Positions 1 through 31,988 of a DNA stretch of 31,988 nt are shown piece after piece. The DNA is from a virus, in the IMG/VR virus record IMGVR_UViG_3300032282_002606, positions 1 to 31,988 of that record. One strand, written 5' to 3'. The notes under the pieces are model-generated. The model did no database searches and had not been told where the DNA came from. It worked only from the letters and a program-made list of their open reading frames with translations. How positions within the stretch are numbered: the first letter of the stretch is position 1; the number at the start of each line of letters is the position of its first letter. The position numbers were made by a program, and so were the translations under genes.

Positions 1-2
1 AA

Positions 3-692
3 GGTTTGTATCTAGTATCTTTTAGTGAGTATATTAACAACAATAATGTATGTTATATTTTTCCAAGAAATAAAACTCAAATAACTACCCCAACATTTAT
101 CGCTCCTTTTAATTATGATTTTTTTACCCCACCACAATTTAACTTAATTGTATCATCACAGATTGGTTACTTTTTGGGGCCAATAGATGATACTGTATTT
201 TTAACAGTATATGACTTTGCAAATCAAGCGTTTTTAGGTAACTCTTTATATTACACACCTATTGAAATTAAACTTAATTCTAGTATTACTCAGGAAGATA
301 CACCATTAACTTCAATTAATTGGTCAACGTATAGTGGAGAATCCGATTTTGACACTTACGATATTGGATTTCCACCAATCTTGAATGTTAATAGACTTAC
401 GATAGGTAAATGTGGTGGTGCAACCGCACACGTTCACCAAGATTACGAATACTCTGACCTAACAATAGATTTATATGACGACTCAATTGATAATTGGGTT
501 ACAGTATGGTCATATACATTAAATAATCCAAATTATGATTTTGAAAGTAGTCCCGATTTATACTTCCCTGGTAATATTGATGTAACATTTGCAAACATTA
601 CTTCAGTAAGTGGTATTAGAATGTATTCAGACCCAGGTCAAGGAGACACTTATCACGATTGGGAAGGATTAGTGTTCAATTTTTTTAATTAA
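3..692 (+). CDS. C-terminal part of a beta-rich protein, possibly a virion protein (5' end outside window)
   Basis: The reading frame is open to the left edge and ends at a TAA at 690-692, so only the last ~230 codons are present and no true start is visible. The product is rich in aromatic, Asn, Ser and Thr residues, has few charges, and has alternating hydrophobic stretches typical of beta-sandwich modules. Residues ~100-228 look like one compact domain: a Trp-Ser-Thr-Tyr start, a Gly-Gly-Ala-Thr-Ala-His-Val-His motif, then repeated strands ending in Trp-Glu-Gly-Leu-Val-Phe-Asn. The arrangement recalls carbohydrate-binding or adhesin-tip modules of phage fibres, but I cannot assign a family. 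There is no signal peptide or membrane segment in the visible part. The next gene follows on the same strand after 44 bases. It could equally be a non-structural protein. Confidence 0.6.
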   Translation, partial: GLYLVSFSEYINNNNVCYIFPRNKTQITTPTFIAPFNYDFFTPPQFNLIVSSQIGYFLGPIDDTVFLTVYDFANQAFLGNSLYYTPIEIKLNSSITQEDTPLTSINWSTYSGESDFDTYDIGFPPILNVNRLTIGKCGGATAHVHQDYEYSDLTIDLYDDSIDNWVTVWSYTLNNPNYDFESSPDLYFPGNIDVTFANITSVSGIRMYSDPGQGDTYHDWEGLVFNFFN

Positions 693-736
693 GAATCGTA
701 ACCCTTAAAAATACATTATATAAAAAAAATAATATT

Positions 737-1666
737 ATGATAAAGTTAATACAAAGAACAACAGATAATAAATACCTTAAATCGGTTGAAACTGAAACTT
801 GGGTTGATAACGTTAAAGAAGCATTTGAAATGACTCATAGAGAATGTGAGGCAGCTAAAACCGCATTAAATGGTATTTTTCTTCCTGAACAATTAAAAGT
901 AATTGTTGATATGAGAAAATACAAATCAATTACCGAAGAAGAAAAAAAGGAGTTATTAGATTTATTAAAAATCGGTTGGAAACCAAATCAAACTAATCAA
1001 GAATTATTAAATAGGTTAGGTAGAGGTGTATCAAAAGATAATAGAGATTTAAATTATTTAATCTCTGACCACATACCAAATGTGATGACTCTTCCACAAA
1101 TCACACAAAAGTTTTGGCAGAATAATGTTTGGTCCGGTAACCAAGGAAGTACACCACAATGTGTTGGATATGCTTGGGCACATTGGATTGAAGATGGTCC
1201 GGTACTTCATACAGGAACTCACCCCGTTGTTAATCCAACAACAATATATAAAGAATCCCAAAAGATTGATGAGTGGCCGGGAGAAAAATATGATGGAACA
1301 TCTGTTAGAGCCGGTGCAAAATATTTAAAGAATACAGGAAAAATTTCCTCATATCTTTGGGCGTTTGACCTAACTACAATGATTAATACTGTCCTAAATG
1401 TGGGACCTGTGGTTGTAGGTACAAACTGGTATTACAATATGTTTTTCCCCGATAAAAACGGTTTAATTAAATTATCAGGTAGACTTGCAGGTGGACATGC
1501 CTATGATGTTAACGGAGTTGATACCGTTAAACAACAATTTAGAATAAAAAATAGTTGGGGTACAAATTGGGGACAACAAGGTCATGCATTTATTTCTTTC
1601 ACTGATATGGCAAGACTTATTAAAGAAAGAGGTGAAGTGTGTTTAGCAATTGAAAATAATTTCTAA
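737..1666 (+). CDS. Papain-fold (C1-like) cysteine protease with N-terminal extension
   Basis: Residues ~120-309 carry the papain signature in the right order: oxyanion-hole Gln136 and nucleophile Cys142 (NQGSTPQCVGYAWA), catalytic His254 (GGHAYDVNG) and catalytic Asn272 in KNSWGTNWG. This predicts an active cytoplasmic peptidase, since no signal peptide or membrane helix is present. Residues 1-115 are a charged, mostly helical region with no Cys-protease motif; it could be an inhibitory pro-region or a separate domain that brings the protease to a partner. The ATG at 737 follows an A-rich leader without Shine-Dalgarno sequence. The gene lies upstream of the DNA polymerase on the same strand and has no T4 counterpart. 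Papain-type enzymes are well known in eukaryotes and in some bacteria and archaea but are unusual in tailed phages. The substrate is unknown: a host protein, a phage precursor, or a cell-surface target after lysis. Confidence 0.85.
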   Translation: MIKLIQRTTDNKYLKSVETETWVDNVKEAFEMTHRECEAAKTALNGIFLPEQLKVIVDMRKYKSITEEEKKELLDLLKIGWKPNQTNQELLNRLGRGVSKDNRDLNYLISDHIPNVMTLPQITQKFWQNNVWSGNQGSTPQCVGYAWAHWIEDGPVLHTGTHPVVNPTTIYKESQKIDEWPGEKYDGTSVRAGAKYLKNTGKISSYLWAFDLTTMINTVLNVGPVVVGTNWYYNMFFPDKNGLIKLSGRLAGGHAYDVNGVDTVKQQFRIKNSWGTNWGQQGHAFISFTDMARLIKERGEVCLAIENNF

Positions 1667-1690
1667 TTTGATTAGTAAAAAAAGTTTATT

Positions 1691-1700
1691 ATATTTATAA
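1691..1700 (+). promoter_or_regulatory. Candidate phage promoter element (TATTTAT) upstream of DNA polymerase
   Basis: TATTTAT lies at 1692-1698, 64 bases before the polymerase ATG. The same heptamer precedes many other genes here. A TTTG lies about 21 bases upstream of it, so a Bacteroidota-like spacing is also possible at this site. Confidence 0.4.
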
Positions 1701-1718
1701 ATGAATGAGTAAGGATAA

Positions 1719-1736
1719 TTTCACAATGTCGTGAAA
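1719..1736 (+). promoter_or_regulatory. Leader hairpin before the DNA polymerase gene, possible translational operator
   Basis: TTTCAC (1719-1724) pairs perfectly with GTGAAA (1731-1736) around a 6-base loop (AATGTC), 26 bases before the polymerase ATG. No T-tract follows, so it is not a terminator. T4 and RB69 gp43 repress their own translation by binding a leader hairpin of similar size. The analogy is inferred; this hairpin sits further from the start codon than the T4 one. Confidence 0.35.
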
Positions 1737-1762
1737 GCTAATAAACCACTCGCAATTTATAT

Positions 1763-4465
1763 ATGATTGACCACCAAGAGATTGAGTCATTCCTACAAGG
1801 AAATGACCCTGAAGAACACATTGTTGCCATAGAATACGACTACGCTAGCAACAACATTTACAAAATAAAAGAAATCCCCGGAAAAGGAAAAGAGATTAGA
1901 AAAGACAACTTCATCGCATTTGCATGGGTTGGTGACTTAAAAGATTTAAACTTTTACAAAGGTTCCAAAGCATTACAGAAAGAAGCTATGACAAAATATG
2001 GTATTGTCATAGACAAGTTAGAGACTAAAGGTAATGAAAGATTAGAAAAAGGTTTAAAGTTTATGGTAAAGTCTCTCAAGGGTTACCGAGAGTTAGTACA
2101 ATTCTTCAGAGACGGAGAATTAGACCCGTGGGGGGACAAAGCCAAGAATAAGATACTCATACTACCCCCAGTGGAACAATACCTTGTTTCACGTGAAAAA
2201 AGACTATTTAAGGGGTATACTGAATACGATGAGGTTACCCGACTTGTATTTGACTTGGAGACCACATCATTGGAACCAAAGGATGGTAGAATCTTTATGA
2301 TTGGAATAAAAACCAATAAAGGATATAACCGGGTTATTGAATGTATTGATGAATCTCAAGAGAGGGGAGCAATTATAGAATTTTTTAAAGTTATAGATGA
2401 ATTAAAACCTTCCATTATAGGTGGATATAATTCAGCAAACTTTGATTGGTATTGGATATTTGAAAGATGTAAAATACTTGGATTAACTATTAAGAAGATA
2501 TGTCGTTCTCTTCACCCTGAATATTCTATCAATCAGAAGAATAGTATGTTAAAACTTGCCAATGAGGTAGAAGAATTCCAACAAACAACAATATGGGGAT
2601 ATAACGTGATTGACATTATCCATTCAGTTAGACGAGCACAAGCAATCAATTCAAGTATTAAGAGTGCTGGTTTGAAATACATTACAAAATTTATTAAAGC
2701 AGAATCTCCTGACCGAGTTTATATTGAACATACAGATATTGGAAAATTATATCTTAATAAAGAAGAGTATTGGTTAAATACTCAAAATGGTAAATATAAG
2801 AAATCGGAAGGGTTTCAGGACTTAGATATTAAGTTTCCCGGTGTTTATGAAAAGTTGACAGGAGATAAGATAGTTGAATTATATCTTGAAGACGATTTGG
2901 ATGAAACATTAAAGGTAGACCACGAATTTAACCAAGCATCGTTCTTACTTGCATCAATGATTCCAACAACATATGAAAGAGTTTCTACAATGGGAACCGC
3001 AACATTATGGAAAATGTTAATGTTAGCATGGAGTTATAAACATAACTTAGCAATACCGGAAAAAGAAAGTAAGACTGATTTCGTGGGGGGATTATCAAGA
3101 TTGTTAATGGTGGGATATTCCAAGAATGTTCTTAAACTTGACTTTAGTTCACTTTATCCTTCAATCCAATTGGTTCACGATGTATTCCCGACCTGTGATG
3201 TTACCGGAGCAATGAAAGGTATGTTAAAGTATTTCCGTGACACTCGTATCAAATACAAACAACTTGCTGAGGAGTTTTATGAATCAGACCCTAAGAAGTC
3301 GGCGACATATGGTAATAAACAGTTACCTATTAAAATATTTATAAATTCCATGTTTGGTGCCCTTTCCGCACCACAAGTATTTGCGTGGGGTGATATGTAT
3401 ATGGGTGAACAGATTACTTGTACCGGAAGACAGTATCTTCGTCAGATGTTAAGATTCTTCTCAAAGAAAGGATATACCCCCCTTGTTTGTGATACGGATG
3501 GTATGAACTTCTCAATACCTGATGGTGTGGAAGATAGAGTTTATATTGGTAAAGGATTGAATTGGAAAGTGAAAGAGGGTAAAGAATACAGAGGATATTA
3601 TGCTGATGTTGCGGAGTTCAACGATACATTCCAAAGAGGTGAAATGGCATTAGATTGTGATGGAACTTGGGATAGTTGTATTAACTTAGCGAGAAAGAAC
3701 TACGCAGTAATGGAATCTAATGGTAAAATTAAATTAACCGGTAACTCAATTAAGAGTAAGAAACTTCCACTTTATATTGAAGAATATTTGGATGTGGCAA
3801 TTAAATTACTATTAGAAGGTAAGGGTAAAGAGTTTGTTGAAAACTACTATGAATATCTACAAAAGATATTTGACAAACAAATTCCATTAAGTAAGATTGC
3901 TCAGAGAGCCAAAGTTAAATTGACTCTTGATGAGTATAAGAAAAGATTAACAACCAAGACTAAAGCAGGAAACAGTATGAGTAGGATGGCACATATGGAA
4001 CTTGTAATAAAAGAAGGTTTAAATATCAATCTTGGTGATATGATTACATACGTTAACAATGGTATTAAATCATCACACGGAGACGTTCAAAAGAAAGGTG
4101 ATGGTGTTCAGATAAATTGTTATCTATTAAATCCCTCAGATATTGAAAAGAATCCTAATTTAACCGGTGAATATAATGTTCCAAGAGCAATCACAACATT
4201 CAATAAGAGAATTGAACCTTTGTTGATTGTATTCGGACAAGAAGTTAGAGATAATTTATTAGTTACGGACCCGGAACAAAGAGGTATATTTACAACATCA
4301 CAATGTCAATTAATTAACGGAATTCCATTTGAACCTCAAGACCAAGATAGTGTTGAAGATTTATTAACAATAACTGAAGCCGAATTAAAGTTTTGGGAAA
4401 GAAGGGGGATTAAACCTGACTATATGTATGACTTAGCTGAGGAGGGGTGGGAAGACAAAGTTTAA
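1763..4465 (+). CDS. Family B DNA polymerase with 3'-5' exonuclease, T4 gp43-like
   Basis: Replicative polymerase. The exonuclease motifs are present: Exo I FDLET with Asp164/Glu166, Exo II GGYNSANFD with Asn223/Asp228, and Exo III Y374-x3-D378. The polymerase motifs follow in order: motif A DFSSLYPS (Asp460), motif B K524-x3-NSMFG, and motif C CDTDG (Asp577/Asp579). Motif C has Gly where the usual family B motif has Ser (DTDS). Length (900 aa) matches T4 gp43 (about 900 aa), so the gene looks complete, with N-terminal, exonuclease, palm, fingers and thumb regions all accounted for. It should act with a sliding clamp and loader encoded outside this window. The ATG at 1763 has no Shine-Dalgarno sequence. 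Its TAA overlaps the stop of the convergent minus-strand gene. No intein or intron interrupts the catalytic motifs. Confidence 0.97.
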   Translation: MIDHQEIESFLQGNDPEEHIVAIEYDYASNNIYKIKEIPGKGKEIRKDNFIAFAWVGDLKDLNFYKGSKALQKEAMTKYGIVIDKLETKGNERLEKGLKFMVKSLKGYRELVQFFRDGELDPWGDKAKNKILILPPVEQYLVSREKRLFKGYTEYDEVTRLVFDLETTSLEPKDGRIFMIGIKTNKGYNRVIECIDESQERGAIIEFFKVIDELKPSIIGGYNSANFDWYWIFERCKILGLTIKKICRSLHPEYSINQKNSMLKLANEVEEFQQTTIWGYNVIDIIHSVRRAQAINSSIKSAGLKYITKFIKAESPDRVYIEHTDIGKLYLNKEEYWLNTQNGKYKKSEGFQDLDIKFPGVYEKLTGDKIVELYLEDDLDETLKVDHEFNQASFLLASMIPTTYERVSTMGTATLWKMLMLAWSYKHNLAIPEKESKTDFVGGLSRLLMVGYSKNVLKLDFSSLYPSIQLVHDVFPTCDVTGAMKGMLKYFRDTRIKYKQLAEEFYESDPKKSATYGNKQLPIKIFINSMFGALSAPQVFAWGDMYMGEQITCTGRQYLRQMLRFFSKKGYTPLVCDTDGMNFSIPDGVEDRVYIGKGLNWKVKEGKEYRGYYADVAEFNDTFQRGEMALDCDGTWDSCINLARKNYAVMESNGKIKLTGNSIKSKKLPLYIEEYLDVAIKLLLEGKGKEFVENYYEYLQKIFDKQIPLSKIAQRAKVKLTLDEYKKRLTTKTKAGNSMSRMAHMELVIKEGLNINLGDMITYVNNGIKSSHGDVQKKGDGVQINCYLLNPSDIEKNPNLTGEYNVPRAITTFNKRIEPLLIVFGQEVRDNLLVTDPEQRGIFTTSQCQLINGIPFEPQDQDSVEDLLTITEAELKFWERRGIKPDYMYDLAEEGWEDKV

Positions 4466-4797
4466 CTTTGTTTTAACCCATCACTTGAAAGTATGTACCA
4501 GTTCCCTTCACATAATCTGAACTCAATACAGGCACCTTTGTCTGCGACTATTTCATCATATTCTTCATCAATTTTTCCAATTGATGGTTTAATAGTTACA
4601 TGTGTTAAACATTTAATAACTATATGTTCAGTTGTTGTTGAATTTAAAATTATTAGGGAACTTGGAACGTTTTTAACTATAATACATTCTTCACCATTTG
4701 TTGAGTAATCAATCTCTGAAACAATAGAAACTTCAGAAACACTTGTTATTAATCCGTTAATTCTTTTTTGAGTAGGAATTGATTTAATGATTGCCAT
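4462..4797 (-). CDS. Small beta-rich phage protein, possible virion component
   Basis: A 111-aa protein with no predicted helix-rich segment, membrane span or signal peptide. The N-terminal half alternates hydrophobic and polar residues as in beta strands. The C-terminus (GACIEFRLCEGNWYILSSDGLKQS region, residues ~88-111) resembles the end of short virion proteins I have seen in other marine and freshwater phages, where a Trp-Tyr followed by SSDGLK closes the domain. It has no enzyme motif. It starts 2 bases after the end of the upstream minus-strand gene at 4800, so the two are probably co-transcribed and translationally coupled. Its stop overlaps that of the polymerase. An attached decoration or neck-accessory role is a guess from context. 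Confidence 0.6.
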   Translation of the reverse strand: MAIIKSIPTQKRINGLITSVSEVSIVSEIDYSTNGEECIIVKNVPSSLIILNSTTTEHIVIKCLTHVTIKPSIGKIDEEYDEIVADKGACIEFRLCEGNWYILSSDGLKQS

Positions 4798-4799
4798 AA

Positions 4800-5915
4800 T
4801 TAAATTACATAAATTTGTCTTGGGAGTGCAGCGAATTTTAACTGCTTATTCAAGTTTTCTGCAATCAGTGCTTCTTTTTCCATTTGTTTTTCAGGTCTCA
4901 TTCTTTCCAATCTTAATTTCAACTCTTCTTCCAATTTGGATTTTTCATCTTTACCTTCTGTCAGTAAACTTGTATAGTCTAAAGTTAGTTCAGAATCTGG
5001 AGCTTTCAAGTTTCCACTGTATTTTCCTCTAACTCTTCCTAAAGTTTCTTTAACGTATGCGGTGAACCATCTTCTAACCCATTGTTTTGCCGGAGCATTT
5101 AAATCCTCCCAAGTTAAATCATTTAAAGGAACATCAGACGGTAATTTAATAATATCGGGATTTGATTTTAAACAATCTTCTCTATCACCATTTGTTTCGT
5201 AATACCAATACCAAACTTGGTTTCCAACATATGAATTATAATTATTCCAATTAAATCTACCACCCGGAGTATTCATTAGGTGAATTAATTTTTTTCCGTC
5301 AGGTAATCCTGTAATTCTATATGTTAATGAACCACCAAGAATTCTACTTAAAATATTTCCTTCTTGTGCTCTAACAAGATAGTCAAATCCTGACATCATA
5401 AAGAACGAACCTTGATATCCAAATTGAGCGTAACCTGACTGACTTGCACCTAAACCAATACCATCAAATCCGAAACCACCCAAACCATAAGGTCCGAATG
5501 CTGTCCACGGAGTATTACTGAACCATAACAATTCGTTAACTTCTCTACCGGCAGGGATTTCATAAGTTTGTTTATTTTTTTCAAGTGTAATATAATCTTT
5601 TTTAAGAACCCAAGGACCACTTGTTTGTAGTCCAACAATTTTTGAATATGAATATTGAAATTGTTTTTCAAAATCTAAAGTTTTTGTAATTAGTGCCTGA
5701 GCAACAGATTTCTCATTCATATTAAGATTAGATAAATTCACCCAATTGGTTTCAATCAACCAATCCAAATGATATTGTTCATAATCTAAAATTGATAACT
5801 CCATAAGGGAGTCCATCATTTCATCTTCAATTTCAACACTTCTAATTGGAGCACCCAATAGATGTTTTACTCTTGTATAAATTTTTGACCTTTCTGGTTC
5901 TGGGATTACTGACAT
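4800..5915 (-). CDS. Putative neck/connector-type virion structural protein
   Basis: A 371-aa protein. Residues ~11-60 contain a helical segment with LGAP followed by an acidic motif and a YEQYHLDW-type ending. It resembles the N-terminus of T4 neck proteins such as gp13 and of related phage structural proteins, which have an LGAP-x-I-x-VE pattern. The middle (~140-190) is unusually rich in Gly and Phe (GPYGLGGFGFDGIGLG), as in loops of structural proteins. Residues ~270-300 carry a helix with AKQWVRRWF and KETLGRVRGKYSG. The C-terminal ~60 residues are strongly charged and helical. No enzyme motif is visible. The gene shares the minus strand with the short beta-rich protein downstream and the helicase upstream. 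The T4 comparison is from memory and weak, so treat it as a structural protein of unproven position. Confidence 0.55.
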   Translation of the reverse strand: MSVIPEPERSKIYTRVKHLLGAPIRSVEIEDEMMDSLMELSILDYEQYHLDWLIETNWVNLSNLNMNEKSVAQALITKTLDFEKQFQYSYSKIVGLQTSGPWVLKKDYITLEKNKQTYEIPAGREVNELLWFSNTPWTAFGPYGLGGFGFDGIGLGASQSGYAQFGYQGSFFMMSGFDYLVRAQEGNILSRILGGSLTYRITGLPDGKKLIHLMNTPGGRFNWNNYNSYVGNQVWYWYYETNGDREDCLKSNPDIIKLPSDVPLNDLTWEDLNAPAKQWVRRWFTAYVKETLGRVRGKYSGNLKAPDSELTLDYTSLLTEGKDEKSKLEEELKLRLERMRPEKQMEKEALIAENLNKQLKFAALPRQIYVI

Positions 5916-5919
5916 ACTA

Positions 5920-5926
5920 ATAAATA
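5920..5926 (-). promoter_or_regulatory. TATTTAT element just before the 371-aa minus-strand gene
   Basis: On the minus strand TATTTAT ends only 4 bases before the ATG at 5915. If it is a -10 element the transcript would be leaderless or nearly so. Confidence 0.35.
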
Positions 5927-5938
5927 TTCACAAAATAA

Positions 5939-7690
5939 TTAATTTCTTAAATCATTAATTCTTTTTAATATTTCTTCAGCAGCATCTATTGGAGTTTGAT
6001 TATCACCCATAACAGTTGCAATAACTTGTTTCTTCGCATTTATAATATCGTATATAATACCTTCAACGGTATTCTCAAATAGAGGGTAATAAACTAATAC
6101 ATTATTTTTTTGTCCGTATCTATAACATCTATCTTCCGCCTGTGAATGGTCAGAAGGTAAAAATGATAAGTCGTTCATTATAACCGCTTCACCAGCGGTA
6201 AGAGTAATTCCAACTCCGGCTGCTTTAATATTTCCAACTAATACTTTAACTTTAGGATTATCTTGAAATTCATCAACAGAATGTTGTCTATGTTCTTTGG
6301 ACATTGAACCATCTATCTTAACCGCAGATTTACCAAAGTGTTCAACAATTCTATTTAATGAATCTGTAAAGTTACAAAATATAACAACTTTCTTATCTTG
6401 TTCTAAAATATTTTCAGCAAGTTCAATTGTGTGTGAAATTTTTTCATCCGCAATAACTTGTCTTACTTTGGTTAGTTTTGAAAACTGAACGGTAAGTGAT
6501 TTAGATTCTTCCGGATTCTTATCATACCAATCATAATATTCACCCATTATTTCTTCATAATTTTTGGATTTCAATCTAATGTAGATTGGTGTGATAATTT
6601 TATCAGGTAAATCAAGAACATCTTCTTTTAATCTTCTCAATATTGTTGCCGATGTTCTATCCCTTAATTCTTCCAAATTGGTTGCACCCATTACATTCCA
6701 CACTTTTCTTGGACCCGCTTGAAATTGAAACCCATTACAATATCTTATAACATACGCCATCCAATTCTTAGCAACAGGAGAATCAACTAAACTTAAAAGA
6801 TTATAATAATCAATCGGACGAGATGTCATAGGTGTTCCGGTTAATAACCATAACCTATCAATATCTTTAACAAAATGATTTATTAGTTTTGTTCTTTGGG
6901 CTTGAGCATTTTTGATATAGTGTGCTTCATCAACAACCACCAAATCAAAATTCGCATCAAGAATTTGTGAATTCTTTTTGTCTTTAACATCATGAAAATT
7001 TTTAATAATATCGTAGTTTATTATAACAAAGTCGTGTTCAGTTGAGAAATTTTTACTTTCCGCAATGAATATACTTCTGTCTGAATAATTTTCAATTTCT
7101 CTTTTCCAATTTATTTTAAGTGTCGCCGGACAAATAATTAACACTTTTTTAGCTCCCGATTCTAATGCTGCAATAATAGTGGAAGTTGTCTTTCCCAACC
7201 CCATATCATCCGCAAGAATGAACTTTTTATTCTCAACTAACTTTTGTATTGCTTCTTTTTGGTGGGATAGTGGCGGACGGTTAGAATATTTGTCATAATC
7301 AATCACAACATCTTTTACTGTATTATCTTTAATGATTGCCGCCTTTGGTATCCAAAATTCATGTAATTCCTCATTTTCAAACATTTTACCCCAAATATGG
7401 AACGCCTTTTCTTTTTCCGCCAATATTTTTTCAACATAAACTTTTTCGGGGACAACCATAGAAAATTTATCGTCCGCAAACTTCTGAGCAAAGTAAGAAT
7501 CAAGGACTGCCCATTTTTTGGCAACCTTCGGTATTTTATTATGATTTTCAATAATATATTCTGATTGACTACGAGTAGGGTAAAACTTCTTATTTATTTG
7601 AAACTTTCTTTTAAGTCCCAAAATATAGTTATTAAACCCTTCATATGTCTCAAGAATTGTTATTGCTTTTGATTCTAAACTTGCTTGCAT
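5939..7690 (-). CDS. SNF2-family DNA helicase/translocase
   Basis: A 583-aa SF2 ATPase. I chose the ATG at 7690 because the longer open frame to 7735 would cover the divergent promoter region. Motif I is DDMGLGKT (Lys167), motif II is VVVDEAHYIK (Asp254-His257) and motif III is LLTGTP (283-287). The C-terminal RecA-like lobe has VVIFCNF (motif IV region), KAAGVGITL (motif V) and QAEDRCYRYGQ (motif VI, about 517-527, with arginine-finger candidates). The spacing and the RCYRYGQ-type motif VI place it in the SNF2 group rather than near T4 UvsW, although the role in fork remodelling, recombination-dependent replication or R-loop removal may be equivalent. The N-terminal 140 residues lack a recognised zinc finger or nuclease. 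It is transcribed away from the AT-hook gene across a 48-bp divergent gap. Confidence 0.93.
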   Translation of the reverse strand: MQASLESKAITILETYEGFNNYILGLKRKFQINKKFYPTRSQSEYIIENHNKIPKVAKKWAVLDSYFAQKFADDKFSMVVPEKVYVEKILAEKEKAFHIWGKMFENEELHEFWIPKAAIIKDNTVKDVVIDYDKYSNRPPLSHQKEAIQKLVENKKFILADDMGLGKTTSTIIAALESGAKKVLIICPATLKINWKREIENYSDRSIFIAESKNFSTEHDFVIINYDIIKNFHDVKDKKNSQILDANFDLVVVDEAHYIKNAQAQRTKLINHFVKDIDRLWLLTGTPMTSRPIDYYNLLSLVDSPVAKNWMAYVIRYCNGFQFQAGPRKVWNVMGATNLEELRDRTSATILRRLKEDVLDLPDKIITPIYIRLKSKNYEEIMGEYYDWYDKNPEESKSLTVQFSKLTKVRQVIADEKISHTIELAENILEQDKKVVIFCNFTDSLNRIVEHFGKSAVKIDGSMSKEHRQHSVDEFQDNPKVKVLVGNIKAAGVGITLTAGEAVIMNDLSFLPSDHSQAEDRCYRYGQKNNVLVYYPLFENTVEGIIYDIINAKKQVIATVMGDNQTPIDAAEEILKRINDLRN

Positions 7691-7704
7691 TTTATAAAAT
7701 AAGT

Positions 7705-7735
7705 TAAATATAACAATAATTTGTATATTTATCAA
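7705..7735 (-). promoter_or_regulatory. Candidate Bacteroidota-type promoter for the helicase gene
   Basis: On the minus strand TTG (7735-7733), 20 bases, then TATATTTA (7712-7705), 14 bases before the ATG at 7690. It resembles the Bacteroidota pattern TTTG, 19-21 bp, TAnnTTTG, but lacks the final G. It overlaps the TATTTAT element that faces the other way. Confidence 0.4.
7726..7732 (+). promoter_or_regulatory. TATTTAT element before the AT-hook gene
   Basis: TATTTAT ends 6 bases before the ATG at 7739, so a promoter here would give a nearly leaderless transcript. It lies in the 48-bp divergent gap shared with the helicase gene. Confidence 0.4.
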
Positions 7736-7738
7736 TAT

Positions 7739-8491
7739 ATGAAACTTTATACTTTTTATAACGACTTATTAGTTGAAGGAAGATATTTCTCGGAAGAAAA
7801 ATATAATTTTATTATTGATAACTTAGGTGATATGTTATTTAATAAGTTATCAATTGAACCTAAATTAGTTCAATCTTTACCTGAAATATTTAGGTTTAAA
7901 TCTTATTTGAAAAAATATATACCCAATCCAATTATAAACGATGAAGATATTGTATATAATCTTTCCGAATATGGTGAATGGTTAAAGTATTTTTCAGATT
8001 CTGAATTTTCAAAAATAGTTAATGGAATTTTTACCTTATTTCCCGACATTAAAAAAAATGTTAATGATTTTAATAAACCAAAAAGAGACCCAAATTTACC
8101 TCCATCAAGGAGAGGGAGACCTCTGGGTTCAAAATCAACCCCAAAACCAATTCAGTTTAGTAGAGTAATCTCAAGAACTAAACCGGAACCAAAAGATATG
8201 GTTATTGGTTCTAATGAACCCGTTTCAACTAAAGAACCAAAACCTACATTATATTTGGGTCCTGAAGATTCGTTACGAAAAAGAGGTAGAAAACCAATTG
8301 ATGATGGTCTAACTTCTATGGAGAGAATAAAATATAAGGCGGAGGGTCCCGAAATGATTGAAAAATTGGAAAAAAAGATTATCGATATTGATAACGAAAC
8401 AAATAGACAAATTGATATTGCAACCCAACGAATTAAAAAAATAATGAAAGATATAGAAAAAAGAAAAAATTATTTTGGTTTAACAGATTAA
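7739..8491 (+). CDS. AT-hook DNA-binding protein with a capsid-targeting-like N-terminus
   Basis: A 250-aa protein. I prefer ATG 7739 to an in-frame TTG at 7721, which lies inside the promoter-like element. Two AT-hook-like cores are clear: SRRGRPLGSK (residues ~123-132) and RKRGRKP (180-186). They sit in a Pro/Lys/Arg-rich, probably disordered stretch (~113-190). Residues ~194-245 are highly charged and likely form a coiled coil. The N-terminus has LVE at residues 11-13 followed by Gly, matching the (L/I)xE cleavage pattern of T4 prohead protease and resembling the short targeting peptides of T4 internal proteins. I infer a minor-groove binding protein that may be packaged in the head with the DNA. 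It heads a coupled operon, with the next gene starting 2 bases later. A transcription factor role is the main alternative. Confidence 0.7.
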   Translation: MKLYTFYNDLLVEGRYFSEEKYNFIIDNLGDMLFNKLSIEPKLVQSLPEIFRFKSYLKKYIPNPIINDEDIVYNLSEYGEWLKYFSDSEFSKIVNGIFTLFPDIKKNVNDFNKPKRDPNLPPSRRGRPLGSKSTPKPIQFSRVISRTKPEPKDMVIGSNEPVSTKEPKPTLYLGPEDSLRKRGRKPIDDGLTSMERIKYKAEGPEMIEKLEKKIIDIDNETNRQIDIATQRIKKIMKDIEKRKNYFGLTD

Positions 8492-8493
8492 AT

Positions 8494-9006
8494 ATGGAAA
8501 AATTAGTTCCGATAACAAGATTAGGTAGATTTTTTGGTGGAGAAGACTATGCGTTGGATATTGATATGGGTCAAGAATGGCTTCACGGAGATATGAACTT
8601 CACTGTTATCCTATACAGAGTTGATAGATATAAGACCAAAACTGATGATGTTTATGGTGAGGTAGTTGAGGATGGTGTTAAGTTTCACCCCCCCATTGAA
8701 CTGAAAGGTTTAGTTAAAATAGTTGCACCAACCAACCAAAAATTAGGTAATTCTAAGTTAAGACAAGAAGAACCGGGTAATATGACATTTTCAATTTACC
8801 AAAAACAATTGGATGATTTACAAGTAGATATCTTATTTGGTGACTATTTAGGATATTATGAGACGGAGAGTAAAGTGAGATATTATAGTGTTGCGGATGA
8901 TGGTAGGGTTGTTTCAGATAATAGACACACTTATGCCGGGTATAAACCTTTTTATAGAACTATACTTGCAACACCGGTAAGTCAAAATGATTTTAAAGGA
9001 ATATGA
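8494..9006 (+). CDS. Conserved phage structural protein, possible head-closure/neck protein (gp14-like role)
   Basis: A 170-aa protein that looks mostly beta. It has an N-terminal LGRFFGGEDYALDIDMGQEW segment, a central ELKGLVKIV strand, and a conserved-looking block FGDYLGYYETE followed by RYYSVADDGRVVSDNRH and YAGYKPFYRTI near the C-terminus. The FGDYxGY motif with a following strand is typical of small beta-barrel head-closure proteins, and the place just before a putative tail terminator and the sheath gene fits a neck component. This is inference from motif style and synteny; no enzyme signature is visible. Its TGA overlaps the next ATG (ATGA), which points to translational coupling. Only two bases separate it from the AT-hook gene. 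Confidence 0.55.
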   Translation: MEKLVPITRLGRFFGGEDYALDIDMGQEWLHGDMNFTVILYRVDRYKTKTDDVYGEVVEDGVKFHPPIELKGLVKIVAPTNQKLGNSKLRQEEPGNMTFSIYQKQLDDLQVDILFGDYLGYYETESKVRYYSVADDGRVVSDNRHTYAGYKPFYRTILATPVSQNDFKGI

Positions 9007-9425
9007 GGATAATAATAACAGAACAACAGAATAGAATGTTACTTGATTCGTTAATCGGTCAAAGGGTTAAGGTTTATTATAACCTACACAAACACACTTT
9101 TTCCGTTCAAAAGAATGGATTAGTTGTCTTACACGCCGATTATATTAAGTTAGAGGATGTAGAATTTAAAGTTAGACAGGGGGGTAGAGAAAAAGTTAGA
9201 CAAGAAAAATCTAAAAATGTACATGCGTTCGTAAATGGAACATTAGTTGATTTTTGTAAATATCCTTGTGATGATATGCCGGAAGAACCGGTTGGAGATA
9301 TAGTAACTTATAATCCATATAAGTATGATACTTTTGTGTATAGAGATACGGAAGAACCCGTTTTATATGCTCAGGAGGTTGATATGATTAACAGTAAAAA
9401 TAAAATATTTGTAATAGAACCATAA
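9003..9425 (+). CDS. Conserved phage protein of unknown function, N-terminal IITE motif
   Basis: A 140-aa protein. It starts with MRIIITEQQ; a short start ending in (I)TE is seen on many small proteins of related phages and fits the (L/I)xE pattern discussed for capsid targeting. Residues 21-85 form a recognisable domain with KVYYNLHKHTFSVQ, a VLHADYI strand, and KVRQGGREKVRQEKSKNVHAFV. This domain (basic, with an RKxxKNVHAFV-like end) recurs in phage and bacterial hypothetical proteins; I know no function for it. The C-terminal 50 residues are rich in Pro, Tyr and Asp. The start overlaps the upstream stop by four bases (ATGA) and the stop overlaps the downstream start (TAATG), so it is translated as part of one operon. 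Confidence 0.6.
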   Translation: MRIIITEQQNRMLLDSLIGQRVKVYYNLHKHTFSVQKNGLVVLHADYIKLEDVEFKVRQGGREKVRQEKSKNVHAFVNGTLVDFCKYPCDDMPEEPVGDIVTYNPYKYDTFVYRDTEEPVLYAQEVDMINSKNKIFVIEP

Positions 9426-10465
9426 TGGGATTTCCAAAACAGATAAAAAAAACTCTTAAACTTGTTCCTGATAAAATATTATCCGATAGAAGACAAGAAC
9501 TTTTGGATTATATAAATAAAGACGGAACTTACTTACCTAAGTCGGTATTACACGCTGATTTAGATAGGGGGATGTTAGATTTTGTTAAAAATGAATTAAA
9601 AATAACTTCAGAAGGTAAAGTTGTTCCAATGGTTGATATTATATTAACAACTCAGAATTGGGCTCAATTTACAGAAACTTGGAGTTTTGTTGATACTGAC
9701 TTCAACGCAAAACCCCCCTTTATAACTGTGGTTAGACAACCGGAAGTTAAATACGGGACAAATCCTTCAGTTCAATATACAATACCAAATAGAAAACAAT
9801 TTTTTTATGCTATGGTTCCGACATGGAACGGAAATCAAAAAGGTGCGGATGTATATACAATTCCTCAACCTGTACCGGTGGATATTATGTATAATGTTAA
9901 AATTGTTTGTAATAGGATGAGGGAACTTAATCAATTTAATAAAGTTGTATTACAAAAATTCTCATCAAAACAAGCGTATACATTTATAAAAGGACAATAT
10001 ATTCCAATTGTATCAACAAACATATCTGATGAGTCTGTATTGGATGTTGATAAAAGAAAATATTATATTCAAAATTATGACTTTACAATGTTGGGTTATT
10101 TAATCGATGAAGAAGAATTTCAAGTTAAACCTGCAATATCAAGGGTTCTTGAGGTTTTTGAGGTAGATACCTCAACAAGAAAAAAAGTAGAGAAACCTTT
10201 AGTTGAAAACAAAGATATTTTTGAATTAAATTACGAATACTTTGTTGGTAATGATTCGTTATCAGATTTAATGGAGTATAGTGTTGATATGACTTTACTA
10301 TCATCAAATAATGTAAATAATTTTGATGTTTATGTAAATGGTGATTATTATGGTTCTAATTTACAAAGTATACAAATTAACTGTAATGATACTTTAAAAA
10401 TAGATATCACCAGACTTAATCTTACGGAAAATTCAAACTTATTATTTAATAGTAAGTTAATTTAA
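9425..10465 (+). CDS. Putative tail terminator / sheath-stabilising neck protein (gp15-like role)
   Basis: A 346-aa protein. Residues ~65-245 make a coherent alpha/beta domain: VPMVDIILTTQNWAQF, then PFITVVRQPEV, then VPVDIMYNVKIVCNRMRELNQFN, then QAYTFIKGQYIPI, SDESVLDVDKRKYYIQ and LGYLIDEEEFQVKPAISR. The mix of a strand ending in NRMRELN and the LGYxxDEEEF end occurs in structural proteins found near sheath genes in T4-related environmental phages, and it suggests the tail terminator or tail-completion role of T4 gp15. The C-terminal ~100 residues are a second beta-rich module with NxFDVYVNGDYYG. The gene starts at an ATG overlapping the upstream stop and ends where the convergent ribbon-helix-helix gene ends. 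Function rests on position and motif style. Confidence 0.55.
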   Translation: MGFPKQIKKTLKLVPDKILSDRRQELLDYINKDGTYLPKSVLHADLDRGMLDFVKNELKITSEGKVVPMVDIILTTQNWAQFTETWSFVDTDFNAKPPFITVVRQPEVKYGTNPSVQYTIPNRKQFFYAMVPTWNGNQKGADVYTIPQPVPVDIMYNVKIVCNRMRELNQFNKVVLQKFSSKQAYTFIKGQYIPIVSTNISDESVLDVDKRKYYIQNYDFTMLGYLIDEEEFQVKPAISRVLEVFEVDTSTRKKVEKPLVENKDIFELNYEYFVGNDSLSDLMEYSVDMTLLSSNNVNNFDVYVNGDYYGSNLQSIQINCNDTLKIDITRLNLTENSNLLFNSKLI

Positions 10466-10630
10466 CTACTCCCCGTATAAGTCTTTTTTTTCTTTACATT
10501 TTTCCAAAATAAGATTTTCCAAGAACTTATACATTTTGATACCTCTCTTGTCACAATATTTTTTTAACACATCATGTACGTTCTTATCTATCTTTAAATT
10601 TTTAATTTCTTTTTTATCGTTTTCGTTCAT
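10466..10630 (-). CDS. Small ribbon-helix-helix (Arc/CopG-like) DNA-binding protein
   Basis: A 54-aa protein on the minus strand, in the gap between the putative terminator-protein gene and the sheath gene. Its layout is typical of a ribbon-helix-helix repressor: a short polar start, a strand IKNLKID (residues 9-15), helix NVHDVLKKYCDKRG (17-30), then helix KMYKFLENLILEKCK (32-46). Such proteins dimerise through the strand, which enters the major groove. Asn11, Lys13 and Asp15 would be the outward strand residues. Its stop codon directly abuts that of the convergent plus-strand gene. A minus-strand TATTTAT element and a leader hairpin lie upstream. It could repress the sheath promoter or its own, or act on the host. 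I cannot name a specific relative. Confidence 0.7.
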   Translation of the reverse strand: MNENDKKEIKNLKIDKNVHDVLKKYCDKRGIKMYKFLENLILEKCKEKKDLYGE

Positions 10631-10642
10631 AAGTAGAAAAAA

Positions 10643-10660
10643 GGTAGAAAAAAATCTACC
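10643..10660 (-). terminator. Leader hairpin with T-tract before the RHH gene (attenuator or antisense terminator)
   Basis: GGTAGA and TCTACC pair perfectly around a 6-base loop. Read on the minus strand a run of six T follows, as in an intrinsic terminator, yet it lies between the candidate promoter (10666-10672) and the RHH start at 10630. It may attenuate that gene or stop antisense transcription coming out of the sheath gene. Confidence 0.45.
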
Positions 10661-10665
10661 TATAT

Positions 10666-10672
10666 ATAAATA
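10666..10672 (-). promoter_or_regulatory. TATTTAT element for the RHH gene
   Basis: On the minus strand TATTTAT lies 35 bases before the ATG at 10630, divergent from the sheath gene's own copy at 10710. Confidence 0.4.
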
Positions 10673-10709
10673 CTTATTAAAAAGTAAAGATTTTTCACTT
10701 ACTATTGAA

Positions 10710-10716
10710 TATTTAT
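10710..10716 (+). promoter_or_regulatory. TATTTAT element upstream of the tail sheath gene
   Basis: TATTTAT lies 33 bases before the sheath ATG, in an A/T-rich gap with no TTTG-type -35 region. It is a candidate late promoter. Confidence 0.5.
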
Positions 10717-10749
10717 CATTAAATAAATCTTTAATAGAATTAATAAATA

Positions 10750-13700
10750 ATGGCTACAACTCAAACTAATCAAAAAGTATTCGTTTCTCCGGGTGTTTAT
10801 ACATCAGAAACGGATTTATCGTTCGTTGCTCAAAGTGTGGGGGTTACCACATTGGGACTTGTTGGTGAAACAATCAAAGGTCCTGCATTCGAACCTATTT
10901 TTATAACTAACTATGATGAATTCCAAAATTATTTTGGCGGAACTGAACCAACAAAATTTGTGGATACTCAGATACCAAAATATGAAGCGGCATACATCGC
11001 TAAATCTTACCTACAACAATCAAACCAATTGTTTGTAACAAGAATTCTTGGTTTGTCAGGTTATGATGCGGGTCCTTCTTGGAGCATTAAGGCAATCGCG
11101 AATGTGGAACCTAGAACAATAAACTTGTTAACCGATCCGGGTAATGATTGGTCAGTAACAATAACGGGAGACTTATCCGGTGGTTCTTTTACAGTTTTGT
11201 CGGGGTCTTTTCCGGGTATAGTTGATACTAACATAAATAAACAATATAGGTTAATAAATGGTTCTGTTTCAACACTATCTGATGATTTTAATAATTTTGC
11301 AAGAGGTTTTGTTAACGATCCAAATTCAATGAGTACCACATCAATTATGTATGGTGCAATTTCAAGTAGTGATTACAATAATGTTGTCCAAACTTACAAT
11401 AACGTTATTAACGTATATGGTTGTGACTCTAATGATTTAACATTTAACGATTTGGAATCATCTAGTAATGATCCTTGGTACTACGCTAATTTTGATATAA
11501 CTTCAGGTATTATCTATGACGGATATTCCATATACTTTTATTCTGAAAATTTAACAACAACTTCAACAACATTTGAAATCACATTTACAGGTAAAGAATA
11601 CGCTTTTGATGGTTTGGCATATAGTGCGTATAATGACACAATTATGGCAACTATTCGTTCAAGAGGTATTTCATTATTTACAAATAGTAGTAGTTCAATA
11701 AATCACGGACCAATTTATGAAGTATCAGGAACAACAGATCAATTTGGTACTTTTATTGGTGATGATTTACAAATGATTTGTTCTAATCAATATGAAAGTG
11801 TTAAACAAAATCCTTATAGTACTTTCTTATTATCAGGTTTTACTAAAGATTTAAACGATTTTAAATTTGAAGTTTCTTTATTACCTTCAAGTACGAAATA
11901 TATTCAAAAAGTATTAGGTTCATCTAATTTTGATAAAGATAGATTCCAAGTACCTGTTTTTGTTGAAGAAGCATTTCCAGGTCAACTAGAATATACTTAC
12001 AATAAAGGTTATATTCGTGGATTAAATTGTGAATTAATTGCTTTACCAAGTGCAAGAAGTAGGAACACTCAATCAATTGGGTGGAACTTAGAGAAATATA
12101 CAACACCAATGACACCATTTTTGGTTTCTGAATTAAGAGGTAATAAAGTATATAACTTATTTAGATTTGTTTCAATTTCAGACGGAACAGACGCAAATAC
12201 AGAAATAAAAGTATCAATTGCAAATATCTCTTTTAATAATATGTCATTTGATATATTAGTTAGAAATTTCTATGATACAGATAAAAACCCTGTAGTTATT
12301 GAAAAATACACTAACTGTACTATGAATCCTACATCAAATAGTTTTGTGGGTAAAAAAATAGGTACTGTTAATGGTGAATATGAATTAAAATCTAAATATA
12401 TTATGTTGGAATTAGCAAGTGAATTTCCAACAGATTCATTACCTTGTGGTTTTTATGGATATACTCAGAGAGTTTATGGTAGTTTAGATAACAAATCACC
12501 AATTCCTATTTATAAATCAAAATATAATTATCCCGGTGAACCTTTATACAACCCACCATTTGGTTCAACTGCAGGTGGAGAAAATATAATTTCATCAGGA
12601 GGTGATAATGTTAGAAGAACTTATTTAGGGTTTTCTAGTGAATTTGGAGTTGATGAGTCTTTTTTACAATACAAAGGTAAACAAAATCCGGCAACAAATT
12701 GGGAAACATCAACAGAATCAACAGAATGGAGTTATTTAACAAAAGGTTTTCACATGGATTCCGGTGCAACTGTTGTTAGAATCTCAAATTCGTTTGGTTC
12801 AAGTGGTGAAACTGCATTTGATGTTGGTGTTGCTGATTTTAGAAATGATCCTGAAAGTCAAGAAAATCCGTACTACTTTATTTATTCAAGAAAATTCACA
12901 GTATGTTTTGCAGGTGGATTTGACGGATGGGATATATATAGAAAAGACAGAACAAACAAAGATGAATATCAATTAGGTTCCACAGGTTTCTTAGCAGGAT
13001 TTTATCCATCTTCAAGATATCCAAATGCAACAGGTGACGGAATATTTAAAAGAATTACTATAAATAAAAATACTGTTGATTACGCTAATACTGATTATTA
13101 TGCATATCTTTTAGGTATTCAAACATTCTCTAATCCTGAGGCTGTCAATATAAATGTATTTGCAACAGCAGGTATTGATTATGTGAATAATTCTAATCTT
13201 GTAGAAGCTGCGGTTAATATGATTCAATACTCAAGAGCGGATTCAATTTATATTACAACAACACCTGATTACTCAATGTATACACCAGATAGTACTGATT
13301 CTCAAAACATTATACAACCACAAGAAGCGGTAGATAATTTGGATAACATCGGTTTAGATTCTAACTATACCGCGACATACTATCCTTGGATATTAACAAG
13401 AGATACAGTTAATAATACTCAAATATATCTTCCACCAACCGGTGAAGTTTGTAGAAACTTAGCATTAACTGATAACATTTCATTCCCTTGGTTCGCATCA
13501 GCGGGTTACACAAGAGGTTTGGTTAACTCAATTAAAGCAAGAACAAAACTAACTCAAGAAGATAGAGACATTCTTTATCAAGGAAGAATTAATCCAATTG
13601 CAACTTTCTCTGATGTTGGTACTGTAATTTGGGGTAATAAAACTCTTCAAATATCTGACTCAGCACTTAACAGATTGAATGTTAGAAGATTATTATTACA

Positions 13701-13980
13701 AGCACGTAAGTTAATATCCGCAGTTGCTGTAAGATTATTGTTTGAACAAAACGATCAAGTTGTAAGACAACAATTCTTGGATAGTGTTAACCCAATATTA
13801 GATTCAATCAGAAGAGATAGAGGTTTATATGATTTCCGTGTAACTGTTTCTTCATCTACTGAAGATTTAGATAGAAACACATTAACAGGTAAAATTTATA
13901 TTAAACCAACAAAAGCGTTAGAATTTATAGATATTGAATTCTTAATTACACCTACAGGTGCGTCTTTTGAAAACATTTAA
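10750..13980 (+). CDS. Giant tail sheath protein, T4 gp18-like
   Basis: A 1076-aa contractile sheath protein. The N-terminus has the hallmark SPGVYTSETDLSFVAQS, then GLVGETIKGPAFEP and YIAKSYLQQSNQLFVTRILGLSGYDAG (to about residue 103). The C-terminal ~200 residues carry the conserved sheath core: ATFSDVGTVIWGNKTLQ, LNRLNVRRLLLQARKLISAVA, FEQNDQVVRQQF and the final GKIYIKPTKALEFIDIEF strand that links neighbouring subunits. T4 gp18 is 659 aa, so ~400 extra residues sit in the middle, between the N-terminal handshake region and the conserved core. They are beta-rich and Ser/Asn/Tyr-heavy, as expected of surface-exposed insertion domains. A strong terminator follows the stop. The start ATG has an A/T-rich leader with no Shine-Dalgarno sequence. 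Confidence 0.95.
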   Translation: MATTQTNQKVFVSPGVYTSETDLSFVAQSVGVTTLGLVGETIKGPAFEPIFITNYDEFQNYFGGTEPTKFVDTQIPKYEAAYIAKSYLQQSNQLFVTRILGLSGYDAGPSWSIKAIANVEPRTINLLTDPGNDWSVTITGDLSGGSFTVLSGSFPGIVDTNINKQYRLINGSVSTLSDDFNNFARGFVNDPNSMSTTSIMYGAISSSDYNNVVQTYNNVINVYGCDSNDLTFNDLESSSNDPWYYANFDITSGIIYDGYSIYFYSENLTTTSTTFEITFTGKEYAFDGLAYSAYNDTIMATIRSRGISLFTNSSSSINHGPIYEVSGTTDQFGTFIGDDLQMICSNQYESVKQNPYSTFLLSGFTKDLNDFKFEVSLLPSSTKYIQKVLGSSNFDKDRFQVPVFVEEAFPGQLEYTYNKGYIRGLNCELIALPSARSRNTQSIGWNLEKYTTPMTPFLVSELRGNKVYNLFRFVSISDGTDANTEIKVSIANISFNNMSFDILVRNFYDTDKNPVVIEKYTNCTMNPTSNSFVGKKIGTVNGEYELKSKYIMLELASEFPTDSLPCGFYGYTQRVYGSLDNKSPIPIYKSKYNYPGEPLYNPPFGSTAGGENIISSGGDNVRRTYLGFSSEFGVDESFLQYKGKQNPATNWETSTESTEWSYLTKGFHMDSGATVVRISNSFGSSGETAFDVGVADFRNDPESQENPYYFIYSRKFTVCFAGGFDGWDIYRKDRTNKDEYQLGSTGFLAGFYPSSRYPNATGDGIFKRITINKNTVDYANTDYYAYLLGIQTFSNPEAVNINVFATAGIDYVNNSNLVEAAVNMIQYSRADSIYITTTPDYSMYTPDSTDSQNIIQPQEAVDNLDNIGLDSNYTATYYPWILTRDTVNNTQIYLPPTGEVCRNLALTDNISFPWFASAGYTRGLVNSIKARTKLTQEDRDILYQGRINPIATFSDVGTVIWGNKTLQISDSALNRLNVRRLLLQARKLISAVAVRLLFEQNDQVVRQQFLDSVNPILDSIRRDRGLYDFRVTVSSSTEDLDRNTLTGKIYIKPTKALEFIDIEFLITPTGASFENI

Positions 13981-13999
13981 GATTAAAACTAAAACTAAT

Positions 14000-14033
14000 A
14001 AACCCCTCGATTTCACGGGGGGTTTTTGTTTAT
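14000..14033 (+). terminator. Intrinsic terminator after the tail sheath gene
   Basis: AAACCCCTCG (14000-14009) pairs with CGGGGGGTTT (14016-14025), with one G-T pair, around a 6-base loop and is followed by TTGTTTATT. It lies 20 bases after the sheath stop, and a TATTTAT element follows at 14040. Confidence 0.85.
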
Positions 14034-14039
14034 TAGAGA

Positions 14040-14046
14040 TATTTAT
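14040..14046 (+). promoter_or_regulatory. TATTTAT element before the HAD-type gene
   Basis: It lies directly behind the sheath terminator and 12 bases before the ATG at 14059. Confidence 0.45.
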
Positions 14047-14058
14047 AGAATATTATAT

Positions 14059-14892
14059 ATGAGATATAGAAATTATTTAATGGAAGGTTTTAATGAGGAG
14101 GGAACACCTGATATGAAATATTATGCCTTTGATTGGGATGATAATATTGTATCAATGCCAACAAAAATAATATTAAAAAACGATAAAGGTGATGAAGTAG
14201 AAATGGGAACCGAAGATTTTGCGGAACATAGACACGACATTGGAAAGAAAGATTTTAAATATAATGGTGAAACTATTGTTGGATATGCCGACAAACCTTT
14301 TAGAAATTTTAAAGTAGAGGGAGATAGACAGTTTCTTATTGATTCTATGAGAGCGGTACCAGGACCGGCATTCGAAGATTTTAAAGAGTCAATTAATAAT
14401 GGTTCAATATTTGCAATTATAACGGCAAGAGGACATAATCCTGATACAATAAAACAAGCAATTTATAATTACATTATATCAGGTTTTAATGGTATAGATA
14501 AAAACCAATTATTAAAAAACTTAAGAAAGTACAGGACGTTTGCAGATGAGGAAGATATGAGTGATAATGAACTTATTAAATCATATTTAGAACTTAACAA
14601 ATATCATCCGGTTTCTTTTGGGGATCCTAAAGGTGCTGAAAATCCTGAAGAGGGTAAAGTTATTGCGATGGATAATTTTGTTTCATATGTGAAAGCAATG
14701 TCTGCAATATTAAATAAAAAGGCGTATATTAAAAAAGAAATGGGAAATAGATTTTCACCTAAAATGCCGATAATAGGATTCTCTGATGATGACACTAGAA
14801 ATTTAGAAGCAATGAAAAAACATTTTGAAAATAAACCAGATAATATAGTTAAAACAATTTCAACTGCTGGAGGTATTAAAAAGAAATATTAA
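14059..14892 (+). CDS. HAD-superfamily phosphatase-like protein with capsid-targeting-like N-terminus
   Basis: A 277-aa protein. I use ATG 14059, since the longer TTG start lies in the terminator tail. HAD motif I is FDWDDNI (Asp25 nucleophile, Asp27 acid/base), motif II is IITARG (Thr122), and motif IV is GFSDDDTRN (Asp243-245). A Lys at 191 or 200 may serve as motif III. All catalytic residues are present, so a Mg-dependent phosphohydrolase is expected; the substrate is unknown, with a nucleotide, polynucleotide 3'-phosphate or sugar phosphate possible. The N-terminus RYRNYLME (cut site LME at 7-9, then Gly) matches the (L/I)xE pattern of T4 head-protease sites. The gene is inserted between sheath and tube, which are adjacent in T4. 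It has its own candidate promoter and is bounded upstream by a terminator, so it behaves as a separate unit. Confidence 0.85.
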   Translation: MRYRNYLMEGFNEEGTPDMKYYAFDWDDNIVSMPTKIILKNDKGDEVEMGTEDFAEHRHDIGKKDFKYNGETIVGYADKPFRNFKVEGDRQFLIDSMRAVPGPAFEDFKESINNGSIFAIITARGHNPDTIKQAIYNYIISGFNGIDKNQLLKNLRKYRTFADEEDMSDNELIKSYLELNKYHPVSFGDPKGAENPEEGKVIAMDNFVSYVKAMSAILNKKAYIKKEMGNRFSPKMPIIGFSDDDTRNLEAMKKHFENKPDNIVKTISTAGGIKKKY

Positions 14893-14905
14893 TATATTTA
14901 ATAAA

Positions 14906-14938
14906 CTAGTAAGTATTTATTATATAATTAATTACTAG
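14906..14938 (+). repeat. Inverted repeat flanking a TATTTAT element, upstream of tube gene
   Basis: CTAGTAA (14906-14912) and TTACTAG (14932-14938) form a perfect 7-bp inverted repeat with a 19-base spacer that contains TATTTAT (14914-14920). It may be an operator or a weak hairpin. It sits in the 168-base gap before the tail tube gene. Confidence 0.45.
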
Positions 14939-14940
14939 AT

Positions 14941-14962
14941 AACTGGATACTGGAACTGGATA
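14941..14962 (+). repeat. Direct repeat AACTGGATA x2 upstream of the tail tube gene
   Basis: AACTGGATA occurs at 14941-14949 and again at 14954-14962, giving a 13-base period. It lies immediately after the inverted repeat and could be a binding site for a regulator, or chance. Confidence 0.4.
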
Positions 14963-15019
14963 TATAAAGTATAATAAATTCTAAAAATAAAGTAAATAGA
15001 AAAATTTTTAAAAAGACAC

Positions 15020-15026
15020 TATTTAT
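15020..15026 (+). promoter_or_regulatory. TATTTAT element upstream of the tail tube gene
   Basis: It lies 34 bases before the tube ATG, the same spacing class as the sheath copy. A second copy is at 14914-14920. Confidence 0.5.
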
Positions 15027-15060
15027 AGTAAATAAACGAAAAAATTAAATATAACATAAC

Positions 15061-15549
15061 ATGGCTGATTTATTAATGAAAATGCCTTTACCTTATGAAC
15101 CGAAAAGACAAAACCGATTCATTTTAAGGTTTCCTTCAAGTTTAGGTATAAACGAATGGTTTGTTGAATCAACAGTAAGACCACACATACAAATAAAAGA
15201 TGTTGAAATACCTTTTTTAAATACATCAACCTTTGTTGCCGGTAGATTTAACTGGCAGTCAATGCAAGTTGTATTTAGAGACCCAATTGGTCCTTCAGCT
15301 GCACAAGCACTTATGGAATGGGTTCGTTTACACGCAGAATCTGTTACAGGTCGTATGGGATACGCTGCGGGATATAAAAAAGACATTGATTTGGAGATGT
15401 TGGACCCAACCGGAGTTGTTGTTGAGAAATGGATTCTTTATGGAACTTTCTTAACTGATGTTAACTTCAACACATTGAATTATAGTCAAGATGGATTGGC
15501 AACTATCAATGCCACTCTTAGACCTGATAGATGTGTGTTAGTTTATTAA
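15061..15549 (+). CDS. Tail tube protein, T4 gp19-like
   Basis: A 162-aa protein, nearly identical in length to T4 gp19 (163 aa), placed after the sheath gene as expected. The features are those of the gp19/tube fold: NRFILRFPSSLGINEWFVESTVRP, a strand with IKDVEIPFLNTSTFVAGRF, then the helix SAAQALMEWVRLHAESVTGRMGYAAGYKKDIDLEMLDPTG, and a final beta-hairpin region. It polymerises around the tape measure to form the inner tube. Many copies are needed, which fits its two upstream TATTTAT copies and the strong terminator that follows. The ATG at 15061 has an AT-rich leader. Confidence 0.95.
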   Translation: MADLLMKMPLPYEPKRQNRFILRFPSSLGINEWFVESTVRPHIQIKDVEIPFLNTSTFVAGRFNWQSMQVVFRDPIGPSAAQALMEWVRLHAESVTGRMGYAAGYKKDIDLEMLDPTGVVVEKWILYGTFLTDVNFNTLNYSQDGLATINATLRPDRCVLVY

Positions 15550-15581
15550 TAGTATTGATATTAAAATAAAAAAACTTATAT

Positions 15582-15625
15582 TTAACCGTAGAGAAACTAT
15601 AAACTTTCTACGGTTAATTTTTTTT
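15582..15625 (+). terminator. Strong intrinsic terminator ending 2 bases before the gp26-like start codon
   Basis: TTAACCGTAGA (15582-15592) pairs perfectly with TCTACGGTTAA (15607-15617), extended by a G-T and an A-T pair inside, and is followed by eight T. The ATG at 15628 comes two bases after the T-run, with no promoter-like element between. A TATATTTA at 15577-15584 lies just upstream of, and overlaps, the hairpin. Confidence 0.85.
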
Positions 15626-15627
15626 AT

Positions 15628-16371
15628 ATGGATACACAATCAAGAGAATATGGACAACAAAATTTAACTCTTCCACATGACGTAGTACCTTTACCATCGG
15701 AAGGACTTTTTTATAAAAATAAGAAAAAATCGGTTAAGGTGGGGTATCTTACAGCATCTGATGAAAATATTTTATTAGGTGGAGGTAATGATATTACAAC
15801 TAACCTAATACGTTCTAAACTATACGAACCCGACATTAAAGTGGAAGATTTATTGGAAGGAGATATTGAAGCGATATTAATTTTTTTAAGGAACACTTCG
15901 TTTGGACCGGAAATGGAAGTTACGTTAACCGATCCTATCACAAAAAAACAATTCAAATCAACAGTACTTTTAGATCAATTATCAATCATTAAAGGACAAG
16001 AACCTGACAATGAAGGTAGTTTTACAATTTTTCTACCTAAAAGTCAAGTTAGTATTAAAATAAAACCTTTAGTTTATAGAGACATACTTGAAATACAAAA
16101 AACACAAGAAAGTTATCCACAAAATAGAATTTTTCCTAAAGTCACCTACAGACTACAAAAAGAAATTATAGAGATAAATGGAAATAGTGATAAAGGTGAA
16201 ATATCTAAATTTATAGAACAAATGCCGATTATGGATTCTAAATTCATAAGAAAATTTATGAATGATAATGAACCAAGATTAGACTTAACAAAAGAAATTA
16301 TTGCCCCTTCAGGAGAAAGACTTACTGTAAACGTTGGTCTAGGGGTGGAGTTTTTTCGTCCTTTCTTCTGA
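15628..16371 (+). CDS. Baseplate hub assembly chaperone, T4 gp26-like (short, zero-frame product)
   Basis: A 247-aa protein. It has the layout of the T4-type baseplate protein family (gp26): PLPSEGLFYKN near the start, a GYLTASDENIL segment, helices with IRSKLY and IEAILIFLRNTSFGPEME, then a beta domain FKSTVLLDQLSII, IKPLVYRDILEIQK and a C-terminal strand NVGLGVEFFRP. The FF-x-P ending is typical of the family. It should help build the hub rather than be a major virion part. Its T8 terminator sits just before the ATG, so its expression may need read-through. Codons 242-243 are TTT TTT followed by CGT, and a second frame opens here: see the frameshift extension. The stop is a TGA at 16369-16371, only five codons after the slippery site. 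Confidence 0.8.
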   Translation: MDTQSREYGQQNLTLPHDVVPLPSEGLFYKNKKKSVKVGYLTASDENILLGGGNDITTNLIRSKLYEPDIKVEDLLEGDIEAILIFLRNTSFGPEMEVTLTDPITKKQFKSTVLLDQLSIIKGQEPDNEGSFTIFLPKSQVSIKIKPLVYRDILEIQKTQESYPQNRIFPKVTYRLQKEIIEINGNSDKGEISKFIEQMPIMDSKFIRKFMNDNEPRLDLTKEIIAPSGERLTVNVGLGVEFFRPFF

Positions 16372-16510
16372 GTATAGAAAAAGTCAAATAGACGAATTTT
16401 ATTATTTGAATACATTAATGAAAGTTAGTTATTCAGATTTTGAAAAAATGCCAATTTTTGTTAGAAAATATTTACTGAATAAATGGATAGAAGATAATAA
16501 GAAGGACTGA
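16358..16510 (+). CDS. Out-of-frame extension of the gp26-like protein, probably by +1 frameshift
   Basis: In the +1 frame relative to the gp26-like gene, 50 codons run from 16358 to a TGA at 16508. They would extend the product from Phe243 to 293 aa. The peptide has a regular helical pattern, with DEFYYLNTLMKVSYSDFEKMP and FVRKYLLNKWIED, of the type seen in the second half of tail assembly chaperones (hydrophobic pairs, SYxDxxxMP, then a basic Arg-x-Tyr/Trp-x-Leu helix). The likely slip is at TTT TTT C: tRNA-Phe in the P site can move one base to TTC, which it reads better. The alternative is a separate 30-codon gene from ATG 16418. The stop codon overlaps the terminator hairpin, and the tape measure gene follows, which is the order seen for G/GT-type chaperone genes. 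Confidence 0.6.
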   Translation, partial: VLSSEYRKSQIDEFYYLNTLMKVSYSDFEKMPIFVRKYLLNKWIEDNKKD

Positions 16511-16534
16511 AAAATCAGTCCTTCTTCTATTTAT
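16499..16534 (+). terminator. Terminator hairpin before the tape measure gene, overlapping a TATTTAT element
   Basis: GAAGGACTGA (16501-16510) pairs perfectly with TCAGTCCTTC (16515-16524), extended by two A-T pairs, around AAAA. A weak T-rich tail follows and ends in TATTTAT (16528-16534), 16 bases before the tape-measure ATG. It acts both as the end of the chaperone unit and as a candidate promoter for the next gene. Confidence 0.75.
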
Positions 16535-16550
16535 ATAAAAAAGAATTTTT

Positions 16551-18287
16551 ATGTTAGATGATAAAGAAACAACCGATGAATTAGGTGGTAGAGTTAGTGA
16601 TATATTAAAGTTTGATTTAGAACGTTTTAGAGAAAGTATTGATTCAATGCAAAAAGGTGCAACTGAAATAAACAAAACATTTTTACAAACTAGAGGAAGA
16701 ATTACTGAATTAATGGTTTCTATTGAAGATAGTATACCTGTAATAAATTCTTTAAATGGAAACTTCAATGATGTTTTAAAGACAATGTCGGATATCGCGA
16801 AAGCAACTCAAAGAAATGTAGTGGCATCTACTGAAGATACCGGAAAATTATTTGCCGCAAGTCAATTGTTAGGACTTGAGGTAAAAGACATTGTTGAAAA
16901 TTTTAGAGATATAGGTGTTCAGTTTCCTCAAATAGGTAAACAACTTGAGGAGTCAATAAATTATATTCAAAGTGTTGGTGCGAATGCTGGACAAGTAATG
17001 AGAACTGTTATGTCTAGTATGGATAAAATGAATGAATTTTCATTTCAAAATGGTGTACAAGGATTAACAAAGATGGCAACTCAAGCATCTTTAATGAACT
17101 ATGATATGAAGGAAACCTTTAGAATTGCGGATAAAGGAATTGATCCTGAAGGTGCGATTGAATTGGCGAATACATTTCAAAGACTTGGTGTTGCCGCTGG
17201 TGATTTAGTTAATCCGTTTCAAATAATGAATCAATCTTTAACTAACCCCGAAGGATTACAAAATAATATAATTAACATGACAAAACAATTTGCCGTGTTT
17301 GATGAAAAAACAAAATCATTTAAAATAAGTGAACAAGGTATTTTAACTTTGAGACAATTTAGTAAAGAAACTAATACAAGTTATGATAATTTGGCAAAAA
17401 CAGCGTTAGCGGCTGCAGACTTAGACGAAAGACTCCGACAACTAAATCCTCAAATAAATTTTGAAAATGAAGAAGATAAACAATATTTGATGAATATTGC
17501 TGATATGAAGAAGGATGGTAAGTATGAAGTTACATTAAAAGATGGTGTTAAAAAAGAATTACAAAATCTTAACCAAGAAGAATTTGACGAATTAATTAAA
17601 CAACAAAAAACGGGTCCTAAATCTTTAGAGGATATTGCAAAAAGTCAATTAACAATGACTGAGTTATCGACAGGTTACCTTGAATCAATTAAGAATACAA
17701 TAGTTGGGGGGGTAATATCAACACCTTTATTTACTCAAAATGTTGAAGGATTAAGAAATTTAATTTCGGGACTTGGGGAATCCGCAATTAAAAATTTACC
17801 AAAAACCGATGAAACAAGAAATACTTTAGTTGAATTTACAAATCAAGCAATGAAATTATTGAAAGATAAACCAAATACTGAACAATATACAAGAGATTTA
17901 GATATCTTAAAAGGTATGAAAGATTCTTTTTTACAAAGTGGTAATGATAGATTAAAACAATTTGCTATAGATTTTAATGAAAAAATAGGCGGAATTTCAC
18001 AAATTGAAAAATTAGTTAAAACTAATGTGGCTCAACCACTAACTGATTTTTTAGGTAAACCAAGTAACTATGGTAAAACGGCAACTGGTGTTGAGGAATC
18101 AAGAAATGTAAATTTAGGTGGTGGATTTACAATTAAAATTGCAACAGAACCTGGATCAACTGTGTCACAACAACAATTAGATAGTATTTTTAATAGTACT
18201 TCATTTAAAGAATTTATAATGTCAATTTCAAATTCACAGAATCCAAATAATAAGTCACCAATAAATGTAGTTTATACAAGTCGTTAA
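16551..18287 (+). CDS. Tail tape-measure-like protein
   Basis: A 578-aa protein, close to T4 gp29 (590 aa). It starts with a charged helical region, then long helical stretches with heptad-like spacing (residues ~15-180), then an alanine/glutamine-rich helical core with FQRLGVAAGDLVNPFQIMNQ and ETNTSYDNLAKTALAAADLDERL. This combination and its place directly behind the chaperone-like gene point to a tape measure. No enzymatic domain such as a lysozyme is visible, and no hydrophobic membrane-like segment is obvious. The C-terminus (~510-578) is Asn/Ser-rich and beta-like. The ATG follows a TATTTAT element and has no Shine-Dalgarno sequence. A hub-associated role is the main alternative. Confidence 0.7.
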   Translation: MLDDKETTDELGGRVSDILKFDLERFRESIDSMQKGATEINKTFLQTRGRITELMVSIEDSIPVINSLNGNFNDVLKTMSDIAKATQRNVVASTEDTGKLFAASQLLGLEVKDIVENFRDIGVQFPQIGKQLEESINYIQSVGANAGQVMRTVMSSMDKMNEFSFQNGVQGLTKMATQASLMNYDMKETFRIADKGIDPEGAIELANTFQRLGVAAGDLVNPFQIMNQSLTNPEGLQNNIINMTKQFAVFDEKTKSFKISEQGILTLRQFSKETNTSYDNLAKTALAAADLDERLRQLNPQINFENEEDKQYLMNIADMKKDGKYEVTLKDGVKKELQNLNQEEFDELIKQQKTGPKSLEDIAKSQLTMTELSTGYLESIKNTIVGGVISTPLFTQNVEGLRNLISGLGESAIKNLPKTDETRNTLVEFTNQAMKLLKDKPNTEQYTRDLDILKGMKDSFLQSGNDRLKQFAIDFNEKIGGISQIEKLVKTNVAQPLTDFLGKPSNYGKTATGVEESRNVNLGGGFTIKIATEPGSTVSQQQLDSIFNSTSFKEFIMSISNSQNPNNKSPINVVYTSR

Positions 18288-18307
18288 TAAAAAAAATATT
18301 AATAACC

Positions 18308-18314
18308 TATTTAT
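18308..18314 (+). promoter_or_regulatory. TATTTAT element upstream of the 1653-aa baseplate gene
   Basis: It lies 16 bases before the ATG at 18331, the same spacing as the tape-measure copy. No terminator hairpin is present in this gap. Confidence 0.45.
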
Positions 18315-18330
18315 AATAAAATAAAACTGA

Positions 18331-21300
18331 ATGGGTAATAGTCCTTTAGATTTTCCATCTACCGAATCGTTTAGGGTAAAGTTAAATAGAAGAAATTTAG
18401 CACCTTATCCTAAATCACCTAACCGAGCACAACCCCCAATTAATTATGAGGTTGTTTTACGGGATTATGCTGTCGTTGATTCACCTGATGTTTTAATAGA
18501 TGAACCCATATTAGCAAATGAATTATACTCATTAAATAGATATGGACAAGACGGTGGGTATGATATTGTTGCTGATCCAAATAGAATATTAAATACCCAA
18601 TCAAACTTAGGGGAATATGGGTACCAAGATGCTAATATAATACAAGAAGCTCCTTATGAGGCGAATAAACCCGGTGGATGGAAAGTGTTGAATGCTTACG
18701 GAGACGGGACAACAGGTATATCAGATTCGGCGGTAGACATATCAAGATTAGATATTTTAGTAATAAATCAAGGAAGAACAGGTAATTCACAACCATATCC
18801 TACAACTTTTGTCCCATCATCATACACACCTTTAAGTATATTATTAAGTGACGCACCTTCGGGTACTAATGGTTCTCTTAGTCAAGATTCTTTTATTGCA
18901 CGATTAGGTGCTAAGGTATTGAGGAAAGAGTTCCAAGATAGAGTTGCTAGACAACTTCTTAGACAAACAATTGGAAGAGCCAATATATTAAATCCGAATA
19001 GTGGTACAGGTGTATTAGGGGTGATAACAGGTTCGGTACCATTATTAGAACCTAATTATTCAATTACAATTCCTTCTAACCCGATAACCGCATCCGCACA
19101 ATTTGCTTTAAGCTTAGCAGGAAGTTATATACCGGTATCACCTATACCGGGTTCGTACTTTGATAGTTCAATTAATGCCGGACAACCAACAACACTTCAA
19201 CAAATTACCAATGCATTTACAAATACAGGTGTTGGTAATTTTTTATCAAGTTTATTAGGACCACCAAAAAATGGTTCACAATTATTTTTAAATAATACCG
19301 GGGCAGGACAGAAATCATTGTTATTTAAAAATTTAGATTATAACAAATTTAAACCCGGATATGAAAGAAATTTTATTGATAGATTAGGTGGGGTATTATT
19401 TGGTACGAGTGCTAATAATAGTAACTACTATATCGGTTCAACAAGTTCGGAACCATCAAGAGTTTTTTCACCAAGTAATGATTTACCTGTAGATGAATTT
19501 AATAGGGAAATACAGTCACCTGTTTATGGACCTTCTGAAATGGCTCAACTATATGAAGGACCTAGCCAAAGTATTAAATTGGGTGCAAATGGACCTACTT
19601 ATAGTGATGGGGGAGGTATTGAAGGTGGATTTACATGGGTATCACCTAAATATAAGGGAAATGCGGGGTATAAAGTCGGTGTTGGGGGTGAGAATATCAA
19701 ACAAGACTCAGACTTCAAGGAAGCGTCTTATAATTCGACAGAATCAACAAATTTTGAATTTAAAGGTGGATCAATATTAGATGATACCCAAAGGATAATT
19801 AAAAGTCAACCTAGTGGTGGTAGAAGATTAAAACATGTAGGTAATGCTATGGATCAGGTTAGTAAAGTGTTCAATGATGGATATAAAGAATTAACCAAAG
19901 GTTCAAGAGTGTTATCGTATGTTGGAGATATTGGACAAGAAAAAGGTGCGGAATATTGTAGAGTATTTGCCAAAGATACCCCTTATTTACAATATAATGA
20001 TTTACAAAAAACTGATGGTATTACTACAGAAGGAAGAAGATTTAGTTATTCGGTATTTGATAAGACATATAATTTAAATATGTATCCAAATAAACAGGAA
20101 GGGGGACAAGATTCAACCAATCTAATTGGGGGAGGAGAGAACGGATATGCAAAAAAATATATGTTTTCTATTGAAAATCTTTCATGGAGAACATCAAATA
20201 AACCGGGGTATACATGGGCAGATTTACCAATTTGTGAAAGAGGGCCTAATCATGGTAGAGTAATGTGGTTCCCCCCATATGGATTAACATTTACTGAAGG
20301 TAGTAGTGCAAGTTGGAAATCAACAGATTTTATAGGTAGACCTGAACCAATTTATACTTATAGTAATACAAATAGAACAGGTACTTTATCTTGGAAAATA
20401 GTTGTGGATCATCCATCTGCATTAAATGTTATTGTAAATAAAGTTTTAAATAATGAAACAAATAAAACAAGGGTTGATAGTATATTAGAATCTTTTTTTG
20501 CTGGATGTAGAAAGTATGACTTATACGATTTGGCAAAAAAATATTACATGATTAAAACAAGTGATTTAACTCAAATACAAACTGAGTTAAATAACAAAAC
20601 ATTATCAACTGAACAAATAAAATATGTTGATAAAACTGTTAACAATGGTGGTCAGGTTGTTAAAACACCTGAAGTAGAACCCACAAATCCGTTCACAAAA
20701 TATGAACAATTAGGGTTTTATTTTGATAATGATATACCCAAAAAAGATTCGACAGTAACATCGTTTGATGACTATTATACACCATATATTGGGGAAAAAA
20801 CTGTTTATATTAATAATAATGCAATAACAGGACAATTTTTTTCGGACATAATTGAAAACAATTTCCAAGAGTTAATTAACTTGGCAAACGATTTAGTTAA
20901 TGAATATACTAAAAATCCAAATATATTAGTAACTATTAGATTAGTAGGAAGTGCGTCCGCACCGGCAACAAAAACATATAATGTTGCTTTATCACAAAGA
21001 AGAATTGATTCGGTTAGAAACTGGTTTAAAACATATCCTATTTTATCACAAGCAATCGGTCCTGACAATAACGGTAATTTAAAAATAATGGGATCTCCAC
21101 AAGGAGAACAAACTGTGGTAACGCCAAGAGGACAAAAAGTATTTAATACTTATACTTGTTCTGATCAAGATAATAAATCAACATTATCTCACGAAATATA
21201 TACAATAAATGCGATGGCGTGTAGGCGAGTTGCGATTGCGTCAATTGAAGCGAAAATTGGAGGAGTTCCTGCAAGTGAGTCAAAAACACCCGATAATTTT

Positions 21301-23292
21301 GTAACAACAACAACTGGTACCGTAGAAAAAGGTACTAAAACAGTAACAGAAGAAGTTCAAAGAACCGTTTTAAGGGATAATATAACAAAAAGAGTGTTAA
21401 GATCTTTATTATCAGAATGTGATTATTTTGAAACAATTAAAGAAGAAACACCATTAGTGTTTGACAACTTAAAAGATAAACTTAAATTCTTTCACCCATC
21501 GTTCCACTCAATGACACCGGAAGGTTTAAATTCAAGATTAACTTTCTTACAACAGTGTATGAGACCTGGTGATACAATACCTGTAGTTAAAACTATTGAT
21601 GGTAAAGACCAATTAGAATATAATAACGCAACTAATACGGCGTTTGGTGCACCACCGGTACTCGTATTAAGAGTGGGTGATTTTTATAATACAAAAATTA
21701 TACCGGATAATTTAAGTTTAACATATGAAAGTTTGGATATAAATCCTGAAGGTATTGGAATTCAACCTATGATAGCAAATGTTACATTAACATTTAAATT
21801 TGTTGGTGGAAGTGGATTAAAAGAAGCGGTTGATAAAATCCAAAACGGACTTTCATTTAATTTTTATGCTAACACAGAAATCTATGATGATAGAGCGGAT
21901 GTTACAGATGATAGTTATAAAGTTCTAGATAAGAATTTTTTAGATGCTATTGGGTTTGAAGTACCACCACCAACAGTAAATCAAGCAACAAACGACAACG
22001 GACAAAATAATAATAATACAATTGGAACAATAAAAACAAAAAATCCTACACAAACAGGAGAAACAGGGACAATTATATATAAAGATTTTATGGTTTATCT
22101 TGTTAATTCGTCCCAAGAATACTTCCAAAACATTATTAATAAATCAAAAGAAGTTAACACACAATATAATAATGCTGTATTACAAGTTTGGTCTTCGGAA
22201 AGAAAATATGTTGATGGTTATTTCCAATTAGATATTACTAATAAAGTAAAATTGTTTGGAAAACCTAATGATGTTGATAAAAAAGTTGATAAGATTATAA
22301 AAAAATTCGCAGACGATATTGATTCAAATAATGAATATTTAATAAAATGGATTGATAGTCGTAATTTCACCTCGAAAGTAAAAAGAAAATTAAAAGATAA
22401 TTACATTAATTATATTAATACTAAGAAAAATACATTTACAACTGGTTTAAATACAATAACACAAAATATTGTATTACAAGAACAAAATTATATTTCTAAG
22501 ATAGCAAGAGCAAATGTGATAACATTTGGTAGATTAGCTGAATCAAGAACGGACGGATTACAACAAAAAAATGGGTTTGTTGTGGTATATATAACAACAC
22601 CAACAAATAAAGTTACGGATAAAACTAAGGCAAATACTTTAGATGAATTAGAAGACGATATAAGAATTATAAGAACTTCAATTAACGATTATTACGATAA
22701 AATTAATAATCCACAAACTTTTATTTCTGACTCTCAGAATTATTCGGGTATTTTAACTTATGGTGGAAGTAATTCTAAAATTATTAGTGGAAATGTTTTT
22801 AATCCGTTTACTGATGGGTTTAGTGATGTTTCTTTACAAAGAAGTTATTTCCTTTTAAGTAATGATATTTTAGATTCAAAAAAGTACCAAATTTTTAAAC
22901 AAAGTTTAATTGGGGATATTATAAATAATCCTTCTATAATAGGTAATCAAAGAACTGATTTAGAACAACAATTTGATGAATGTTGGAATACTGTTAAACC
23001 TATATTTGAAAAAGAAAATAAAGTAACTAATGATTTTTTAAGTGAAATGGAAAAAAATTATTTAAAAGATTTTGTAAAGTATACACCATTTAATACCGCC
23101 AAAGAATATGAATTTGATTATACAGTATATTCAAAAGATGTTACACCAATTGAAAAACCATTAGAAAAACCTAGAAAAGAATACATCGAATCGTTGGGTT
23201 ATTCTACAAATAAGAATACTAATGATGAATGGTCTAGTGAAACCACAGTTTCCGGACATAAGATAATAATATCTAAAGTAAAACTTAACTAA
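18331..23292 (+). CDS. Giant tail/baseplate protein with tube-like domains and an OmpA-like domain
   Basis: A 1653-aa protein. Residues ~1-600 are Ser/Asn/Gly-rich with few helices. Residues ~605-745 have a tube-like module (YMFSIENLSWRT, GRVMWFPPYGLTF, FIGRPEPIYTY, then WKIVVDHPSALN). Residues ~820-980 resemble an OmpA/MotB peptidoglycan-binding domain: LVGSASAPATKTYN, then LSQRRIDSVRNWF at 887-899, with Arg890/Arg891. The Asp that usually precedes (for example D271 in A. baumannii OmpA) appears to be replaced by Ala/Ser, so muropeptide binding is uncertain. Residues ~1053-1185 hold a second tube/tube-initiator-like module with FHPSFHSMTPEGLNSR, LVLRVGDFYNTKI and FVGGSGLKEAV. The remaining ~430 residues are charged and helical. 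A T4 gp48/gp54-like tube-cap or hub role fits its place between tape measure and gp53-like genes. The stop and next start overlap (TAATG). Confidence 0.75.
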   Translation: MGNSPLDFPSTESFRVKLNRRNLAPYPKSPNRAQPPINYEVVLRDYAVVDSPDVLIDEPILANELYSLNRYGQDGGYDIVADPNRILNTQSNLGEYGYQDANIIQEAPYEANKPGGWKVLNAYGDGTTGISDSAVDISRLDILVINQGRTGNSQPYPTTFVPSSYTPLSILLSDAPSGTNGSLSQDSFIARLGAKVLRKEFQDRVARQLLRQTIGRANILNPNSGTGVLGVITGSVPLLEPNYSITIPSNPITASAQFALSLAGSYIPVSPIPGSYFDSSINAGQPTTLQQITNAFTNTGVGNFLSSLLGPPKNGSQLFLNNTGAGQKSLLFKNLDYNKFKPGYERNFIDRLGGVLFGTSANNSNYYIGSTSSEPSRVFSPSNDLPVDEFNREIQSPVYGPSEMAQLYEGPSQSIKLGANGPTYSDGGGIEGGFTWVSPKYKGNAGYKVGVGGENIKQDSDFKEASYNSTESTNFEFKGGSILDDTQRIIKSQPSGGRRLKHVGNAMDQVSKVFNDGYKELTKGSRVLSYVGDIGQEKGAEYCRVFAKDTPYLQYNDLQKTDGITTEGRRFSYSVFDKTYNLNMYPNKQEGGQDSTNLIGGGENGYAKKYMFSIENLSWRTSNKPGYTWADLPICERGPNHGRVMWFPPYGLTFTEGSSASWKSTDFIGRPEPIYTYSNTNRTGTLSWKIVVDHPSALNVIVNKVLNNETNKTRVDSILESFFAGCRKYDLYDLAKKYYMIKTSDLTQIQTELNNKTLSTEQIKYVDKTVNNGGQVVKTPEVEPTNPFTKYEQLGFYFDNDIPKKDSTVTSFDDYYTPYIGEKTVYINNNAITGQFFSDIIENNFQELINLANDLVNEYTKNPNILVTIRLVGSASAPATKTYNVALSQRRIDSVRNWFKTYPILSQAIGPDNNGNLKIMGSPQGEQTVVTPRGQKVFNTYTCSDQDNKSTLSHEIYTINAMACRRVAIASIEAKIGGVPASESKTPDNFVTTTTGTVEKGTKTVTEEVQRTVLRDNITKRVLRSLLSECDYFETIKEETPLVFDNLKDKLKFFHPSFHSMTPEGLNSRLTFLQQCMRPGDTIPVVKTIDGKDQLEYNNATNTAFGAPPVLVLRVGDFYNTKIIPDNLSLTYESLDINPEGIGIQPMIANVTLTFKFVGGSGLKEAVDKIQNGLSFNFYANTEIYDDRADVTDDSYKVLDKNFLDAIGFEVPPPTVNQATNDNGQNNNNTIGTIKTKNPTQTGETGTIIYKDFMVYLVNSSQEYFQNIINKSKEVNTQYNNAVLQVWSSERKYVDGYFQLDITNKVKLFGKPNDVDKKVDKIIKKFADDIDSNNEYLIKWIDSRNFTSKVKRKLKDNYINYINTKKNTFTTGLNTITQNIVLQEQNYISKIARANVITFGRLAESRTDGLQQKNGFVVVYITTPTNKVTDKTKANTLDELEDDIRIIRTSINDYYDKINNPQTFISDSQNYSGILTYGGSNSKIISGNVFNPFTDGFSDVSLQRSYFLLSNDILDSKKYQIFKQSLIGDIINNPSIIGNQRTDLEQQFDECWNTVKPIFEKENKVTNDFLSEMEKNYLKDFVKYTPFNTAKEYEFDYTVYSKDVTPIEKPLEKPRKEYIESLGYSTNKNTNDEWSSETTVSGHKIIISKVKLN

Positions 23293-23615
23293 TGTCTATA
23301 CAATACTTTAATAGATATCGAAATTTTTTAATAAATGGTGAACAAACTGTTGTTCCTTACGTGCAATTACCACAAAAAACGACAGATAAAACTTATATTT
23401 ATAAAGTCGGTAAAAGTAGGTTGGATAAAGTTTCACAAGAATATTATACAACACCTTTCTTTGGGTGGTTAATTTTACAAGCAAATCCTAAATTTGGTGG
23501 GTTAGAAAATAATATTACTGATGGTTCAATCTTGATTATTCCATATCCTTTATTAACATCATTACAGGACTATAATAGTGCTTTAGAAAATTATTTTTAT
23601 TATTATGGCAGATAA
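23292..23615 (+). CDS. Baseplate protein with LysM-like fold, T4 gp53-like
   Basis: A 107-aa protein. The core is a LysM-type module: TYIYKVGKSRLDKVSQEYYTTPFFGWLILQANPKFGGLENNITDGSILIIPYP (residues ~34-85), with the usual Tyr-x-Val-x-x-Gly/Ser then a Gly-Trp-Leu-Ile-Leu helix and an Ile-x-Pro closing strand. T4 gp53 uses the same fold to join wedges. In many myophages a small LysM-like protein near the hub genes plays the same part. It starts in a TAATG overlap with the stop of the upstream giant gene and ends 11 bases inside the downstream one, so it is strongly coupled. It is too short to be a lysin and has no secretion signal. Confidence 0.8.
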   Translation: MSIQYFNRYRNFLINGEQTVVPYVQLPQKTTDKTYIYKVGKSRLDKVSQEYYTTPFFGWLILQANPKFGGLENNITDGSILIIPYPLLTSLQDYNSALENYFYYYGR

Positions 23616-26600
23616 TTTAAGGGTGGATAACAATGGAGATATATATGCATTCGCATGTAATAATATTATTGTTGTTGATCCCAATAAAACAATTAAAGAT
23701 GGTAAAATTTCGGAAAGATTGGTTGATCATGAGAATCTTGTTATGTTCGCTAATCTTGAGGCTGAACTTACGCCAAGAACAAAATTATCGGTAGGGGTGG
23801 ATGGTACAGACGGAATTAGAACAATTTCAATTGCGAAGGTTAATTTTTTAAAAGGGACATCAAACGGAGAGTTTACAACTGGTTATTATGATGAACTTAC
23901 AGGACTAAATACAACAAATAAAAAAGGAACTAATCAACAAAAAGAAGAGTACGTAAATCAAACTAATTCAACAGGTTATGTAAATAAACAAGTTTTAACT
24001 GACGGTACTCAAAAAACAATAGATAATGGATTGTTAGGTATTACACAAATAACGGTTTCGGTATCAACTTCATTTATTCCTAAAGTAACCATTAATTTAG
24101 AAGATGTTCAAGGAAGAGCATTATTTCAATTAGGTGAAAATTCACCATATGCTGCGTTTTTTAATTTGCCATATCCCCCATTTTTTTTAACACTTAAAGG
24201 GTATTATGGACAGGCAATAAAATATCAATTGTATTTGAAAAGTTTTAATGCCAGTTTTAATTCTTTTAGTGGTAATTATCAAATCAGTTTAGAATTACTT
24301 GGTTATAAATTTACAATATTGAATGAAATATTTATGAATCATTTGTTGGCGACACCTCATATGTATTCAACAAAATTTGATATTTCACAACCAACAAATG
24401 GACAACAATTATCACAGACACTCATTGGACCTTCAAATCAACAAAATGCTGTTATTAATCAAAATCAAAATAGTGATAACGTAGTTGTCGATCAATTGGT
24501 TATTACAAAAGGATATCAAAAAATTCAAGAAGTTTATAGTGAATATAAAAAGAAGAAACTTATTCCGGAAAATTTTCCGGAATTAACACTTTCTCAATTA
24601 ATGAATAAATTAAATTCATTAGAACAAACCATTGTAAATAACTACTCTAAAGTTGATTTAGAACCACTTACAGATATAAGAAATTATAAAAAAATATTGG
24701 AAGAATATTATAATGAAGTTTATAATTCATCAGGTTCTTGGTTTTCAAAATATATTGATCAAAAACCATATATTTTGAAAACAACTGGGGATAGGGTTTT
24801 CTATTTGAAAACTGCAAATACTTTGACACCAAAAGATATAGGTGAGGCGTTAGTAAAAAATCAAGAAGCAAAAACAAAATTAGATGGACTTATAAATTTA
24901 TATAATGGAAAATTATTATCAAACAAAACATTAGGTAAATCAATTGTTAATAATATTACTATTGATTCTTTAACAGGTACAACAAACATAAATGACATTG
25001 ATTGGGAAAGAACAACAATTGAACAAACAAGAATACCAAACCCAAGTGAACAACAAATTAGTGATTTAAAGGCACAGGCATCAACTTATTTATTTTTACA
25101 ATCATTTAAAGGAAAACCTTTTCCATATAAAGAGGGAGATAAACCTTTAACTATAGAACAACCAACTTTTTTTATTTTTGGTGGAGAAAAAAGATTTAAG
25201 AACGAAATCTATAGGATGGAAAAAGAATCAAATAAAAAATTATCCGAAGTTGAGACAGAATTAACAAAAAAAATATCGGTTAAAATAGAAGACGCAAACA
25301 CTGGTTTGGGATTTAAACCAACCGTTAGAAATGTCATTGCGGTTATAATGGCTTCGGCGGAAGGTTTTATTAGATTAATGGATGATGTTCATACAAAGGC
25401 GTGGGATGTTAAATATGATCCAATAAGAAAAAATATCATATCAGATAGTAATCTAACCGCACCAAGTTCTGATTCTAAATTTAATGTACAAATAACCGCA
25501 AACGCTCAATTGGGTGATAATAATTTATCATATTCTCAAACACCTGTTTATCCGTGGCCTCAATTCTTTAAAGAAAATTTAGATGATAAGAAAGGTAAAT
25601 ACCAACTAAGATATTTGGGTGATCCTGAACTAATAGACTCAACTAAAGGATACATGTATGACAAATGGCCTGAAGTAGAGTTTGTTGAAGAATATACTAA
25701 AGGATTGGCAAGAAAAGATAATTTACCTGAATCAAGTACACCTACCGATAATGATGGTAGTACGTTTTTGTTAAATATAAACGCCATAGAATTTCCGGAG
25801 AAAGGATATGCGTATTCATTAAAAGAAGAAATAAAATATTTTTATGAAATATTTGAAAGACAATTAGTTACGTCTTATTATACTGGACTTTCTAGATTAG
25901 AAAATAATTTATTTGAAAATATTTTGAACACAGTTGTTGAGATAGAGTCAAAAAATATTGTTAATAGTTTAGGTAAAAATAATCCATACCTTTCAATGAA
26001 ACTTAAGAATTATGGATTAACATCGGCAACATATATAGATTGGTTAAAAAGTATTTCTGAAAATGGTTCTTATCAAGATTTTATAAGAGATTTTTTTATA
26101 ACTTTTTATTTAAAAAGTATAACAAACAATCCGTCAAGTATTTTAAGTTTAAATGAAGTTGGTAAAGAATCATCAACAAAACCTGAAAACAAAAGTGTTT
26201 TAATTAATATATTAAAAGATACTAAAACTAATGAACCAAATGTTACCGATATATATCCATTCACAAATCAAGGGTGGAGAAACGACAATTTAATATCGAT
26301 AAACTATAATCAAGGCGATAATGTTTTTAATACTACAAATACACTAACAATTTTTGGTAGTAGAAATGTTATATCTAATTTTTATGATTTATATGATTAT
26401 AAAAAAAATAGACCTGTAACTAATTTTTCATATAAAAATGTTACTAATCCTTTAGCTAACACCAGTAGTTCAAACTACAATTCTCAGTTTAATTTTTTTC
26501 AAACATTATTTTCAAGTAGAGTACCCACCGAATTTATACCAACAGAAGGTTATTGTTATTTTAGTACACCAAGTGGGAATATTCCGGTTAAAACAACAAC

Positions 26601-29600
26601 ATCAATTTTAAATACACCATTTTTTATTAATTCAATTACAAAAGGTGTTGAAGATTGGAAAAATAAAAATCAATATCCGTTTATTAGATCGGCATACCTT
26701 TTTTTAAATTCATTACCATTAATTTCTTTGAAAGAAAAATATAAATCAATTGGGGTTAATTTAAACGAACTTGATTATATGTTTGCATCTCTTAAGAAAT
26801 TTGGAGGAATACATAAGATACCATATGCTTGGATTCTTAAAATAGGTTCAATTTGGTATAGGTATAAAAATTATGTTAATACAGGTAATGATTTTTTAAA
26901 TGATGTTTGGGGAAATTTTGATTATGTTAAGAATTTTGATCCAGTAACTCAGAGTAATACCAAAAATTATGTTTTTAACTTCAATGGACAAACAGGTAAA
27001 ACAATTCAATTAGAAAATATAACAACAAATACCACAACAATTAATAGTGGGTTTTACCCAAAATTAATTAGTGATTTTAATTATTTTTATAATGGTTATG
27101 ATTTGTATACATCATATACAGATAGTGAAATTCAAACTAGTTTAAATAACGGATTAAAATTATATAATTTTTCAAATTCTAACTATAATGCATTACAGAA
27201 TGGTTCTCAAAATGTGTCAATGACAACTTGGTCTTTATTGGTACCTTCTGATATTAAACAAACTAATGTTGGTACTAATTGTGGGACAACAACAATATCA
27301 CCACTTGGTGAATATTATGTATTACCTTCTTTTGGAAGTGAAGATAATCAATCATTGTCTTCTGTTGCGGATATAACAAGAAATGTAATTAATGGTGTTA
27401 CTATAAATGGTAATCAAGAGGTTTATAACGGTTCTGTTAGATTGTTATGGAATTCACCAAATTATGGATACTTCGATGTTAATCAAATTAAAAAACCTTC
27501 ATTTGATTCGTATCTTAATAAGATAGAAGGTAACCCTGAAACTTTATCTCCATTTAAACTTTTAAATGATAATTCGTATTCTAAAATAGATGAAATTTTT
27601 TCTGTTTTTGGTAAGGATGTGTTAGATAAATTTGAAACTGAATTTTTAAATTTTTGTAAACCAGTAAACGAATTAAACGCCGGCGGAAGTAGTGTGGAGA
27701 CACCGTATACTTCTTCAGGTGATCCTAATTTTATATATAAAAATTTCCAATTATTTTTTAGAAGTTTAATGTTGGTTAGAGGGCCTTTAACAAATCAGAC
27801 AGATGAGAATTTCTTTAAAGAAACAATAAATTATCAATTTGGAAATTTTGTAACTCAAATATCTAATTTCTTAGAATATGATATTATATTCAGATTTGGA
27901 AATCCAAGTTATTATGATAGAAGAATATTTGATTCGTTTTTATCGTTTAACTCAACTGTTAAAAAAGTTGCAGATTCAATAAACTTTGGTGAGTATGTTG
28001 CGAATAGTTTACCAACAAATGGTGGATCAACAACATTAGCACAATCAAAAGTTAATTATCCTAACGAATGGAATAGTTTATTATTAAATGTTGGGTTTTC
28101 CACAATACCTGATTTAGTTTACAAAGACAGTGGTTCTTATATTACAGATTTTTTTGTTGATAATAATATTAAATTCACAGTTGAAAATATTAATATATTA
28201 TCACCACTAATTAAAATGTATGCAACACAAAAACTAAATAATTCGGTAATAAGTACAAATAGTTTTAAAACTCAAATTTCTGATTATTTAAACAAATGTG
28301 AAAATCTACAAAATAGATCTTTAGATGGTATATTAAATAGAATTAGAAAAGACTTACCGGATTATCAAGAATTACCTGAAAAAGTCCCTTTACCTCCAAT
28401 AACAGATGGACAACAATCTAATGTAGAAAAGTATGAAATATTTAAGGCATTAAATGATAAGTGGATATCTGGTATTAATATTAAAGATAAAACTTTATTA
28501 GAAGATATTCTTTTTTTAGATAAAGCATCAAGAAATATTGGTGAAACAATATATTTGGATATATTCTCATTAAGAGATACATTAAAAAGTTTTACAAGAG
28601 GTGTTGATACTAGTGTTTATAATTTTATTGCAACAGTACTAATTAGAAATAATTTTACAATAATGAACTTACCTTCTTATGTCAATTATTATAATTTACA
28701 AGAAGTTGACGGAATAAGTGAACCAAAAACAGATAGTCCCTATGATTTTGCAAATAGTATGTGGGGTACTCATTTGAATGTTGATTATAGAAAATCAAGC
28801 CCAAAATTAGTTTGTTTCTATGCAGGAAAACCGGCAAGTAATATTAAACTTCAGGATTCTAAAACTTATTTATTCAAAGATGACGGGTTTGAAATGAATT
28901 GTGAGGGACATCCGTTATTAGAAAATCAAACAAATAAATCAAATGTTGAATTTTCGTTATCTAATAGGTGTGTAGGGTTTAATGTTGATATTGGGATTAG
29001 AAATCAAAACATATTTTCTAATTTTACGGTTTCACAGGATAACGGAAAAGCCACTTCTGAAACAATTCAAATTCAATTAGATATAATAAATCAAGCGGGA
29101 GGTAAACAGACAAGTACTCAAAATGTTGGGTTATATAATTTGTATAAAAATAGGAGTTATCAATCTAAAATAGTTGCATTAGGTAATGCGATGATACAAC
29201 CTGTTATGTATTTTAATTTGAATCATGTCCCAATGTTTAACGGAGCTTATATGATAACAGATGTTACACATACAATAACACCCGGGACATTTCAAACAGC
29301 TTTTACCGGAGTTAGACAAGGGTACTTTGATTTACCTTCAATCGATAATTATTTACAAAGTATTAATGAAAATTTATTAACAAAAATTCAAGAAGAGATT
29401 CTAAATAAAAAAGATGAAACACCTAAGACAAGTACGACACTAAACTTAAATATTAGTAAAGTTGATTCAAACACAACTTCAGCCGCTATAGATACATGTA
29501 AAAATTCCGTAAATGTTGTTTATTTAAATAATAAGTTCGAATCAATTCCAAATGTAAAAACAAGTTTGAATGAAAAAGATTTTAAAAATTTAATATCTAA

Positions 29601-30414
29601 TAATACATCAGGAAAAGGTGGTGCAGATGAACCAATATTACAAGCATCTGTTTATGGAATTTGTTACCTACTTTCCCATAAAGAAAATAAATTTATTGGT
29701 TATAATAATAATTATGCTCAATTAAATCTTACGTATGATTTTACACCGACATATGAACCATATTTTGATAAAAAATATTCTTGTGTTGTTGAAAAAGATA
29801 TGTCAACCCCATTCGCGGTTTTTACTTCAAATGAAAATTTTATAAATTTCATGATATCAAGGATTTTACCAAGAATACCTTCAATCAAAAAAGAAGGTTT
29901 ATTACAATATTTTGTAAGGTTTTGGCCTAAAGAAAATGAAATTACTCCAACTATGTTTAATTTGATTAAAAATACAACATATAAGAAAGAACAAAATACT
30001 TTGAGGAAGGGATTAAATTCGGCAAAAACCAATGGTATTAATGTTGGGGATGTTGAATTATTATTGTTTGGTACAGATTCTTTGGTTACCCCCACTGCGG
30101 CAACAACAACCTCTAACAACAGTTCAGTGTCCTCACCGTCACAATCTAATCCTAACTGTAATCCACCAACAATTACATCTGTTGTACCTATAACCGGAAC
30201 AACCAATTATGCAACACCAATAACAATTAGTGGTACCAATTTATATCATATAAGACAGGTAACGGTTAATAATATACCTTGTACAATAAATCAATCAACA
30301 TCAAACGAAACTAAAATTAATGTGGTTGTACCACCAAATGTTAATGGACAAATAGTGGTATCAACCGATCATGGTACTACGGTATATACCTCATCACAAT
30401 TTACTTATATATAA
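23605..30414 (+). CDS. Giant baseplate hub-like protein ending in an IPT/TIG domain
   Basis: A 2269-aa protein, the largest here. Residues ~142-246 carry a hub/wedge-like beta domain (ITQITVSVSTSFIPKVTINLED, GENSPYAAFFNLPYPPFFLTLKGYYGQ). A later module (~1737-1935) contains CFYAGKPASN, ALGNAMIQPVMYFNLNHVPMF and YMITDVTHTITPGTFQTAF, which resemble hub proteins of the gp27/gpD type. Residues ~1948-2152 form a separate domain with KFIGYNNNYAQLNL and PFAVFTSNENFINF, a layout seen in putative cell-wall-cleaving or accessory domains of phage tail proteins; I cannot identify catalytic residues. After a Ser/Thr/Asn linker, residues ~2182-2269 are a clear IPT/TIG fold (PTITSVVPITG, TITISGTNL-like, final FTYI). 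Codon use and composition match neighbouring tail genes. It overlaps the gp53-like stop. The middle region (~250-1700) has no assignable domain. Confidence 0.8.
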   Translation: MADNLRVDNNGDIYAFACNNIIVVDPNKTIKDGKISERLVDHENLVMFANLEAELTPRTKLSVGVDGTDGIRTISIAKVNFLKGTSNGEFTTGYYDELTGLNTTNKKGTNQQKEEYVNQTNSTGYVNKQVLTDGTQKTIDNGLLGITQITVSVSTSFIPKVTINLEDVQGRALFQLGENSPYAAFFNLPYPPFFLTLKGYYGQAIKYQLYLKSFNASFNSFSGNYQISLELLGYKFTILNEIFMNHLLATPHMYSTKFDISQPTNGQQLSQTLIGPSNQQNAVINQNQNSDNVVVDQLVITKGYQKIQEVYSEYKKKKLIPENFPELTLSQLMNKLNSLEQTIVNNYSKVDLEPLTDIRNYKKILEEYYNEVYNSSGSWFSKYIDQKPYILKTTGDRVFYLKTANTLTPKDIGEALVKNQEAKTKLDGLINLYNGKLLSNKTLGKSIVNNITIDSLTGTTNINDIDWERTTIEQTRIPNPSEQQISDLKAQASTYLFLQSFKGKPFPYKEGDKPLTIEQPTFFIFGGEKRFKNEIYRMEKESNKKLSEVETELTKKISVKIEDANTGLGFKPTVRNVIAVIMASAEGFIRLMDDVHTKAWDVKYDPIRKNIISDSNLTAPSSDSKFNVQITANAQLGDNNLSYSQTPVYPWPQFFKENLDDKKGKYQLRYLGDPELIDSTKGYMYDKWPEVEFVEEYTKGLARKDNLPESSTPTDNDGSTFLLNINAIEFPEKGYAYSLKEEIKYFYEIFERQLVTSYYTGLSRLENNLFENILNTVVEIESKNIVNSLGKNNPYLSMKLKNYGLTSATYIDWLKSISENGSYQDFIRDFFITFYLKSITNNPSSILSLNEVGKESSTKPENKSVLINILKDTKTNEPNVTDIYPFTNQGWRNDNLISINYNQGDNVFNTTNTLTIFGSRNVISNFYDLYDYKKNRPVTNFSYKNVTNPLANTSSSNYNSQFNFFQTLFSSRVPTEFIPTEGYCYFSTPSGNIPVKTTTSILNTPFFINSITKGVEDWKNKNQYPFIRSAYLFLNSLPLISLKEKYKSIGVNLNELDYMFASLKKFGGIHKIPYAWILKIGSIWYRYKNYVNTGNDFLNDVWGNFDYVKNFDPVTQSNTKNYVFNFNGQTGKTIQLENITTNTTTINSGFYPKLISDFNYFYNGYDLYTSYTDSEIQTSLNNGLKLYNFSNSNYNALQNGSQNVSMTTWSLLVPSDIKQTNVGTNCGTTTISPLGEYYVLPSFGSEDNQSLSSVADITRNVINGVTINGNQEVYNGSVRLLWNSPNYGYFDVNQIKKPSFDSYLNKIEGNPETLSPFKLLNDNSYSKIDEIFSVFGKDVLDKFETEFLNFCKPVNELNAGGSSVETPYTSSGDPNFIYKNFQLFFRSLMLVRGPLTNQTDENFFKETINYQFGNFVTQISNFLEYDIIFRFGNPSYYDRRIFDSFLSFNSTVKKVADSINFGEYVANSLPTNGGSTTLAQSKVNYPNEWNSLLLNVGFSTIPDLVYKDSGSYITDFFVDNNIKFTVENINILSPLIKMYATQKLNNSVISTNSFKTQISDYLNKCENLQNRSLDGILNRIRKDLPDYQELPEKVPLPPITDGQQSNVEKYEIFKALNDKWISGINIKDKTLLEDILFLDKASRNIGETIYLDIFSLRDTLKSFTRGVDTSVYNFIATVLIRNNFTIMNLPSYVNYYNLQEVDGISEPKTDSPYDFANSMWGTHLNVDYRKSSPKLVCFYAGKPASNIKLQDSKTYLFKDDGFEMNCEGHPLLENQTNKSNVEFSLSNRCVGFNVDIGIRNQNIFSNFTVSQDNGKATSETIQIQLDIINQAGGKQTSTQNVGLYNLYKNRSYQSKIVALGNAMIQPVMYFNLNHVPMFNGAYMITDVTHTITPGTFQTAFTGVRQGYFDLPSIDNYLQSINENLLTKIQEEILNKKDETPKTSTTLNLNISKVDSNTTSAAIDTCKNSVNVVYLNNKFESIPNVKTSLNEKDFKNLISNNTSGKGGADEPILQASVYGICYLLSHKENKFIGYNNNYAQLNLTYDFTPTYEPYFDKKYSCVVEKDMSTPFAVFTSNENFINFMISRILPRIPSIKKEGLLQYFVRFWPKENEITPTMFNLIKNTTYKKEQNTLRKGLNSAKTNGINVGDVELLLFGTDSLVTPTAATTTSNNSSVSSPSQSNPNCNPPTITSVVPITGTTNYATPITISGTNLYHIRQVTVNNIPCTINQSTSNETKINVVVPPNVNGQIVVSTDHGTTVYTSSQFTYI

Positions 30415-30432
30415 TTTATTCGGTAATCGATA

Positions 30433-30439
30433 TATTTAT
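30433..30439 (+). promoter_or_regulatory. TATTTAT element before the 74-aa gene
   Basis: It lies 15 bases before the ATG at 30455, in the 40-base gap after the giant hub gene. Confidence 0.45.
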
Positions 30440-30454
30440 ATATAAACATATTTT

Positions 30455-30679
30455 ATGGACTTAACATCAAAATTGAATAATTATTTAGGAAAACAAGGAA
30501 AATATTCCGAACATAGTAATGGTGACGGAACTAAAGAGGTTTGTGATTTAGAAACCGGAGACTGTTATGTTGTTAGAGAAAAGGACGGTTTAATTGAAAG
30601 AGCCGGACATCAACAAGTAGTAAATAAAAAAATAAAAGTGGAAACTGTAAAAGGTATAAAACAACTTTTAAACGATTAA
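30455..30679 (+). CDS. Small conserved phage protein with a two-cysteine loop
   Basis: A 74-aa soluble protein. The centre reads CDLETGDCYVVREKDGLIERAG (residues 30-51, with Cys30 and Cys37), followed by a helical, Lys-rich C-terminus. The ETGDCYVVREKDGLIER type of segment occurs in short hypothetical proteins of other environmental T4-related phages, as far as I recall, but no function is known. Two cysteines only, so a lone zinc site would need a partner. No signal peptide or membrane segment. The next gene begins four bases after its stop (30684), so the two are likely co-translated. Confidence 0.6.
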   Translation: MDLTSKLNNYLGKQGKYSEHSNGDGTKEVCDLETGDCYVVREKDGLIERAGHQQVVNKKIKVETVKGIKQLLND

Positions 30680-30683
30680 TATC

Positions 30684-31328
30684 ATGAGTTTAGACAAAAA
30701 AATCTTAAGTGAAATAGAAAGATATAGAAGTATTAATAAATACATTATGGAACAAGATGCTCCATTACCACCCGATTTACCTTCGGATGAACCGGTACCG
30801 GGAGGAACAACACCTCCACCAGCAGGCGGTATAGGAGCACCTCCAACAACAGAACCAACTCCAATTGATGTTGAAACTGATGATGAGGTTGAAAAGATTG
30901 ATGACAAAGGTGGTTCTGAAGAAGGTGGAGAAAATAAAGAAGAATTGGATGTTACCGATTTAGTTAAATCTCAAGACAATATTGAGAAAAAACAAGAGGA
31001 GTATTTTAACAATTTATTTACACAACTTACAAACCTTGAATCCAAATTGAAAGATATGGATAGCATTGTTAATAAGTTGAACTCTTTAGAAAACAAAATT
31101 GAAAAATATAGAGAAAAAACTCCACAAGAAAAATTGGAACTAAGAACCTATGATTCATATCCTTTCAATCAAAAGTTATCAGATTTTTTTGAAGATAAAA
31201 AAGGTGACATGGAAAAGACGGGGAAAAATGATTATGTCTTAACAACTGATGATGTTACTGATATTTCACCAAACCAAATTAAAGATACATTTTTACCATC
31301 ATATGATGATGAAGATGAAAATATTTAA
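30684..31328 (+). CDS. Acidic Pro-rich coiled-coil protein, possible head-packaged or scaffold-like component
   Basis: A 214-aa protein. The N-terminus (residues 1-24) is basic and helical and contains LSE at 8-10 and IME at 21-23, then Gln; both fit the (L/I)xE head-protease pattern. Residues 25-60 are a Pro/Gly/Thr-rich linker (PPDLPSDEPVPGGTTPPPAGG). Residues ~60-95 are strongly acidic. Residues ~95-148 are a long charged helix with heptads (LTNLESKLKDMD, LNSLENKIEKY), a likely coiled coil. The C-terminal part is acidic again. The acid/coiled-coil make-up resembles phage core or scaffold proteins in general, but it is far from T4 gp22 in sequence as I recall it. It could be cleaved in the prohead. 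Confidence 0.6.
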   Translation: MSLDKKILSEIERYRSINKYIMEQDAPLPPDLPSDEPVPGGTTPPPAGGIGAPPTTEPTPIDVETDDEVEKIDDKGGSEEGGENKEELDVTDLVKSQDNIEKKQEEYFNNLFTQLTNLESKLKDMDSIVNKLNSLENKIEKYREKTPQEKLELRTYDSYPFNQKLSDFFEDKKGDMEKTGKNDYVLTTDDVTDISPNQIKDTFLPSYDDEDENI

Positions 31329-31333
31329 TAATA

Positions 31334-31340
31334 TATTTAT
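31334..31340 (+). promoter_or_regulatory. TATTTAT element before the 145-aa gene
   Basis: It ends 6 bases before the ATG at 31347, the shortest spacing class, so the transcript would be leaderless if it is a promoter. Confidence 0.35.
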
Positions 31341-31346
31341 TTTATT

Positions 31347-31784
31347 ATGAATATAAAAAAAAAGATACAATATATTTTAAAAGAGTATGTTGATCAAAAA
31401 TCACATTCATTCAAAACAGAAACGGTACTAAATCCAATAATTTATTGGCATTTAACTGAACATTCTAAAGAAAGAATGAGACATGAAAGAAACATAGAAC
31501 AGGCAACAAAACAAGAAATTAAAGAAATGTGTCAAATTGCGACACCAAAGTTAATAAAAATTTTGGCAGACAAACGGAATAACTTCAAAGGAGGACCTTT
31601 TTTTAAATTCAATATTGTTGATAAAAACAATTTTTATTTAACTTTAGCGTGTGAGGTTGATAGTCACAAGACTTTGGAAGAACTACATATTAATATAAAA
31701 ACCGTTTTAAAAAGTGGTGGATTTTTAAAGTTAAAAGGGTTTGGTGGATTAAATGAACCAACATTACTTACAATAGAAGTTTAA
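31347..31784 (+). CDS. Small protein with a DUF4258-like His-Arg motif and an LKE N-terminus
   Basis: A 145-aa protein. It starts with MNIKKKIQYILKE (LKE at 11-13, then Tyr), again matching the (L/I)xE pattern. Residues 39-50 read HSKERMRHERNI, close to the H-x3-R-M-x2-R-x-I signature found in DUF4258-type and related small toxin-like proteins, though with one extra residue. The middle has VDKNNFYLTLACEVDSHK and the C-terminus GGFLKLKGFGGLNEPTLL. It is basic, soluble and without membrane segments. The ATG at 31347 has no Shine-Dalgarno sequence. Given this motif it might bind or cut RNA, but the similarity is slight. A terminator follows 28 bases after the stop. Confidence 0.55.
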   Translation: MNIKKKIQYILKEYVDQKSHSFKTETVLNPIIYWHLTEHSKERMRHERNIEQATKQEIKEMCQIATPKLIKILADKRNNFKGGPFFKFNIVDKNNFYLTLACEVDSHKTLEELHINIKTVLKSGGFLKLKGFGGLNEPTLLTIEV

Positions 31785-31811
31785 AAAATAAAAGGTTATA
31801 AATCAATTACT

Positions 31812-31848
31812 TGGGTATCATAAACAATGATACCCATTTTTTTTATTT
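31812..31848 (+). terminator. Intrinsic terminator closing the tail/accessory cluster
   Basis: TGGGTATCA (31812-31820) pairs perfectly with TGATACCCA (31828-31836) around a 7-base loop and is followed by eight T. It lies just upstream of a host-type promoter. Confidence 0.9.
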
Positions 31849-31877
31849 GACATAATCCAAAAGTATTATTATACTTG
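31846..31877 (+). promoter_or_regulatory. Bacteroidota-type promoter for the last gene
   Basis: TTTG (31846-31849), 20 bases, then TATACTTG (31870-31877). It matches the Bacteroidota consensus TTTG/19-21 bp/TAnnTTTG with one mismatch. Transcription would begin near 31884, about 25 bases before the ATG at 31910. No TATTTAT element is present here. Confidence 0.7.
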
Positions 31878-31909
31878 TAACATAAATTAACAATTTAAAT
31901 TAAAAAACT

Positions 31910-31988
31910 ATGATGAGTTCACTCGACGCCGTATTGGCACAGTATGAGAAATCTACACAAGGGGGCGGGGCCCAAAACAAAATGTCGC
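31910..31988 (+). CDS. N-terminal fragment resembling T4 gp32-type ssDNA-binding proteins (3' end outside window)
   Basis: Only 26 codons are visible before the window ends. The frame begins ATGATG (31910 or 31913) and encodes MSSLDAVLAQYEKSTQ, then a Gly-rich QGGGAQNKMS. The short LDAxLAQYEKS helix followed by a Gln/Gly-rich linker resembles the N-terminal base region of gp32-like single-stranded DNA-binding proteins of T4-related phages as I recall them. Codons here are richer in G+C (GAC GCC, GGC GGG GCC) than anywhere nearby, which may mark a highly expressed gene. It has a host-type rather than the late-type promoter, fitting an early/middle replication protein. The rest of the gene is needed to be sure. 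Confidence 0.5.
   Translation, partial: MMSSLDAVLAQYEKSTQGGGAQNKMS

What the first reader, a model, noticed from the sequence alone, without database searches (positions are those of the whole stretch)
737..1666. A papain-type protease in a phage, with a full catalytic set and an unassigned N-terminal half
Gln136, Cys142, His254 and Asn272 are all present in the canonical order, so this should be an active enzyme. Papain-fold peptidases are unusual in tailed phages, and the gene sits next to the DNA polymerase rather than in a lysis or head module. The ~115-residue front part could be an inhibitory pro-region. It might cleave a host protein early in infection, or a phage precursor.
Basis: partly seen in the sequence, partly recalled or inferred. 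Interest (0 to 1): 0.7.

Follow-up and report, generated by a model that had tools for sequence, protein, structure and literature searches.

The report
Phage papain-like protease, swappable heads
A tailed phage carries a papain-type protease that is probably active, and in related phages the same protease sits on the end of several unrelated phage proteins, some of which look like cell-attachment proteins, as if it were a portable tool that the virus can mount on different holders.

Summary
The ORF at 737-1666 (309 aa) is real and holds Gln136, Cys142, His254 and Asn272. It passes Pfam's cut-off for papain peptidases (PF00112), and its AlphaFold model matches the bacterial protease xylellain (Z 21.7). 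Cys and His are kept in 80 of 80 related viral loci, Asn in 79 of 79.

Residues 1-79 are a separate phage protein: nearly identical stand-alone 79-aa genes lie at the same place in other phages. The window's gene is a fusion with a junction near base 970, the end of that small gene.

The surprise is the family. The protease domain is fused to the C-terminus of at least six kinds of front end. At one locus next to DNA polymerase, near-identical phages carry it behind three unrelated heads. Each of 45 records searched has exactly one copy. Some of these heads elsewhere carry adhesin-like proteins.

Best reading: a portable protease cargo, displayed on tail or adhesin carriers, that cleaves host surface proteins. 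Virion location and substrate are inferred. Xylellain-type peptidases in phages are already in print; carrier swapping I did not find in print.

The parts
6..692 (+). C-terminal part of a fibre- or adhesin-like gene that runs off the window's left end
   Evidence: window 1-971 is 88% identical to L035 3194-4164, which covers the end of a 453-aa ORF and the 79-aa gene; no Pfam match, no PHROG match
737..973 (+). Head: residues 1-79, homologous to a stand-alone 79-aa phage protein (N79)
   Evidence: 91-95% identical stand-alone genes at the same locus; model strands 2-7, 12-16, 21-23, helix 34-44, strand 53-58, block pLDDT 91-94 up to residue 50
966..971 (+). Recombination junction: left side matches N79-alone phages, right side matches L045 (protease and polymerase)
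   Evidence: blastn breakpoints and identity in 30-base bins
971..1015 (+). Linker (IGWKPNQTNQELLNR) shared with the other N79-type fusion, L045
   Evidence: pLDDT under 50 at residues 78-85
1016..1663 (+). Papain-type (C1) peptidase domain, residues 94-309, including the N-terminal LGR..D.RD..YLI motif
1142..1144 (+). Codon of Gln136 (oxyanion-hole residue by C1 family convention, recalled)
1160..1162 (+). Codon of Cys142 (catalytic nucleophile by homology)
1496..1498 (+). Codon of His254 (catalytic by homology)
1550..1552 (+). Codon of Asn272 (catalytic by homology)
1763..4465 (+). Phage DNA polymerase gene, conserved right-hand flank of the locus
   Evidence: phrog_262 E 5.8e-52; follows C1 closely in L045, L046, L071, L073, L075, L086-L088, L090, L097, L098

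Best explanation
The gene encodes a probably active xylellain-type C1A cysteine peptidase that works as a portable C-terminal cargo. Shown: the peptidase fold (by prediction) and conserved catalytic set; a fusion junction at the end of a separate small gene; the same domain on at least six different front ends; carriers swapped between closely related phages by recombination at the domain's N-terminal edge; one copy per record. Inferred: the carriers are tail or baseplate adhesins, so the protease is displayed on the virion (or released next to it) and cleaves host surface proteins during adsorption or entry, as tailspike depolymerases do for polysaccharides. In the window the carrier is the 79-aa N79 protein, whose own role is unknown.
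For: Fold and active site. Head is a separate gene. Junction. Carriers among the 80 loci (labels of seven rows corrected by eye as told in the report): 43 on a large protein, usually 660-1520 aa before the domain, 9 on a ~125-aa beta-sandwich head, 2 on a short head plus the end of the large protein, 2 on a 95-aa head, 1 on an 87-aa head, 1 on N79 (L045), 21 stand-alone, 1 cut off by the contig end. Same locus, three unrelated heads: L097, L071, L075 are 93-96% identical over about 8 kb from the domain's start through the polymerase. Exactly one copy in 45 of 45 records, up to 350 kb. Of 14 records with the large carrier, 7 have the protease on it and 7 have it elsewhere. At least 11 carrier changes on a 54-row tree. 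Display on the virion: of 18 ORFs with the beta-sandwich head in these loci 9 end in the protease, 8 in other tails, mostly with Pro/Thr-rich stalks, 1 has no tail; one such tail holds a P-domain, and an 87-aa-type head fronts a DUF285/PKD protein; Foldseek matches of the head-protease model include BppU-domain and minor tail proteins.
Against: No virion proteome of these phages was at hand. In Xanthomonas phage XacN1 the stand-alone C1 peptidase (ORF382) is not named among the lytic enzymes detected in virions (PMC5852040, passages). 21 of 80 loci are stand-alone, so a carrier is not essential. In Gordonia and Arthrobacter phages the stand-alone gene lies in the lysis cassette beside holin genes, which suggests a late role. 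N79 has no known function or virion link. The large carrier's front part has no Pfam or PHROG match of note and no PDB sequence match. The BppU matches have TM-scores of about 0.2 on the query and the tool gives no query range.
Confidence: 0.5

Rival explanations
1. Maturation protease: the domain cuts itself off its carrier or trims neighbouring adhesins during assembly, like the self-releasing C-terminal domains of some tail spikes.
For: Always at the C-terminus of its carrier; unstructured or Pro/Thr-rich linkers in front of it; shares loci with adhesin-like genes.
Against: Stand-alone copies in 21 of 80 loci and in actinophages keep the full catalytic set; the same protease serves unrelated carriers, and linkers before the LGR motif differ between carriers; related carriers exist without it.
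Confidence: 0.2
2. Lysis or release factor: made late, it degrades periplasmic or surface proteins, or detaches debris, to help progeny leave.
For: In Gordonia phages Forza, Aleemily and Lilbeanie it lies between endolysin genes and the holin; in Arthrobacter phage Mufasa8 next to a holin. XacN1 authors list it among potential lytic enzymes (PMC5852040, passages).
Against: In the loci of the window's relatives that I read no lysis gene was recognised next to it; neighbours are adhesin-like genes, glycosyltransferase-like genes and DNA polymerase. Fusion to adhesin-type heads is not expected for a soluble lysis factor. Signal peptides were not tested.
Confidence: 0.15
3. Intracellular host-takeover or anti-defence protease; the fusions are accidents of gene order.
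For: Patchy presence: 10 of 11 N79 records show none, though they may be fragments; in Streptomyces phage BillNye and Mycobacterium phage Quesadilla it lies among non-structural genes; the window's domain has only two cysteines, the nucleophile and Cys302, so no disulphide that would mark an exported protein.
Against: At least six kinds of front end and at least 11 carrier changes are more than accident; no match in PADLOC, although that library lists defence, not counter-defence.
Confidence: 0.12
4. N79 is a regulatory pro-domain after all.
For: In L066 an N79-type gene overlaps the start of the protease gene by four bases, so the two are coupled there as well; VIA alignments to some pro-cathepsins begin near residue 60.
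Against: 10 of the 11 records found with N79 alone show no protease at all; 78 of the 79 loci with a readable carrier have the protease without a fused N79; head 1-58 and protease are separated by disordered stretches.
Confidence: 0.05

Closest known systems
Xylellain (PDB 3ois), short bacterial C1A peptidase of Xylella fastidiosa
   Same: Best PDB match by sequence profile (E 9.6e-13), by Foldseek (E 2.4e-11) and by VIA (Z 21.7, rmsd 3.1, 213 aligned, 20% identity); the Gln, Cys, His, Asn positions align.
   Different: Only 20% identical; xylellain is cellular and not fused to a phage head.
Phage C1A peptidases: PHROG 16701, XacN1 ORF382, Gordonia and Streptomyces 'cysteine protease' genes
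   Same: Same domain, invariant catalytic residues, 26-42% identical.
   Different: Those shown are stand-alone genes of about 210-240 aa; the window's is behind N79, and close relatives are on large carriers.
BppU-type baseplate proteins and modular receptor-binding proteins
   Same: The ~125-aa head of some carriers is predicted as a beta-sandwich, with Foldseek matches of the whole model to BppU-domain and minor tail proteins; heads shared between different tails.
   Different: No significant PDB sequence match of the head; BppU is recalled as carrying binding domains, not a protease.
NlpC/P60 and CHAP tail lysins
   Same: Papain-like fold, sometimes tail-associated (PMC7824862, passages).
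   Different: Peptidoglycan hydrolases of other families; this one matches C1 itself.
Polymorphic toxins with exchangeable C-terminal domains
   Same: N-terminal parts joined by recombination to a swappable C-terminal catalytic domain (PMC3482391, start of abstract in the listing; otherwise recalled).
   Different: Here a phage gene, one copy per record, no immunity gene looked for.

Membership tests
Peptidase family C1 (papain), clan CA | Significant match to PF00112 | tested here: met
   28.4 bits, cut-off 20.7, E 2.2e-6; 10 of 10 close homologues
Peptidase family C1 (papain), clan CA | Gln, Cys, His, Asn in this order and conserved | tested here: met
Peptidase family C1 (papain), clan CA | Papain fold | tested here: met
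   AlphaFold model, blocks of residues 101-309 at pLDDT 85-98 except one at 69; Foldseek E 2.4e-11 to 3ois, 269 matches under 0.001; 365 of 996 chains at Z 8 or more
Peptidase family C1 (papain), clan CA | Measured cysteine-protease activity blocked by E-64 | not testable with these tools
   needs purified protein
Xylellain-type short bacterial C1A | Closest solved relative is xylellain, including the N-terminal segment before the catalytic domain | tested here: met
   (model 86-308 aligned to 3ois 25-290)
Cathepsin-type zymogen | N-terminal inhibitory pro-region belonging to the enzyme | tested here: not met
   residues 1-79 are an independent gene product and are absent from most relatives. 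A short regulatory role of residues 93-118 was not tested
BppU-like baseplate protein (the ~125-aa head of related carriers, not the window's head) | Beta-sandwich fold with structural match to BppU-domain proteins | tested here: inconclusive
Virion-displayed enzyme | Present in purified virions | not testable with these tools
   Only related data: XacN1 ORF382 not named among virion-detected lytic enzymes
NlpC/P60 or CHAP peptidoglycan hydrolase | Match to those Pfam families | tested here: not met
   Only PF00112 and PF03051 listed at E up to 10

The most novel reading that the evidence does not exclude
A group of uncultivated large phages keeps a single papain-type protease as an exchangeable tool, mounted by recombination on whichever surface protein is in use. 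It is the protein-cutting counterpart of tailspike depolymerases: the virion shaves, or clips open, host surface proteins such as receptors, decoys or S-layer-like coats.
Probability: 0.4. Interest if true: 0.78.

Novelty: new variant of a known kind. Interest (0 to 1): 0.55.

Why it matters
Phage enzymes that cut sugars or peptidoglycan on the cell surface are well known; a conserved protease shown as a portable cargo on phage surface proteins would be a different way of dealing with the cell surface and would make proteins, not only glycans, targets of virion enzymes. The natural head swaps give sets of near-identical phages whose protease sits on different carriers, so the question is testable. 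It also corrects a likely annotation error: the front part is a different phage gene, not a zymogen pro-region.

Tried and rejected
Pro-region reading of residues 1-115: rejected. First alignment A1 (18 sequences) could not be used for collection scans (searches returned an error that it had no conserved stretch); a closer set of 10 (A2) was used instead. Search of cellular genomes gave only 5 weak partial matches, so a bacterial donor was not traced. The small genes before the protease in actinophages were tested as possible partners: three in Gordonia phages weakly match endolysin families (E 4e-4 to 5e-10), the others gave nothing that helped. The ~125-aa head and the large carrier have no meaningful PDB match by sequence. 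N79 alone matches no Pfam family and only PHROGs above E 0.03. NCBIfam gave one chance match (E 0.013, 14 bits against a cut-off of 330) and PADLOC none. Promoter and terminator scans gave no more than shuffles. Megablast of the window's first 20 kb in phage records: no match.

Automatic carrier labels were wrong for seven rows and were corrected by eye: L086-L088 and L090 are 227-aa stand-alone genes labelled 'big', and L100-L102 are beta-sandwich-head fusions labelled 'big+bppU'. The single-linkage clustering joined several head classes and was not used for counts. The tree used 53 of the 80 loci plus the window: near-copies were dropped, as were L094 (cut by contig end) and L124; L075 was added back although it is a near-copy. 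VIA rows are limited to Foldseek's candidates, and one domain filled the list, so the fold of residues 1-58 was not tested on its own. Paper searches with no report of carrier-fused or carrier-swapping phage C1 peptidases: (open-licence library only).

Full report
OBSERVATION. The ORF 737-1666 encodes 309 aa. PF00112 is matched above its curated cut-off (28.4 bits, cut-off 20.7, E 2.2e-6), and PHROG 16701 'peptidase' at E 9.5e-56 over residues 93-306. A profile of ten close homologues finds xylellain (3ois) first in the PDB, E 9.6e-13, then cathepsin B-like enzymes. The AlphaFold model made from a 57-row alignment has mean pLDDT 87.6 and pTM 0.69. Foldseek's best solved match is xylellain (E 2.4e-11); VIA gives Z 21.7, rmsd 3.1 over 213 residues, model 86-308. 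I could not measure the distances within the active site, since coordinates are not given; that the residues cluster follows from the fold and from the aligned motifs.

ACTIVITY. The four residues are invariant in 18 of 18 diverse phage homologues. In the 80 loci (its cap; 95 stretches matched a pattern and 80 were confirmed) Cys and His are present in 80 of 80, Asn in 79 of 79 with letters there; L110 ends before it. Gln is 80 of 80, but the search pattern included it. Between the window and L045 the domain has dN 0.080 and dS 0.926. An active enzyme is therefore likely, though not shown.

THE FRONT PART IS ANOTHER GENE. Residues 1-78 match stand-alone 79-aa genes at 95, 95 and 91% in L018, L019 and L020; in L018 the fibre-like gene lies before it and the polymerase after it, with no protease. 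A search with this part alone found 11 loci, none with a fusion to the protease. At the DNA level the window matches L034 (the same contig as L018) at 92% up to base 966 and resumes at 1684; it matches L035 at 88% up to 971; and it matches L045 at 87% from 971 through the polymerase. So the window's gene was made by recombination at the very end of the small gene. L045 has the same linker and protease behind a diverged N79-type head (44% over 50 residues), so the fusion is not an assembly error of one contig. In L066 an N79-type gene of 114 aa overlaps the start of a separate protease gene by four bases, ATGA, an arrangement one step short of fusion. In the model residues 59-64 and 78-85 are below pLDDT 50. 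This speaks against a covering pro-region. A short N-terminal motif, LGR..D.RD..YLI (residues 93-109), goes with the protease in the close relatives and lies in the part that aligns with xylellain's N-terminal stretch; it may be regulatory (inference).

ONE PROTEASE, MANY CARRIERS. Full ORFs of the 80 loci give, after correction by eye of seven automatic labels: 43 on a large protein, usually with about 660-1520 aa before the domain, 9 on a ~125-aa head, 2 on a short head followed by the end of the large protein, 2 on a 95-aa head, 1 on an 87-aa head, 1 on N79 (L045), 21 stand-alone and 1 undetermined because the contig ends (L094). Many of these are near-copies; 54 of 80 remain at under 93% identity. 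L097, L071 and L075 are 93-96% identical from the domain's start through the polymerase, about 8 kb, yet have three unrelated heads. On a tree of 54 rows the carriers need at least 11 changes (shuffled mean 25.9, so carriers are also inherited); well-supported pairs with different carriers are L079 with L065 and L099 with L104. The tree is a quick one and several stand-alone rows have long branches.

ONE COPY, MOVING. I gave 45 records to a profile search (the window's and those of 44 of the 80 loci): exactly one place in 45 of 45, with records up to 350 kb. In 24 of these records I searched for the large carrier: 14 have it; in 7 the protease is on it, and in 7 (G002, G013, G017, G026, G028, G032, G034) it lies elsewhere. 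In G026 and G034 the last part of the large carrier (model positions from about 626) sits beside the protease on the new head, as if it had moved with it. Of 11 records with N79 alone, 10 show no protease and 1 has it on the large carrier. All are virus contigs, often fragments, so absence is weak evidence.

WHAT THE CARRIERS ARE. Of 18 ORFs with the ~125-aa head in these loci, 9 end in the protease, 8 in other tails, mostly with Pro/Thr-rich stalks, and 1 is the head alone. One such tail holds a P-domain (PF01483, E 7.6e-7), and a protein with an 87-aa-type head holds 12 DUF285 stretches and PKD. The head is predicted as a beta-sandwich; among Foldseek's BFVD matches of the head-protease model are 'BppU domain protein' (E 2.0e-5 and 9.4e-5) and minor tail proteins of Microbacterium phages (about 1e-4), with TM-scores near 0.2 on the query and no query range given. 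In L097 and L071 a row of genes upstream looks like glycosyltransferases and methyltransferases (my reading), and the polymerase follows. Near the large carrier in L063 are glycosyltransferases and a gene matching tail families phrog_863 and phrog_754. That the carriers are surface or tail proteins is therefore likely but indirect; 'LamG-like' for the end of the large carrier is recalled from its sequence and no search confirmed it.

MECHANISM. I commit, at 0.5, to a displayed protease that cuts host surface proteins during adsorption or entry. Shown: domain, conservation, fusion, swapping. Inferred: virion display, extracellular action, substrate. Against it: XacN1's stand-alone peptidase ORF382 is listed by its authors as a potential lytic enzyme and is not among those they name as found in virions (PMC5852040, passages); and in Gordonia and Arthrobacter phages the stand-alone gene lies in the lysis cassette. 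The stand-alone forms may thus serve release, or the same surface-cleaving purpose at the end of infection.

WHAT IS KNOWN. [quoted passage not shown] phage records carry the names 'papain family cysteine protease', 'peptidase' or 'cysteine protease'. A classification of papain-like peptidases (PMC10318531, passages) and a jumbo-phage survey (PMC7824862, passages) did not, in the passages I saw, describe carrier-fused C1 domains; the latter describes sometimes tail-associated NlpC/P60. A paper on large aquatic phages with predicted Bacteroidota hosts (PMC12619734, passages) does not contain the word papain. Ten searches found no report of carrier swapping (listed under tried and rejected). The only polymerases found in the phage records at E under 1e-20 are of Salinibacter phages at about 23% identity, so host assignment of the window is only a guess.

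VERDICT. The finding is real. Its kind is known, its architecture is a new variant, and the pro-region idea is replaced by a head-swapping protease cargo.

Noticed in passing
L109, L113, L117, L119, upstream of the stand-alone protease (touching it to about 750 bases away): A 207-aa gene of the same length lies upstream of the protease in four large-phage loci; the three tested in Pfam and two in PHROGs match nothing. Whether the four are homologous was not tested.
   Followed up: partly
L033 8001-8576 (Prevotella phage Lak-B5): A divergent C1 match in a Lak megaphage lies where the standard-code ORF (8232-8576) covers only part of the match; a reassigned stop codon (recalled for Lak phages) may explain it.
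   Followed up: no
L086 2359-4542: The ~125-aa head fronts a 727-aa protein with a proprotein-convertase P-domain (PF01483), which seems unusual for a phage.
   Followed up: partly
L072 8668-14571: A 1967-aa protein with an 87-aa-type head, 12 DUF285 stretches and PKD domains directly downstream of the protease gene.
   Followed up: partly
window 10750-13980: Tail sheath gene of 1076 aa; the sheath profile phrog_23 (496 positions) matches best at residues 782-1074, so there is a very long N-terminal or inserted part.
   Followed up: no
window 18331-23292 and 23605-30414: Two very large ORFs (1653 and 2269 aa) downstream of tail genes with no PHROG match at E 0.01.
   Followed up: partly
L097 1-7500 versus L071 1-6200: Otherwise near-identical phages differ in the set of glycosyltransferase- and methyltransferase-like genes upstream of the adhesin-protease locus (gene names are my reading).
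   Followed up: no
L071 near 7202-7527: A tandem array of about 66-base units ends shortly before the protease gene (seen as self-overlapping matches to L073).
   Followed up: no

Follow-up and report, generated by a model that had tools for sequence, protein, structure and literature searches.

Probable programmed +1 ribosomal frameshifting in a T4 gp26-like tail assembly chaperone gene of an environmental phage

Organization of the locus

The window, that is, the whole stretch of 31,988 bases analysed here, is a virus contig. The chaperone gene sits between the tail tube gene and a probable tape measure gene, and has a conserved slip site shortly before its 3' end. The genes of the locus are as follows.

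15061-15549, + strand: tail tube protein, gp19-like, gene preceding the chaperone (phrog_4542, E=6e-23)
15628-16371, + strand: zero-frame open reading frame, T4 gp26-like tail assembly chaperone, short form (TAC-N), 247 aa (PF12322, phrog_150)
16551-18287, + strand: probable tape measure protein, 578 aa, gene following the chaperone (position as in phages immuto, LIS04 and SP-15)

In profile searches the product of 15628-16371 scores 38.7 bits against PF12322 (cut-off 24.5) and matches phrog_150 with E=4.9e-15. It is a member of the T4 gp26/gp51 chaperone family. Each of 15 long records out of 15 contains one gp26-like gene, counted with a profile that is weak on T4 itself (gp26 is found at E=0.1 and gp51 is missed) and that a strongly diverged second gene of the T4 type could escape. 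The product of 16551-18287 matches PF10145 weakly, with E=0.013, under the cut-off; its position agrees with the earlier note, which had placed these genes right before the tape measure.

Shine-Dalgarno (SD) sequences are absent from the start codons of the window. The AT-rich genes, the lack of SD sequences and the likeness to a Flavobacterium phage suggest a host in the Bacteroidota. tRNA and Rfam scans of the whole window gave no matches. Three other large reading frames lie in the window. A 1076-aa tail sheath protein is encoded at 10750-13980, with sheath homology spanning only residues ~780-1076. After the tape measure gene, 18331-23292 encodes a 1653-aa protein with a weak OmpA-like stretch at ~857-907 (E=0.011, below the cut-off), and the largest frame of the window, 2269 aa, occupies 23605-30414.

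The shift site and the overlapping +1 frame

The main frame ends with GGG GTG GAG TTT TTT CGT CCT TTC TTC TGA, so that the short form has the C-terminus FFRPFF. The elements of the overlap are listed below.

16340-16342, + strand: +1-frame TAG, 11 nt 5' of the site, which bars an upstream start for the extension
16351-16359, + strand: shift site TTT_TTT_CGT, of the form TTY_TTT_CGN that is invariant in clade A (the window's clade); P-site UUU at 16354-16356 (+1 onto UUC), A-site CGT at 16357-16359
16369-16371, + strand: zero-frame stop TGA, end of the short form; 5-8 codons from the start of the site in relatives, position varying
16358-16510, + strand: putative extension in the +1 frame, 50 aa closed by TGA 16508-16510; it would form the C-terminal end of the long product (TAC-NC; pN/pS, phrog_150 alignment)

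The +1 frame is open between TAG 16340-16342 and TGA 16508-16510, and its translation from GTC 16358 is VLSSEYRKSQIDEFYYLNTLMKVSYSDFEKMPIFVRKYLLNKWIEDNKKD (50 aa). After the TAG it contains no ATG, GTG or TTG until TTG 16406. These coordinates, a main frame stopping at TGA 16369 and a +1 frame open to TGA 16508, are as the earlier note gave them; its statement that the stop lies five codons after TTT TTT CGT needs correction, the stop being three codons past CGT. The −1 frame shuts ~20 nt past the stop, and the extension, lying in the +1 frame, does not fit a −1 shift on an X_XXY_YYZ heptamer.

Conservation of the site among relatives

A scan of viral contigs yielded 316 relatives, of which the best 80 were compared; these closest contigs are ~69-73% identical over 247 aa. 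All 80 of these best relatives carry TTT TTT CGY (C/G)CT TTC TTC followed by a homologous +1 extension, so the comparison of the site that the earlier note had proposed turns out in favor of its reading. Two more scans brought the total to 168 distinct site contexts, and at 166 of them the extension lies in the +1 frame. This comparison establishes the site and the frame of the fusion, and supports the earlier proposal of a programmed +1 frameshift in a gp26-like chaperone. A sequencing indel in the T run, another check that had been called for, is ruled out by more than 160 distinct relatives, some of them with the run broken.

UUU_CGN accounts for 104 of the 166 +1 sites, comprising all of clade A and Streptococcus phage GXN1. 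The other types are UUU_UGG (27 sites) and UUU_CUU/CUA (33 sites), with single cases of UUU_CAC in Bacillus phage SP-15 and UUU_AGU in Listeria phage LIS04. The +1 arrangement is also present in Flavobacterium phage immuto, in Microcystis phage Mel-JY01 and in huge phage LR756508, as well as in nine of 11 distinct LR756508-like contigs. A scan of genome contigs added two loci in metagenome-assembled genomes, each with TTT TTT TGG and a +1 extension. At all sites except that of LIS04, tRNA-Phe could re-pair from UUU onto UUC (or UUU). In LIS04 re-pairing of UUU_AGU in the +1 direction (UUA) would be poor, which counts against the proposed mechanism. In the public annotation of immuto and SP-15 the extension was missed, and a truncated hub protein is accompanied by a 'hypothetical protein' of 36-39 aa; these GenBank entries (L085 4860-4970 and L086 4740-4859) seem to represent pieces of the frameshifted extension.

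Across 101 clade-A sequences TTY_TTT_CGN is invariant, with the third base of CGN almost free. CGN codons make up 34 of the 343 Arg codons in the genes of the window and ~11% in the clade-A chaperone genes, where CGG and CGC account for 0.5% and 0.2% of Arg codons, respectively. At the A position of the site every clade-A sequence has CGN, and both CGG and CGC are common there.

Coding evidence for the +1 frame

In the 101 clade-A sequences variation peaks at zero-frame third positions (1.15-1.29 bits) upstream of the site and at +1-frame third positions (1.16-1.47 bits) downstream of it. Over the extension, aggregate pN/pS is 0.21 (0.208) in the +1 frame, compared with values of 1.57 and 0.82 for the zero and −1 frames, respectively; 5' of the site it is 0.25 for the zero frame and 1.11 for the +1 frame. 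By these measures the extension is coding sequence. From TTT_CGN to the zero-frame stop both frames are constrained, as expected if both products are made.

In 20 sequences, including the window, there is no ATG, GTG or TTG from the upstream +1 stop to ten codons into the extension, and the +1 frame of six is shut 5 nt ahead of the site. The zero-frame stop lies two codons later in nine clade-A sequences that retain the extension, one of them with ATA for the preceding TTC. In the TTCTTTCGN and TTTCTTTGG relatives the T run is cut to three T and the extension is still in the +1 frame.

An RNA element 5' of the site

Two nested helices are predicted immediately upstream of the site.

16303-16308, + strand: outer stem, 5' arm, GCCCCU (pairing kept in 97.9% of the cells of 72 aligned sequences; L127 and L133 with a compensatory change)
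16341-16346, + strand: outer stem, 3' arm, AGGGGU, ending 4 nt before TTTTTTC (synonymous-shuffle control)
16319-16324, + strand: inner stem, 5' arm (inner helix 85.4% of cells paired)
16334-16339, + strand: inner stem, 3' arm (four inner-helix pairs in which both bases change)

Counted from the first T of the site, the clade-A pairing is −48 to −43 with −10 to −5 and −32 to −27 with −17 to −12. For the whole element 91.7% of cells are paired in 72 sequences, versus 35-60% when the pairing is slid. None of 500 shuffles matched its covariation score, and its alifold energy is −9.36 versus −0.62 (sd 0.12) in synonymous-codon shuffles. Wobble positions −46 and −7 hardly vary; the sole departures, in relatives L127 and L133, change jointly from C-G to A-U. 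The stem is conserved in the clade and is a candidate, and probable, stimulator of the +1 shift. Taken alone the window sequence has an unexceptional fold, which 12% of synonymous shuffles equal. The element was found in the window's clade only, and in the immuto-like clade it is weak or missing; because of this absence the 5' stem is not required everywhere. No conserved RNA structure was found downstream of the site.

Two other candidate elements were rejected. An SD-like role for the GGGG of the 3' arm is disfavored, as the starts lack SD sequences and in L127 and L133 the altered wobble base still pairs with the 5' arm. A complementarity of 9 nt between TCAGGAGAA and TTCTTCTGA spanning the site, spotted by eye, fails in L125, L127, L164 and L166. 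The Gly codon GGA at 16312-16314, in the loop of the element, resembles the stem wobbles in that its third base is invariant in 70 of 72 sequences and differs only in L127 and L133.

Identity of the extension

The phrog_150 score of the chaperone rises from 56.7 bits without the extension to 61.8 bits with it, and the fused protein (P0003) aligns to positions 11-263 of the 282 of phrog_150, reaching the gp51-specific region. Extension profiles built for clade A and clade B match each other with E=7e-10. By these profile alignments the extension corresponds to the C-terminus of T4 gp51, a C-terminal helical domain. An hhalign comparison of the extension profile with the T4 gp51 C-terminus alone was not significant, so the case for homology is made by the phrog_150 alignment and by the match between the clade profiles. 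AlphaFold2 predicts the fused form of relative L130 with pLDDT 86 and the extension as folded helices, and Foldseek groups this model with viral 'baseplate hub assembly' proteins. The lengthened profile match and the helical model agree with the earlier suggestion that the extension resembles the second part of tail assembly chaperones. A fold search of the PDB gave no match, single-sequence AlphaFold2 prediction of the window's own fused protein reached a pLDDT of 30, and tblastn with the extension alone found no matches among annotated phages.

In KVP40 and cyanophage Bellamy the same domain is a separate small reading frame (phrog_634). In the cyanophage-type loci it lies in the −1 frame and has an ATG in 78 of 78 cases. 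At these loci (L280-L359) a TTTTTTCG stretch ends the chaperone gene, and since the −1 extension has its own ATG, frameshifting and initiation are indistinguishable there. A −1-frame extension also follows a TTTTTTA/TTTTTTC T run in XacN1 (L088 4700-5000), Atu_ph07 (L092 3700-4000) and RAS14 (L094 3700-3990). These sequences suggest that the chaperones of the three phages may use −1 frameshifting.

Proposed mechanism and alternative explanations

The locus very probably yields two forms of the tail chaperone by programmed +1 ribosomal frameshifting, as judged from the comparative sequence data. The majority of ribosomes would terminate at TGA 16369 and give the 247-aa short form. Others would stall when the rare Arg codon CGU enters the A site, with tRNA-Phe paired to UUU (16354-16356) in the P site. 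This tRNA would then slip one base forward, from UUU to UUC, and reading would continue with GUC CUU UCU, giving a long form of 293 aa with 243 shared and 50 new residues. The hairpin would refold behind the ribosome and probably favor the forward slip, if its force acts in the direction we suppose. In tail assembly both forms presumably cover the tape measure and bring in the tube protein, like gpG and gpGT of lambda.

Conservation, the lack of usable starts, displaced stops and broken T runs together exclude, for practical purposes, a sequencing indel, separate initiation and a shift at the stop. It is very unlikely that the extension is a small gene of its own, with its own start or reached by reinitiation after the TGA. 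Many clade-A sequences do have a +1-frame ATG 20 nt upstream of the site that might in principle serve as a start in those sequences, and distant relatives (cyanophages, KVP40 and LR756511) carry the domain as a reading frame with ATG. That arrangement, which the earlier note had named as an alternative, is confined to those branches and is not that of the window's lineage. The upstream ATG falls where AAT GTT encodes N-V in the zero frame, there is no +1 constraint upstream (pN/pS 1.1), and the sequences with no usable start or with the +1 frame closed just before the site argue against it as well. The least probable of the alternatives, with hardly any weight, is a shift at the stop itself on TTC_TGA, as in the RF2 gene. 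All sequences have a zero-frame stop near the site, but the stop is not the slip point, because it is displaced by two codons in the nine clade-A sequences described above; the extension is kept there, also where TTC is ATA. In addition, tRNA-Phe re-pairs poorly on UCU, and an SD-like element of the RF2 type should have no effect where starts are without SD, as in the window.

Two further explanations make use of the T run, and we infer their exclusion from its break in the TTCTTTCGN and TTTCTTTGG relatives and, for a −2 shift, from codon-anticodon pairing. A Mu-like −2 shift would reach the identical final frame, and six consecutive T are available at the site. Yet TTC_TTT_CGN (L113, L149 and GXN1) and TTT_CTT should permit +1 and not −2 re-pairing, and the influenza UUU_CGN site gave a +1 and not a −2 product by mass spectrometry (PMC3498833); a −2 shift is slightly less likely still than a separate gene. 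Slippage of RNA polymerase, with the fusion made from an altered mRNA, has a lower probability again. Most sequences have the T6 run, and upstream hairpins can help such slippage, as in the Roseiflexus IS case, but relatives with three-T runs keep the +1 extension, and the conserved rare Arg codon family in the A site fits translation and not transcription. Programmed +1 frameshifting on UUU_CGN is the reading we retain.

Comparison with known systems

As in lambda gpG/gpGT, the gene lies directly before the tape measure, and a short and a C-terminally extended form would arise from a frameshift close to the end of the first reading frame. The protein family is different, according to the profile searches here, and so is the slip site; the shift is −1 in lambda (−2 in Mu) and +1 here, and the RNA structure lies 3' of the site there and 5' here. 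The earlier remark that most tail chaperone frameshifts are −1 (−2 in Mu) agrees with the known cases. One very likely +1 case is a tail gene of the haloarchaeal myovirus HSTV-2 (PMC5009743), which is likewise a myovirus tail chaperone, with an archaeal host. The chaperones of Vandenendeviridae and Andersonviridae (GTTTTT; PMC12846349) share a poly-T site at the TAC-N end and a conserved extension, but shift in the −1 direction and belong to another lineage. T4 gp26 and gp51 belong to the same family (PF12322/phrog_150), and the extension aligns colinearly with the C-terminal end of the gp51-type profile; T4 has two genes without a frameshift, whereas in the window one gene would give both forms by a +1 shift. 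For chaperones of T4-like phages a non-frameshift mechanism has been proposed, as it is summarized in a later paper (Vladimirov, Gautam & Davidson 2022, via PMC10885494). Cyanophages have a −1-frame reading frame where the window's lineage would use a +1 shift.

The closest likeness in the site is to PA-X of influenza A, for which a +1 shift at UCC_UUU_CGU was shown by mass spectrometry; related sites of insect and plant viruses also favor CGN in the A site (PMC3498833). Common to both are a P-site UUU followed by an A-site CGN, the +1 direction and overlapping conserved frames. PA-X differs in its eukaryotic ribosome, low efficiency and lack of a known stimulator, and the two sites are convergent, not homologous. 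In E. coli, the codon pairs UUU-CGG and UUU-CGU were reportedly used by Schwartz and Curran. Frameshifting at UUU-pyrimidine in that bacterium was their subject, as described in a paper citing them (Schwartz & Curran 1997, cited in PMC3789692). The RF2 gene (prfB) is unlike the present case: the A-site codon here is CGN and not a stop, the stop is displaced in relatives, and the window's starts have no SD.

In the SARS coronavirus, a stem located 4 nt 5' of the shift site is reported to weaken the −1 shift and to stimulate +1 in synthetic constructs (PMC5009743). The spacing is the same as here; there the stem dampens a natural −1 shift, and here it precedes a natural +1 site. We give an even chance to a broader reading of the locus as a natural +1 shift with a hairpin stimulator behind a bacterial ribosome, 4 nt before UUU_CGN, in an apparently non-SD host. 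It would be the first natural case of the forward push reported in the synthetic coronavirus constructs, in a family that would have switched among −1, +1, a separate gene and a duplicated fused gene. The invariant CGN, the match to the PA-X site, the 5' stem and the homology to the gp51 C-terminus go beyond the earlier note. In the literature searched, whose coverage is incomplete, we found no conserved gp26-family +1 shift that combines a site of the PA-X type with a 5' stem.

Implications

Frameshifted tail chaperones are already known, mostly with −1 shifts; a +1 shift at a site of the PA-X type, preceded by a 5' stem, would be a variant new to the literature searched. To our knowledge, general rules for +1 slippage are lacking, and the invariant UUU_CGN with its free third base, together with the conserved 5' stem, offers a clean natural system for it. 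In the PA-X type of site, DNA phages of bacteria and RNA viruses of eukaryotes would have converged. In a large and widespread group of environmental phages, uncultivated and with T4-like tails, a +1 shift is very probably at work in the T4-type chaperone family, and how the ratio of short to long form is set in T4-type chaperones becomes directly testable.
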